Assembly (NCBI RefSeq): GCF_007830435.1
Contig: NZ_VLLC01000022.1
Coordinates: 7,856-60,327, forward strand
Reading direction: 5' to 3'
From: Desulfobotulus alkaliphilus
Lineage (GTDB): Bacteria; Desulfobacterota; Desulfobacteria; Desulfobacterales; ASO4-4
Length of the DNA: 52,472 nucleotides
The notes beneath the pieces were generated by a model that saw nothing but the letters and a program-made list of their open reading frames with translations, was not told where the DNA came from and ran no database searches. The translations under genes and the position numbers were made by a program. Below, one piece after another: positions 1 to 52,472 of this stretch (position 1 is its first letter; every line of letters starts with the position of its first letter).

Positions 1-4
1 CCCC

Positions 5-85
5 AAAGCCGCTGACTGAGGCCCTCGAAGCCAGGGGGAGAAGCCCCCTAAAGCCGCTGGCTGAGGCCCTCGAAGCTAGGGGGAG
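5..85. repeat. Tandem direct repeat, two 45-bp-period copies
   Basis: Two near-identical copies lie at 5-40 and 50-85 with a 45-bp period; they differ at two positions. Each holds a near-palindromic centre, CTGAGGCCCTCGAAG. The left window edge may cut a longer array. No gene covers positions 1-260; this repeat and the hairpin repeats at 101-171 fill most of it. Confidence 0.7.
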
Positions 86-100
86 CCTATGATGAAGTTG

Positions 101-171
101 CAGGCGCAAGGCCTGCCCCATGAATGGTTTTACGGCCCTGTTTTGTGTAGGGGCACCCTTTACGGGTGCCC
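101..171. repeat. Dispersed hairpin repeats (two modules)
   Basis: Two modules of one repeat family. The first, about 101-118, contains GGCGCAAGGCCTGCCCC. The second is a hairpin with arms GGGCACCC (151-158) and GGGTGCCC (164-171) around loop TTTAC. Related modules recur near 1284-1306, 1542-1562 and 29122-29142, some inverted. They look like REP-type intergenic elements; no transposase is nearby. Confidence 0.6.
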
Positions 172-260
172 GCAGGCAAAGGTATAATCTGGTCGTGTAT
201 CATTGCTTAAGGTCCATATGGCTGAAAGGCAGTGGTAATTAGAAAATGAAAAGAGTAATT

Positions 261-1286
261 ATGTCATCTCCCTATCGTTCCTGTAAGGAAAAACTTGTGT
301 CCTCCCCCCGCACCTGGCTCATTACGGGGGTGGCGGGTTTTATCGGCTCCAACCTCCTTGAAACCCTTTTAAAGCTCAATCAGAGGGTTGTTGGTCTGGA
401 TAATTTTGCCACAGGCCACAGCTATAATCTGGATGAGGTGCGGTCTTCTGTTTCAGATATCCAGTGGCAGGCCTTTTCATTCATTGAAGGGGATATCTGT
501 GATCCGGAGACCTGTGGCAGGGCCTGCGAAGGTATAGACCATGTGCTGCATCAGGCTGCCCTTGGCTCGGTTCCCAGATCCCTTGAAGATCCCCTCACAA
601 CCAATAAGGCCAACATCGATGGTTTCCTGAACATGCTTGTGGCCGCACGGGATGCGGGCGTGAAAAGCTTTACCTATGCCGCATCCAGTTCCACATACGG
701 AGATCATCCGGGGCTTCCCAAGGTGGAGAACACCATTGGAAAGCCCCTGTCTCCCTATGCTGTCACCAAATATGTGAACGAGCTGTACGCCGATGTTTTT
801 TCACGCTGCTATGGTTTTCATGCCATCGGTCTCCGGTATTTCAATATCTTTGGAAAACGTCAGGACCCCGCCGGAGCCTATGCCGCTGTAATCCCCAAAT
901 GGACGGCGGCCATGATTGCAGGGGATACGGTTTTTATCAACGGAGACGGAGAAACCAGCCGGGATTTCTGCTTCATTGAAAATGCGGTGCAGGCCAATCT
1001 GCTGGCTGCAGTGGCAGGGAATGAGGCAACAAATCAGGTGTATAATGTTGCCGTAGGCGGCAGAACCACCCTGAATGAGCTTTTTCTTTATCTGAGAGAA
1101 GCCCTGAAGGCCAATGGCATTCATTATGATAAAAAGCCCGTGTATCGGGATTTCAGGGCAGGGGATGTGCGCCATTCCCAGGCGGATATAGAAAAGGCAG
1201 GTAAACTTCTGGGCTATGGGCCTGCCTTTACCATCCGGGAGGGCATTCTGGAAGCCATGCCGTGGTATGTAACAAAAGGTGTGTAG
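261..1286 (+). CDS. wbpP: UDP-N-acetylglucosamine 4-epimerase (WbpP/TviC type)
   Basis: NAD-dependent extended SDR enzyme that interconverts UDP-GlcNAc and UDP-GalNAc for surface polysaccharide synthesis. Visible are the Rossmann motif GVAGFIG at residues 23-29, the serine stretch ASSSTYG at 141-147 and the catalytic pair Y166/K170 (YAVTK). The sequence is very close to my recollection of Pseudomonas WbpP throughout, including FGKRQDP and [11 protein letters not shown] chose the ATG at 261: it gives the family-typical distance to WLITG, and AAGAG lies just upstream. An in-frame ATG at 246 would add five residues. The next gene is the UDP-GalNAc dehydrogenase, so the pair should make UDP-GalNAc and then UDP-GalNAcA. 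The stop codon lies inside a dispersed hairpin repeat. Confidence 0.93.
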
Positions 1287-1446
1287 GGGCAGGCCTTGCG
1301 CCTGCCAGAAGGGAGCCGGGTCCTTTAACTTGAGAGAACCCCGAGGCTCTTTTGCCCTCATCCCTGGCCCTTCTCCCAGTGGGAGAAGGGAGAAAACATC
1401 CATCCTCAAGGCCCCCTCTCCCTCTGGGAGAGGGTAGGGGTGAGGG
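1284..1446. repeat. Dispersed hairpin/REP-like repeat cluster
   Basis: Most of the wbpP-wbpO gap (1287-1588) is repeat DNA. At 1284-1306 is a GGCAGGC/GCCTGCC hairpin that overlaps the wbpP stop. At 1368-1390 is the palindrome CCCTTCTCCC-agt-GGGAGAAGGG, and at 1414-1434 CCCTCTCCC-tct-GGGAGAGGG. The flanks CCCTCAT and GGTGAGGG are also roughly complementary, giving a REP-doublet layout. A further copy of the second palindrome lies at 6816-6838. Confidence 0.7.
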
Positions 1447-1541
1447 TCCCATAAAGAAATCTTGCCCAAGGAGAGAAAAGCAAGGGCCTGTGGGTAAATA
1501 TAAGACCAGAGGGAGCCTTGCGGATGCTTTCGTTTTCCTTC

Positions 1542-1562
1542 GGGTACCCGTGAAGGGTACCC
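1542..1562. repeat. Dispersed hairpin repeat, inverted copy
   Basis: Arms GGGTACCC (1542-1549) and GGGTACCC (1555-1562) enclose loop GTGAA. This is the reverse-complement orientation of the module at 151-171. It ends about 17 bp before the wbpO Shine-Dalgarno sequence. Confidence 0.6.
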
Positions 1563-1588
1563 CTACAAAAAAATGACCAGGAGATACA

Positions 1589-2866
1589 ATGCTGACCTTC
1601 GAAAATATACAACCGGCCATTGTTGGCCTTGGCTATGTGGGCCTGCCCCTTGCTGTGGAATTCGGCAAAAAAAGAAGTGTTCTGGGTTTTGATATCAATG
1701 AAAAGCGCATTGCAGAGCTGCGCAGCGGAAAAGATCATACCCTTGAAGTCAGTGAAGATGAAATGGCTGAGGCCAGCCTTTTATCCTTCACGGCAGATCC
1801 CAGGGAGCTTGGCACCTGCAATGTCTTTATTGTGACGGTTCCAACCCCCATAGATGAGTACAAAAATCCGGACCTCACCCCGCTGGTCAAAGCCAGTGAA
1901 GCCATAGGCCGTATCCTCAAAAAAGATGATATTGTCATTTATGAGTCCACCGTTTACCCCGGCGCCACCGAAGAAGTCTGTGTTCCTGTGCTGGAAAGGG
2001 TCTCCGGCCTTGTGTTCAACCAAGACTTTTACGCAGGGTACAGCCCGGAGCGCATCAATCCCGGAGACAAGGAACACCGGGTAAGTACCATTAAAAAAGT
2101 GACGGCAGGCTCCACGCCTGAAGTGGCGGAACTGGTGGATGCCCTTTACCGGGAAATTATCACCGCAGGCACCCACAAGGCCAGCAGCATCAGGGTGGCA
2201 GAGGCCGCCAAGGTTATAGAAAATACCCAGCGGGATGTGAATATTGCTCTCATTAATGAGCTGGCCCTTATTTTCAATAAGATGGGGATAGATACGCAAG
2301 CCGTACTGGAAGCCGCAGGTACCAAGTGGAACTTTCTTCCCTTCCGGCCCGGCTTGGTGGGCGGGCACTGCATTGGGGTTGATCCCTATTATCTCACCCA
2401 CAAGGCGCAGGCCATTGGCTATCATCCGGCCATGATTCTGGCGGGAAGGCGCATCAATGATGGCATGGGCCCCTATGTGGCTTCCCAGCTTGTAAAGGCC
2501 ATGATGAAAAAACGTATCCATGTGGCAGGTTCCCGTGTTCTGCTCATGGGCCTGACCTTCAAGGAAAACTGCCCGGATCTGCGCAACACCCGCATCGTGG
2601 ACATTATGCAGGAGCTTTCCGATTACGGCGTGGATGTGGATGTGTATGATCCCTGGGTGAATCCGGAAGAGGCCTTTGAAGAGTACGGCATCCGGCCTGT
2701 GGAAAGCCCTGAAAAGGGCAGGTATGATGGGGTGATTCTGGCCGTGGCCCATCAGCAGTTCCGGGAGATGGGGGAGGCAGCCATCCGGTCTATGGGAAAA
2801 GAAGACCATGTTCTCTATGATCTGAAGTATGTCCTGACGGCGGAAGAGGCGGATCTCAGGTTATAG
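1589..2866 (+). CDS. wbpO: UDP-N-acetyl-D-galactosamine 6-dehydrogenase (WbpO/TviB type)
   Basis: NAD-dependent UDP-sugar 6-dehydrogenase (UDP-glucose/GDP-mannose dehydrogenase family) that oxidises UDP-GalNAc to UDP-GalNAcA. It has the N-terminal NAD motif GLGYVGLP at residues 13-20, the central SPERINPGD and the catalytic cysteine C261 in [12 protein letters not shown]; the C-terminal domain contains [14 protein letters not shown]. The length, 425 aa, fits the family. AGGAG at 1579-1583 lies five bases before the ATG. It follows wbpP on the same strand and performs the next step of that pathway. Substrate preference for the N-acetylated sugar is inferred from similarity to WbpO/TviB and from the neighbour, not from a single diagnostic residue. 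Confidence 0.92.
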
Positions 2867-2973
2867 CGACATCCTGTAATAGCAAACATGCGCCTTTTTT
2901 CTCAGCTTTGCGGCCTGGCACTCAGGCCACAAACAGGATCTGATCAATGTGCAGAAGCCTGCTGGCCTGTTTT

Positions 2974-3354
2974 TCAGGCGCCCCTGCGGTACTCTTTAAG
3001 CATCTCCAGCTCTTTTGGATTCAGGTTGGATAATAAAAGAGACATTCTGCGGATGGGAATATGGGAGAAGGACATGACCGGTTCAAAAATCTGGTCCGCA
3101 ACAATGGAATACTGGTGCGACTGGAGCCGGAAGTAGAGATTTTTGCAGCTCAGTATGAGAGCTTCGTTGGTGTGCGGAGACTTGGCTGGCCAATGCAGAT
3201 TGGATACATAGGAAAATGAAAGGCCAGCATCGCTGATGTCAAGAACCTGCCCGATGCGTATGGGATTGGAATTTAGAATGGCAACCGCATTGGGAAGGGC
3301 TTTGAATCTCGTGTGCCTGCGCCTTTCAGCGCCTGCCGGGGGGATCTCGCTCAT
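2974..3354 (-). CDS. PilZ-domain protein (putative cyclic-di-GMP receptor)
   Basis: Small single-domain PilZ protein. The c-di-GMP-binding signatures are visible: the arginine-rich RRRHTR at residues 11-16 (RxxxR) and DISDAG at 39-44 (D/NxSxxG). PilZ proteins commonly control motility or polysaccharide export, which fits a place inside a polysaccharide locus; its target is unknown. I used the ATG at 3354, preceded by AGGAC, because PilZ domains normally start near the RxxxR motif. In-frame ATGs at 3426 (AGGAC nine bases upstream) and 3435 would add 24-27 residues without recognisable features. It converges on wbpO. A GGCCTG/CAGGCC hairpin lies between the two stops. Confidence 0.8.
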   Translation of the reverse strand: MSEIPPAGAERRRHTRFKALPNAVAILNSNPIRIGQVLDISDAGLSFSYVSNLHWPAKSPHTNEALILSCKNLYFRLQSHQYSIVADQIFEPVMSFSHIPIRRMSLLLSNLNPKELEMLKEYRRGA

Positions 3355-3512
3355 GGTTTGTGTCCTGTGTGCATCGTTAAATGTTTGCTGATATATCAAC
3401 TGAATATTAAAGCATATTGTTTTCATAGATACCATGTCCTATATATAAAAAACAAGTCGATTTTATGAATATTTATCGGGAAAGCACACAGGCCTTTTTG
3501 CTGAGAGTGTAG

Positions 3513-3541
3513 TTGCAATTTTTTGATACCTGAAATATAAA
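3513..3541 (+). promoter_or_regulatory. Sigma-70-type promoter for galE and the downstream cluster
   Basis: TTGCAA (3513-3518), a 17-bp spacer and TATAAA (3536-3541) form a good -35/-10 pair. They lie 35 bp upstream of the galE ATG, in the gap between the divergent PilZ gene and galE. Because the following genes overlap, this promoter could drive galE and the RiPP-like cluster. Prediction from sequence only. Confidence 0.55.
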
Positions 3542-3575
3542 CACCGTAAACAGTCTGGATGAAAACAGGAAAAGC

Positions 3576-4598
3576 ATGAAAATACTGGTAACGGGTGGTG
3601 CGGGCTACATTGGCACCCATACCCTTGTGTCGCTTCGGCAAAGTGGTTTTGATGTCCTTGTGCTGGATAATTTTTCCAACAGTTCTCCCGTGTCTCTGGT
3701 CCGTGTGGCTGAAATAACGGGAAAGCCCGCATCCTTTGTTGAGGGAGATGTCCGGGACAGGGAGCTTCTGGCATCGGTTTTTGAAGAGCACCGCATCCAT
3801 GCGGTGATTCACTTTGCGGGTCTTAAGGCTGTGGGGGAGAGTGTGGAAAAGCCCCTTGCCTATTATGATAACAATGTGTACGGAACGCTGGTCCTGTGTC
3901 AGGCCATGGCAGAAGCCGGGGTTTTCCAGCTTGTGTTCAGTTCTTCCGCAACGGTTTACGGAGAGCCGGATACCATGCCCATCCGTGAAGATTTCCCCAC
4001 AGGCAGGCCCTCCAACCCCTATGGCCGGTCCAAGCTGATGGTGGAAGAGATTCTTAAAGATCTCAGCCTTTCCGATTCCCGCTGGTCCATCGCCCTTCTG
4101 CGGTATTTCAATCCTGTGGGTGCCCATGAAAGCGGTCTTATCGGTGAAGACCCGGCAGGAATACCCAATAATCTCCTGCCCTATATCAGTCAGGTAGCCG
4201 TGGGGCGGCTTGAGCGTCTGGCCGTTTACGGCAATGACTATCCCACGGCAGATGGTACGGGTGTGAGGGATTATATCCATGTCATGGACCTTGCTATGGG
4301 CCATGTAAAGGCCCTGCGCGCCATTGTCCAGCAGCAGGGCGTTGGTGTCTGGAATCTTGGTACGGGCAGGGGAACATCCGTTCTGGAGATGATCTCTGCC
4401 TTTGAAGCCGCATCCGGCAAAAAAATTCCCCATACCTTTGCGCCCCGAAGACAGGGGGATATTGCTGCCTGCTGGGCAGATCCATCCAAAGCCCAAAAAG
4501 AACTGGGATGGAAGGCCGAAAGAAACCTTGTGGATATGATGCAGGACACCTGGCGCTGGCAGTCAGGGAATCCGGATGGGTATGGTGATATCGTATGA
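3576..4598 (+). CDS. galE: UDP-glucose 4-epimerase
   Basis: Interconverts UDP-glucose and UDP-galactose using bound NAD, supplying galactosyl donors for polysaccharide. Signature residues: GGAGYIG at 7-13, SSSATVYG at 123-129, and catalytic Y149/K153 in YGRSK, followed by LRYFNPVGAHESG, a strong GalE hallmark. The length of 340 aa is typical. The start is preceded by AGGAAA. Its TGA overlaps the next ATG (ATGA at 4595), coupling it to the nucleotidyltransferase gene and so to the RiPP-like cluster. It differs clearly from the WbpP-type epimerase at 261, so the locus holds two distinct 4-epimerases. Confidence 0.96.
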   Translation: MKILVTGGAGYIGTHTLVSLRQSGFDVLVLDNFSNSSPVSLVRVAEITGKPASFVEGDVRDRELLASVFEEHRIHAVIHFAGLKAVGESVEKPLAYYDNNVYGTLVLCQAMAEAGVFQLVFSSSATVYGEPDTMPIREDFPTGRPSNPYGRSKLMVEEILKDLSLSDSRWSIALLRYFNPVGAHESGLIGEDPAGIPNNLLPYISQVAVGRLERLAVYGNDYPTADGTGVRDYIHVMDLAMGHVKALRAIVQQQGVGVWNLGTGRGTSVLEMISAFEAASGKKIPHTFAPRRQGDIAACWADPSKAQKELGWKAERNLVDMMQDTWRWQSGNPDGYGDIV

Positions 4599-5779
4599 AC
4601 TTGTCCTTTAAAAATCAGCTTCTTTGTGATGCCTTGAAAGCACAGATGCATGGCCGGTCATTTGTCTGGCCATCCGGTCTGCCCGAAGGTTTCTGGGATG
4701 AGCTGATGGCCGAAGCGGAAGATCAGGGCCTTTTTTTTCTCTTGGGCAGCTCTCTTTTGGAGGGCATGGATTTGTATGGAGACATGGAGGCTAAGGAAAA
4801 ATGCGCTGTAAGGCTCAAAGGATATGAAAATCGCTCCTTTCAGCTTTCCATAAAACTCCTTAAAATTCTCGGGCTGCTTCAGGCTGAAGGGATTGTTGCC
4901 GTACCTGTGAAGGGGCCTTTGCTCGCGGAATACCTGTACGGAGACGTGGCAAAAAGAACCTTTGCGGATCTGGATATTTTTATTTATGAAAAAGATCTTT
5001 TCAGTGCTGTGGAGATTCTGGAAAAGGCAGGGTATAGTCCTGAGCTGAAACTGAGTTCCCGTGAGATGAAGAAGTTTTCAAATCAGGAATATGATTTCAA
5101 GCTGTATGATGCAAAGTCCCACACCATTGTGGAGTTGCACTGGGAACTTTCAGGGAGATACACGAAAAAACCAATGATACTGGAAGATTATGCAGGAAGG
5201 CTAGAAAAGGCATCCGTTCTGGGCAAGGTGGTAGATAAACTCCCGGACTCCATTGATTTCATCTACCTCTGTCTGCATTCGGCCAAGCATTGTTTTGAGA
5301 GATTTGAAATGCTTTATGCCATTGCCATATATTATCAAAAGTTTTCAGAAGAAGAGCTGGACGCTCTGCTGGAAATCGTTTCCTCCATGAAGTGCAGGAA
5401 AATTTTTCTTTTTTCCCTTTATATGTGCCATAGACTACTCGGTCTTGATCTGTCAGGGCATATTACCTCAGAATCAGCCAGATATTCTTATTTCGACACA
5501 CTTGTGTGTCGCGTTCTTTATTTTATTGAAAACAGACATGATCTTTCCGATACAAGGTTTTCCACAACGCATATCCGTTTGCAGGACAGCGTTTTATTGA
5601 GGGGGGCTTTCATTTTTCGCTTGATTTTTACGCCAACATGTAAAGAATGGCATCTATTCAGGCTGCCTTATCGCCTTACCTTCCTCTACCGATGGATAAG
5701 GCCCTTTCGGCTTGCTGTGGCCTATGCGCAAAAGCGACTTTTTGCAAAGACTTCCGTCCGTACCGGAGGGCAGAGATGA
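4595..5779 (+). CDS. Nucleotidyltransferase-family protein (PF14907-like, NTP_transf_5)
   Basis: 394-aa protein of the uncharacterised nucleotidyltransferase family found in peptide-modification and exopolysaccharide clusters. The hallmark stretch is visible: VPVKGPLLAEYLYGD near residues 103-117, then FADLDIFI with candidate metal-binding D125 and D127, then a VELHWEL motif. The C-terminal half is helical and family-specific. Chemistry and substrate are unproven. In RiPP loci of the paeninodin kind, such genes sit beside HPr-kinase-like genes and have been suspected of acting on the phosphorylated peptide. Both ends overlap neighbours by ATGA (galE upstream, HprK-like gene downstream), indicating tight co-translation. 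Confidence 0.8.
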   Translation: MNLSFKNQLLCDALKAQMHGRSFVWPSGLPEGFWDELMAEAEDQGLFFLLGSSLLEGMDLYGDMEAKEKCAVRLKGYENRSFQLSIKLLKILGLLQAEGIVAVPVKGPLLAEYLYGDVAKRTFADLDIFIYEKDLFSAVEILEKAGYSPELKLSSREMKKFSNQEYDFKLYDAKSHTIVELHWELSGRYTKKPMILEDYAGRLEKASVLGKVVDKLPDSIDFIYLCLHSAKHCFERFEMLYAIAIYYQKFSEEELDALLEIVSSMKCRKIFLFSLYMCHRLLGLDLSGHITSESARYSYFDTLVCRVLYFIENRHDLSDTRFSTTHIRLQDSVLLRGAFIFRLIFTPTCKEWHLFRLPYRLTFLYRWIRPFRLAVAYAQKRLFAKTSVRTGGQR

Positions 5780-6672
5780 ACCAGAAAAATTACCGTGTAG
5801 GGGATATCCGTATTCGCTTGTATTCAGAACTTGAAATTACTGATAAAACCTTTGCTCCGAAGTTTGCCTTGTTTGAGGACACAGGGGGGCCTGCGGAAGA
5901 CGAGGTTGTGCTGCGCCATCACTTCCATATTCCAGAACTGGATGCACATGGTTTTGAAAAAAAGGTATATGAGAAATCACCGTGGGTGATTTATAAAAAT
6001 GGGGATCAGTGGGTGTATATCCTTGAAACCAGCCCTGATCCGGATAAAAAAGAAATCCGTCAGCTCACCATTTTCAATAGGGACCACACGGAAGCAGATA
6101 TCTACAATGGAGAGTTGAACAGCCGGGCCTGGCTCAATGGCGGGATGGGGTCTCTGACCCTTGCACCTACGGATCAGATTTTTCTGTCCCGTGTCCTTGC
6201 GGACCGTAACGGCTGCTTTCTGCATTCAGATGGCATAAAGCTTGATGGCTCAGGTTTTCTTTTTGCCGGGCACTCCGGTGCAGGTAAATCCACCATTGCC
6301 ACCCTTTTGCAGGACAAGGCAGAAATCCTCTGTGACGACAGAATGATTATCCGGAAAAAAAGATCCGATGACAGATACCACATATACGGTAACTGGAGCC
6401 ATGGTACTTTGCCCATTGTTTCTCCGGCCTCTGCTCCCCTGAAAGCCCTTTTTTTCCTTGAGCAGTCACCGGACAATGCAATTCTTCCTTTAGATTCCCG
6501 CATGGATGCCATACAACGCTTCCTTGCCGTTCTCATAAAGCCCATGGTCACAAGGGACTGGTGGGAGAAAATGCTGGATCTGGCCGAAGATATCGTAGAT
6601 TCTGTTCCCTGTTACAGGTTGAAATTTGATAAAAGTGGAGATATCTACCAGCATATCCGGAAGCTGGTATGA
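5776..6672 (+). CDS. HPr kinase-like P-loop protein (RiPP/polysaccharide-associated)
   Basis: 298-aa protein with the C-terminal-domain fold of HPr Ser kinase/phosphorylase. Walker A is GHSGAGKST at residues 165-173, followed by an acidic CDDR near 186-189 that matches the kinase metal site. The N-terminal ~140 residues are not the canonical HprK domain. Relatives in lasso-peptide clusters (the PadeK/ThcoK type) phosphorylate a C-terminal serine of the precursor peptide; here that role is an inference. The ATG at 5776 overlaps the upstream TGA and follows GGAGGG, so the longer in-frame start at 5647 is rejected. It is followed by a 246-bp gap with a repeat, then the first radical SAM gene. 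Confidence 0.78.
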   Translation: MNQKNYRVGDIRIRLYSELEITDKTFAPKFALFEDTGGPAEDEVVLRHHFHIPELDAHGFEKKVYEKSPWVIYKNGDQWVYILETSPDPDKKEIRQLTIFNRDHTEADIYNGELNSRAWLNGGMGSLTLAPTDQIFLSRVLADRNGCFLHSDGIKLDGSGFLFAGHSGAGKSTIATLLQDKAEILCDDRMIIRKKRSDDRYHIYGNWSHGTLPIVSPASAPLKALFFLEQSPDNAILPLDSRMDAIQRFLAVLIKPMVTRDWWEKMLDLAEDIVDSVPCYRLKFDKSGDIYQHIRKLV

Positions 6673-6815
6673 ACTGGGCCGGTGTTTTTATTATATGAAA
6701 CCAAGGCCTGCTTAAGACTCCTTCTTCCATTGGGCTTATCTTCACCCACAGGTCGGATTTCAGAAATTCGGGGTGGGAATATGGAGAAAATGGTGGGCCA
6801 CAGACCTGCTTTTCT

Positions 6816-6838
6816 CCCTTCTCCCACTGGGAGAAGGG
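6816..6838. repeat. Dispersed palindrome (copy of the 1368-1390 element)
   Basis: CCCTTCTCCC (6816-6825), loop ACT and GGGAGAAGGG (6829-6838), followed by TCGGGGTC. The arms are the same as at 1368-1390. It lies in the untranslated gap 6673-6918 between the HprK-like and radical SAM genes. Confidence 0.7.
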
Positions 6839-6918
6839 TCGGGGTCCGTTGCCGGGTGCATTTAATATCGGAAGTTATTGTATGCGTAACAAGTTCTGTC
6901 CAGCAAGGTGGTAGGTTT

Positions 6919-8094
6919 ATGGCATCTGATTATATGAAGACGGAAAGTCTGGGGTCTTCTGCATCCTGGCCTGGAAAAAACAGCCTTTTGCCCCACCTTG
7001 ACATGGAACTTACGGAACGCTGTAACAACAGATGTATCCACTGCTATATCAATCAGCCGGAAAATGATGCCCAACTGAAGGTAAGGGAACTCTCCACAGA
7101 TGAGATTAAGGCTATTGTTAAAGATGCGGCAGGCCTTGGTTGCATGTCCATCCGTTTTACAGGAGGAGAACCCCTTCTGCGGGAAGATTTTTCTGAAATA
7201 TATCTTTTTACGAGAAGGCAGGGTATCCGTGTTACCCTGTTCACCAATGCAACCCTCATGGATGAAGCCCTCACGGATCTCTTTGTGAAATATCCACCGG
7301 GCAGCCCTGTGGAAGTTACCCTCTACGGCATGACTTCGGATAGCTATGAAGCCATATCCCTTGTAAAAGGCAGCTTTGCAAAGGCCATGGCAGGCATTGG
7401 CCTGTTAAGGAAAAAGGGGATTCCCTTTTATGTGAAAAGTATATACTTTAAGGGCCGGGAAGCGGATAAGGAGGCCTTTGCGGATTTTGTGGAAAAAGAT
7501 CTTTCAGCAGATACGCCACCGGCTTTTTCCATGAATTTTGATCTGAGGGCGAGAAGGGATATGCCCGCCAAGGTGGACTTCATTAAATCCCTGCGGGTTT
7601 CTCCTGAAGAATCTGTAGTGGCTCTGGAGAAATATAAAGATGCGTACATCAAAGACAGCAGGCGATTTGCCCGGAAGTTCATGGGGCCTGCCGGAGACAG
7701 GCTCTTTAACTGTGGCTGCGGCAAGGGCGGGAGTGTGGATGCCTATGGCTTTTTTCAGCCCTGTCTTCTTCTTCGTCACCCGGAATCGGTGTATGATTTA
7801 AAAAAGGGTTCCTTTAAACAGGCTCTGCAGGTCTTTTTTCCTGAACTGCGGGAAAAAATATCCACCAATGGAAAATATCTGCAACGCTGTGCAGGGTGTT
7901 TTCTCCATGGTTTCTGTGATCAGTGCCCGGCTAAATCCTGGATGGAACATGGCCTTCTGGATGAGCCGGTGGAATACTGCTGTGAACTTGCCCATGCAAA
8001 GGCACGCTTTCTTGGTCTTTTGGGTGATAAGGAAAGGGCATGGGAAGTAAAAGACTGGAAGGTCAGGCTTGACAGGTTTGTCACCCATGGGTGA
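6919..8094 (+). CDS. Radical SAM/SPASM peptide-modifying enzyme 1
   Basis: 391-aa radical SAM enzyme. The [4Fe-4S]/SAM motif CxxxCxxC is C35, C39, C42 (CNNRCIHC), followed by the SAM-binding FTGGEPLL. The C-terminal region has the cysteine pattern of a SPASM domain that binds auxiliary clusters: NCGCGKGG, then FFQPC, then RCAGCFLHGFCDQCPAKS and YCC. This architecture is typical of enzymes that install crosslinks or other changes on peptides, usually guided by a PqqD-like domain, which the next gene encodes. I chose the ATG at 6919 (AAGGTGG upstream). The in-frame start at 6682 would translate through the palindromic repeat. It is a paralogue of the enzyme at 8934. The modification chemistry cannot be told from sequence. 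Confidence 0.88.
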   Translation: MASDYMKTESLGSSASWPGKNSLLPHLDMELTERCNNRCIHCYINQPENDAQLKVRELSTDEIKAIVKDAAGLGCMSIRFTGGEPLLREDFSEIYLFTRRQGIRVTLFTNATLMDEALTDLFVKYPPGSPVEVTLYGMTSDSYEAISLVKGSFAKAMAGIGLLRKKGIPFYVKSIYFKGREADKEAFADFVEKDLSADTPPAFSMNFDLRARRDMPAKVDFIKSLRVSPEESVVALEKYKDAYIKDSRRFARKFMGPAGDRLFNCGCGKGGSVDAYGFFQPCLLLRHPESVYDLKKGSFKQALQVFFPELREKISTNGKYLQRCAGCFLHGFCDQCPAKSWMEHGLLDEPVEYCCELAHAKARFLGLLGDKERAWEVKDWKVRLDRFVTHG

Positions 8095-8124
8095 TATGTT
8101 CCTTTTTATGGAGGAAGATTTGTG

Positions 8125-8424
8125 ATGGAAATTGATGTGAATGCCGTTTACCTGCCTTCCGAGGATGTGGTGGCAAGAAAGATTGATGATGCCTTTATTC
8201 TGGTGCCCATTGCATCGGGTGTTGGTAGCATGGAGGATGAGCTTTATACCCTCAACGAAACGGGCCATATCATCTGGGAGGGCCTGGCTCCCGGCAGACG
8301 GGTGGTGGATCTGGCAAAATCCCTTGCAGAGGAATACGATGCTTCAGAAGAAGAGATAAGACAGGATATTCAGGGTATTCTGACAGAACTGTTAAAATTG
8401 AATATGATCCATAAAGATGGGTGA
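8125..8424 (+). CDS. PqqD-family leader-binding protein (RiPP recognition element)
   Basis: 99-aa PqqD-like protein. The family core is recognisable: a strand-rich N-terminus, the conserved LNETGHIIWEGL near residues 44-55, then a helical part with VDLAKSLAEEYD and a terminal helix. PqqD proteins bind the leader peptide and present the precursor to a radical SAM partner. It sits between two radical SAM/SPASM genes and could serve both. Start: AGGA at 8112-8115 is nine bases before ATG 8125; a GTG immediately upstream (8122) is a possible alternative. Its 3' end overlaps the S26 peptidase gene by 8 bp. Confidence 0.87.
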   Translation: MEIDVNAVYLPSEDVVARKIDDAFILVPIASGVGSMEDELYTLNETGHIIWEGLAPGRRVVDLAKSLAEEYDASEEEIRQDIQGILTELLKLNMIHKDG

Positions 8425-8887
8425 GCAGTGTTCGGAAACCCTGTCCTTTTCCGGAGAAGCCCTTCTCGAAGTGATGACGGCTGTTCTGGAAAATAAAGCC
8501 CTTTTCCGTTTTCAGGCAAAGGGTTTCAGCATGTCTCCCGTTATCAGGCATGGAGATATTCTGACCCTCGCATCTCTGGAAGGAGAGAAGCCTGGTGTTG
8601 GCGATGTGGTTGCCTTTAAAAATCCTTATTCACCCAATCTTGTTATCCATAGGATTGTTGCGAAAAAAAAGGGTGTTGGGTTCTGGATCAAAGGCGACAA
8701 CGGGAAGGATTGGGATGGTTTTTTTGAAGAAAAAAAGATCATGGCCAGGGTGGTGCGGGTGGAAAGAGGGGGGAAGAATGTTTGGTATGGCGGCTCTTTC
8801 ATCGCCCTTCTTTCCCGTTTTGGGGTGCTCACCCTGTTTGTCCCCTTGGTGAGACGGATGAAAAACAGCTTGCGGTTCATGGGCTGA
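8417..8887 (+). CDS. S26-type signal-peptidase-like protease (Ser/His form)
   Basis: 156-aa S24/S26-fold protease. The nucleophile motif is GFSMSP with S38. The second catalytic residue appears to be His, H78 in NLVIHRIV, followed by FWIKGDN near 89-95, as in SipW/Sec11-like enzymes rather than the Ser/Lys pair of LepB. There is no N-terminal membrane anchor; the only clearly hydrophobic stretch is near the C-terminus (FIALLSRFGVLTLFVPLV). Its place in the cluster makes it the best candidate for removing the leader of the peptide encoded at 10242, since the ABC exporter here has no peptidase domain. That role is inferred. It starts inside the PqqD gene. Confidence 0.82.
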   Translation: MGEQCSETLSFSGEALLEVMTAVLENKALFRFQAKGFSMSPVIRHGDILTLASLEGEKPGVGDVVAFKNPYSPNLVIHRIVAKKKGVGFWIKGDNGKDWDGFFEEKKIMARVVRVERGGKNVWYGGSFIALLSRFGVLTLFVPLVRRMKNSLRFMG

Positions 8888-8933
8888 GCGTCAGTTATTT
8901 GCGGAAAATTTTATGCTGGCTGGAGAAATAACA

Positions 8934-10046
8934 ATGTCCCTTTACATGGAAGCCCCGCAGAAACTTCCCGACTTCTGGCTCTGGGAGGAGAGAAGGAAGA
9001 AACAGGGCCTTGTATCCTTTACCTTAGAGCTGACTCCAAGGTGCAACAATGCCTGCAGGCACTGTTATATCAATCTGCCCGCAGGAGACGGGCAGGCAAG
9101 GGAAAGGGAGCTTGATTTTGATGGCATAAAAAAAATAGTTGATGAAGCCGCAGAACTCGGGGCCATGTGGTGTCTGATCACCGGCGGTGAGCCGCTGCTC
9201 CGGGAGGATTTTGAAGATATTTATCTGTATATTAAGCGCAAAGGGATTTTTGTAAGTGTTTTTACCAATGCCACCCTGATCAGCGAAAAGCATGTGCAGC
9301 TTTTTAAAAAATATCCGCCAAGGGCCCTTGAAATTACCGTTTATGGTGTTACGGAAAAAACCTACGGAGCTGTTACGGGAAAACCGGAGCTTTTTGCGGC
9401 CTTTATGCGGGGTGTGCGCCTGCTTCTGGACGCAGGGGTACCTCTGAGTCTCAAGACCGTTATGATCAGATCCAATGTCCATGAGTTTCAGGAAATAGCC
9501 GCTTTTTGCAGGGCACACAGCAGCGAGCCTTTTCGCTTTGATCCTTTCATTCATCTGCGTTTTGACAGGGATGAAAAAAGAAATCAGGAAATCAGGGAGG
9601 AAAGGCTTTCCCCCGAGGCCATTGTGGCCCTTGAGCACTCCGATAGTGCAAGGCATGATGCTTTACAGAAAAATTGTGAAAAGCTTGTATTTAATGAAGA
9701 TATGGACAATCCTGAAGGCTTTTTGTTCGGGTGCGGTGCTGGTATCTCAGAGTTTTATGTGAACCATGAGGGTTTTTTTATGCTTTGTGCTTCCCTTTAT
9801 GGTTCGGGTCTGCTATACGATTTAAAAAATGGAACCATAAAAAATGCCTTGGATGATTTTGTTCCAAAGATCAGGGCAATGCGTACGACAAAAACGGAAT
9901 ATATGGCAAACTGCGGCAGATGCCGTATCATTAATCTCTGTCTCTGGTGTCCGGCCCATGCATTTTTAGAGATGGGGCAGCTGGATGCTTGTGTGGATTA
10001 TTTCTGTAGTGTTGCAAAGGAAAGATATAAAAAAATGTTACTCTGA
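8934..10046 (+). CDS. Radical SAM/SPASM peptide-modifying enzyme 2
   Basis: 370-aa paralogue of the enzyme at 6919. The SAM cluster motif is C37, C41, C44 (CNNACRHC), followed by ITGGEPLLREDF. The SPASM-type cysteines are GCGAG, FFMLC, NCGRC...LCLWC and FC near the C-terminus. The two enzymes share long blocks (GGEPLLREDF, TNATL, KYPP) but differ in the substrate-facing parts, suggesting two sequential or different modifications of the same peptide. I chose ATG 8934, with GGAGA seven bases upstream, over ATG 8913, which lacks a good ribosome site. After its stop comes an AT-rich 195-bp gap with a GATAAAACC/GGTTTTATC inverted repeat (10120-10128/10161-10169), then the candidate precursor. Confidence 0.88.
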   Translation: MSLYMEAPQKLPDFWLWEERRKKQGLVSFTLELTPRCNNACRHCYINLPAGDGQARERELDFDGIKKIVDEAAELGAMWCLITGGEPLLREDFEDIYLYIKRKGIFVSVFTNATLISEKHVQLFKKYPPRALEITVYGVTEKTYGAVTGKPELFAAFMRGVRLLLDAGVPLSLKTVMIRSNVHEFQEIAAFCRAHSSEPFRFDPFIHLRFDRDEKRNQEIREERLSPEAIVALEHSDSARHDALQKNCEKLVFNEDMDNPEGFLFGCGAGISEFYVNHEGFFMLCASLYGSGLLYDLKNGTIKNALDDFVPKIRAMRTTKTEYMANCGRCRIINLCLWCPAHAFLEMGQLDACVDYFCSVAKERYKKMLL

Positions 10047-10199
10047 TAAAAAAGTGTTTAATATTGAGTGATGGTTTTTGAGGAGATAATTGCTGATGAT
10101 ATCTTTCCCGTTAGGCATAGATAAAACCTCGGTTTTTTGGAAGGTAATTGAAAAAGAATTGGTTTTATCGAGTATGTTTTGAATTTTTTTGTCATATGT

Positions 10200-10228
10200 T
10201 TGAAATTTTTTTAAAAAACAAATAAAAT
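10200..10228 (+). promoter_or_regulatory. Possible promoter upstream of the candidate precursor
   Basis: TTGAAA (10200-10205), 17 bp, TAAAAT (10223-10228). The spacing is ideal, but the surrounding DNA is very AT-rich. The -10 also abuts the AGGAGG ribosome site, so a start there would cut into it. Chance occurrence is quite possible. Confidence 0.22.
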
Positions 10229-10241
10229 AGGAGGTATTGGC

Positions 10242-10430
10242 GTGGAGAAAAAACAATGGATTAAACCAGCTCTTAGCATTTTGGTTAAAGGGACCCCGGA
10301 AGAGGCTGTTTTGTTTGGTTGTAAAAATGCAAGGTTTATTCAGTTGGGGCCTGGGTCTGGATCTGAGGGGGGGGGAGGAGATATAAGTTGTGGATGGATT
10401 GCGTTTTGCAGAAGAAGTCAAGATACTTAG
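10242..10430 (+). CDS. Candidate RiPP precursor peptide
   Basis: 62-residue peptide starting at GTG, with a consensus AGGAGG (10229-10234) seven bases upstream. Residues 1-28 look like a leader: basic N-terminus, W6, P9, hydrophobic LSILVKG, acidic PEEAVL and a Cys-Lys pair at C27-K28. Residues 29-62 look like a core: GPGSGSEGGGG linker, then D47-I-S-C50 GWIAF C56 RRSQDT. The two cysteines bracket a five-residue hydrophobic segment. It lies directly after two radical SAM/SPASM genes and before an ABC exporter. I recall similar K-W-KP...PEE-VL--CK peptides beside PqqD/radical SAM genes but can name no formal family. Codons for residues 42-45 contain a run of nine G (10367-10375). Confidence 0.72.
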   Translation: MEKKQWIKPALSILVKGTPEEAVLFGCKNARFIQLGPGSGSEGGGGDISCGWIAFCRRSQDT

Positions 10431-10587
10431 GTTCTTTCCCGTTTTATAAGGCTATATGGTTTACGTAGTGCTTGAAGGAAAATGATGAAAAATATATATC
10501 GGCAGTACAAATAAGGAATTGTATTTTAGGGTATTTTCAATCCCGGAAATGATTAGTGTTAGCTTTGAAACTGTTTTGTTTTTAATA

Positions 10588-10606
10588 ATAGCCTTTTTAA
10601 GGCTAT
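10588..10606 (+). promoter_or_regulatory. Perfect hairpin abutting the ABC exporter ribosome site
   Basis: ATAGCCTT, loop TTT, AAGGCTAT: a perfect 8-bp stem that ends one base before AGAGG (10607-10611), which would serve the TTG start at 10617. No U-tract follows, so it is not a terminator. It could end the precursor mRNA by processing or modulate exporter translation. AAGGCTATA also occurs earlier in the gap, near 10449. Confidence 0.35.
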
Positions 10607-10643
10607 AGAGGACTATTTGAAAAGGTTTATTAGGATCCGTCTC

Positions 10644-12440
10644 ATGCTCCGGCTTGATCGGGCCGTTCTGTTTGTATTTAGAGCTGCTCCCTGGATCAGT
10701 CTGGCTGCCCTTGTCCTGTCCCTGATATCAGGGCTGCTGCCTTTGGCAGGGTTGTATCTGATAAAGCTTATTGTGGATGGCCTGACCCTTGTCGTTCAGT
10801 CCGGAGACAGCGGAGATTTTTATCCGGTATTTTATCTTGTCGTCCTTGCAGGGCTTGTGGCCATTGCCCAGCATTTGCTGGCAAGCCTCAGTGCCTATCT
10901 GGCTTCCAGTCAGGGGATGAAGGTTTCAGACTATGTTCTGGACGTACTTCATAAAAAATCCGTAGAACTGGATCTTTCATTTTATGAAAATCCAAAATAT
11001 TACAATACCCTTTACAGGGCGCAGCAGGAAGGCCCCTACAGGCCGGGAAAAATTGTAAGCGGGCTGACAAATGTCTTTCAGAACTTTTTTTCCCTCCTTG
11101 CCATAGGTGGGCTTCTTTTGTTTCTGCACTGGGGTTTTGCCCTGATACTTGTGCTGGCCGTATTGCCGTCGCTTTTTGTTCGTTTCATGTTTTCTGGTAT
11201 TCTTTATAAGTGGTACCAGAAAAAAACCCCTCTGGAGCGGGAGGCCGGTTACCTGAGCTGGCTTCTGACCGGTTATCCCAATGCCAGAGAAATTCGTCTT
11301 TTTAACCTTGGCGGATGGTTTTCAGGGCTTTTTTCAGAGATAAGAAGCAAATTGAGGATCGAAGAGCTCGGTATCCAGAAAAAGCAGCACCTGTGCGAAG
11401 GTCTTGCTGCAGCATTATCGGCTGCAGCCGTTTTTACGGCCATGGGCTATGCCGTGTATCAGGCGGGAACTGGCAAAATGACCATTGGTGATATGGTCAT
11501 GTTTTATCAGGCCTTTCAACGTGGCATGACGCATCTGAAAGGTTTTTTTGAAGGATTGGCAGGGCTTTACGAAGACAATCTTTTTATTTCATATTTCTAT
11601 GATTTTCTGGATCTTCAGACTGAAATAAAAGATGTGGATAATCCTTCAGAATTTCCGGATTCTTTGAAAAGTGGTATCATTTTTGACAATGTGAGTTTTG
11701 CCTATCCCGGTTCAGAAGAAAAGGTTTTAAAAAATATTTCCTTTGAAATCAAAAAAGGAGAAATATGTGCCGTTCTGGGAGAAAACGGGGCTGGCAAGTC
11801 AACCATCGCAAGGCTTTTATCCCGGCTTTATGATCCTGTGGAAGGAAAGATTGAAATTGACAGCGTGAATCTCAAATGCTACAAAATCACAGAATTCAGA
11901 AAAAAGACGGCGGTCATGCTGCAGGATTTTGCAAAATATCATTTTACGGTGAATGAAAATATCCGTTTGGGAAATATTGATATTGACAGGGCCGATCAAT
12001 ACCTTATCCGTGCCGCCGCCATGAAGGCAGGAGCCCACGACTTTGTGAACCGTTTACCCCGTGGTTATGATACCGTACTGGGAAAAATGTTCCATGACGG
12101 CATGGAAATCAGTCAGGGAGAGTGGCAGAAAGTGGCTCTCGCAAGGGTTTTTGCAAAGGAAGCTCCCATCGTGATTCTGGATGAACCCGCCAGTTCCATG
12201 GATGTGGAAAGCGAATATCTTATTTTTCAGAAGATGAAAACTCTTCTGAAAGGAAAGACCGGAATCATCATCAGCCATCGTTTTGCTACCGTAAAGTCTG
12301 CCGATAAGATTATCGTACTAAAGAAAGGTGAAGTGGCTGAATCCGGTACCCATGACAGCTTGATGGAGAAAAAAGGTCTGTATTGTTCATGGTACACCAA
12401 GCAGATGCAGGTGCATACCCAAGGGGATACCCATGATTAA
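10644..12440 (+). CDS. ABC exporter, fused permease-ATPase
   Basis: 598-aa type I ABC exporter half-transporter. Six hydrophobic segments in the first ~310 residues are followed by an ATPase domain: Walker A GENGAGKST at 379-387, a signature region ISQGEWQKVALAR (degenerate LSGGQ) and Walker B IVILDEPASSMD. The N-terminus lacks a C39 peptidase domain, so any leader must be removed by another enzyme, plausibly the S26 protease at 8417. The likely substrate is the modified peptide encoded just upstream, although polysaccharide-related export cannot be excluded. Start: ATG 10644 has AGGA eight bases upstream; a TTG at 10617 with AGAGG is a credible alternative. It overlaps galU by 8 bp. Confidence 0.85.
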   Translation: MLRLDRAVLFVFRAAPWISLAALVLSLISGLLPLAGLYLIKLIVDGLTLVVQSGDSGDFYPVFYLVVLAGLVAIAQHLLASLSAYLASSQGMKVSDYVLDVLHKKSVELDLSFYENPKYYNTLYRAQQEGPYRPGKIVSGLTNVFQNFFSLLAIGGLLLFLHWGFALILVLAVLPSLFVRFMFSGILYKWYQKKTPLEREAGYLSWLLTGYPNAREIRLFNLGGWFSGLFSEIRSKLRIEELGIQKKQHLCEGLAAALSAAAVFTAMGYAVYQAGTGKMTIGDMVMFYQAFQRGMTHLKGFFEGLAGLYEDNLFISYFYDFLDLQTEIKDVDNPSEFPDSLKSGIIFDNVSFAYPGSEEKVLKNISFEIKKGEICAVLGENGAGKSTIARLLSRLYDPVEGKIEIDSVNLKCYKITEFRKKTAVMLQDFAKYHFTVNENIRLGNIDIDRADQYLIRAAAMKAGAHDFVNRLPRGYDTVLGKMFHDGMEISQGEWQKVALARVFAKEAPIVILDEPASSMDVESEYLIFQKMKTLLKGKTGIIISHRFATVKSADKIIVLKKGEVAESGTHDSLMEKKGLYCSWYTKQMQVHTQGDTHD

Positions 12441-13254
12441 AAAATGTCTTTTTCCGGCAGCAGGTTACGGCACCCGTTTTCTGCCAGCAACCAAGGCCAT
12501 GCCCAAGGAAATGATGCCCATTGTCAACAAACCGCTCATTGAGTATGGTGTGGAAGAGGCTCTTCAGGCATGCATGACCGATATGTGCATTGTTACCGGA
12601 CGTGGTAAAAATGCCATTCTGGATCATTTTGATATGAACTATGAGCTGGAACACCAGATATCCGGTACCAGAAAAGAAGAACTGCTGGCGGATATCCGTG
12701 CCATCATTGACAAAGCCAACTTCACCTATATCCGTCAGCGGGAGATGAAGGGGCTGGGCCATGCCATTCTGACGGGGCGTGCTCTGGTGGGAGACAATCC
12801 CTTTGCCGTATTGCTGGCCGACGATCTGTGCATCCATCCGGAAGAAGGTGTGCTTTCCCAGATGGTGGCACTGTATAAGCAGTTCCGTTGCTCCATTGTG
12901 GCCGTGGAAGAGGTTCCCGAGGGTGAAACCCATAAGTATGGGGTGATTGCCGGAAAGACCCTGACCGACAGGCTGGTGTCCGTGGAAGACATGGTGGAAA
13001 AGCCGGAACCGGGAACAGCCCCCAGCAACCTTGCCATTATTGGGCGTTATATTCTTACCCCGGATATTTTCGATATTCTTGAGAAAACGCCACCCGGTAA
13101 AAATGGTGAAATCCAGATTACCGATGCCCTGATGCAGCAGGCAAAATCCGGTTGTGTTATTGCCTATAAGTTTAAGGGCAGGCGTTTTGATTGTGGTGCC
13201 GTGGATGGCTATATTCAGGCCACCAATTACTGCTATGAGAATTTTTATACTTAA
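12433..13254 (+). CDS. galU: UTP-glucose-1-phosphate uridylyltransferase
   Basis: Makes UDP-glucose from UTP and glucose-1-phosphate. The family signature opens the protein, PAAGYGTRFLPATKAMPKEM, followed by VEEALQA, KGLGHAI, LLADD and the C-terminal GAVDGYIQA. 273 aa is slightly short but normal for bacterial GalU. Its ATG lies 8 bp inside the end of the ABC exporter gene, which links the peptide cluster to the polysaccharide operon. The product feeds galE upstream and probably the priming sugar transferase that follows. Confidence 0.95.
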   Translation: MIKKCLFPAAGYGTRFLPATKAMPKEMMPIVNKPLIEYGVEEALQACMTDMCIVTGRGKNAILDHFDMNYELEHQISGTRKEELLADIRAIIDKANFTYIRQREMKGLGHAILTGRALVGDNPFAVLLADDLCIHPEEGVLSQMVALYKQFRCSIVAVEEVPEGETHKYGVIAGKTLTDRLVSVEDMVEKPEPGTAPSNLAIIGRYILTPDIFDILEKTPPGKNGEIQITDALMQQAKSGCVIAYKFKGRRFDCGAVDGYIQATNYCYENFYT

Positions 13255-13282
13255 AGATCGGCTATTGGGAGTAAGTAAATTT

Positions 13283-14725
13283 ATGCTCAGGGAAAATGCC
13301 AGAGCCTTTAACGGCCTTCACAGACTGACGGATCTCTTTCTGACAGCCCTTGCCTTTGGTATTGCCTACCTTTTAAAAATTGCCCCTTCTTCCGGTGTAC
13401 TCGGTGGGCTTTCCCGCAACCCGGATTATGGCATGGTCTTTTTTATCATCCTTGCCATATGGTATCTGGTTTTTGATCTTAATAATAACTATGCTCCTTT
13501 CCGGGAAAGAAACCTGCTGTCGATTCTACTGAATCTTTATAAATCCATCCTCTTTTCCTTTATGGTTTTTTCCCTTGTGATTTATCTTTTAAAAATTGAG
13601 CATCTGAGCCGAAGCCTCATGCTGATTTTTCTTGCCCTTAACGTAGGGATTTTAACCCTTTCCAAGGTTTCCGTTTTTTACACCTTAGCCCGTATTCGCA
13701 GGAAGGGGTATAATTATAAAAATATCCTTGTGGTGGGCAGCAGGACCCGTGCAGAAAAGTTTATCCGTTCCGTTCTGGATAAAAAGGATGCAGGGTACCG
13801 TATTTCTGGGTGTCTGGATACGGATCATTCTTATATGGGTAAGCAGGTGGTGGGCAATATCTGCGTCACGGGCTGCATAGAAGATCTGAAAAATATCCTT
13901 GAGAATGAGGTGGTGGATGAGCTGGTTTTTGCCATGCCCCTTAAAAAAATAGATAATGCCGATGCCTATATTGCCATGGCAGAGGATATGGGGGTAAAAT
14001 GCCGGATTATTCCAGACTGGCAGCTGCATTACCTCATGTACAAACCGGATACGGCCACCATCCGTTTTGAGACCTTTCTGGGTACACCCAGCATGGCCCT
14101 GCACATGATCACCAACAATGACAGGCTGCTGGTTTATAAATATTTTTTTGATTATGTGTTTTGTCTTGTGGCCTTTGCTCTCTTGCTGCCCTTTTTTATC
14201 CTGACAGCCGCCGCCATTAAGCTCTTTTCAAAGGGTCCGGTTTTTTATAAACAGAAACGCATTGGGCTCCATGGCAGGGTTTTTGAGGTGTATAAGTTCC
14301 GTACCATGGTGGTTGATGCAGATAAAATGCTGGAGCAGCTTAAAGATCTGAACGAGGCCGATGGTCCGGCCTTTAAAATCAGAAAAGACCCCAGGGTCAT
14401 TCCATGGGTTGGTACTTTTTTAAGGAAAACCAGCCTGGATGAGTTGCCCCAGATCATCAACATCTTAAGGGGAGAAATGAGCCTTGTGGGCCCAAGACCA
14501 CCCCTTCCCAATGAGGTGGCAGAGTATGAAATCTGGCAGCGGCGCAGGCTTTCCATGAAACCGGGTCTTACCTGTATCTGGCAGATTGCCCCTGAAAGAA
14601 ATGATATCCGCTTTGATGAGTGGATGAAGATGGACTTGCACTACATTGATAACTGGTCGATGTGGTTGGATTTTACCCTAATTTTCAGGACCATCAAGTC
14701 TGTGCTGACGGGTGCTGGAAGATAA
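13283..14725 (+). CDS. Polyprenyl-phosphate sugar-1-phosphate transferase (EPS priming enzyme)
   Basis: 480-aa polyisoprenyl-phosphate hexose-1-phosphate transferase of the WbaP/WcaJ type, which loads the first sugar on undecaprenyl phosphate at the inner membrane. The N-terminal half has four hydrophobic helices and a nucleotide-binding-like (CoA_binding_3) region with NILVVGSRTRAEKFI. The C-terminal catalytic domain has the last membrane helix, then KQKRIGLHGRVFEVYKFRTM, the DELPQ motif and SLVGPRPPLPNEV. I used ATG 13283, preceded by GGGAG; earlier in-frame starts (13154, 13235) overlap galU without ribosome sites. The sugar is probably glucose, given galU next door, but that is inference. 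Confidence 0.9.
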   Translation: MLRENARAFNGLHRLTDLFLTALAFGIAYLLKIAPSSGVLGGLSRNPDYGMVFFIILAIWYLVFDLNNNYAPFRERNLLSILLNLYKSILFSFMVFSLVIYLLKIEHLSRSLMLIFLALNVGILTLSKVSVFYTLARIRRKGYNYKNILVVGSRTRAEKFIRSVLDKKDAGYRISGCLDTDHSYMGKQVVGNICVTGCIEDLKNILENEVVDELVFAMPLKKIDNADAYIAMAEDMGVKCRIIPDWQLHYLMYKPDTATIRFETFLGTPSMALHMITNNDRLLVYKYFFDYVFCLVAFALLLPFFILTAAAIKLFSKGPVFYKQKRIGLHGRVFEVYKFRTMVVDADKMLEQLKDLNEADGPAFKIRKDPRVIPWVGTFLRKTSLDELPQIINILRGEMSLVGPRPPLPNEVAEYEIWQRRRLSMKPGLTCIWQIAPERNDIRFDEWMKMDLHYIDNWSMWLDFTLIFRTIKSVLTGAGR

Positions 14726-14736
14726 AAGGAGGATGT

Positions 14737-15285
14737 ATGAAGAGAATAGTTGCTGCCATGGTTTTATCTTTTTTCCTTGTTTCATCTGTTTTTGCTGCAA
14801 CGGTCTGGCATCAGAATTTTTTTTCCACGATTAAATCTGACGGTTATGAACAGGCTGTAAAAGAAGCCCTGACTGCGGGTGTATCCATTGAAGATATTGT
14901 GGATATTTCTTCCAAATTGGGTTATCAGGGACTTTTTATTTTTGCCTCCATTTACAATGCTAGCGGTAATAGTGGCGATGTTCTGGATGCTGCCCTTGAA
15001 ACATCCCTGGGACAGGATTTTGAGCGGGAGTCTGTGCTGGCTTTAAGCTCTGCGGATCTGGCTTTTCTTGTGGCTTCCGGTGATATTTATGTACCCTCAT
15101 TGAGTGAGTTGGAACTGAATTATCTTACATATTATGGACTGGCTCTTCAGGCAGGCGATGAAGAGGTACAGGGGCAGGGGCTTGGTTTTGGTGATGATCC
15201 TGTTCTGGCTGTAGGAGATATTACCATGGGCGATGTTGGTTTTGGCGGTATGAATAACAGCTCAGTTTCTCCTGCGGCCCCCTGA
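14737..15285 (+). CDS. Small secreted protein of the EPS operon, unknown function
   Basis: 182-aa protein with a clear Sec signal peptide (MKRIVAAMVLSFFLVSSVFA, cleavage probably at FAA). The start has a perfect AAGGAGG. The mature part is acidic, begins with helical segments (EQAVKEALTAGVSIEDIV) and ends in a Gly/Asp-rich tail, GFGGMNNSSVSPAAP. I recognise no family. It lies between the priming transferase and the outer-membrane barrel, so it is likely an envelope component of polysaccharide export. Oddity: in the -1 frame just past the stop the DNA encodes a tail ending ARIVVPVIFFWLLKK and a stop at 15352; a single-base loss in the C5 run at 15278-15282 would fuse it to this protein. Confidence 0.75.
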   Translation: MKRIVAAMVLSFFLVSSVFAATVWHQNFFSTIKSDGYEQAVKEALTAGVSIEDIVDISSKLGYQGLFIFASIYNASGNSGDVLDAALETSLGQDFERESVLALSSADLAFLVASGDIYVPSLSELELNYLTYYGLALQAGDEEVQGQGLGFGDDPVLAVGDITMGDVGFGGMNNSSVSPAAP

Positions 15286-15376
15286 CGAACTCAGCAACAG
15301 CAGGGCAAGGATTGTAGTGCCCGTGATTTTTTTCTGGTTGCTCAAAAAATAATAAAAAATATATGAGGATAAGAGA

Positions 15377-16621
15377 ATGGGGAAAAAGATTACAGGCATT
15401 CTTTTAATGTTTATTTTTGCCCTCCCAGTTTTTGCACAAGAAATTACAGGAGATATTTTTGGCCAGCAGCGTCGCAATATTCATCCTGCTGCTTCTTTAA
15501 GTTTTCAGTATACAGACAATCTTTATAACGCCGATAAAGATAAGGAATCTGATTTTTTAACGGTGTTTTCTCCTTCCATTGCACTGTCTGTACCGGGCAG
15601 CAGAACCGTTGATATTGCCATGGCGTCCGATACGGGAGCCCCCGGTGGGTTGAGTCTTTCAAGGGACCGTATTGATTCGACGGATCGGTATCATCTTTTT
15701 ATGATATATAATCCAAAGGCGGAGTTTTACGCAGATAACAGTGATGAAAATCTTGTGTCCCATACCCTGAAGGCAGCAGCGCAATACAATGCACCCGGTG
15801 GTCTTACCCTGGATCTGGCATCCAGATACGCCAAGTCCAGTGAGGTCCGCGGTGAAGTAGGGAACAGAGATCTTGATGAATATAAAGACATGCTGCTGGA
15901 TGCAATTATCCGGTATGATTTTTCTCCTAAGATGTTTGTCCGGGGAGGTTTTTCCGTCTATGACCTGGATTATGACAGGGAAGAGTCGGCATTCAGAAAC
16001 CGAAGGGATTTAACATGGTCCGTTGCTGCCGGATACAGGCTGACTGCCGCAACGGAGCTTGCCCTTGAATATCAGAAAACCGATGTTGATTATGACAGGT
16101 CAGCAGAAGACGGAAGACCTCTATACGATAGTCAGGAGGAGCGCGTTTCTGCAAACCTGTCTTGGCGTATTACTGCAAAATCCAGGGGGCGATTGAAAAT
16201 TGGTCAGATAAAAAAGTCCATGGACAAAGGATCTGATGCAGATGATCTTTTTGCAGAATTTCATCTGGCCCACCAGTTTACCACAAGAACCCGCCTTGAT
16301 GTTGCTGCATCCAGGCGTTACTATGAAACCAATTTTGCTGATGCTGATTATTATATTTCTGACAGAATTGGTCTGGTATACTCCCAGGAGCTTACGCCGA
16401 GAATTAAAGGTAAAATGCGACTGGACTGGAATTCGGACAGTTACTCCGGTTCTACTAAAATGGAAAATGATATTTACCGCATCAACCCTTCCTGTGAGTA
16501 CAGTCTGAATAACTGGCTTTCCATGGAGGCTGGTTATTCCTATGAAACAAGAAATTCAACGTATGATAATCTGGAGTATGACACCAATAAGTTTTATTTC
16601 AGTATTACAGGTCAGTTTTAG
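15377..16621 (+). CDS. Outer-membrane beta-barrel protein of the EPS system
   Basis: 414-aa protein with a signal peptide (MGKKITGILLMFIFALPVFA) and many alternating amphipathic strands separated by charged turns (for example GRLKIGQIKKS, ISDRIGLVYSQ). It ends in phenylalanine (FYFSITGQF), the usual C-terminal signature for BAM-dependent outer-membrane insertion. It resembles the putative beta-barrel porins (BBP2-type) that accompany Wza/Wzc-like genes in delta- and other proteobacterial exopolysaccharide operons, where they may form or support the export pore. Function is inferred from context. The gene is followed by a strong hairpin-plus-T element. Confidence 0.82.
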   Translation: MGKKITGILLMFIFALPVFAQEITGDIFGQQRRNIHPAASLSFQYTDNLYNADKDKESDFLTVFSPSIALSVPGSRTVDIAMASDTGAPGGLSLSRDRIDSTDRYHLFMIYNPKAEFYADNSDENLVSHTLKAAAQYNAPGGLTLDLASRYAKSSEVRGEVGNRDLDEYKDMLLDAIIRYDFSPKMFVRGGFSVYDLDYDREESAFRNRRDLTWSVAAGYRLTAATELALEYQKTDVDYDRSAEDGRPLYDSQEERVSANLSWRITAKSRGRLKIGQIKKSMDKGSDADDLFAEFHLAHQFTTRTRLDVAASRRYYETNFADADYYISDRIGLVYSQELTPRIKGKMRLDWNSDSYSGSTKMENDIYRINPSCEYSLNNWLSMEAGYSYETRNSTYDNLEYDTNKFYFSITGQF

Positions 16622-16650
16622 AATGCGTGAAATATAGATTTAATATCTGC

Positions 16651-16690
16651 GCAGTCTGCCCGCTATGGACGGGTGGGCTGCTTTCTTTTT
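16651..16690 (+). terminator. Intrinsic terminator/attenuator inside the EPS operon
   Basis: A 12-bp stem (16651-16662 with 16670-16681, including three G-U pairs) and a 7-base loop are followed by TTTCTTTTT (16682-16690). The Shine-Dalgarno GCGAGG of the next gene starts immediately after. There is no room for a promoter in between, so transcription of the Wza-like gene must read through this element. Confidence 0.65.
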
Positions 16691-16702
16691 AAGCGAGGTT
16701 TC

Positions 16703-17509
16703 ATGGCATTACGTTTTTTTTACATAATTTTGTATTTCTTCCTTGCTTTTGGGACTGCCTGTTCTCTTGCGCTTGCGGATAATTATACTGTGGGGCCGGG
16801 GGATAATCTGGATATTACCGTTTATGATCATAAGGATCTTTCGGTTAAATCCAGAGTGGCAGGGGATGGTACCATTCGTTTTCCTTTGATCGGTGAATTT
16901 AATGTTCTCGGGAAAACACCCTCAGAAATTTCTGTCATGATAGAAAGAAAGCTGGGCGATGGGTATATACTGAACCCTCAGGTTGCTGTTTCCATGAGCG
17001 AGTACAGAAGCAGAAAAGCAACCATACTGGGGGAGGTGGATAAGCCGGGGCTTTATGATCTTGTGGGCAGGGTTTTTCTGCTGGAACTGATTTCCAAAGC
17101 CGGGGGACTGGGTAAAGATGCTGGAAGGGAAATCATCATTACAAGAAACTTCATGGAAGAAGAAAGTCCCGGACAGGAGGTAATAAGAATAGACTTGCGA
17201 CGCCTTGTGGAAGAAGGCGATTTGAGTCAGAATATTTTAATTATGAATGGTGATAATGTTTTTATTCCTCAGGTGGACAAGATTTATGTGACAGGAGAAG
17301 TAAGAAGACCTGCCTCATATCAGTACGATAAAGATCTGACGCTGATTCAGGTAATCACCAATGCAGGAGGTCTTACGGATAAAGCTTCTGCCAGAAATAT
17401 TCGCATTATCCGTGAAAAAAATGGAGAAAAGAAGGTGATTCGGAGAGTGCCCATGGATGCAAGGGTACTGCCCAATGATGTGGTCGTTGTGCCGGAAAGT
17501 TTCTTTTAA
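16703..17509 (+). CDS. Polysaccharide export protein (Wza/OPX family)
   Basis: 268-aa secreted outer-membrane polysaccharide exporter. After an N-terminal hydrophobic signal (ALRFFYIILYFFLAFGTACS) comes the Poly_export domain, opening YTVGPGDNLDITVYDHKDL. Two SLBB-type segments follow, KATILGEVDKPGLYDL and KIYVTGEVRRPASYQY. A cysteine occurs near the end of the signal region (TACS), so lipidation is possible though not certain. ATG 16703 has GAGG five bases upstream; an earlier in-frame GTG at 16673 lies in the terminator stem and is rejected. It acts with the BY-kinase encoded next to span the envelope. Confidence 0.9.
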   Translation: MALRFFYIILYFFLAFGTACSLALADNYTVGPGDNLDITVYDHKDLSVKSRVAGDGTIRFPLIGEFNVLGKTPSEISVMIERKLGDGYILNPQVAVSMSEYRSRKATILGEVDKPGLYDLVGRVFLLELISKAGGLGKDAGREIIITRNFMEEESPGQEVIRIDLRRLVEEGDLSQNILIMNGDNVFIPQVDKIYVTGEVRRPASYQYDKDLTLIQVITNAGGLTDKASARNIRIIREKNGEKKVIRRVPMDARVLPNDVVVVPESFF

Positions 17510-17574
17510 AGTAATTTTTGATGATTTTTTTCGGGTATTAATATTGCCTGCAAAGTATGGGGATCAATTCTATT

Positions 17575-19770
17575 ATGGAAGTGAAAGAAAAAGAGATCCA
17601 CTTAAAGGATTATCTGCGGGTTGTCATGAAAAGAAAAAAGATGGTTGCCGTCTTTTTTTTCATTACCTTGATAACCGTTATTATTGGATCGATAAGCTCA
17701 ACGCCTCTGTACAGGGCTTCGGTTAAGCTGAAGCTTGAAAGCAATGACGCTAATCCTCTGGCCGGGAATATCCGTTATTATCGGTATGATCCTGAATTTA
17801 CACAGACCCAGATGGAAATTATTCAGTCCAAGGCCGTTGCTGAAAAGGTTGTGGATTATCTTGATCTGGTAAATTCTTACAATTCTTTTTTCCCGGAAAC
17901 AAAAAAAGAGGGATTTTCCCTTACGGCCTATTTCAAAGAATATCTTAAAGATTTTATATCCACAGTCATTCGCAGGCATGAAAGGGATGAGCTGGCTGCT
18001 GCAGAAGAAAAAGGGGAAGATCTGCAGGCCCTTTACTTTGCCCATGATAAATCACCGGGCTCCCTGATGGCAGAAATGGTAAGGGGTGGGGTTGCTGTTT
18101 CACCTGTACAGATGAGTCGTATCATAAATGTTTCTTATACTTCCCAAAATCCTGTTTTTTCTGCTTTGGTAGTTAACAGCATTGCCCAGGCTTACATTGA
18201 ACGTATTCTTGAAATGAGAATGGAGAATGTGGGCTACACGCTGGATTGGATGAAGAAAACGGCTCAGGAAGAAAGGGAAAAGCTGGAAAGTGCAGAAATG
18301 CGTCTTCAGCAGTTTTTAAGGGACAGGGATATTGTCACCATAGAAGACCGTATTGCCATTATCCCCCAGCGTTTGAACCAGTTAAGTTCTGATCTTACCC
18401 AGGCGGAGTCTGAAAGAAAAAGGCTTGAAGCTGTGGTGCAGTTGATAAGGCAGACAGAAGAAGGTATGCTTCAGTCCATTCCTGTGATTGCCACGAACAG
18501 AGCTTTTCAGGATATTCGGGCATTAACCGCACAGAAAAATCAGGAGTTTCTTGATGCCAGCCAGCGCTATGGAGAAAGACATCCTGTGATGCAGAGGCTG
18601 ACACGGGAGCTTGAAGCCCTTGAAGAGAGAAAGGTTAATGAAATTAGGAGTATTGTTCAGGCGTTGACGAATGAGTATCAACTGGCCCTTGCCAACGAAA
18701 AAAATCTCACAGATCAATTGAGAAGAACAAAGAGTGAGGCCTCCCGTCTGAATGAGGCCTTTGTGCAGTATAAAATTTTTCAACGGGAGGTGGAAACAAG
18801 CCAGCAGCTTTATCAGGCACTGGTGGGAAGAATCAAGGAGCAGACCATTACGGAGCAGACACGGGATGTGGATGTATGGGTCATAGAAAGGGCAAAGGTA
18901 CCCACAGCTCCCTTTAATCAGAATATGAAAAAAAATATTCTGCTTGGTCTGGTGCTGGGGCTTTTTGGGGGTATCGGTCTTGCCTTTTTCCTTGAATATC
19001 TTGATAACAGAATTTCCATGGCAGAGGATGCGGAGGAAAAGACAGGGCTTCCCGTTTTCGGTGCTGTGGGCACCCTTAGAGGAAATGACGAAGAAAAATT
19101 ACGGGTGCTGCTGGATCATCCGTCTTCCCTGGACTCGGAAGCCTATAAAAGCATACGGGCATCCCTTTCTCTGGCCACATCCAAAGGGCTGCCCGCCTCC
19201 CTCATGGTCACAAGCCATGCCCCCGGAGAAGGAAAAACCCTTACCTGTGTGAATCTGGCCATTTCCATAGCCATGTCCGGGAAAAATGTGCTTCTGGTGG
19301 ACGCGGATATGAGAAAGCCGAGACTGCATAAGATTTTTAACCTGGACAATACCAAAGGATTTTCAGGGCTCCTTTCAGGAGAAGAGTTTAAGAAGGGAAC
19401 CATCTTTATGCCCCAGGGTGCGCATTTTTATGTGATGCCTGCGGGTAAAAAGCCGGTGAATCCATCGGAGCTTCTTTCTTCAAATCTTATGGATGAATTG
19501 ATCGTGAAATTTGTCAAAGCCTTTGACATCGTCATTTTTGACACGCCACCGGCAGGGCTGGTCTCCGATGCCGTGGTGCTGGCCCAGAAGGTGGAAAATG
19601 TTCTCCTTGTAACAAGGTCGGAAAAGACAAAATATGACGATGTAAAAGCCTGCATCAGAAAGTTTGCAGGGCTTGAAGCCAAGGTTATTGGTCAGATCGT
19701 GAATGCCATTGATCTGAAGAGACAGGGCTATGGTGAGGGAGCCTATTATGATTCTGAATATTATAAATGA
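17575..19770 (+). CDS. Wzc-like chain-length regulator and BY tyrosine autokinase
   Basis: 731-aa polysaccharide co-polymerase fused to a bacterial tyrosine kinase. The N-terminal Wzz domain has a membrane helix near residues 22-45; a long coiled-coil periplasmic part (about 215-400) and a second helix near 455-475 follow. The cytoplasmic kinase has Walker A APGEGKT near 548, Walker A' LLVDADMRKP near 571 and Walker B VIFDTPP near 652. The C-terminus ends in a tyrosine cluster, YGEGAYYDSEYYK, the usual autophosphorylation site. Start 17575 leaves a natural Wzz N-terminus; ATG 17557 is an alternative six codons upstream. Its stop overlaps the cognate phosphatase gene (ATGA). Confidence 0.92.
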   Translation: MEVKEKEIHLKDYLRVVMKRKKMVAVFFFITLITVIIGSISSTPLYRASVKLKLESNDANPLAGNIRYYRYDPEFTQTQMEIIQSKAVAEKVVDYLDLVNSYNSFFPETKKEGFSLTAYFKEYLKDFISTVIRRHERDELAAAEEKGEDLQALYFAHDKSPGSLMAEMVRGGVAVSPVQMSRIINVSYTSQNPVFSALVVNSIAQAYIERILEMRMENVGYTLDWMKKTAQEEREKLESAEMRLQQFLRDRDIVTIEDRIAIIPQRLNQLSSDLTQAESERKRLEAVVQLIRQTEEGMLQSIPVIATNRAFQDIRALTAQKNQEFLDASQRYGERHPVMQRLTRELEALEERKVNEIRSIVQALTNEYQLALANEKNLTDQLRRTKSEASRLNEAFVQYKIFQREVETSQQLYQALVGRIKEQTITEQTRDVDVWVIERAKVPTAPFNQNMKKNILLGLVLGLFGGIGLAFFLEYLDNRISMAEDAEEKTGLPVFGAVGTLRGNDEEKLRVLLDHPSSLDSEAYKSIRASLSLATSKGLPASLMVTSHAPGEGKTLTCVNLAISIAMSGKNVLLVDADMRKPRLHKIFNLDNTKGFSGLLSGEEFKKGTIFMPQGAHFYVMPAGKKPVNPSELLSSNLMDELIVKFVKAFDIVIFDTPPAGLVSDAVVLAQKVENVLLVTRSEKTKYDDVKACIRKFAGLEAKVIGQIVNAIDLKRQGYGEGAYYDSEYYK

Positions 19771-20465
19771 TTGATATCCATTCTCATATTTTACCCGGTC
19801 TTGATGACGGAAGTCCGGATGATTCCGTGTCTTTGAAAATGGCAGCCCTGGCTGTGGGGGATGGTATCCGTGAAATCATTGCAACGCCCCATGTGACAGA
19901 AACCTTGTCTCGGGAAGATATTGCATCTTCGCTTGCTGATTTTCAGGAGCTTCTGAATGACAGGAAAATTCCATTAAAGGTCCATCTCGGCGGAGAAGTG
20001 CCCTTTGATCTTTTGAGGAAAATGGATGTCCCCCTTACGCTGGCAGGTTCCCGGTATATTCTTGTGGAGTTTCTGCCAGAGTGGATTCCCCATGATGCGG
20101 AAGATGTTTTCAGGAACTTTATTTTGCAGGGGTACAGGATCATTATTGCGCATCCTGAAAGAAACAGGGCCTTTATGCAGAATACGGAGCTGTTGAAAAA
20201 TCTCTTGATGCCGGGCGTTCATCTTCAGCTCACGGCCATGGCCCTTAAAGGAAGTTTTGGTCCCAGTGTGAAGTTTTTTGCCCATGCCCTTTTACGGCAG
20301 GGATCGGTAGATTTCATCGCTTCGGATGCCCATGATCACCGCCTGAGAAAGCCTGAGCTTTCATTTTTGCTCACTTCCGGGAAAAATAAAAAGCTTTACC
20401 CCGCACTGGACCAGATTTTACACCGTAACCCGGAGAAACTGTTTAAAAATGGATGTGAAATATAA
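19767..20465 (+). CDS. Protein-tyrosine phosphatase, PHP type (CpsB/YwqE/Wzb-like)
   Basis: 232-aa PHP-superfamily metal-dependent phosphatase expected to dephosphorylate the tyrosine cluster of the BY-kinase encoded upstream. Metal-binding motifs are all present: DIHSHILPGLDDG at 3-15, ATPHVT, AHPERN and SDAHDH. This is the family typical of Gram-positive capsule loci, but it also occurs in Desulfobacterota EPS operons in place of low-molecular-weight Wzb. It overlaps the kinase gene by 4 bp and the next gene by 17 bp, so the three are co-translated. Confidence 0.9.
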   Translation: MIDIHSHILPGLDDGSPDDSVSLKMAALAVGDGIREIIATPHVTETLSREDIASSLADFQELLNDRKIPLKVHLGGEVPFDLLRKMDVPLTLAGSRYILVEFLPEWIPHDAEDVFRNFILQGYRIIIAHPERNRAFMQNTELLKNLLMPGVHLQLTAMALKGSFGPSVKFFAHALLRQGSVDFIASDAHDHRLRKPELSFLLTSGKNKKLYPALDQILHRNPEKLFKNGCEI

Positions 20466-22809
20466 GCTCGCCTGGTTTATTTATGTCTTCTCCCTTATTT
20501 TTGCTCCCCTTGCCTTTGGTACAACGGAAGAATGGTCTTTTTTTCTCGTATATATAATGATGGGTTTTTCCTTCATTCTTTTTATGATCCATGCATGGAA
20601 GGAAAAGGTCGTGCTTTACCGGGTTCCGGGCACGGCTTTTTTTCTGGCGGGTTTTATTTACAGTCTGACCCAGCTTCTTCCCATGCCAGCCTTTCTTGTG
20701 CGCATTCTTTCTCCCGCATCCCATGCCATTCGGGAGGATGTTTTCCGGATGGCAGGAGATCCCGGCTGGTACAGCCTTTCCCTGCACCCCGAAGGGGGGC
20801 TTGTGGTTCTGTCTCAGCTTGTTCTTTTTTATCTTGTATATTACCTGAGTATACAGTTTTTCACCGATTTCAGGATTCTTAAAAGAACCCTTGCCATCCT
20901 TGCCATTTTTGCAGGCCTTCTTTCCATTTCCACCATTCTGCAATCCGTTTTTACAGAGGATATGGCCCTCTGGTTTCGCTATGTGCCCCACAACTCCATG
21001 GTTTTCGGTCCCTATGTGAATCACAACCATTATGCAGGGCTGATGGAGATGCTGCTGCCCCTTGTGCTGGCCCTTTATCTGATTTACAGGCCGGTGATCA
21101 TGAAGCCGACTTTGAGGGAGAAGATACTGGGTTTTCTGGAAAGGGACTCTTCATATAAGTACGTTCTCCATATCTTTTTTGTTATTCTCATCATGCTTTC
21201 GGTTTTTATGAGTCTTTCCAGAACGGGCATTGCTGCCATGATGGCTTCCCTTGTTCTCTTTGCGCTGCTTGTCAGAAAATACAGCAGGAAAAGAAAAGAA
21301 TTTGGAGGAACCTGGATTTTTCTCTTTGTTCTGACGCTTGTTTCCTTGAGCTGGTATGGATGGAGTCAGTTGGATGTTCGTTTTGGGCAGACCATCACAC
21401 AGCTTGCCAATGACGGCGTCAGCAGGCTGACCTTTTGGGAAGATACCACACGGATTATTCGGGATTTCCCCTTGACCGGCTCAGGTGGTGGTTCCTTTGA
21501 GCAGATTCATCCGGTTTACCAGAATTATTATATGAGCAGGCTGGCGGGTTATGCCCACAATGATTATCTGGAACTTTTATCGGATTTCGGAGTGATCGGC
21601 TTTGTCCTTTTTTTTGCTTTTTTGTCTGCCGTTCTGATTTCAATGGTCCGGAAGCTTCCCTTAAGAAAAGAAAAATTCTCCCTGTATGGATCTGCTGCTG
21701 TCTTTGCAGGTCTTTTTGCCATTGCCCTGCACAGTATCATGGATTTCAACCTGCAGATCCCGGCCAATGCCATTATTTTTATGGTGATTCTCGCCCTTGG
21801 GATTTCCTTTGCCAATACAAGGTTCAGGGAACATCTTGAACCGACTTACCTGCCACCTGCAGGCTCCCGGACCTTGCTGGTTTATGCTCTGGTATTTTGT
21901 CTTTGCTGGCCTGTTCTTGGGATTTACAGTGGCCGTGCTGCCTTTGCAAAAATGGATGCCCTGAAACTTCCCCAGGAAAGGGTGAACATGGCGGAGCTGG
22001 ATGCAGAGCGCCTTGGGAAATATGCAAAGGCTGCGGGAAAAGCCTATTCTGTCAATCCACACAATGCTTCCTATGCGGCTGCCGTAGGCGATGCTTTTTT
22101 ATTTTACCGGGATTACGGGAATGCCATTGACTGGTATGAAAAATCTTTGACCTTGAATCCCCTTGCCGCAGACGTGATTCAAAAAATGGGGTTAGCTGCC
22201 TATTATACCGGAAACAGGGAGGCGGGAGAGTATTATCTGCAGCTTGGCGTGGCCATGCGGCCCTGGGATATTCTCATGTATCAGAGGCTGGCTGCCTTTT
22301 ATCTGGAAACCCGTAACCGGGAAAAGGGGATTGAAACCGTAAAAAAAGCCCTTGCCCTGCAACCTTCGGCTGCGGGAAAGCTTCTTGAGATCATGGGCCG
22401 TGCCGGTATGAGTTTTACGGATATGGCCAGATCCATGCCGGAGGTTTCCGAAGCCTGGAACAGATATTATCTTTATGTGAGAAATTCCGGGCACGGAACG
22501 GATTATCCTCTGGAGGTGCTGGAAAGGGGGCTTGTGCATGCCCGCAGTGAAACTTTGCCCTCCAGAAATCTTTATATTCATCTCTCAAGGGAGTATCAGA
22601 ACAGAAACAGGCTTGAAGATGCCTATGACATCATGCAGGAAGCCCTTGGTATATTTTCCGAAGATGCCGGTGTGCTTTACCATGCAGGATTTATCAGTGA
22701 GAGACTGCATTTTTATCAGAGGGCTGAGGAGTACTACAAAAGGTCGTTACTGATCAATCCGTCCATGGCTTCCAGCAAGAGAAGGCTGGATGCTTTGCAG
22801 GGAAAATAA
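20449..22809 (+). CDS. O-antigen ligase/Wzy-like polymerase with TPR C-terminus
   Basis: 786-aa multi-pass inner-membrane protein. The first ~490 residues hold about a dozen hydrophobic helices and a Wzy_C (O-antigen ligase) signature: GPYVNHNHYAGLMEML, then in the large periplasmic loop TGSGGGSFEQIHPVY and AHNDYLELLSDFGVIGF. Residues ~510-780 form TPR-like helical repeats (NPHNASYAAAVGDAF, YEKSLTLNPLAADV, YYKRSLLINPSMAS). In this operon it is the likely polymerase joining repeat units; the TPR part may bind partners or control chain length. It is the last gene of the EPS operon in this window and converges on a minus-strand gene 10 bp away. Confidence 0.88.
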   Translation: MDVKYKLAWFIYVFSLIFAPLAFGTTEEWSFFLVYIMMGFSFILFMIHAWKEKVVLYRVPGTAFFLAGFIYSLTQLLPMPAFLVRILSPASHAIREDVFRMAGDPGWYSLSLHPEGGLVVLSQLVLFYLVYYLSIQFFTDFRILKRTLAILAIFAGLLSISTILQSVFTEDMALWFRYVPHNSMVFGPYVNHNHYAGLMEMLLPLVLALYLIYRPVIMKPTLREKILGFLERDSSYKYVLHIFFVILIMLSVFMSLSRTGIAAMMASLVLFALLVRKYSRKRKEFGGTWIFLFVLTLVSLSWYGWSQLDVRFGQTITQLANDGVSRLTFWEDTTRIIRDFPLTGSGGGSFEQIHPVYQNYYMSRLAGYAHNDYLELLSDFGVIGFVLFFAFLSAVLISMVRKLPLRKEKFSLYGSAAVFAGLFAIALHSIMDFNLQIPANAIIFMVILALGISFANTRFREHLEPTYLPPAGSRTLLVYALVFCLCWPVLGIYSGRAAFAKMDALKLPQERVNMAELDAERLGKYAKAAGKAYSVNPHNASYAAAVGDAFLFYRDYGNAIDWYEKSLTLNPLAADVIQKMGLAAYYTGNREAGEYYLQLGVAMRPWDILMYQRLAAFYLETRNREKGIETVKKALALQPSAAGKLLEIMGRAGMSFTDMARSMPEVSEAWNRYYLYVRNSGHGTDYPLEVLERGLVHARSETLPSRNLYIHLSREYQNRNRLEDAYDIMQEALGIFSEDAGVLYHAGFISERLHFYQRAEEYYKRSLLINPSMASSKRRLDALQGK

Positions 22810-22819
22810 ATTTGGGGTT

Positions 22820-23404
22820 TTAGTTTCCGAGGTTTCTTTCGGCAAACTGGGCAAGGAGCTCGTGGATTCTTTCCGGCGGGCTGATGTCAAAAAAATTTTC
22901 CACAACCACATGACCGATTTCATGGGCCAGGACCGTAATGTTCATTCTGTCCGGAGAGATATATACCGTATTCAACTGCGGAGAGTAAAAGGCAATGTAA
23001 TCTTTATCTGTCCGGTAAAGGTTCTTGTAAATTGCCTGTACCTGTCTTCTGTCTTCAACAAGATAGATATTGTACCTCAGGTTTTCAGGGTACATATCAA
23101 GAACCGTCTGTACCCTGTGGGTAATCAGATCTATTTTTGCCTTTACCTCCCCTTCAAGACTGCCATCGGTCTGGGGCATGAAGAATCTCAGCCTGCCGGG
23201 ATTAATTCTCCGGTTAAATTTTTCAAGGGTCTCTTTATCCTGATAAATAATATTGGCATAGGCTGTTACCAGTTCATAGGACAGGGCCACTGGTTGAAAA
23301 ACAGGAAAAATTAGCAGGATGAGGATACCTGTCCATATCATTCCGGGTCCAGGAGCCGGTGGGAAAATACAGCTATGGGAAGGGAAGACGTCATTTTTTT
23401 TCAT
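22820..23404 (-). CDS. Membrane-anchored/secreted zinc metalloprotease-like protein (peptidase MA-like)
   Basis: 194-aa protein with one hydrophobic N-terminal segment (MIWTGILILLIFPVFQPVALS), consistent with a signal peptide or anchor, and a gluzincin-type HEIGH motif in VLAHEIGHVVVENFF near residues 160-174. Downstream ERIHELLAQFAE could supply the third ligand. Proteolytic activity is inferred from the motif. The start is uncertain: ATG 23404 was used, ATG 23341 would place the hydrophobic segment right at the N-terminus, and a longer ORF reaches 23485. It is the last gene of a minus-strand trio with the genes at 24118 and 24796. Confidence 0.68.
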   Translation of the reverse strand: MKKNDVFPSHSCIFPPAPGPGMIWTGILILLIFPVFQPVALSYELVTAYANIIYQDKETLEKFNRRINPGRLRFFMPQTDGSLEGEVKAKIDLITHRVQTVLDMYPENLRYNIYLVEDRRQVQAIYKNLYRTDKDYIAFYSPQLNTVYISPDRMNITVLAHEIGHVVVENFFDISPPERIHELLAQFAERNLGN

Positions 23405-23527
23405 ATAAAAATATGTTTTTCCCGTGAGATGGTTGCAGTCACAGGCGGGACTGACTGAAAAGCAGCCCACGCCGTATTGCGGCATCTTGTTGCTAGTAAG
23501 TTTTTAAAATTAATAGCGATGTGTCGG

Positions 23528-24118
23528 TTACGCTGTGTCCTGCATTTTTTTTGGATTATGCGGCCAGGGTCTGCTTTTTTCAATATCCTTGATTTTTGCA
23601 AGGAGAAAGTTTCTGTCCGTTTCATCGAGATCCATCCCTTTGATGGCACGCATCATTTCATCTTGATGTTTTTTTATATCCGCTTCCCATTGCTCAATCT
23701 GCATGGATAAGGTTTCCAGTTTATGTGCAATGGGCTTCATTTCATCGTTTTTTCTTAAAATTATTTTGAATCCGAACTCGCCCCGGAGCATTTTTTTCAA
23801 GGATTCTTCTATCCTGTAGGCAGGCCCTGCAACCCTGTGGGTCATGATGGTTGACAGGACAAACAGCAGGCTTCCACCGATCAGGATGATGACCCAGCCG
23901 GAGCCGAGCATCTGGTTAACCAGCATGTTTGGAGTGCTGCCGACCCGGATTTCACTTTTGTCATAGATAATGGTCGTTGTGTCCATGGACATGAAGCTGA
24001 AAAGGGAGGAAAAAACCAGAAGTCCGAGGCAGAAAAGGGCGAAGTATGAAAAAATATATTTGGTCTGGGATGTGTTGGTAAGAATATACGTTCTTCTTTT
24101 GTAGCGTTTTGCGGCCAT
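23528..24118 (-). CDS. Inner-membrane protein with HAMP-like linker
   Basis: 196-aa protein with two membrane helices, YIFSYFALFCLGLLVFSSLF near residues 20-40 and VIILIGGSLLFVLSTIM near 75-92, enclosing a short periplasmic loop. A HAMP-like segment follows (HRVAGPAYRIEESLKKM...GEF) and then a coiled coil (LETLSMQIEQWEADIKKH). No output domain such as a kinase or MCP domain follows, so it may relay a signal to a partner or act structurally. Start ATG 24118 has AAAGGA six bases upstream, located inside the end of the preceding gene. Confidence 0.72.
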   Translation of the reverse strand: MAAKRYKRRTYILTNTSQTKYIFSYFALFCLGLLVFSSLFSFMSMDTTTIIYDKSEIRVGSTPNMLVNQMLGSGWVIILIGGSLLFVLSTIMTHRVAGPAYRIEESLKKMLRGEFGFKIILRKNDEMKPIAHKLETLSMQIEQWEADIKKHQDEMMRAIKGMDLDETDRNFLLAKIKDIEKSRPWPHNPKKMQDTA

Positions 24119-24121
24119 TTT

Positions 24122-24796
24122 TTATCCTTTCGAATCATCGAGGATGATCACGTCAGCATTTTTTTTCAACTCCAGAATCCATTGATCCCACAAATACTGA
24201 TTTTTCATTTTTTCAGCCTGTCTTTTCAACTCCAGAGGGTTTATTTCCGGTATACCGTCGGCAATATTGTCCGTCAGGATGTATTTTTTTAATCCCTCTT
24301 TGGTCTTACCTGTAAGGAGCAGATACTTGATGGTATCCGGCAGAAACAGAAAGGGGGTTTCTGTAAGCACTTCAAATGGCTCTTCCGCACTTTTGATAAG
24401 GACTGTCTTTTGGGCATACAGGCTGAATTTTTCCATTATTTCGTCGGAAACTTTAACGGACGCAAATTCATCCATCTTTTTTTCCATCATAAGCTGGATG
24501 AGATTGCTTTCAAAAAATGTTTTTATTTTTTCAGAAAACTCTGTGTTCTGGTGCAGTCTTTCCTTCATGGCTTTCTGAATGATAAGTTCTTTTTCAATAA
24601 AATGGGTAAGAAATTCAAGGTCTGTCTGGTAGTAGGGCTTTTTTCTTAACTCCCTTTCATAGGCCTCAAAGGAAATGGCTTTTTCATTGATGATGATATA
24701 AGGATTGGCTTTTTCTGCTGTATCGTAAAAAAGATAGTATGCACATACAGCGGAAAAAACAATAATGATGAGATGGATGTAAATCAGATGTCGCAT
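24122..24796 (-). CDS. Membrane-anchored SurA-N/parvulin-like protein without PPIase domain
   Basis: 224-aa protein with a single N-terminal membrane segment (IYIHLIIIVFSAVCAYYLF) and a periplasmic helical part. The sequence IIINEKAISFEAYERELRKK followed by ELIIQKAMKERL resembles the N-terminal chaperone region of SurA/PrsA-like proteins, but no PPIase core is visible. A folding or quality-control role in the periplasm is an inference. It heads a minus-strand trio and is 3 bp from the HAMP-like gene. All three encode envelope proteins of unclear purpose and probably function together. Confidence 0.62.
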   Translation of the reverse strand: MRHLIYIHLIIIVFSAVCAYYLFYDTAEKANPYIIINEKAISFEAYERELRKKPYYQTDLEFLTHFIEKELIIQKAMKERLHQNTEFSEKIKTFFESNLIQLMMEKKMDEFASVKVSDEIMEKFSLYAQKTVLIKSAEEPFEVLTETPFLFLPDTIKYLLLTGKTKEGLKKYILTDNIADGIPEINPLELKRQAEKMKNQYLWDQWILELKKNADVIILDDSKG

Positions 24797-24912
24797 GTGT
24801 TTTCCCCAGATTCGATTCAGGAAGATCCGGTGGCCTCTGATGCTGGAGGACAGTATATCCGCAGGGGATAAAAAACATTCTGTCTTCCGGATGGCAGTGA
24901 ATATGCACTTTG

Positions 24913-24933
24913 TTTAATGTTTAATGTTTAATG
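24913..24933. repeat. Three tandem TTTAATG heptamers
   Basis: Perfect 7-bp direct repeats at 24913, 24920 and 24927, in the divergent gap between the minus-strand trio and the U32 gene (24797-25028). They could be a repeated protein-binding site or simple-sequence noise. The rest of the gap shows nothing I recognise. Confidence 0.45.
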
Positions 24934-25028
24934 CTTATCATTTCCATGATTATAGCGGAGAAGGTAAATATATACAAATGAAAAGAGACAGAACAGATAC
25001 CCTGTTTGTCATTTGAAGGATGCAGGCC

Positions 25029-27011
25029 ATGACCCGTGAAGCAACCCCTGACCTACCCATGATTCTTTCCCCTGCCGGGGATCGAGACAGTTTCCTTGCC
25101 GCCATTGCAGCAGAGGCGGATGCCATTTACTGTGGCCTCAAGGCTTTTTCCGCACGCATGGAAGCGGATAATTTTTCCATTACTGAACTTGCAGCCCTCA
25201 CATCCCTTGCCCATGACCGCAATATTCGGGTTTACGTGGCCCTTAATAATGAAATCAAGCCCGATGAGATGGAAAAGGCGTTTCACCTTGTGGAGCGTCT
25301 TGCAAGGGATGTGCTGCCCGATGCCCTGATTGTTCAGGATCCGGCCTTTGTTTCTCTGGCCCGGCAGGTGGATTATGCAGGAGAGCTGCACCTTTCCACC
25401 CTTGCCAACCTAAGTTTCCCCGAAGGCCTTGCTGTGGCCGGAAAACTCGGTTTTTCAAGGGTTGTGATGCCCAGAGAGCTGGACGTGGATGCCCTGCGCC
25501 TCATGGCAGCGGCCTGCCCTGAAGGTATGAATCTGGAGGCCTTTGTCCATGGAGCCCTTTGTTATGCCGTGTCCGGCCGCTGTTACTGGAGCAGTTATCT
25601 CGGCGGAAAATCCGGCTTAAGGGGGCGCTGTGTTCAGCCCTGCCGCCGTCTTTACAGAAAGAAAAAGGGAGCAGCAGAGGCGGGCCGCTATTTTTCCATG
25701 CAGGATCTGAGTCTGGATGTGCTCACCAAGGTGCTGGGGGTTATTCCAGAGGTGGGATGCTGGAAAATTGAAGGCAGGAAAAAAGGCCCCCATTATGTGC
25801 ATTACACCACCACGGCTTACCGTATGCTGAGGGATGAGCGGGATATTCTCGGCAGAAAAAAAGATGCGCTGGCCCTTCTGGACATGGCGCTGGGGAGGCC
25901 CTCCATGCATTATCGTTTTTTACCCCACAGGCCATGGCACCCTGTATCTTCCGAGGGCGAAACCGGCTCCGGGTTTTTGCTGGGGCGGGTGAAGGGCGGC
26001 GCAAAGGAGCTGTTCATTGTTCCGAGAATTCCCCTTCTGGCGGGGGATTTAATCCGTATCGGTTATGAGGGGGAGGGCGGGCATCTTCTGGTTCGGGTCC
26101 GGCGCAGTATCCCCAAGGGAGGGAAATTCCATCTGAAGGCCGATCGTGGAAAGCGGCCCGGTGCAGGAGCCGCAGCATTTCTTGTGGACAGAAGGGAGCC
26201 GGAGCTGATGGCCCAGATCCAAGGGCTTGCGCAGGAGCTTGAAACCATGGAGACGCCGGAGCCCAGGCCCGGTACCCGCCAGTTGGTCCTGCCCCGCCCC
26301 TTTAAAAAAAGTGGTGCCCCAAGGGATATGTTCTTAGGGAGAAAATCCGGAAGTGCCGGAGGCCGTGGGCAGGAAACGGCCCTGTGGGTGGATCCGGAAA
26401 GACCGGCTAAGGTGGCGCCGGGTGCTGTGGCCCATATCTGGTGGTGGCTTGACCCTGTGATCTGGCCCGAAAGTTCTGAAAACTGGAAAAAAGCCATTGA
26501 GGGACTGCTGCGCAGGGGGGCGCGTCGTTTTGTTCTGAATGCCCCATGGCAGATGGGATTTTTTGATAAAAAAGAAGGGCTTGAACTCTGGGCCGGACCC
26601 TTTTGCAATGTGGCGAATCCTCTGGCGGTGGGGGTGATGGGTGATCTTGGTTTTTCGGGTGTTTTTGCCAGCCCCGAATTGAGCGGAGAAGATTTTCTGG
26701 CCTTTGCCGCAGGGAGCCCCTTGCCTGTGGGGGCGGTATTATCCGGATGCTGGCCCCTTGCCATTTCAAGGGTTGGTGTGCTGGAACCCGGAGAAGGCAT
26801 GATCAGTCCCATGGATGAAAAACTATGGGGCCGGAAATATGGAGAAAATCAATGGCTTTTTCCGGACTGGCAGTATGATATCCGTGAGAAAAGGGCAGAG
26901 CTGGAAAGGGCAGGATACAGATATTTTGTGCATATGGAAGAAATTCTTCCAAAGGGGATGGAGCTTCGAAGGCGGCCCGGTCTGTGGAACTGGAATCTTC
27001 GGCTGCTGTAG
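25029..27011 (+). CDS. U32-family peptidase-like protein (RlhA/UbiU-V superfamily)
   Basis: 660-aa protein. The N-terminal half is a U32 domain: LSPAGDRDSFLAAI, AIYCGLKAFSAR, then FVHGALCYAVSGRC, then GLRGRCVQPCRR. The four conserved cysteines near residues 177, 184, 200 and 204 are those that bind a [4Fe-4S] cluster in characterised members. Family members with a long C-terminal extension, as here, include the 23S rRNA hydroxylation factor RlhA; others act in ubiquinone hydroxylation, so the label 'peptidase' is historical. Exact substrate is unknown. The start at ATG 25029 has AAGGA eight bases upstream; ATG 25020 is inside that site. Confidence 0.82.
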   Translation: MTREATPDLPMILSPAGDRDSFLAAIAAEADAIYCGLKAFSARMEADNFSITELAALTSLAHDRNIRVYVALNNEIKPDEMEKAFHLVERLARDVLPDALIVQDPAFVSLARQVDYAGELHLSTLANLSFPEGLAVAGKLGFSRVVMPRELDVDALRLMAAACPEGMNLEAFVHGALCYAVSGRCYWSSYLGGKSGLRGRCVQPCRRLYRKKKGAAEAGRYFSMQDLSLDVLTKVLGVIPEVGCWKIEGRKKGPHYVHYTTTAYRMLRDERDILGRKKDALALLDMALGRPSMHYRFLPHRPWHPVSSEGETGSGFLLGRVKGGAKELFIVPRIPLLAGDLIRIGYEGEGGHLLVRVRRSIPKGGKFHLKADRGKRPGAGAAAFLVDRREPELMAQIQGLAQELETMETPEPRPGTRQLVLPRPFKKSGAPRDMFLGRKSGSAGGRGQETALWVDPERPAKVAPGAVAHIWWWLDPVIWPESSENWKKAIEGLLRRGARRFVLNAPWQMGFFDKKEGLELWAGPFCNVANPLAVGVMGDLGFSGVFASPELSGEDFLAFAAGSPLPVGAVLSGCWPLAISRVGVLEPGEGMISPMDEKLWGRKYGENQWLFPDWQYDIREKRAELERAGYRYFVHMEEILPKGMELRRRPGLWNWNLRLL

Positions 27012-27149
27012 GCCAGTTTCTGCAATGCAGGCACCCTTTGTCCCGGAAGCAGCTTTAAAAACGGGTACCCGATAAAAGAATTCAGCTTCTGGGTGAGCCG
27101 GCCGATATAAGGAAAACATGGGACCATGGATTCCCGAAAGGAGGCGGCC

Positions 27150-28106
27150 ATGCATATCGTATCCACATCCCTTCAGATGGCGGGTATTTCCCGTCAGGAA
27201 GTACAGACACAACGCACCATGCGCATGGTGGTACAGGCACCCGCAGAGGAGGAAAGCCCTGCCCGAGGCGGTTTCAGGGGAGGGGGGCTCTTTTTTAAGT
27301 CTTCCGCAGTTCCTGAAGCGGGCTTGAAGCATCTGGATCTGGATATGAGCAAACGTCTGGTGCAGATGATTCTGAACGCCCTTACCGGGAAAAAAACGGA
27401 GATTCCCTTTTTCAGGCCGGAGCCGGTGGCTGAATTTCCCCGAGATGTCCTTTCCGGCGGTCCGGGTGCTGCCTTCCATATAGAAGAAACCGTTTATACG
27501 CGCATGGAACAGGAAAGTATTTTTATGGCCGAAGGTGAGGTCATGACCGCCGACGGTCGAACGATACGTTTTTCCGTGATGCAGATGCAGTCCCGGAAGG
27601 AAGAGAGCTTTGTGTCAAGGGAGGTTAATTTTGTGGATCCTCTGGTGATTTCCCTGAACGGGCCTGTCACCATGGGAGATGCCAGATTTACCTTTGATCT
27701 GACCGGAGACGGGAAGGAAGAATCCCTTGCCATGCCTTCAAAGGGTGCAGGTTTTCTTTTTCTGGATAAAAATGGCAATGGCCGGGTTGATGACGGCAGT
27801 GAGCTTTTTGGTACCAGCTCCGGTGACGGTTTTGCAGACCTTGCCGCATATGACAGCGATGGCAACGGCTGGATAGATTCCGGAGATCCTGTTTTTTCAA
27901 AGCTGCGTATCTGGCATCCGGAAGATGGAACCAATGGCAGGGGAAAATCTCTGAGTGATATGGGAATCGGCGCCATCGGACTTTTCCGTGTGGCAACCCC
28001 CATGGATGTGGGGGGAGAAAAGGGGGGGCGCATCCAGAGTTCCGGTATTGTCCTTACGGAAGCTGGCCGGGCCGGGACTGTACATCATCTGGATCTGAAG
28101 GTTTAA
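27150..28106 (+). CDS. EF-hand-like calcium-binding protein, conserved hypothetical
   Basis: 318-aa protein without a signal peptide. The C-terminal half contains two calcium-loop-like repeats, LDKNGNGRVDDGSELFG near residue 205 and YDSDGNGWIDSGDPVFSKL near 234, preceded by FDLTGDGKEE. This arrangement is common in large repeat exoproteins and in stand-alone hypothetical proteins of proteobacteria. The N-terminal half is polar with no clear domain. Start ATG 27150 has AAGGAGG five bases upstream; ATG 27126 overlaps that site and is rejected. It converges on the unknown gene at 28150. Confidence 0.7.
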   Translation: MHIVSTSLQMAGISRQEVQTQRTMRMVVQAPAEEESPARGGFRGGGLFFKSSAVPEAGLKHLDLDMSKRLVQMILNALTGKKTEIPFFRPEPVAEFPRDVLSGGPGAAFHIEETVYTRMEQESIFMAEGEVMTADGRTIRFSVMQMQSRKEESFVSREVNFVDPLVISLNGPVTMGDARFTFDLTGDGKEESLAMPSKGAGFLFLDKNGNGRVDDGSELFGTSSGDGFADLAAYDSDGNGWIDSGDPVFSKLRIWHPEDGTNGRGKSLSDMGIGAIGLFRVATPMDVGGEKGGRIQSSGIVLTEAGRAGTVHHLDLKV

Positions 28107-28149
28107 GCCGAATGCCAACCGTATGGGATATATTTTCACGTCACCGGGG

Positions 28150-28812
28150 TCAGGTATGTCCGTTGTCGTGCCTGAATGTGAATTCAGGGTGCTGCTTCCG
28201 GGCCTGCAGGACAAGGGCCTGCAGGGGGTCGGCGCTCTGACGCAGGCTGTTGTAGTCCCGGCTGATGAGGGAGAGGGAACGTTCTTCTCCAGCGTCAAAA
28301 AAAGCACTGAACTGCTGTCTGGCTTCCGGTTTTCCTGTCTGTCCGAGAGAGTTCAGGCCCTGATGCATACCAAGGGAGGCAAAGGCCTCTTTGAAACCCT
28401 TGTCTTCCTGAAGTCCCTTTTCAAGTTCCCATGACCCTTTTACTCCTGAGTTTACACGGATGTCGCCCTTGGCAGTAAGGCGGACGAGTATTTCTGCGTC
28501 TTCAGGAATGCCTGCGTTCTGACGGGCCTGGGCAATCTGATGATGAACGGTTTCTTCTATGGCTTTTCGGCTGTTTTCCATGATTTCTTTGGTGATTTTA
28601 CCCCGGATGGGCAGGCCAAGGCTTTCCCTCAGCTTTGCCGCTTCGACCTCAGGGGACAGGCTTACCCGATCCATGCGCCTGTTGTCTGTGTCTGTGGATT
28701 CCTTTGCCTTGCCTGAAGCTGTTGCCTGTGCAAGGCCCTGAATCCGCCGGTCCTCACTGCGTTCCTTCGGTGGGTGTTCAATTTTTTGATAGGCCTGAAT
28801 TCCTGAGATCAT
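28150..28812 (-). CDS. Conserved hypothetical protein, charged and helical
   Basis: 220-aa soluble protein rich in charged residues. A short MDRVSLSPEVEAAKL stretch resembles the region seen in flagellar-associated regulators such as FlgM, but the match is too short to assign function. The centre (AEILVRLTAKGDIRVNSG) looks like a short beta segment. Start ATG 28812 is preceded by AGGGGA eight bases upstream. It is convergent with the EF-hand-like gene. I do not recognise the family. Confidence 0.6.
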   Translation of the reverse strand: MISGIQAYQKIEHPPKERSEDRRIQGLAQATASGKAKESTDTDNRRMDRVSLSPEVEAAKLRESLGLPIRGKITKEIMENSRKAIEETVHHQIAQARQNAGIPEDAEILVRLTAKGDIRVNSGVKGSWELEKGLQEDKGFKEAFASLGMHQGLNSLGQTGKPEARQQFSAFFDAGEERSLSLISRDYNSLRQSADPLQALVLQARKQHPEFTFRHDNGHT

Positions 28813-29342
28813 GGCAGCGTCCCCTTATTTTGTATCCTTCAGAGTCCTTTGGGCTCTTTTTTAATATTATCTGTGTTTTTGTTTAAGCAAGTATGGTGCC
28901 AATTGCCCTTGTACGGTGAGGGTCTTGTTTCTGTTCAGGATTTTTCCTTGAATAATGATAAAATGTCTGAGAATTTCAGGTGGCACACTTTGGCAATGGG
29001 AAAAAAATGCCGGCATGGTCTTTATTTTTCCTGAGCATCAGGCCATGATTGGCTTTCGGCTCCGGGGGGAAGGTGCAAGGCCGGTTCTTACTGGAAGTTT
29101 TTTTATGCCTCTCTTATGCAGGGGTACCCTTTACGGAGACCCGCAGGCAAGGGCAGCATCAGGTCATGCCGTTTTTCTGACTTAAGGTCCGGGTAGCCCA
29201 AAGATTATGGTCATCGTATAATAAGCTAAGCATTCGGATAATAAACAGAAGGTCCGGCAGCATCTGCCGGGCAGAAAAAAGGCTGGCAGGGCCTGTGGGT
29301 TCTGTCTGCTTTTCATAGGGATTGAAGAAAGGAATTGCTGAC
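28813..29342. other. 530-bp intergenic region with a degenerate dispersed repeat
   Basis: No convincing gene. It contains the promoter side of the minus-strand gene at 28812 (AT-rich near 28860) and a degraded hairpin repeat at 29122-29142 (GGGTACCC-tttac-GGAGACCC). The repeat's right flank CCCGCAGGCAA...CTTAAGGTCC also follows the copy at 151-171, so the repeat unit is at least ~75 bp there. Nothing else was recognised. Confidence 0.6.
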
Positions 29343-31049
29343 ATGGGAAAAAAAGTGCTGGTTGTTGGTGCCGTGGCTTTGGGATCCAAGGCGGCATGTC
29401 GTTTAAAGCGGCTGGAACCCGATGCCGAGGTATTGCTCATTGACCAGGATGAGCACATTTCTTACGGTGGCTGCGGTATCCCCTATTATGTATCCGGAGA
29501 TGTGGCGGATGCATCTGAGCTGCAGAGTACAAGTTTTCATATGTTGCGGGATGAGCGTTTTTTCAAAGACTGTAAAGACATTGATGTCATGACCCGGACC
29601 CGTGTGACAGCCATTCTTCGGAATGAGAAACAGATAAAGATAGAAAAAGCGGACGGAACCACCTCCCTTCTGCCCTATGATCAGCTGGTCATAGGCACCG
29701 GTTCAAGGGTAAGAAATCTGAATATTGAAGGTCAGGAGCTTGGTGGCATTTACAGCGTAGGCTCCCTGAGGGATGCCATTGCCATCAAGTCTGCCATTGC
29801 TTCGGGGCAGGCAGGAACGGCTGTTGTGGTGGGTGCCGGTTTTATCGGGCTTGAAATGGCCGAGGCCCTTGGAGACATGTGGGGTATCGAAACTACGGTG
29901 GTGGAAATTTCCGATCAGATCATGCCCGGTTTTGTGGGACCGGAACTGGCGAAAATGGCCCAGTCCCACATGGAGGAACAGGGGGTTGCTTTCCGGCTTG
30001 GGGAGAGTGTTGTCCGTTTTGAAGGCGAGGATGGCCGGGTTGCCCGTGTGGTGACGGATCAGGAAACCCTGGAGGCAGATCTTGTGATCATTGCGGCGGG
30101 TATTCAGCCCAATGGAGAGCTGGCTGCTGCGGCAGGACTGGAAGTGGGCTTTAATGGCGGGATTCTGGTGGATGAGCGTATGCGTACCACGGATCCGGAC
30201 ATCTATGCGGGTGGAGACTGCGTGCTGGTGCCCAATGCCATTACGGGCAAGCCGGGATATTATCCTCTGGGCTCCCTTTCCAACCGTCAGGGCAGGGTGA
30301 TCGGGGACAATCTTGCAGGAAAGGAATCCGTTTCCCCTCCTGTGGTGGGCAGTTTTGTGGTCAAGCTCTTTGAGACCTGCCTCTGTGGTGCCGGCCTTAC
30401 CCTGAAAAAGGCTCTGGAAGAAGGTTTCGATGCCATCAGTGTCCGGATGTGCCAGTTGGACAGGGCCCATTTTTATCCCACAAAGGAGCTGATGTATCTG
30501 GAGCTGGTGGTGGATCGCAGCACCCGTCAGGTTCTGGGCATTCAGGGCTCCGGCAGCAAGGGGGACGCAACGGTGGGTCGTATCAATGCGGTGGCGGCAT
30601 TGCTTGGAAGGAAGCCGAAGGTGGAGGAGATCTCCAACCTTGAATTTGCCTACTCCCCCCCCTTCTCCTCTGCCATGGACATCGTGAATGCCCTGGGGAA
30701 TGTGGCGGACAATCTTCTGGATGGTCGTATGCATCCCATTGGTTGTGAAGAATTTGCAGAAAAGTGGGAAGAAATAAAAAGGGGGGATGTCTGCCTCATT
30801 GACTGCCGGGCAAAGGCCGACGCAAAGGTCTACGAGGAAAAGTATCCCGGTATCTGGAAGGGGATTCCCCAGGACGAGCTTCTGGGCCGGCTGGATGAAC
30901 TTCCCGAAGGCAAGCCCCTTGTGCTGATCTGCAACACGGGGGTGAGATCCTATGAAGCCCAGCTGAATCTTCGGGCCAAGGGGCATAGGGATAATGTGAC
31001 GGTCTTTGGCGGGGTTGCCATGCTGAAAAACTGGGGGATGGATATCTGA
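29343..31049 (+). CDS. CoA-disulfide/persulfide reductase fused to rhodanese
   Basis: 568-aa flavoprotein disulfide reductase. It has an N-terminal FAD motif (VGAVALGSKAA, with Ala replacing the usual second Gly), redox cysteine C44 in SYGGCGIPYY, a central NAD motif VVVGAGFIGLEMAEALG and FAD motif YAGGDC. A C-terminal rhodanese domain carries catalytic cysteine near 529 in CNTGVRS. The architecture matches CoA-disulfide reductases/NADH-dependent persulfide reductases (Npsr-like) that act on CoA persulfides or polysulfide, fitting a sulfur-metabolising anaerobe. Start ATG 29343 with AAAGGA upstream is preferred over TTG 29322. A GC hairpin follows the stop. Confidence 0.87.
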   Translation: MGKKVLVVGAVALGSKAACRLKRLEPDAEVLLIDQDEHISYGGCGIPYYVSGDVADASELQSTSFHMLRDERFFKDCKDIDVMTRTRVTAILRNEKQIKIEKADGTTSLLPYDQLVIGTGSRVRNLNIEGQELGGIYSVGSLRDAIAIKSAIASGQAGTAVVVGAGFIGLEMAEALGDMWGIETTVVEISDQIMPGFVGPELAKMAQSHMEEQGVAFRLGESVVRFEGEDGRVARVVTDQETLEADLVIIAAGIQPNGELAAAAGLEVGFNGGILVDERMRTTDPDIYAGGDCVLVPNAITGKPGYYPLGSLSNRQGRVIGDNLAGKESVSPPVVGSFVVKLFETCLCGAGLTLKKALEEGFDAISVRMCQLDRAHFYPTKELMYLELVVDRSTRQVLGIQGSGSKGDATVGRINAVAALLGRKPKVEEISNLEFAYSPPFSSAMDIVNALGNVADNLLDGRMHPIGCEEFAEKWEEIKRGDVCLIDCRAKADAKVYEEKYPGIWKGIPQDELLGRLDELPEGKPLVLICNTGVRSYEAQLNLRAKGHRDNVTVFGGVAMLKNWGMDI

Positions 31050-31055
31050 AAAAAC

Positions 31056-31090
31056 GGGGGCTGTGCAGGCGCATGGCCCCCCTGTCTTTT
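31056..31090. terminator. Hairpin between convergent genes
   Basis: GGGGGC (31056-31061) pairs with GCCCCC (31076-31081) around a 14-base loop; CTGTCTTTTAT follows. It lies between convergent stops at 31049 and 31089 and probably ends the reductase transcript. Confidence 0.45.
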
Positions 31091-31412
31091 ATCCCTCAAG
31101 GAGGCGGATACTTTCCACCATGGCCTGCAGGGAGTGTATCAGTTCCAGATCCTCATTGTGGAACTGAACCGCAATGCCCTTTTCTCCGGAACGGACAACG
31201 ACTCCGAGAAGGCTGATGTAGTTGCCACCGGGAAAGGGCAGGAAGAGATTCACTTCCGTGTCCGGGGGAAGAATGTTGCGGGTTTTGATAAAAACCCCAC
31301 CGCCACTGATGTCAAGAATGTATTCTCTGTATTCCTGATCCTGGGTTGTGTAGACAACAGGGCTGAAATAATTCTGACGTACATCTTTTCTTTTTTCTTT
31401 GAAGTCGTCCAT
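31089..31412 (-). CDS. PilZ-domain protein (putative cyclic-di-GMP receptor)
   Basis: 107-aa single-domain PilZ protein. The signature residues KRKDVR at 7-12 (RxxxR-like) and DISGGGVFI at 34-42 are present, followed by the usual strand pattern (VNLFLPFPGG, LLGVVVRSGEKGIAVQF). Start ATG 31412 has AAGGA eight bases upstream. The gene is monocistronic; its leader contains an intrinsic-terminator-like hairpin only about 30 bases before the start. It is unlike the PilZ protein at 2974 outside the motifs. The target process is unknown. Confidence 0.85.
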   Translation of the reverse strand: MDDFKEKRKDVRQNYFSPVVYTTQDQEYREYILDISGGGVFIKTRNILPPDTEVNLFLPFPGGNYISLLGVVVRSGEKGIAVQFHNEDLELIHSLQAMVESIRLLEG

Positions 31413-31435
31413 TTTTCAGTCCTTAGATAAAAGGG

Positions 31436-31474
31436 GGGAAAGAAAAAGGGGCGATCCGCTGATGAAATCGCCCC
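31436..31474 (-). terminator. Terminator-like hairpin in the leader of the PilZ gene
   Basis: Read on the minus strand: GGGGCGAT (31474-31467), an 11-base loop, ATCGCCCC (31455-31448), then TTTTTCTTT. The stem is a perfect 8 bp with a U-tract. It ends about 35 bases before the PilZ start with no space for a promoter between, so it may act as an attenuator. Confidence 0.55.
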
Positions 31475-31617
31475 GCACAACGGGAGGGAAGAAAGAAGAA
31501 GGGAAAGAATTTTCATTAACCATACAAAACCATGTTCTGACGTGCAATGGGTGATTTGATTCATTTGTCCGGGAAAAAATCCCGGGATCAGGGCAGCCCA
31601 GGAAAGGAAAGAGCAGA

Positions 31618-32376
31618 ATGGAGATCAAAACAGTTCTGATTACAGGGGCTTCATCGGGTTTTGGGGAAGCCTGTGCCCGCTGGTATGCAGCCAGGGGATT
31701 TTCCCTGATTCTGGCCGCACGCAGGCGGGAACGCCTTGAAAAACTGGCGGAAGAACTGGATGTACCCGTTTACATCATGCAACTGGATGTCCGGGACAGG
31801 GAGGCTGTGGAAAAGGCCCTTGACGGGATTCCAGCGGAGTTTGCCTGTGTGGATATCCTTGTGAACAATGCGGGGCTGGCTCTGGGGCTTGCACCGGCCC
31901 CTGAAGCGGACATGGATGACTGGGAAGTGATGGTGGATACCAATATTAAGGGTCTTTTATATATGACCCGGAAAATTCTGCCGGGGATGACTGCCCGCAG
32001 GCGGGGGCATATTGTCAATATGGGTTCCGTGGCAGGCAGCTGGCCCTATCCCGGAGGAAATGCCTACGGGGCCACCAAAGCCTTTGTGGAGCAGTTTTCA
32101 AGGAACCTGCGCTGTGATGTTCAGGGAACAGGTGTGCGGGTAACCAATATTGCGCCGGGGATGGCGGATACGGAGTTTTCCCTTGTGCGTTTCAAAGGGA
32201 AGGCGGAAAAGGCAGCAGCCACCTATGAAGGGGTGAAGGCCCTGTCGGCTGAAGATATCGCCGAGATTACAGGCTGGGTCACATTGCAGCCCGCCCATGT
32301 GAACATCAACCATCTGGAGGTCATGCCCACCCAGCAGGCCTGGTCTGCCTTTGCCGTGGCAAGGGAAGAATTGTGA
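31618..32376 (+). CDS. Short-chain dehydrogenase/reductase (YdfG-like)
   Basis: 252-aa classical SDR, NADP-preferring by its ARRRERLEKL segment. Motifs: TGASSGFG at 9-16, NNAGLALGL near 81-89, catalytic Ser in NMGSVAGSWPYPG and YGATK near 149-153. The end, EVMPTQQAWSAFAV, matches YdfG-type 3-hydroxy acid dehydrogenases acting on serine or malonic semialdehyde. Substrate here is inferred from that similarity. It is followed by an intrinsic terminator and a tRNA gene on the other strand. Confidence 0.86.
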   Translation: MEIKTVLITGASSGFGEACARWYAARGFSLILAARRRERLEKLAEELDVPVYIMQLDVRDREAVEKALDGIPAEFACVDILVNNAGLALGLAPAPEADMDDWEVMVDTNIKGLLYMTRKILPGMTARRRGHIVNMGSVAGSWPYPGGNAYGATKAFVEQFSRNLRCDVQGTGVRVTNIAPGMADTEFSLVRFKGKAEKAAATYEGVKALSAEDIAEITGWVTLQPAHVNINHLEVMPTQQAWSAFAVAREEL

Positions 32377-32380
32377 AAGC

Positions 32381-32420
32381 AAAAAAGCCAATCCTTAATA
32401 AGGACTGGCTTTTTATTTTT
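32381..32420. terminator. Bidirectional intrinsic terminator
   Basis: AAAAAGCCA-a-TCCTT, loop AAT, AAGGA-c-TGGCTTTTT, then ATTTTT. An A-tract on one side and a T-tract on the other suit termination of both the SDR mRNA (plus) and the tRNA-Pro transcript (minus). Confidence 0.85.
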
Positions 32421-32426
32421 AATTTG

Positions 32427-32505
<79 letters not shown>

Positions 32506-32567
32506 ACACAAAACGAGAGCATGTCTACCACTGGCCCCTGAGACTGTCAAGCAATAAGGAATAAAAA

Positions 32568-33527
32568 ATGTCGCCCCCCGTAAAAAAAAATACAGAAGAC
32601 GGCACAGGTCCTGTTTTTACTGGCTCCTGCATCCTGCCGCCCCCCCTTTTTTCCGGAGACTGTATTGGTGTGATTGCTCCTGCCGGTGCGGCGGACCCTG
32701 AAGCGCTGGAAGCGGGGCTGGAGGAAATAAGATCCAGGGGCTATGCCCTGAAGGTGGCGGATCAGGTGTATATGAAAGAGCCTCTGGGTTTTGCAGGTTC
32801 AGATCTTATCCGGGCCGGGGCCCTGATGGATTTTTTTGAGGATCCTGATGTCCATGCCATATGGATGGCCCGTGGGGGATATGGCTGTACCCGTCTTTTT
32901 CCCCTGCTGAATGCAGAGATCATTGCAGCCTTTCCCAAAAGGGTCATGGGATTCAGTGATGGTACGGCACTTCTTTTGTTTTTGATGGAGCAATGCGGTA
33001 TGGCTGGCCTGCACGGCCCGGTTCTGACCCAGCTTGGCAGGCTGCCCTCCATGGACAGGGATGCTGCCTTTGATGCCCTTGTCTGGGAAGGGGGCCAGCC
33101 CATGTTCGTGGGCTGGAAAAAAGTGCTGCAGCCCGGAAGGGCTGTGGGTCGGCTCATGGGCGGCAATCTTTCCATGATCTGTCATCTTTTGGGAACCCCC
33201 TGGTGTCCGGATTTTACGGGGAGCATTCTTTTCCTTGAGGATGTCAATGAAGCACCCTACCGCATTGACCGGATGTTCTGCCACCTTGCCATGGCAGGTG
33301 TGCTCAAGGAGGTTTCCGGTCTGCTTCTGGGAGATTTTACCCATTGCGGAAACGAAGCGCAGATTTATGAACGTATCCTTGCCTTTCTTCCCGAAGGAAT
33401 CCCCGTGGTCTGCGGCCTGCCCCTGGGACATGGCGACAGAAATCAGCCCCTGATGCTGGGGGCCAGGGCCTGTCTGGATACCGGGACTGCGCATCTGATA
33501 TGGGAGTGGCACCATGGTTTTTCTTGA
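32568..33527 (+). CDS. Muramoyltetrapeptide LD-carboxypeptidase (S66, LdcA-like)
   Basis: 319-aa S66 serine carboxypeptidase that removes the terminal D-Ala from murein tetrapeptides during cell-wall recycling. Signatures: IAPAGA near 36-41, ARGGYGCTRLF near 101-111, nucleophile S130 in GFSDGT, FLEDVNEAPYRIDRM with the catalytic Glu, and the catalytic His in PLGHGDRN near the end. The first ~25 residues are an unusual polar extension without signal features; the ATG at 32568 lacks strong competition. It overlaps the serine hydrolase gene by 14 bp. Confidence 0.9.
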   Translation: MSPPVKKNTEDGTGPVFTGSCILPPPLFSGDCIGVIAPAGAADPEALEAGLEEIRSRGYALKVADQVYMKEPLGFAGSDLIRAGALMDFFEDPDVHAIWMARGGYGCTRLFPLLNAEIIAAFPKRVMGFSDGTALLLFLMEQCGMAGLHGPVLTQLGRLPSMDRDAAFDALVWEGGQPMFVGWKKVLQPGRAVGRLMGGNLSMICHLLGTPWCPDFTGSILFLEDVNEAPYRIDRMFCHLAMAGVLKEVSGLLLGDFTHCGNEAQIYERILAFLPEGIPVVCGLPLGHGDRNQPLMLGARACLDTGTAHLIWEWHHGFS

Positions 33528-34578
33528 TCATCTGCTGCAGGAGGGTGTGGATCAAAGGGTCTTTTCCGCTGTTTCCGCATGGGTGGGTGTGGATGGGCAC
33601 TGTGTTTATGCAGGAAATGCCGGTTGTCTTGACCCTGCCACGGGTGTGCCGGTAACAGGGGCAAGTGTTTTTGATCTTGCTTCCCTGACCAAGGTTCTGG
33701 GGACAACGCCGGTTCTCATGCATCTGGTGGCAGAAGGGCGGATTTCTCCGGAAGACCGTCTCTGTTCTTATCTGCCGGAATGGCGGGGGGATAAGGCGCG
33801 GGAAGGGATTCGTATCCATCACCTTTTGCAGCATACCTCAGGGCTGCCTGCCCACAGGCCCTTTTATCAGGAACTGGAAGCTGTACCTGAATCTCTGCGG
33901 AGGGAAGAAAGGCTTCGTCTGATCCGGAATATCCCCCTTGAATGCTGTCCGGGGCAGCGGACCCTTTACAGTGACCTTGGCTTTATGCTCCTGAAGGAGG
34001 TGGTGGAAAATGTGACGGGAGAGGCTTTCGGGGGCAGGGTGATGGCGGCACTTCCGCCGGGAGCGGAGAAAAAAATCTTCTTTCCTGTTCCGGGGGGCGG
34101 GGCGGGCGTGGATTGCGCCTGTACCGGAGAAAGCCCGGTACGGAAACGACGGCTTACGGGCGAAGTACACGATGAAAATGCTGCATTTATTGGTGGTGTG
34201 GATGGCCAGGCAGGGCTTTTCGGGACGGCTTCCGGTGTGGGAGAGGTGGGACAGGCGCTGGTGGAAGCCTGGCATGGTATGTCTTTATGGCTGCCTGCTT
34301 CGGTTCTGCATCGTTTTATTTTCTGGCCGGAAGACGGGAAGCGGCCTTTGGGTTTTGATCGTCCGTCCGGCACCGTTTCTTCCTGTGGTTCTCTCTTTTC
34401 CAAAAGTACGGCAGGACATCTGGGTTTTACGGGAACCTCCCTGTGGATGGACATGAAAAAAAAAATTGTTGTGGTACTTTTAAGCAACCGTGTTTATTAT
34501 GGCGACCTGAACTGGAAGATACGATCTTTCCGCCCCCGCTTCCATGATTGCGTGATGCAAACCTTTGGGCAGGCTTAA
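33514..34578 (+). CDS. Serine hydrolase, class C beta-lactamase/PBP-like fold
   Basis: 354-aa member of the beta-lactamase superfamily (PF00144). The nucleophile is S57 in SLTK (SxxK), there is a YSD tyrosine motif (TLYSDLGFML), and HLGFTGT stands in for the KTG box. HTSGLPAH is another family marker. No signal peptide is visible, so it may act in the cytoplasm on muropeptides together with the LD-carboxypeptidase whose gene it overlaps; that link is inferred. A beta-lactam resistance role is not suggested. Confidence 0.85.
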   Translation: MVFLDHLLQEGVDQRVFSAVSAWVGVDGHCVYAGNAGCLDPATGVPVTGASVFDLASLTKVLGTTPVLMHLVAEGRISPEDRLCSYLPEWRGDKAREGIRIHHLLQHTSGLPAHRPFYQELEAVPESLRREERLRLIRNIPLECCPGQRTLYSDLGFMLLKEVVENVTGEAFGGRVMAALPPGAEKKIFFPVPGGGAGVDCACTGESPVRKRRLTGEVHDENAAFIGGVDGQAGLFGTASGVGEVGQALVEAWHGMSLWLPASVLHRFIFWPEDGKRPLGFDRPSGTVSSCGSLFSKSTAGHLGFTGTSLWMDMKKKIVVVLLSNRVYYGDLNWKIRSFRPRFHDCVMQTFGQA

Positions 34579-36082
<1,504 letters not shown>

Positions 36083-36086
36083 AACT

Positions 36087-36947
36087 ATGTTCTCTCGCAG
36101 GTTTATTCTTTTCAGTGTATTTTTTGTCCTCCTGTCTGCCACCCTTATCTCCCTGGTGCTGAGCGGGAAGCATCCCCGGCCAGTGGCACAGGGGGCGGGT
36201 TCGCTGGTTTTGACCCTGGTGGGCCCCTTGCAGCATGGGGCCACAAAGATGACTCAGTGGGCAGGTTCCCTGTGGCGTATCTATTTTGACTCCGTACGTC
36301 AGGCCCGTGAAAATGATTTCCTCCGAAAGGAGCTGGCTCTGGCACGTGAAAAGGAAAATGAGTACCTTGAACTGGCCCTGGCCAATGAGCGCCTCCGCAG
36401 TTTTCTCAATTTCAGGGAGGGTGAAGACAGGGAAGTGCTTGTGGCAGAAATTGTCGGAAAGGATCCTTCTCCCTGGTTCAAGACCTTCATAGTTAACAGG
36501 GGGAGGCGGGATGGGGTTCGGCCAGGGCTTCCTGTGGTGGTTCCAGATGGTATTGTGGGACAGGTTGTGGAGGTTGCCGGGAGGTATGCCAAGGTTCTTC
36601 TGATTACCGACCGCATGAGCGGTGTGGATTCTCTGGTTCAGCGAACCCGGGCAAGGGGCGTTGTGAAGGGTTCTGGTGCTTCTTTCTGCTCCTTTTCCTA
36701 TGCCTTGCGCCGTTATGATATTGCCGAGGGAGATGTGGTGGTGAGTTCGGGGCTGGATGGGATTTATCCCAAGGGGCTGCGCATCGGATGGGTTGACGGG
36801 GTTATCCGCAGTGATGATGGAATTTTTCAGGATGTGAGGATACAGCCTTTTGTGGATTTTGAACGTATTGAGGAGGTCATGATTCTTCTGCTCACCGATG
36901 AAGAAGATGTCGATGACATGGAGTCTCAGGAAGAACCTCTGCCATGA
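36087..36947 (+). CDS. mreC: Rod shape-determining protein MreC
   Basis: 286-aa bitopic inner-membrane protein: one N-terminal helix (FILFSVFFVLLSATLISLVL), a periplasmic coiled coil near residues 65-105 (ARENDFLRKELALAREKEN) and the two-barrel MreC domain with GLPVVVPDGIVGQVVEV and VVSSGLDGIYPKGLRIG. It links MreB to periplasmic penicillin-binding proteins. The start at 36087 is four bases after the mreB stop; an in-frame start at 36018 overlaps mreB and is less likely. It overlaps mreD by 4 bp. The acidic tail (DEEDVDDMESQEE) is a lineage feature. Confidence 0.95.
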   Translation: MFSRRFILFSVFFVLLSATLISLVLSGKHPRPVAQGAGSLVLTLVGPLQHGATKMTQWAGSLWRIYFDSVRQARENDFLRKELALAREKENEYLELALANERLRSFLNFREGEDREVLVAEIVGKDPSPWFKTFIVNRGRRDGVRPGLPVVVPDGIVGQVVEVAGRYAKVLLITDRMSGVDSLVQRTRARGVVKGSGASFCSFSYALRRYDIAEGDVVVSSGLDGIYPKGLRIGWVDGVIRSDDGIFQDVRIQPFVDFERIEEVMILLLTDEEDVDDMESQEEPLP

Positions 36948-37468
36948 CCCTGTTCCTGCATTATTCAGTTCTTTCTTTTTTTACCCTTGGCATGACTGTT
37001 TTTTTTACGGGCTATCCCATCTGCAGTCCCATGCTCGTGTATGTGGTTTATCTTGGACTGGATGCGGATTTTGTTCCGGGTCTTGTTCTCATCCTCATCG
37101 CAGGTTTTGTCCTAGATGGTCTTTCCGGAGGGGTTCTTGGGGTTTATCTCTTCTCTTTTCTCTGGATTTTCTGCATGATCCGGTGGCTGGGCGGTTTTCT
37201 GCGGGCAACGAGCCCGTTTTTTCCTTTCCTTGCTGTTCTGGCGGGTATTCTACTTGAAAATCTGTTTACGATACTATCCCTTGCGTCCAGAACCCATGGG
37301 GAGGGGCTTTTTTCCGATGCCTTCCGGTTTGTTGCTTTACAGGTAATCACCGCTATCATTATTTGTCCTCTGCTCCTGACTTTGTTTCGAAAAATGCAGG
37401 GCTTTTTGTTTCGGCAGACCAGATCAAAATCAACCCTGTCGGATTTTTTTTCAGGCAGGCCCATGTAA
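36944..37468 (+). CDS. mreD: Rod shape-determining protein MreD
   Basis: 174-aa small polytopic membrane protein with about five to six hydrophobic helices and the conserved GFVLDGLSGGVLGVYLFSFL stretch typical of MreD. It is the membrane partner of MreC in the elongasome. ATGA overlap with mreC shows coupling; mrdA follows 55 bp downstream. Confidence 0.92.
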   Translation: MTLFLHYSVLSFFTLGMTVFFTGYPICSPMLVYVVYLGLDADFVPGLVLILIAGFVLDGLSGGVLGVYLFSFLWIFCMIRWLGGFLRATSPFFPFLAVLAGILLENLFTILSLASRTHGEGLFSDAFRFVALQVITAIIICPLLLTLFRKMQGFLFRQTRSKSTLSDFFSGRPM

Positions 37469-37523
37469 GCGGGGCTGGGACTGATTCAGGGTGATGCAGG
37501 TGTTTTAGGGGAAAAGGAAGAAA

Positions 37524-39353
37524 ATGGTATCCGAGTTTGAATATTTAATAAGTAAGGATACGGATGGATACCGGCGCAGGCTTGTGATTTTATTTGCCGT
37601 TGCAGCTGTTTTTTTTCTGATGCTGCTGATGCGTCTCTTTTATCTGCAGATTATTCAAGGCCATGAATATGCCCGTCTTTCCGAAAACAACTGTATCCGC
37701 CTGCAAAGCATTCCTCCCCACAGGGGGCTGATTTATGACCGTCATGGCGCACTGCTGGTGGATAACAGGCCTGCCTACGATCTTCTGATTGTTCCCGGTG
37801 ATGTGGGAAACATGGAAGAGGTACTGGGACGCCTGGCTGTCCTTTCCGACATACCGGTTTCTGAATTTCAGGAACGGCTGGAAAGGGAGCGGGGGCCGGG
37901 GTACAGGGCTGTTCTTCTCCGTCAGGATCTGGACAGGGATGCTGTGGGACTCATCAGTGCCCGTCGCTATGATCTTCCGGGTGTACGCATAGAGGCGAGA
38001 CCCAGACGCCAGTATATGTATCCGGGCCTTGCAGCCCATCTGATCGGTTATCTCGGAGAGGTCAGCCCGGCTGAACTTCAGCGGCCAGAGAACAAAGATC
38101 TGAGGGGTGGTGATTTTATTGGGAAAACAGGAGTTGAAAGGGTCTATGATGCCGTACTCCGTGGGGAACGGGGTGGCCGTCAGGTAGAGGTGAATGTCCG
38201 CGGGCAGGTGATACGTATTCTCCATACTGTGCCAGCAAAGCCGGGGGGTAGTCTCTACCTTGCTTTGGACAGGGACTTGCAAAGCCACACGGAGTCTCTC
38301 ATGGAAGGCCGGGTTGGGGCTGTTGTTGCGTTGGACCCCACCAACGGTCAGGTGCTTGCCATGGTGTCCAGTCCTTCCTTTGATCAGAATCTTTTTGCCA
38401 GAGGTATCCGGACGGATGAATGGCGGTCCCTTGCACAAAATCCCCATCGTCCCATGGAAAATAAGGCGATTCAGGGGCTCTATCCGCCAGCATCCACCTA
38501 TAAAATGATTTCTGCCATTGCAGCCCTTGAGGAAGGGGTTGTAGACAGCGAAACCCGTTTTTTCTGCTCCGGCTCCTTACGTTTCGGAGACAGGAATTTT
38601 CGGTGCTGGAGAAGAACCGGCCATGGGAATCTGAATCTGCGGGAAGCTCTGGAGCGTTCCTGTGACGTGTATTTTTATCATGTTGCCCAGCGTCTGGGGG
38701 TGGACAGGCTGGCCTGGTATGCAAGGGCTGCGGGCTTTGGCCGGAGAACGGGCGTAGATCTGGACCATGAAGAGGCAGGCCTTGTGCCGACGGCGGGATG
38801 GAAACGTCGCAGAACGGGCGTTTCATGGCAGGCGGGCGAGACCCTCTCCGTAATCATCGGGCAGGGTTATAATCTGGCGACCTGCATGCAGGCGGCGGTG
38901 ATGACAGCGGCCCTGGGCAATGGGGGTATTTTGTTTCGTCCTCAGGTTGCCCTTGAAATCCGGAAGACTGGGGGAGAGGTTATGCGGCCTTTTACACCTG
39001 AGGTGACGGGCCGTCTGCCCGTAAGTCCTGAGAATCTGGAGCTGGTGAGACTATCCATGAGGGATGTTGTGCATGCTGCACAGGGGACAGCCCGTGGTAT
39101 CCGGACCTCCGAGTTTGATATGGGTGGAAAAACGGGTACGGCTCAGGTTCTCAGCCGCAGAACAGATGAGGAGGAGAGTTCGTCAAGGCCGGGTTTTGAA
39201 CCCCATGCCTGGTTTGTTGCCTTTGCACCCTATGATGACCCCCGGATAGCTGTGGCGGTGATTGTGGAGCATGGTGAAGGGGGAGCCAGAGTGGCGGCTC
39301 CCATTGCTGCGGAAGTGATGCGGAGTTACCTTGTTGGCTCAGGAGAAAAATGA
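37524..39353 (+). CDS. mrdA: Penicillin-binding protein 2, peptidoglycan transpeptidase
   Basis: 609-aa class B PBP of the elongasome. An N-terminal membrane helix (LVILFAVAAVFFLMLLM, ~20-36) is followed by the dimerisation/pedestal domain with RGLIYDRHG. The transpeptidase domain has nucleophile S324 in STYK (SxxK), SCD at 379-381 (SxN variant with Asp) and KTGT at 536-539. It crosslinks lateral wall peptidoglycan with its partner RodA, encoded next. AAGGAAG precedes the ATG. Confidence 0.96.
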   Translation: MVSEFEYLISKDTDGYRRRLVILFAVAAVFFLMLLMRLFYLQIIQGHEYARLSENNCIRLQSIPPHRGLIYDRHGALLVDNRPAYDLLIVPGDVGNMEEVLGRLAVLSDIPVSEFQERLERERGPGYRAVLLRQDLDRDAVGLISARRYDLPGVRIEARPRRQYMYPGLAAHLIGYLGEVSPAELQRPENKDLRGGDFIGKTGVERVYDAVLRGERGGRQVEVNVRGQVIRILHTVPAKPGGSLYLALDRDLQSHTESLMEGRVGAVVALDPTNGQVLAMVSSPSFDQNLFARGIRTDEWRSLAQNPHRPMENKAIQGLYPPASTYKMISAIAALEEGVVDSETRFFCSGSLRFGDRNFRCWRRTGHGNLNLREALERSCDVYFYHVAQRLGVDRLAWYARAAGFGRRTGVDLDHEEAGLVPTAGWKRRRTGVSWQAGETLSVIIGQGYNLATCMQAAVMTAALGNGGILFRPQVALEIRKTGGEVMRPFTPEVTGRLPVSPENLELVRLSMRDVVHAAQGTARGIRTSEFDMGGKTGTAQVLSRRTDEEESSSRPGFEPHAWFVAFAPYDDPRIAVAVIVEHGEGGARVAAPIAAEVMRSYLVGSGEK

Positions 39354-39462
39354 GTTTGCATGATGCGGGGTGTATTTTAGCTGATGTGTTTTTTTGTCCT
39401 CTGGCGGATGTACTGATGTTCATGGGGGTAATGAACGGCCTGAACGTGTTGAAGGAAGGGTG

Positions 39463-40566
39463 ATGTTCGACAGAAGACTGATTACTCACTTTGACTGGGG
39501 GCTTCTGGTCCTGACTCTGATTCTGGCTGCCATGGGCCTTGGTATCCTTTACAGTGCAGTGAATGCGGGAGGGAATACATCGCAGGAAGGTCTTCTGCTG
39601 AGGCAGCTTCTCTGGTTTGCCATTGGTGGCGGGCTTATGTCTCTGTCCATGCTGGTGAACTACAAACGTTTTGACCAGTGGGGCCTGGTAATTTATGCGG
39701 GCTGTATTCTTCTGCTGATTGCTGTCATGGTTTTTGGCCGGTACGGTGGAGGTGCAAGGCGCTGGCTGCTTCTGGGACCGATCAGTATTCAGCCTTCCGA
39801 GCTGATGAAAATCGCCATATGTATTGTTCTTGCAAGATATTTTGCCAAAAATTTTATGGGCGAGGGCCTGGGGTTCAAGGAGCTGATACAGCCCTTTGTC
39901 TTGATTCTTATTCCTTTTTTGCTTATTGTCCAGCAACCGGATCTGGGGACAGCCCTGCTTCTTTTTGTTATTGGCGGTAGCCTGACGCTCTTTGTCGGGC
40001 TGAAGCGAAGTACTTTCTGGGGGCTTCTGGCTGCGGCAATGGCAGCAGTACCCATGGTCTGGTTTTTTTTAAAGGATTACCAGAAAAACAGAATTCTGAC
40101 CTTTCTGGATCCGGGGCGGGATCCGCTGGGTACGGGGTATCATATTATCCAGTCAAAAATTGCCATTGGATCGGGCCAGTTGTTTGGCAAAGGTTTTCTT
40201 GGCGGCACCCAGAATGCGCTGGATTTTCTGCCGGAGCAGCACACGGACTTTATTCTGTCCGTACTTGCGGAGGAGTGGGGCTTTGTGGGATGCAGCGTGT
40301 TGCTTGTTCTCTATCTGCTTTTTCTGGCATGGAGCCTAAGTGTGGCGTATCGCTGCAGGGATTCCTTTGGAACCTTTCTGGTTGTGGGAATTACGGCCAT
40401 GAATTTCTGGCATATTTTTATAAATATGGGCATGGTCATGGGGCTTCTGCCCGTTGTGGGTGTGCCTTTGCCCATGGTGAGCTATGGTGGATCTTCTGTG
40501 GTGACCACCCTCTTGGGTGTTGGGATTCTGCTGAATATCAGTATGCGCAGGTTTCTTTCGGATTGA
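39463..40566 (+). CDS. rodA: Peptidoglycan glycosyltransferase RodA
   Basis: 367-aa SEDS-family polymerase with about ten membrane helices. SEDS hallmarks: RRWLLLGPISIQPSELMKIA, QQPDLGTALLLF, the catalytic-loop region LPEQHTDFILSVLAEEWGFVG and GVPLPMVSYGGSS near the end. It polymerises lipid II for side-wall growth with PBP2. ATG 39463 with GGAAGGG upstream gives the normal N-terminus; the longer in-frame start at 39394 reads through non-conserved sequence. Confidence 0.95.
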   Translation: MFDRRLITHFDWGLLVLTLILAAMGLGILYSAVNAGGNTSQEGLLLRQLLWFAIGGGLMSLSMLVNYKRFDQWGLVIYAGCILLLIAVMVFGRYGGGARRWLLLGPISIQPSELMKIAICIVLARYFAKNFMGEGLGFKELIQPFVLILIPFLLIVQQPDLGTALLLFVIGGSLTLFVGLKRSTFWGLLAAAMAAVPMVWFFLKDYQKNRILTFLDPGRDPLGTGYHIIQSKIAIGSGQLFGKGFLGGTQNALDFLPEQHTDFILSVLAEEWGFVGCSVLLVLYLLFLAWSLSVAYRCRDSFGTFLVVGITAMNFWHIFINMGMVMGLLPVVGVPLPMVSYGGSSVVTTLLGVGILLNISMRRFLSD

Positions 40567-40638
40567 TGTTTTTTTCTGCGGTGCAGATAAAATGAATGGT
40601 TTTCAGGGGGAGTGCAAGTTTTTTAAAAAACATTGAAA

Positions 40639-40667
40639 AAGGAGGTTTGATGCCAAAATATGCTTAA
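40639..40667 (+). other. Five-codon minigene with a consensus ribosome site upstream of the atp operon
   Basis: AAGGAGG (40639-40645) is followed four bases later by ATG and an ORF of five codons (MPKYA) ending in TAA at 40667. It lies between rodA and atpF' with no other gene. It could be a leader ORF, a relic of a lost gene or coincidence. A weak TTGACT (40691-40696) that could be a -35 box lies just downstream. Confidence 0.3.
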
Positions 40668-40839
40668 AATATCAGGAAATTTTGAAAAAATCTTTGACTT
40701 TTTTGGCTTTTCAGTGGTAGGTAGCCTCGATTAAGTTTATGGCTGTGCGATTCGACAGATGTCCGGTGAGCCGTATATCCGTCCGGTGAAGGCACAGATA
40801 CGCAAAAGGTCTGGAACGCACGAATTCTGGAGGGCATTT

Positions 40840-41268
40840 ATGAACATCAGCGTGGACGGATCCTTAGGAATCCAGATCCTCAACTTTGTTGTGCTGATCG
40901 TTGTGCTGAACGCAGTGCTGTACAAACCCATACGGCAGATTCTTGCAAAACGCAGGGATACGGTTGAAGGGCTTGAGTCGGCAATCTCACGGATGCAGTC
41001 CGAGGGCGATGAGTGCCTTGAGGCTGTGAAGGCTGGCATCAGGGAAGCCAGAACCCGTGGGGTAAGGGAAAAAGATGCAGTAATTGAAAGCGTCAGCGCA
41101 GAAGAAAAAAAGCGGGTAGCCGAGATTCAGGAAGGAATCCAGAAGGACCTTGAAGCCTTCCGTATGCGGATTGCAGGGGAAGCTGAAGAGGCCCGGAAGG
41201 CACTTGCCTCCCAGGCGGACGCCTTTGCCTCTGCCATTGCAGAGAAGATTCTCGGGAGGGCGATTTGA
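40840..41268 (+). CDS. atpF': ATP synthase F0 subunit b'
   Basis: 142-aa peripheral-stalk subunit. One N-terminal membrane helix (IQILNFVVLIVVLNAVLYKPI) is followed by RQILAKRRDTVEGLE, the typical KPI--I---R start of b-type stalks, and then a long charged coiled coil. It lacks a signal peptide, unlike the neighbouring b subunit. ATG 40840 has GGAGGG upstream; the in-frame extension to 40759 is unlikely. Paired b' and b genes, with a and c subunit genes absent from the operon, are typical of Desulfobacterota-type organisation. Confidence 0.9.
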   Translation: MNISVDGSLGIQILNFVVLIVVLNAVLYKPIRQILAKRRDTVEGLESAISRMQSEGDECLEAVKAGIREARTRGVREKDAVIESVSAEEKKRVAEIQEGIQKDLEAFRMRIAGEAEEARKALASQADAFASAIAEKILGRAI

Positions 41269-41270
41269 TT

Positions 41271-41837
41271 ATGAATGCAAAGGGTAGAAAACTGTTTTGG
41301 GCCTCACTTGTTTTTTTTATGGGTGCAGGTGTCGCCTTTGCTGCAGGAGATGGAGGAGAGTCGTGGAGTTCCATTGACACCTACAGGGTGATGAACTTTA
41401 CGGCCCTTGTCCTTATTCTCTTTTTTCTTCTCCGGAAACCCGTTGCCAGATTTCTCAATGGCCGGATTGACGGAATAGAAAAACAGTTGGCAGATCTTGA
41501 GGAACGCAGGCTTGCTGCGGAAAAAGATCTGGCTGAATACCGTCGTCAACTGGAGCATATGGAAGACGAAGCCAAGTCCATTCTGGAACAGTACAGAAAG
41601 CAGGGCGAGGCGGCAAAGGAGCGTATTCTTGAAGAGGCAAAAGCCTCTGCGGAGAAAATGCGGGAGCAGGCACGCCGGAACATTGAACATGAGTTTGTCA
41701 AGGTCCGTGCCGGACTTCAGGCGGAAGTCATGGAAAAAGCCCTGGAGCGGGCGGAATCTCTGATTCAGGAGAAAATCAGTCCTGAAGACCATGATCGGCT
41801 GACGGAAGAATATCTTAAAAAGGTGGTGGCATCGTGA
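41271..41837 (+). CDS. atpF: ATP synthase F0 subunit b
   Basis: 188-aa peripheral-stalk subunit. An N-terminal hydrophobic segment resembling a signal peptide (LFWASLVFFMGAGVAFAAG) precedes the membrane helix (NFTALVLILFFLLRKPVARFL). A long coiled coil (~60-150) and a C-terminal delta-binding part follow. ATG 41271 has GGGAGGG upstream; a TTG six bases earlier is less likely. The last codon overlaps the atpH start (GTGA). Confidence 0.92.
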   Translation: MNAKGRKLFWASLVFFMGAGVAFAAGDGGESWSSIDTYRVMNFTALVLILFFLLRKPVARFLNGRIDGIEKQLADLEERRLAAEKDLAEYRRQLEHMEDEAKSILEQYRKQGEAAKERILEEAKASAEKMREQARRNIEHEFVKVRAGLQAEVMEKALERAESLIQEKISPEDHDRLTEEYLKKVVAS

Positions 41838-42385
41838 AAAATCTTGCGGTAGCAAGGCGATATGCCAAGGCCTTGCTTTTAATCGGAAAAGAAGACGGGC
41901 ATATGGATACCTACAGGCAGGAGCTGCAGGATGTCTGTACGGTTTTTCAGGAAAATGAGGGTTTGCGTCAGATTCTTTCCAACCCCCTTCATGCCCGGAC
42001 AGCACGGAGGCAGATTCTTGACTCGGTTCTTCAGAAAATGTCCCTGACTCAGGTGATGCGGTCTTTCATGCTTCTGCTCTTTGATAAGGGGCGTATTGTA
42101 AGGCTTGCGGACGTGGAGCGGTCCTACAGGGATCTTGCCGATGAGTTTCAGAATATTGCCCGTGCGCGGATCATATCCGCTGTTTCCCTGAGCGATACGG
42201 CTGTTGCGGGTATCCGCAGCGCCCTTGTTCGGATGACAAACCGGGAGGTTGTCCTTGACGTGCATGAGGATCCCCGGATTATCGGTGGAATTGTCACCAA
42301 GGTCGGGGATCTGGTCTATGATGGTAGTATCAGAACCCAGTTACGGAATCTGAGAGAATCTTTTAAGAGGGGTGAAGGTATCTGA
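41834..42385 (+). CDS. atpH: ATP synthase F1 subunit delta
   Basis: 183-aa OSCP/delta subunit that links the peripheral stalk to F1. The N-terminus [14 protein letters not shown] and the C-terminal [20 protein letters not shown] are family signatures. It begins with GTG overlapping the atpF stop and its stop shares one base with the atpA ATG, so the three are tightly co-translated. Confidence 0.95.
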
Positions 42386-43902
42386 TGGAAATCAAAGCGG
42401 AAGAAATCAGCCAGATCATCCAGGAGCAAATCAAGGATTTCGACAAGAGCGTACAGCTCAGCGAAACCGGTGTTGTCCTGTCTGTCGGCGACGGTATTTC
42501 ACGTGTGTATGGCCTTGAAAAAGCGATGGCCCTTGAGTTGATTGAGTTTCCCGGTCAGGTGTTCGGTCTGGCGCTGAACCTTGAAGAGGATAACGTGGGG
42601 ATCGCCCTGATGGGGCCTGATACTGCAATTAAAGAAGGGGATGTGGTCAAGCGTACCGGGCGTATCGCCCAGGTGCCCGTTGGTGAGGCCATGCTGGGCA
42701 GGGTAGTGGATACCCTGGGTCAGCCTCTGGATGGGAAGGGACCTATAAATGCAACGGAGTCTCGCCGTCTAGAAATGGTTGCTCCCGGCGTTGTGGACAG
42801 GAAAAGCGTCCATGAGCCCATGTATACGGGGCTTAAGGCTATTGATGCCATGATTCCCATTGGTCGTGGTCAGCGTGAGCTTATCATTGGTGACCGGCAG
42901 ATCGGTAAGACTGCCGTGGCCATTGATGCCATCATTAATCAGAAGAACAGTGGTGTTAAGTGTATTTATGTGGCCTGTGGTCAGAAACAGTCCACGGTGG
43001 CTCAGGTGGTTGCCGTTCTTGAAGAAAACGGTGCCATGGAATATACCACCGTAGTTTCTGCCTGTGCCTCTGACCCTGCGGCTCTGCAGTACCTTGCTCC
43101 CTATTCGGGCTGTGCCATGGGCGAATATTTCCGGGATAAGGGTGAGCATGCCCTGATTATCTATGATGATCTTTCCAAGCAGGCAGCGGCTTACCGTCAG
43201 GTATCCCTTCTGCTTCGTCGTCCTCCCGGGCGTGAAGCTTTCCCCGGTGACGTTTTCTACAACCATTCCCGTCTGCTGGAGCGTGCTGCCAAGCTTTCCG
43301 ATGAACTGGGCGCAGGCTCCCTCACGGCTCTCCCCATTGTAGAAACCCAGCAGGGTGACGTTGCCGCCTTTATTCCCACCAACGTTATTTCCATTACAGA
43401 CGGTCAGATCTATCTGGAACCCAACCTTTTCTTCTCCGGTGTAAGACCTGCCGTGAACGTAGGTATTTCCGTTTCAAGGGTTGGTGGTTCTGCCCAGGAC
43501 AAGGCCATGAAGCAGGTGGCAGGAACCCTTCGTCTGGATCTGGCACAGTATCGTGAACTGGAAGCCTTTGCAGCTTTTGGTTCCGACCTTGATGCCGCTA
43601 CTCAGCGTCAGCTTACCCGTGGTGCCCGTCTGGTTGAAATTCTGAAACAGCCTCAGTTCAAGCCCCTGAAGCTTGAAAATCAGGTGGCCATAATATATGC
43701 GGGTACCAAGGGCTATCTGGATCAGTACTCCCTTGAGATGGTTCCCAAATATGAAGCGGGACTTCATGCCTTCCTGGAAGCCCGCCATGGTGATATCATG
43801 AAGGGCATTGCCGAAGAAAAGAAACTTTCCGATGAGTTGGAGGCAAAGCTGAAGGATGCTCTTAAGGCTTATGGTGAAGAGTTCAAGGACACCATCAAGT
43901 AA
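42385..43902 (+). CDS. atpA: ATP synthase F1 subunit alpha
   Basis: 505-aa non-catalytic nucleotide-binding subunit of F1. Walker A is GDRQIGKTA near residues 169-177, followed by [12 protein letters not shown] and the family block [29 protein letters not shown], whose Arg/Ser positions are intact. Length and start (TGATG overlap with atpH) are normal. It couples proton flow to ATP synthesis, or hydrolysis in fermenting cells. Confidence 0.98.
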
Positions 43903-43953
43903 GGCAGCCGGAGCTTATCATTAGCAAACACTGACTCTAAATAAGGTGATTTC

Positions 43954-44853
43954 ATGGCAACGCTCAAGGAAGTCAAAACAAAGATCTCCGGGGTCAAAAA
44001 GACCAAGCAGATCACCAAGGCCATGAATATGGTCGCGGCTTCCCGGCTCCGGAGCACACAGCGGCGGATGAGTGCATTTCGTCCCTATGCTGTCAAATAC
44101 GGAGAAGTGCTGGGTAGCCTTGCCGGCAGGGCAGGGGAAGGCGCAAGCCCTCTTCTTGTTCCCCGGGAAGAGGTGAAGAAGGTTCATCTGGTCATTTGTA
44201 CATCCGACCGCGGACTTTGTGGTGGTTTTAACAATAATATTACAGAAGCAGCAGGGCGCTGGCTGCAGACCCTGGAAGAAGGTGTTGAGGTTTCATTCAC
44301 GGCCTTTGGAAAAAAAGGCCGGGAGTGGGTCCGCAAGAACAAACGCGACCTGAAGGATGTTCACCTGGGAGTTGTGGGTACGGTTTTCGGGTTTAACGTG
44401 GCATCCACGGCCGGGCTGAAACTGATCTCAGACTTTCTGGAAGGAACCTATGATGAGGTTCATATCATTTATCCGGAATTTCAGAGCATGAGCCGTCAGG
44501 TGCCCGCTGTTCATCAGCTTCTGCCCATCCCTGCCGCTGCTCTGATGGATGAAGAAGCCCCTGAGGATGAAAAGGCGGAGGAAGCCTATATCCCTGAGCA
44601 TATATGTGAACCTTCACCGGCGGCTCTGCTCAATGCCATGCTTCCGAGAAACGTTCATATTCAGATTTTCCGCGCTCTTCTGGAAACATCCACCAGCGAA
44701 CATGCGGCACGTATGGTGGCCATGGACAACGCAACCCGGGCCTGCAATGACATGATCAAGGATCTGAACAGGATCTTCAATAAGGCACGTCAGGCGGCGA
44801 TTACCAATGACTTGATGGACATTGTCGGAGGAGCCGAAGCCCTCAGGGGATAA
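43954..44853 (+). CDS. atpG: ATP synthase F1 subunit gamma
   Basis: 299-aa central-shaft subunit. Family signatures are KTKQITKAMNMVAASRLR near the N-terminus, the DRGLCGGFNNNI motif and the C-terminal helix ending in ARQAAITNDLMDIVGGAEAL. An insertion of acidic residues (MDEEAPEDEKAEEAY) in the globular part is lineage-specific. It lies between alpha and beta genes as in most bacteria. Confidence 0.97.
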   Translation: MATLKEVKTKISGVKKTKQITKAMNMVAASRLRSTQRRMSAFRPYAVKYGEVLGSLAGRAGEGASPLLVPREEVKKVHLVICTSDRGLCGGFNNNITEAAGRWLQTLEEGVEVSFTAFGKKGREWVRKNKRDLKDVHLGVVGTVFGFNVASTAGLKLISDFLEGTYDEVHIIYPEFQSMSRQVPAVHQLLPIPAAALMDEEAPEDEKAEEAYIPEHICEPSPAALLNAMLPRNVHIQIFRALLETSTSEHAARMVAMDNATRACNDMIKDLNRIFNKARQAAITNDLMDIVGGAEALRG

Positions 44854-44871
44854 GGGGTCCGACATGTTTGA

Positions 44872-46305
<1,434 letters not shown>

Positions 46306-46322
46306 AAGACGAAGGGGGCCTT

Positions 46323-46745
46323 ATGGCAGCCAGTATAAAGCTTGAGATCGTAACCCCCGAGCATGTGGTGGTGGACGAAAAGGTACAGACCGTTGTTGCG
46401 CCCGGTTTTCTGGGGGAGTTCGGTGTACTGCCCGGTCACACCTCGTTTCTTACCTCGCTGAAGCTGGGGGCTCTGCGTTACGAAGATACGGCAGGACAGA
46501 CGCGCTATGTTTTTATCAAGGAGGGCTTTGCGGAAGTGCTTCCGGAAAAGGTGACCATCCTTGCGGAAGCTGCAGAGCGGCGCAAGGATATTGATGTTGC
46601 CCGGGCTGAAGCTTCCCTTGAGCGTGCAAAAATGCGTCTTGAGAAAAAAAGCAGGGAAGAAAATATCGATTTTGTCCGTGCGCGGGCAGCTCTTTCAAGA
46701 TCCATTAACCGGATTCGTCTGGCTACGGGTCAGGAGCCTGATTGA
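46323..46745 (+). CDS. atpC: ATP synthase F1 subunit epsilon
   Basis: 140-aa regulatory subunit. The N-terminal beta-sandwich has GEFGVLPGHTSFLTSLKLGAL and the C-terminal two-helix arm RRKDIDVARAEASLERAKMRL. It closes the atp operon; no clear terminator follows, and the next gene begins about 110 bp on after a short tandem repeat. Confidence 0.95.
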   Translation: MAASIKLEIVTPEHVVVDEKVQTVVAPGFLGEFGVLPGHTSFLTSLKLGALRYEDTAGQTRYVFIKEGFAEVLPEKVTILAEAAERRKDIDVARAEASLERAKMRLEKKSREENIDFVRARAALSRSINRIRLATGQEPD

Positions 46746-46788
46746 TTTTTAAGGGTTTTACTTTTGTAAAGAGGGGGGCAAGCACAAT

Positions 46789-46835
46789 CATGGGCTTTGC
46801 CCCTTTTTCATGGGCTTTGCCCCTTTTTCATGGGC
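46789..46835. repeat. 20-bp tandem repeat, 2.35 copies
   Basis: The unit CATGGGCTTTGCCCCTTTTT occurs at 46789-46808 and 46809-46828, with a partial third (CATGGGC). Each unit carries an ATG and an imperfect GGGC/GCCC hairpin with a T-run. It lies in the leader of the glmU-like gene. Confidence 0.85.
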
Positions 46836-46858
46836 GGGGGTGCCCGGAGCGGGGGAGA

Positions 46859-47623
46859 ATGGAAGATTTCAGGGGATTGGCAGTGGTTATTCTTGCCGCT
46901 GGAAAAGGGACACGTATGCGGTCCGATCTTGCCAAGGTACTTCATCCTGTGGGGGGGGTGCCCATGATTGTCCGGGTTGCAGAAAGCGTTCAGGCCCTGG
47001 AGCCTGAAAAGTGCATCGTTGTTGTGGGGCATCAGGCAGATGCCGTGACTTCTTTACTTCGGGATTATTCGTTTTCCTTTGCGCTTCAGAAAAAGCAACT
47101 GGGTACCGGCCATGCCGTTGCTTCGGCCATGCCTTTTATTCCGCCAGACTGTCAGCAGGTTCTGGTTCTTTGCGGTGATACGCCACTGATCAGAACGCAG
47201 ACCCTGGAACGCCTCTGTCGTCATCATTCAGAAGAACAGGCTGCCCTGACGCTGCTGGCCGTCCATCTTGAGGATCCCCATGGTTACGGTCGAATTGTCT
47301 GTGATCCAGAGGGGAGGGTGCAGGCTATTGTTGAGGAGAAAGATGCTTCGCCGGAAGAAAAAAGGATCCGCCATGTGAATGCGGGTTTTTATTGTTTTGA
47401 CCGCAGCTTTTTGGCCCGTGAAATTGCAGGGCTTGATCGGGATAACAGTCAGGGGGAATATTACCTGACGGATCTGCTGGCGGTTGCAAGGGGTGCCGGA
47501 GAGCGGGTGGCATGTGTTACTGCCGATTTTCCAGAGGAGGTGATGGGAATTAACTCACCGGAAAACCTTGAAGTTGCGAACCTGCTTATGGGGAAGGCTG
47601 CGGGTCTTAACCAATTCCCTTGA
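46859..47623 (+). CDS. Stand-alone GlmU-type sugar nucleotidyltransferase domain
   Basis: 254-aa protein equal to the N-terminal uridylyltransferase half of GlmU: LAAGKGTRMRSDLAKVLHPVGGVPM at the start (G-x-G-T-R-M and K present), KKQLGTGHAVASAMP, LCGDTPLI, EEKDA and NAGFYCF. The left-handed beta-helix acetyltransferase half is missing, and the protein ends cleanly rather than in a broken frame. It probably makes UDP-GlcNAc or a related nucleotide sugar, with acetylation done by another enzyme. GGAG precedes ATG 46859; the longer in-frame start at 46742 would read through the tandem repeat. Confidence 0.85.
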   Translation: MEDFRGLAVVILAAGKGTRMRSDLAKVLHPVGGVPMIVRVAESVQALEPEKCIVVVGHQADAVTSLLRDYSFSFALQKKQLGTGHAVASAMPFIPPDCQQVLVLCGDTPLIRTQTLERLCRHHSEEQAALTLLAVHLEDPHGYGRIVCDPEGRVQAIVEEKDASPEEKRIRHVNAGFYCFDRSFLAREIAGLDRDNSQGEYYLTDLLAVARGAGERVACVTADFPEEVMGINSPENLEVANLLMGKAAGLNQFP

Positions 47624-47675
47624 CTTCATTTACTGTGGTTGATTATACTGACTTCCAAGGACGAAGAGGTGAAAA

Positions 47676-47906
47676 GTGGAAAGAGAAGTGGTGTTAAACA
47701 GATTTGATGCAATAGAGTCCAAAGTGGAGCGTTTGCTTGCACATTGCAAGGCCCTTGAGGAGGAAAGAGACGCACTCAAGGTGGAGCTTGCGGATATAAA
47801 TGCCCTGCTTGAAGATATGATGCAGAAAGAGTCTGAGCGGGTGCAGGATGAAGAGGCAATGCAGAAGAAGATAGATGCTTTGCTGGAAAAGCTGGATGCA
47901 TTTTAA
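47676..47906 (+). CDS. zapB: Cell division coiled-coil protein, ZapB-like
   Basis: 76-aa protein that is almost entirely heptad coiled coil (FDAIESKVERLLAHCKALEEE, LLEKLDAF). It starts at GTG with GAAGAGG upstream and lies directly before zapA. The size, composition and context fit ZapB-like stabilisers of the Z-ring; similarity to E. coli ZapB itself is only compositional. Confidence 0.7.
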   Translation: MEREVVLNRFDAIESKVERLLAHCKALEEERDALKVELADINALLEDMMQKESERVQDEEAMQKKIDALLEKLDAF

Positions 47907-47955
47907 AGGTGCATCTGAATCAAGCATAACCCTAATGGTCTGAATATAGTGGGAT

Positions 47956-48270
47956 TTGGATACCATCGTAACAATACATATGTTTGGCGAGGTGTACAAG
48001 TTTAAGGCGGAGGCAGGCGTTGCCGATGCGAAAGAGGTTGCCGATTTTTTGATGGAAGAGCTTGGGCGGGTTGAAAAGGATCTCGGCCCCCAGGCAAAAA
48101 CCGTTACCAAAACAGCAAAGCTACTGCTGGCTACCATGAATATTGCCAATACGTACTTTAATCTTAAACGGCAGCATATGGAAACGGTATCAGAATTAAC
48201 AAAAAGATCGGATGCCTTGCTACTGGCCTTGGAGGCGGTTCCCGATACCCCTCCTCCTATAAAAGAATGA
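47956..48270 (+). CDS. zapA: Cell division protein ZapA
   Basis: 104-aa FtsZ-ring-associated protein: a short N-terminal beta region (TIVTIHMFGEVYKFKAE) followed by a long helix. It appears to start at TTG 47956 because an in-frame stop lies just upstream; the next ATG (47980) would remove the first strand. Its 3' end contains the probable -10 box of the 6S RNA gene that begins right after the stop, matching the zapA-ssrS linkage known in proteobacteria. Confidence 0.82.
   Translation: MDTIVTIHMFGEVYKFKAEAGVADAKEVADFLMEELGRVEKDLGPQAKTVTKTAKLLLATMNIANTYFNLKRQHMETVSELTKRSDALLLALEAVPDTPPPIKE
48235..48263 (+). promoter_or_regulatory. Probable 6S RNA promoter inside the zapA 3' end
   Basis: TATAAA at 48258-48263 lies 7-8 bases before the predicted 5' end of the 6S RNA. 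The -35 position (GCGGTT, 48235-48240, 17-bp spacer) is weak. The two together overlap the last codons of zapA. Confidence 0.45.
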
Positions 48271-48446
48271 AACCCCTGCAGTGTTTGTGATTGATATGCC
48301 CTTTGACCCAATGTTTTATAAAAGGGAGCTTTCTCTGGTACTGGTGTGCATGTTCTGATTTTTATCAGAAAAGCCTTAAGGTACCACAAGGCGCCCACTT
48401 GAACCTGTCGGTTCAAAGGTTTTTCCAACACGGCACATGCGGGGGT
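48271..48446 (+). ncRNA. ssrS: 6S RNA
   Basis: About 176 nt immediately downstream of zapA. It shares blocks with E. coli 6S RNA in the same order: GCATGTTCTGA...TCAGAAAAGCCTTAA (E. coli has GCATGCTCGG...CCGAGAAGCCTTAAA), then CACTTGAACC-tgtc-GGTTCAAAGG (E. coli CACCTTGAACC-aa-GGGTTCAAGGG), then CGGCACATGCGGGG. The 5' CCCCTGCAGTG can pair with the 3' CACATGCGGGG to close the long rod. 6S binds sigma-70 RNA polymerase holoenzyme and represses it in stationary phase. Ends are estimates (a few bases either way). Confidence 0.85.
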
Positions 48447-48966
48447 ATGCTTGATAAGTCATCCCTACCATCCTTTCTCTTTCTCCCCTCCTTTTGTTCC
48501 TCAGCCTGTCTGTCTTGTTTTTTATGAAAATGCAGATGCAGGACTACTGTCTGTTTTTTAAGATTATTTTGTTTTTTTATCCGTATGTGGCGGCTTTTTG
48601 ATTTGCAATTTACCAGAAATGAGTGACAGCACGCACCATGCATAATCATAATAAAAAGCCCAAGGATCTATGATTGTATTTTTCTACCTCTGTGACGGAG
48701 GGCTTACATCAACCCTCCGGGCAGTTTCTGATCGAAATGTTTTTTTTGGTTAAGTCGTACATTTTTGATCGGTGTCAGGCTTGTATTTTAATACTCAAAA
48801 TACTTTCACGTATGTATGTGTTTAAAATCCTCGCCTCCCATGGATGGCAAAAATGGTTTTCGCTCAGTTACTGTTGGCATCACGGGATGGATAAGAATGC
48901 TTTCTCTGCGAGCTTTGGGGATGGAAGTTGTGGGGGATGCGGTGTGTTGAATGGGGAGATCGGGGA
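48447..48966. other. 520-bp intergenic region between 6S RNA and rny
   Basis: No credible gene. It has pyrimidine-rich (48460-48520) and T-rich (48545-48580) stretches, and a 7-bp hairpin CGGAGGG/CCCTCCG at 48696-48702/48713-48719 with a 10-base loop and no strong U-tract. ygfA, which often follows 6S RNA elsewhere, is absent. Nothing else was recognised. Confidence 0.55.
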
Positions 48967-50529
48967 ATGACAGGATATGGAATTTTAATAGGGTTGCTGT
49001 CCTTTGGGGCAGGGGTTGGGATTGCCTACTGGATTCGGCAGCAACTGGATGCCCAGAATGAACAGGCAGCCAGAAATGAAGCGGTGCGTCTGCTGGATGA
49101 TGCAAAGCGGCGTTCTGAAAGTCTCCTGAAAGAGGCAGAGGTTGAAGCCAAGGACCGCCTTTTCAGAATGAAGAGTGAGTTTGATGCGGAAACCGCTGAA
49201 GTCCGGTCGGAACTCAAGCGTCAGGAACAGAGGCTGATTCAAAAAGAAGAAAATATTGAAAAAAAGCATGATCAGAATGAGCAGAAAGAGCAGGAGCTGC
49301 AGAAGATTGAATGTGGCCTTCAGGAAAAAGAGGAGTCTCTTGTAAAAAAATCTGAAGAGCTCGATGTTCTGGTAGCGCAACAGCACGCTGAACTGGAAAA
49401 AATTTCTGGACTGACCAGTGAGCAGGCCAGAGAAATTTTGATCCGTTCCATGGAAAATGATGCCCGTTATGAGGGTGCCAAGCTTGTTAAGCGGATTATG
49501 TCCGAAGCCCACGAGGAAGCGGATAAGGAAGCTAAAAAAATTCTGGCAACGGCCATTCAGCGTTTTTCTGGGGATTTTGTGGCAGAACGGACCGTTTCCG
49601 TTGTTGCCCTTCCCAGCGATGAGATGAAGGGCCGGATTATTGGCAGGGAAGGCCGGAATATCAGGGCCCTTGAAGCTGCCACCGGGATTGATCTTATTAT
49701 AGACGATACGCCGGAGGCGGTGATTCTTTCTGGCTTCAATCCTGTCCGCCGGGAGGTTGCGCGACTTGCCCTGACCAAGTTGATTGCCGATGGTCGTATT
49801 CATCCTGCCCGCATTGAGGATGTGGTAAAAACTGTTGAGGAAGAGGTCGATCAGACCATTAAGGAAGCTGGTGAGCAGGCTGCTTTTGACTTGGGTGTCC
49901 ATGGGATTCATCCGGAGCTGATTAAGGTTCTTGGTCGTCTGAAGTTCAGGACCAGCTATGCGCAGAATGTATTACAGCATTCGGTGGAGGTTGGCTTCCT
50001 TTGTGGTATTATGGCGGCAGAGCTTGGCTTGAATGTTAAACTGGCCAAGCGCATGGGACTTTTGCATGATCTGGGTAAGGCTGTGGACCATGAAGTTGAG
50101 GGCCCCCATGCTCTGATAGGCTCCAGGCTGGCAAAAAAATATGGGGAAGCCGCTTCGGTTGTGCAGGCCATTGCAGCACACCACGAAGACATACCACCGG
50201 AAACGGTATATGACCTTCTCGTGCAGGCTGCGGACAGCCTTTCTGGTGCCCGCCCCGGTGCCCGTAAGGAGCTTCTTGAAAATTATGTGAAGCGCCTTGA
50301 AGACCTTGAAAATATAGCCTGTTCATTCAGGGGTGTGGCAAATTCCTATGCCATACAGGCTGGCAGGGAGTTGCGGGTTATTGTGGAGAGCGATAAGATT
50401 TCCGATGAAGAATCCGTATTGCTCAGTCGGGATATTGCAAGGAAAATTGAAGAATCACTGACATTTCCAGGTCAGATTCGGGTGATTGTGATCCGGGAAA
50501 CACGGGCTGTGGGATATGCGAATAAATAG
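48967..50529 (+). CDS. rny: Ribonuclease Y
   Basis: 520-aa membrane-anchored endoribonuclease that initiates mRNA decay. An N-terminal helix ([18 protein letters not shown]) is followed by a long coiled coil to about residue 190, the KH domain ([20 protein letters not shown] near 220), and the HD metal-binding domain ([12 protein letters not shown] near 367, AHHEDI near 406). The C-terminus [13 protein letters not shown] is typical. ATG 48967 has GGGAG eight bases upstream; the in-frame start at 48928 is rejected. Confidence 0.96.
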
Positions 50530-50664
50530 CTGCTGGAAAAATTTTCAGTCAGTGAAAGTTCATCGGATGTTTTTCGTCTTTAATGGCGGAGATTTTCTGC
50601 CAGGAATATGTTTTTAATTTTTCCGGGGGTAAACACAATGGATCGGGTAGGAAAGGAAGCCGGT

Positions 50665-51951
50665 ATGAATGCTCTGGATGTTCTCAGGCTGAGGGGGTTT
50701 GTAGAAAGCACAACGCATGAAAAAGAGCTGGAAGATTATCTGGGAACCCCGGGGCGTTATTGCTATATCGGTTTTGATCCTACGGGCTCCAGTCTTCATG
50801 TCGGGCACCTTGTAACTGTGATGGCCCTTGCCCACATGCAGCGCTGCGGGCATAGGCCCATGGCCCTTGTGGGCGGGGGGACTGGCATGATCGGTGATCC
50901 CAGCGGTAAAACCGAAATGCGTCAGCTGCTGACCCCGGAGATTGTTGCAGAGAATAAGGCGGGGCTGAAGGGGCAGCTTTCTTCCTTTCTTGATTTTTCT
51001 GAAGGTAAAGCCGTTCTGGTGGATAATGCGGACTGGCTTTCGGAGCTTCAGTATATACCTTTTCTGAGGGATGTGGGCTGTCACTTCAGTGTGAACCGTA
51101 TGGTCAAAGCTGAAAGTTACCGAGCGCGGCTGGAATCGGAAGAGGGACTCAGTTTTATAGAGTTTAACTATATGTTGCTTCAGGCCTATGATTTTTATGT
51201 GCTCGCTGAAAAATATGGATGTTTTCTTCAGATGGGCGGCAGGGATCAGTGGGGCAATATTGTTGCAGGGGTTGAGCTTGTCCGTCGCAAGGCCCAGAAA
51301 ACAGCTTTTGGTATCACCTTCCCGCTTATTATGACTTCTTCCGGCATAAAAATGGGTAAAACCCATGCCGGTGCCGTATGGCTGGATCCGGAACGAACTT
51401 CTCCCTACGACTATTATCAGTTCTGGGTGAATACCGATGATGCGGATGTTCAGCGCTTTTTAAAGCTTTTTACCTTCCTTCCCATGGAAGAGATCGAAGC
51501 CGTTGCCGGGCTTGACGGGAAAGATCTGAACACTGTGAAGGCTGTTCTTGCATATGAAGCTACGGCCATTGTTCATGGGAAAGAGGCGGCAGATCAGGCG
51601 CATGGTGCAGCTTCTGCTGTTTTTGGTGGACGGGAGATTTCCGCTGCTATTTTTCCTTCCAGTGTAATACCAAGGCAGGTCATGACGGATGTTTCGGGGA
51701 TGCCATGTTCCCGGATACCCGGGCAGGATTTTTCTTCTGGCATGACTGTGGTTGATCTGTTCTGCAGGGTAGGGCTCTGTGCTTCCAAGGGTGCTGCGAG
51801 GCGCCTCATTGAACAGGGTGGGGCCTATGTGAATGGCAAAAGGATTGATAGTGATAGTATAGATGTGATTTTAGGACCGGATACCTTTGAAGAAGGTGCT
51901 CTGGTACTTCGCAGCGGAAAAAAACAGTACCATCGCATTGAGATGGTCTGA
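50665..51951 (+). CDS. tyrS: Tyrosyl-tRNA synthetase
   Basis: 428-aa class I aminoacyl-tRNA synthetase. The HIGH-type motif is HVGH near residue 46, preceded by YIGFDPTGSSL. Tyrosine-binding residues lie in QAYDFYVLAEKYGCFLQMGGRDQWGN. The KMSKS loop is KMGKT near 229. The C-terminal S4 RNA-binding domain has SKGAARRLIEQGGAYVNGKRI. ATG 50665 (AAGGAAG upstream) gives the usual MNALDVLRLRGF N-terminus; earlier ATGs at 50608 and 50638 are less likely. A strong hairpin follows the stop. Confidence 0.97.
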   Translation: MNALDVLRLRGFVESTTHEKELEDYLGTPGRYCYIGFDPTGSSLHVGHLVTVMALAHMQRCGHRPMALVGGGTGMIGDPSGKTEMRQLLTPEIVAENKAGLKGQLSSFLDFSEGKAVLVDNADWLSELQYIPFLRDVGCHFSVNRMVKAESYRARLESEEGLSFIEFNYMLLQAYDFYVLAEKYGCFLQMGGRDQWGNIVAGVELVRRKAQKTAFGITFPLIMTSSGIKMGKTHAGAVWLDPERTSPYDYYQFWVNTDDADVQRFLKLFTFLPMEEIEAVAGLDGKDLNTVKAVLAYEATAIVHGKEAADQAHGAASAVFGGREISAAIFPSSVIPRQVMTDVSGMPCSRIPGQDFSSGMTVVDLFCRVGLCASKGAARRLIEQGGAYVNGKRIDSDSIDVILGPDTFEEGALVLRSGKKQYHRIEMV

Positions 51952-51961
51952 GTATTTCAAG

Positions 51962-52005
51962 CCATCCTCCCGGACGGTGTTTATTTGGAGGGGAGGATGG
52001 TCTTA
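51962..52005 (+). terminator. Terminator hairpin after tyrS
   Basis: CCATCCTCCC (51962-51971) pairs perfectly with GGGAGGATGG (51991-52000) over 10 bp with a 19-base loop. Only TCTTAT follows directly, with T-rich sequence about 30 bases further. It separates tyrS from the rRNA promoter. Confidence 0.6.
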
Positions 52006-52053
52006 TGAAATCAAATCTTTATGTTTTTTTATGGTCAGCATGAAAAAAAGTGT

Positions 52054-52082
52054 TTGACACAAAGGGTCAAAGTCTGTAATTT
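52054..52082 (+). promoter_or_regulatory. rRNA operon promoter
   Basis: A consensus TTGACA (52054-52059), a 17-bp spacer and TAATTT (52077-52082) lie about 118 bp before the mature 16S 5' end. The leader between contains GATCTTTGAAAA (from about 52109), a boxA/antitermination-like stretch commonly seen in rRNA leaders. Confidence 0.7.
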
Positions 52083-52199
52083 GATCTTCGTTGCTGAGCG
52101 CAACAGGTCGGAAATCGATCTTTGAAAATCAGATAGTGAAAGATAAAGTAACATGCCCTGAGTATCCCGCCTTTTTAAGGTGGGGGTAGTACCAGAGAT

Positions 52200-52472
52200 T
52201 CAACGGAGAGTTTGATCCTGGCTCAGAATGAACGCTGGCGGCGTGCTTAACACATGCAAGTCGAACGAGAAAGTTCCCTTCGGGGGACAAGTAAAGTGGC
52301 GCACGGGTGAGTAACGCGTGGATAATCTGCCCTTGAATTCGGAATAACATCGCGAAAGCGGTGCTAATACCGGATGATGTTGTGTTTTCTGCGGGGAATG
52401 CAACCAAAGAATGCCTCTTCATGAAAGCATTTGTTTGAGGATGAGTCCGCGTCCCATTAGCTAGTTGGCGGG
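52200..52472 (+). rRNA. 16S ribosomal RNA, 5' part (cut by window end)
   Basis: The first ~273 nt. AGAGTTTGATCCTGGCTCAG at 52207 matches the 27F primer site (E. coli position 8), which places the mature 5' end near 52200. GCGGCGTGCTTAACACATGC, GTGAGTAACGCGTGGATAAT and ATACCGGATGATGTTGTG follow. Variable region V1-V2 looks like Desulfobacterota, probably Desulfobacterales. The gene continues beyond the window. Confidence 0.97.

Follow-up and report, generated by a model that had tools for sequence, protein, structure and literature searches.

What is made by the eight genes at positions 4595-12440 of the window, by which we mean the whole 52,472-nucleotide stretch of Desulfobotulus alkaliphilus DNA that was analysed? 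All eight lie on the + strand, in the order PF14907 nucleotidyltransferase, HprK-like kinase, radical SAM/SPASM enzyme 1 (rSAM1), PqqD, S26-type peptidase, radical SAM/SPASM enzyme 2 (rSAM2), 62-aa peptide and ABC exporter. We consider it probable that they form a RiPP cassette in which a lasso-like front end is joined to radical SAM chemistry directed at cysteines and to phosphorylation of a C-terminal Ser or Thr, where the chemistry is inferred. The original prediction had placed eight same-strand genes of these families here, and profile matches agreed with it, weakly for the S26-type peptidase and below the cut-off for the kinase. Its description of many genes overlapping by 4-8 bp was too strong, because only two internal junctions overlap (4 bp at 5776-5779 and 8 bp at 8417-8424) and the other gaps span 25-246 bp: 246 bp before rSAM1, 27 before PqqD, 25 before rSAM2, and 195 bp 5' and 186 bp 3' of the peptide gene. 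Two further overlaps lie at the cassette ends, galE with the nucleotidyltransferase gene (4 bp) and the ABC gene with galU (8 bp). The gap 5' of rSAM1 holds an unstranded interspersed repeat (6720..6856), segments of which match four other sites in the genome and which probably has no role in the cassette.

The candidate precursor is the 62-aa peptide (10242..10430, + strand), which starts with GTG seven bases 3' of a GGAGG. Searched against Pfam and NCBIfam, it gives no match at E 0.01. The putative leader covers approximately residues 1-28, with W6-x2-P9-x-L11 near its start and EEAVLFGCK at its end, and the core approximately residues 29-62. Searching with a model of just the leader recovers 100 distinct relatives from related loci, and for this reason we conclude that the peptide is real. 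The leader motif [WY]xxPx[LIVM] is present in 97 of the 100, and the stricter [WY]xxPxL in 87. Seven precursors stand apart, in loci of about 3 kb that hold no cassette component but belong to genomes that otherwise carry the cassette; all seven end in Ser, six of them as Cx5S.

We surveyed 395 sampled genomes of the phylum for peptide and kinase, with a threshold of E <=1e-25 for the kinase model. The precursor model matches 17 genomes and the kinase model 18; 16 are shared, which places the association beyond chance. In the two kinase-only genomes, divergent Ser-ending peptides adjoin the kinase (found at E 0.02 and 0.2). Across loci the recurring core is HprK-rSAM1-PqqD-S26-rSAM2. Of the named loci, 53 reach 11 kb or more; among these, rSAM1 is present in 49, PqqD in 47, rSAM2 in 47, S26 in 45, the nucleotidyltransferase in 26 and the ABC protein in 21, and a short precursor is conserved beside the modifying enzymes in 44. 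The original prediction had the enzymes acting on the 62-aa peptide, and would have been refuted had homologous loci consistently lacked a short peptide; these counts show that most such loci have one. The relatives come from many bacterial and some archaeal lineages, methanogens and uncultured lineages included.

Consumption of the peptide to yield a small cofactor, like PQQ or mycofactocin, is highly improbable in our view. PqqD with a radical SAM/SPASM protein is the PQQ layout, and PqqE is structurally near both radical SAM proteins of the window. The cores, however, vary in sequence and in length (1-51 aa after the leader, including truncated ones, with a median of 31), there are up to five precursors per locus and others away from the enzymes, and an exporter is present.

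The enzymes that would shape the core are rSAM1 (6919..8094, + strand, 391 aa from a corrected start at 6919; Radical_SAM, 83.4 bits), with the motifs CNNRCIHC and CAGCFLHGFCDQC, and rSAM2 (8913..10046, + strand, 377 aa; Radical_SAM, 89.0 bits), with CNNACRHC and CGRCRIINLCLWC. Both thus contain CxxxCxxC and a SPASM-like CxxCx5CxxC, and their nearest solved structures include PqqE and SkfB. We expect them to modify the core, most likely by thioether bonds that join the core cysteines. Sactipeptides and ranthipeptides share the Cys-containing precursor, the SPASM radical SAM enzymes and the structural proximity to SkfB, and core Cys and SPASM-like motifs are the features of those classes seen in the window. 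The cassette differs in that it adds a kinase, a nucleotidyltransferase and an S26-type peptidase, and in that its thioether is a prediction; models of sactipeptide and ranthipeptide precursors gave no match at E 0.01.

In many relatives the kinase bears a third radical SAM domain as a fusion, and the presence of this domain covaries with the cysteines of the core. At least three core Cys are found in 55 of 57 precursors with the fused domain versus 3 of 28 without it or, counted by locus, in 34/35 versus 3/23. On the tree, seven of eight independent pairs agree, none opposes and one ties (sign test p 0.016); these pairs were picked by a single greedy selection from a tree in which 18 of 82 branches are starred, and the starred branches alone (with one locus miscounted in the run) leave one independent pair, too few to test. 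The covariation suggests that the third enzyme of these relatives may serve a third cysteine. The number of radical SAM enzymes does not always equal that of core cysteines: among one-enzyme loci L099 and L111 have one core Cys but L048-L050, L115 and L118 have two, and L042, despite a third radical SAM-like protein that is not fused, has two core Cys.

The PqqD-family protein (8122..8424, + strand, 100 aa; PF05402, 54.0 bits), leader-binding by homology, has lasso PqqD models as its best NCBIfam matches, below cut-off (NF033530, 33.1 bits against 70), and it is paired with a YxxPxL-type leader; by homology it would bind the precursor through W-x-x-P-x-L, as in lasso peptides. The paeninodin/pseudomycoidin type (PadeK, ThcoK, PsmK/PsmN) shares with the cassette a PqqD, a [WY]xxPxL leader, an HprK-like kinase with His, Lys, Asp and Asp, a Ser-ending precursor, a nucleotidyltransferase and an ABC exporter. 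A paeninodin-family lasso cluster of the same phylum (L208) likewise has a Ser-ending precursor and relatives of the nucleotidyltransferase, ABC protein and PqqD. Unlike that type, the cassette has radical SAM/SPASM enzymes, an S26-type peptidase and a cysteine-rich core, with neither a B2 protease in the genome nor a lasso cyclase on the contig. A search of the draft genome (G000) for the B2 transglutaminase-like family PF13471 found nothing, whereas a positive control genome (G184) matches on its lasso contig C5. The single PF00733 asparagine synthetase match in the draft genome lies on contig C3, and a search with this model found no asparagine-synthetase-like lasso cyclase in the cluster or elsewhere on its contig, C23. 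The hybrid set that had been proposed, lasso-type tailoring genes without a lasso cyclase, is upheld by the peptide's conservation beside the enzymes, by its leader, by these searches, and by the kinase residues and C-terminal Ser/Thr described below.

Removal of the leader would fall to the S26-type peptidase (8417..8887, + strand, 156 aa), a weaker call that just passes PF00717 (23.8 bits, cut-off 23.3) and stays below TIGR02228 (47.5 bits, cut-off 51.85). The ABC protein (10617..12440, + strand, 607 aa), in which membrane and ATPase portions form a single chain (ABC_tran 105.6, ABC_membrane 35.2 bits), presumably exports the product; its Pfam matches include no C39 peptidase family.

The kinase (5776..6672, + strand, 298 aa) is a stand-alone protein in the window. 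Its start is most likely 5776, a correction made because of the ATGA overlap with the nucleotidyltransferase gene and a GGAGG upstream. It falls under the cut-off of every family listed, including PF07475 (18.2 against 33.3) and TIGR04249 (50 against 125). The AlphaFold2 model (mean pLDDT 94.7) matches PEPCK (Z 12.4, rmsd 5.6, 235 aligned; E 2.2e-6, with a low TM-score of 0.37 over the query) and the HPr kinase 1ko7 (E 1.9e-5, with a low TM-score of 0.23 over the query), which is consistent with an HPrK/PEPCK P-loop kinase fold. Among 75 family kinases, H150, the P-loop K171 and D187 are invariant, and D188 is kept in 73. These residues would fit the His-Lys-Asp-Asp motif of lasso kinases, which a review reports with no positions given (PMC9266682); we assigned them from conservation, the P-loop and an alignment with the L208 lasso kinase, which aligns weakly to the family (E 0.0015).

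The kinase also relates the locus to the NCBIfam "SynChlorMet cassette" (TIGR04249, TIGR04250, TIGR04251), which shares an HprK-like ScmC, two radical SAM/SPASM enzymes, a PqqD-like protein, a nucleotidyltransferase and an ABC protein. Strict membership in it is very unlikely. The kinase does match ScmC, both radical SAM proteins match ScmE and ScmF, and a true SynChlorMet cassette (L188) is similar in content, with a nucleotidyltransferase, two PqqD-like proteins, two radical SAM enzymes, a kinase and an ABC protein. Yet the scores lie far below the curated cut-offs (ScmC 50 against 125; ScmE 84.7 and 76.3, and ScmF 74.5 and 76.6, each against 400), and the best ScmC E-value among the 75 family kinases is the window's own, 1.7e-13. 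Moreover, a Methanothrix contig carries a true ScmC (162 bits, cut-off 125) with near-cut-off ScmE and ScmF as a separate cassette, adjoining one of the window's type, and its candidate precursor is of a different kind. The best reading is that our cassette is a sister of SynChlorMet, not a member.

Ninety-five of the 100 precursors end in Ser (87) or Thr (8), as does the window's peptide, with Thr; by comparison, Ser/Thr is found at 520 of the 2965 core positions other than the last, and it ends 875 of 5878 control ORFs. A Cx5[ST] end occurs in 76/100 precursors versus 22/5878 control ORFs, and takes the form C-RRSQD-T in the window (10407..10427, + strand), our proposed kinase site. The five exceptions are two peptides each in L059 and L063, all four without the usual C[KR] at the end of the leader, and a single SP-ending one in L090; separately, one peptide adjoining a kinase (L156) ends in Y. 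Because of the homology to PadeK and ThcoK and the near-invariant C-terminus, we infer that the kinase, as those enzymes do, would phosphorylate the terminal Ser/Thr side chain, here Thr62. It is unlikely that the kinase targets another residue and the terminal Ser/Thr is kept for another reason, for instance because the exporter or a radical SAM enzyme recognizes it or because a ring closes onto it. HprK-like kinases are not always directed to the C-terminus, because BsfK is described as phosphorylating Ser3 of a lasso core (PMC10368454); SynChlorMet and Butyrivibrio cassettes pair kinases with peptides not ending in Ser/Thr, both candidate precursors of the SynChlorMet cassette L188 ending in V or A, and the constant distance between Cys(-7) and Ser(-1) might reflect a ring. 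Against this, the C-terminal Ser is, according to the review, the site phosphorylated by such kinases in paeninodin-type precursors (PMC9266682), a Ser-ending precursor is found in the single paeninodin-family lasso cluster examined, and Thr replaces Ser in 8/100, as expected for a hydroxyl acceptor. If the C-terminus is phosphorylated, as we favor, the nucleotidyltransferase (4595..5779, + strand, 394 aa; PF14907, 142.5 bits, cut-off 31.2) may act there and add a further group to the phosphate, a proposal drawn by weak analogy from what the review says of PsmN of pseudomycoidin (PMC9266682).

These results name precursors for a radical SAM cassette type that recurs in many phyla. Tentatively, we read the whole as a widespread RiPP class of bacteria and methanogenic archaea. 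Its front end would be of the lasso type (PqqD, YxxPxL leader, a kinase for the C-terminal Ser and a phosphate-modifying nucleotidyltransferase); its radical SAM enzymes would be modular and Cys-directed, one added kinase-fused domain bringing one added modified cysteine; and its peptides would end in a Cx5-Ser/Thr tail that is phosphorylated and possibly glycosylated or nucleotidylated. Such a class makes two sharp predictions, namely a terminal Ser/Thr phosphate and one extra modified Cys with the third radical SAM domain, and suggests that the lasso phosphorylation module is combinable with different core-forming chemistry.

A plasmid of Butyrivibrio fibrisolvens, pNP243, shares a kinase of this type (scored at 62 bits by the 75-kinase profile), a YxxPxL leader, a Cys-rich peptide, a PqqD adjoining an S24/S26 peptidase, and a nucleotidyltransferase; it differs in that no radical SAM gene is annotated in the 16-kb stretch and the peptide ends in W. 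The SynChlorMet relation, the kinase-fused third radical SAM domain and the C-terminal Cx5[ST] motif are observations that go beyond the original prediction.

The gene calls bore out the original prediction of eight same-strand genes at 4595-12440, which lie on contig C23 of the 4.0-Mb draft genome. Pfam and NCBIfam identified the PF14907 nucleotidyltransferase (PF14907 being the lasso nucleotidyltransferase family), along with two radical SAM proteins, PqqD, the S24/S26-type peptidase and the ABC exporter; the HprK-like kinase was recognized weakly by the models of both collections. We revised the starts of the kinase and the first radical SAM enzyme (rSAM1) to 5776 and 6919, respectively. 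The gene for the 62-aa precursor (10242-10430) begins with GTG, with GGAGG seven bases upstream. A scan around it gave no usable promoter or terminator signal: one promoter-like site was found against 2.0 expected and, within the first part of the ABC exporter gene, two overlapping terminator-like sites where chance would give 0.4. We consider it fairly likely that these genes make a ribosomally synthesized peptide through radical SAM chemistry directed at cysteine, with a phosphorylated C-terminal Ser or Thr. The nucleotidyltransferase would also act on the peptide, and the S26 peptidase would cleave it.

The precursor peptide is real. As the sole query against 96 genomes of the order, it returned short frames matching over the first 28-39 residues, and the five best matches (loci L027-L031) all had same-type radical SAM genes within the 2-3 kb examined. 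Ten positions are invariant in 13 precursors, those of the window and its relatives: K4, P9, E20, E21, V23, L24, C27, K28, C50 and C56 (window numbering). No Pfam or NCBIfam model describing the precursor was found when 93 sequences were scanned, and the matches were to Rhodanese_C (one, 0.0052), a lasso model (two, best 0.003) and a paeninodin-family model (one, 0.0093). Precursor alignment A4 holds 93 sequences, the window's own plus 92 of the 100 collected. The remaining eight were excluded by hand: five that lack a Ser/Thr end, and three others (L062, L121 and L063) for no sound reason.

Kinase-pattern matches in GTDB genome contigs gave 276 stretches, 238 of them encoding a relative. The best 80 yielded 78 named loci from Omnitrophota, Thermodesulfobacteriota, Myxococcota, Chlorobiota, Actinomycetota, Acidobacteriota, Aminicenantes, methanogens and others; nearly all are metagenome-assembled, and binning errors are possible. 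A short peptide in the cassette, as originally predicted, recurred in 44 of the 53 loci of at least 11 kb, which also contained rSAM1 (49), PqqD (47), the second radical SAM enzyme (47), the S26 peptidase (45), the nucleotidyltransferase (26) and the ABC exporter (21). A divergent subtype has one radical SAM enzyme, leaders of the [KP]YEKP type and Ser-ending peptides (L189, 10802-10999; L190, 3704-3874; L192, 8586-8753; L191, 8864-9022).

We collected precursors with a model begun from the leader columns alone and then remade with the leaders that it had matched, so that the C-terminus stood outside the selection. The C-terminal residue of the 100 distinct precursors is Ser in 87 and Thr in 8. 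Ser or Thr occupies 520 of 2965 other core positions in the same precursors, and ends 875 of 5878 other short ORFs in the same loci. The motif Cx5[ST] closes 76 of the 100 precursors, as against 22 of the 5878 control ORFs; the window's precursor ends in C-RRSQD-T. Seven precursors lie in loci of about 3 kb that hold no cassette genes, in genomes that do have the cassette (L133, L136, L138, L149, L151, L152 and L158); all seven end in Ser, six of them as Cx5S, and L138 is on the same contig as a cassette, about 16 kb from its kinase. These precursors suggest that a single set of enzymes acts on multiple peptides whose genes lie elsewhere.

Precursor and kinase also occur together. In a sample of 395 genomes from the window's phylum, with part of each genome's first-look candidates scored, 17 matched the precursor profile, 18 the kinase profile (E ≤1e-25) and 16 both. 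In the one precursor-only genome (G439) the match lies inside a 329-aa frame and the kinase match is weak (E 4.6e-9); in the two kinase-only genomes, divergent peptides adjoin the kinase (E 0.02 and 0.2, partly judged by eye), and both end in Ser. Among these 395, the precursor model gave no convincing genome without a kinase that could serve as a control for the rule of a C-terminal Ser.

The kinase itself was modeled with 75 sequences at a pLDDT of 94.7, and the model aligned to PEPCK with a Z of 12.4 and an rmsd of 5.6 over 235 aligned residues. HPr kinase was not among the 50 matches listed in that comparison and was found in a second one; against HPr kinase 1ko7 the values were E 1.9e-5 and a TM-score of 0.23. 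In kinase alignment A3 (the window and 74 of the 78 kinase segments), H150, K171 and D187 are conserved in 75 of 75 sequences and D188 in 73 of 75. We infer that this enzyme phosphorylates the terminal Ser or Thr. Another kinase is reported to phosphorylate Ser3, and the same paper gives a leader motif YxxPxL (PMC10368454); in our collection, [WY]xxPx[LIVM] is present in 97 of 100 precursors.

Cysteine number in the core is associated with a third radical SAM domain. Kinase ORFs reach at least 450 aa in 58 of 93 cases, a count that includes both copies of five duplicate contigs (L086 = L042, L103 = L041, L106 = L046, L127 = L044, L096 = L039), which the tree drops. The eight long ORFs for which domains were listed all have an N-terminal radical SAM domain, and CxxxCxxC occurs in 54 of the 58 long ORFs and in 0 of the 35 short ones. 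At least three core Cys were present in 55 of 57 precursors with a fused enzyme in the locus versus 3 of 28 without. This comparison covers 85 of the 100 precursors; excluded were five without C[KR], five in two-kinase loci, three whose kinase lies at the edge of a contig, one without a kinase ORF and one not ending in Ser or Thr. The Fisher p value for the Cys comparison and the binomial p value for the C-terminal residue take no account of relatedness among the sequences. On a kinase-domain tree of 58 loci the fusion state changes at least 10 times, and of eight independent pairs relating fusion to a third Cys, seven agree, one ties and none opposes; tree support is modest, and restriction to starred branches left one independent pair, in a run with the Cys of L052 miscounted. 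These patterns are consistent with radical SAM chemistry acting on the cysteines. The relation of enzymes to Cys is not strictly one to one, because the core Cys number either one or two where a locus has a single radical SAM enzyme, and because L042 encodes a third, unfused radical SAM-like protein (11655-12563) beside PqqD, where relatives have an extra ORF, yet has two core Cys. The window has two radical SAM enzymes and two core Cys, plus a Cys at the leader end. The extra ORFs beside PqqD, of about 275-290 aa, are mutually alike and look methyltransferase-like by eye (L040, 7257-8120; L041, 5039-5884; L195, 11339-12166; L196, 9371-10222).

A paeninodin-family lasso cluster of the same phylum (L208) has a precursor that ends in Ser, and relatives of the window's nucleotidyltransferase (181 bits), ABC exporter (432) and PqqD (29), with a kinase that aligns weakly to window-type kinases (E 0.0015). 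We rejected the reading of the cassette as itself a lasso cluster: in line with the original prediction, the contig has no lasso cyclase and the draft genome no match to the B2 protease family (PF13471). Plasmid pNP243 of Butyrivibrio fibrisolvens (L207, 7644-9667) encodes consecutively the same kinase type, a 57-aa Cys-rich peptide, PqqD and an S24/S26 peptidase; unlike in the window, no radical SAM gene is annotated in its 16-kb stretch.

The SynChlorMet models ScmC (kinase), ScmE and ScmF (radical SAM) match the window's proteins far below cut-off, and the best ScmC E-value over 75 kinases is the window's own. On these cut-offs we rejected a strict SynChlorMet cassette, despite the comparable gene set in a true member, L188. 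A true SynChlorMet cassette adjoins a window-type one on a Methanothrix contig; its ScmC scores 162 bits against a cut-off of 125, and its ScmE and ScmF, at 362 and 339, come near the cut-off of 400. To our knowledge, the NCBIfam text names no SynChlorMet precursor. Two similar small minus-strand ORFs adjoining the true cassette in L188, from a Methanothrix bin, are candidates (3231-3425 and 3854-4057); they share KKAYEPPRAMRLGDMRNGAG and three Cys and end in V and A, which is evidence against a general rule linking kinase to terminal Ser outside the window's family. Searches of the open PMC library gave no listing that names the cassette; subscription journals and preprints fell largely outside them, so it may already have been published.

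Directly downstream of the cassette is an exopolysaccharide locus (13154-22809) encoding a polyprenyl glycosylphosphotransferase and EpsL-like, EpsE/Wza-like and Wzc-like proteins. The original prediction had weighed consistent action on polysaccharide as the contrary case; at least one of the window's nine exopolysaccharide or sugar-nucleotide genes was matched, within the stretch available for each, in 20 of 101 loci, with two contigs counted twice within the 20. Polysaccharide modification as the main role was rejected on this low frequency and on two congeners (L204 and L205) that have the flanking genes and lack the cassette. In both, the PilZ-like gene (2974-3435 in the window) adjoins galU with neither galE nor the cassette between them, an empty site; 3576-12440 is therefore present here and absent from that place in the congeners. 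Its GC content is 0.463, against 0.524 before it and 0.473 after. Exopolysaccharide genes also lie near several related cassettes. An interspersed repeat occupies 6720-6856, in the gap between the kinase and rSAM1, and 1362-1396, with partial matches on contigs C18, C24 and C5 and elsewhere on C23.
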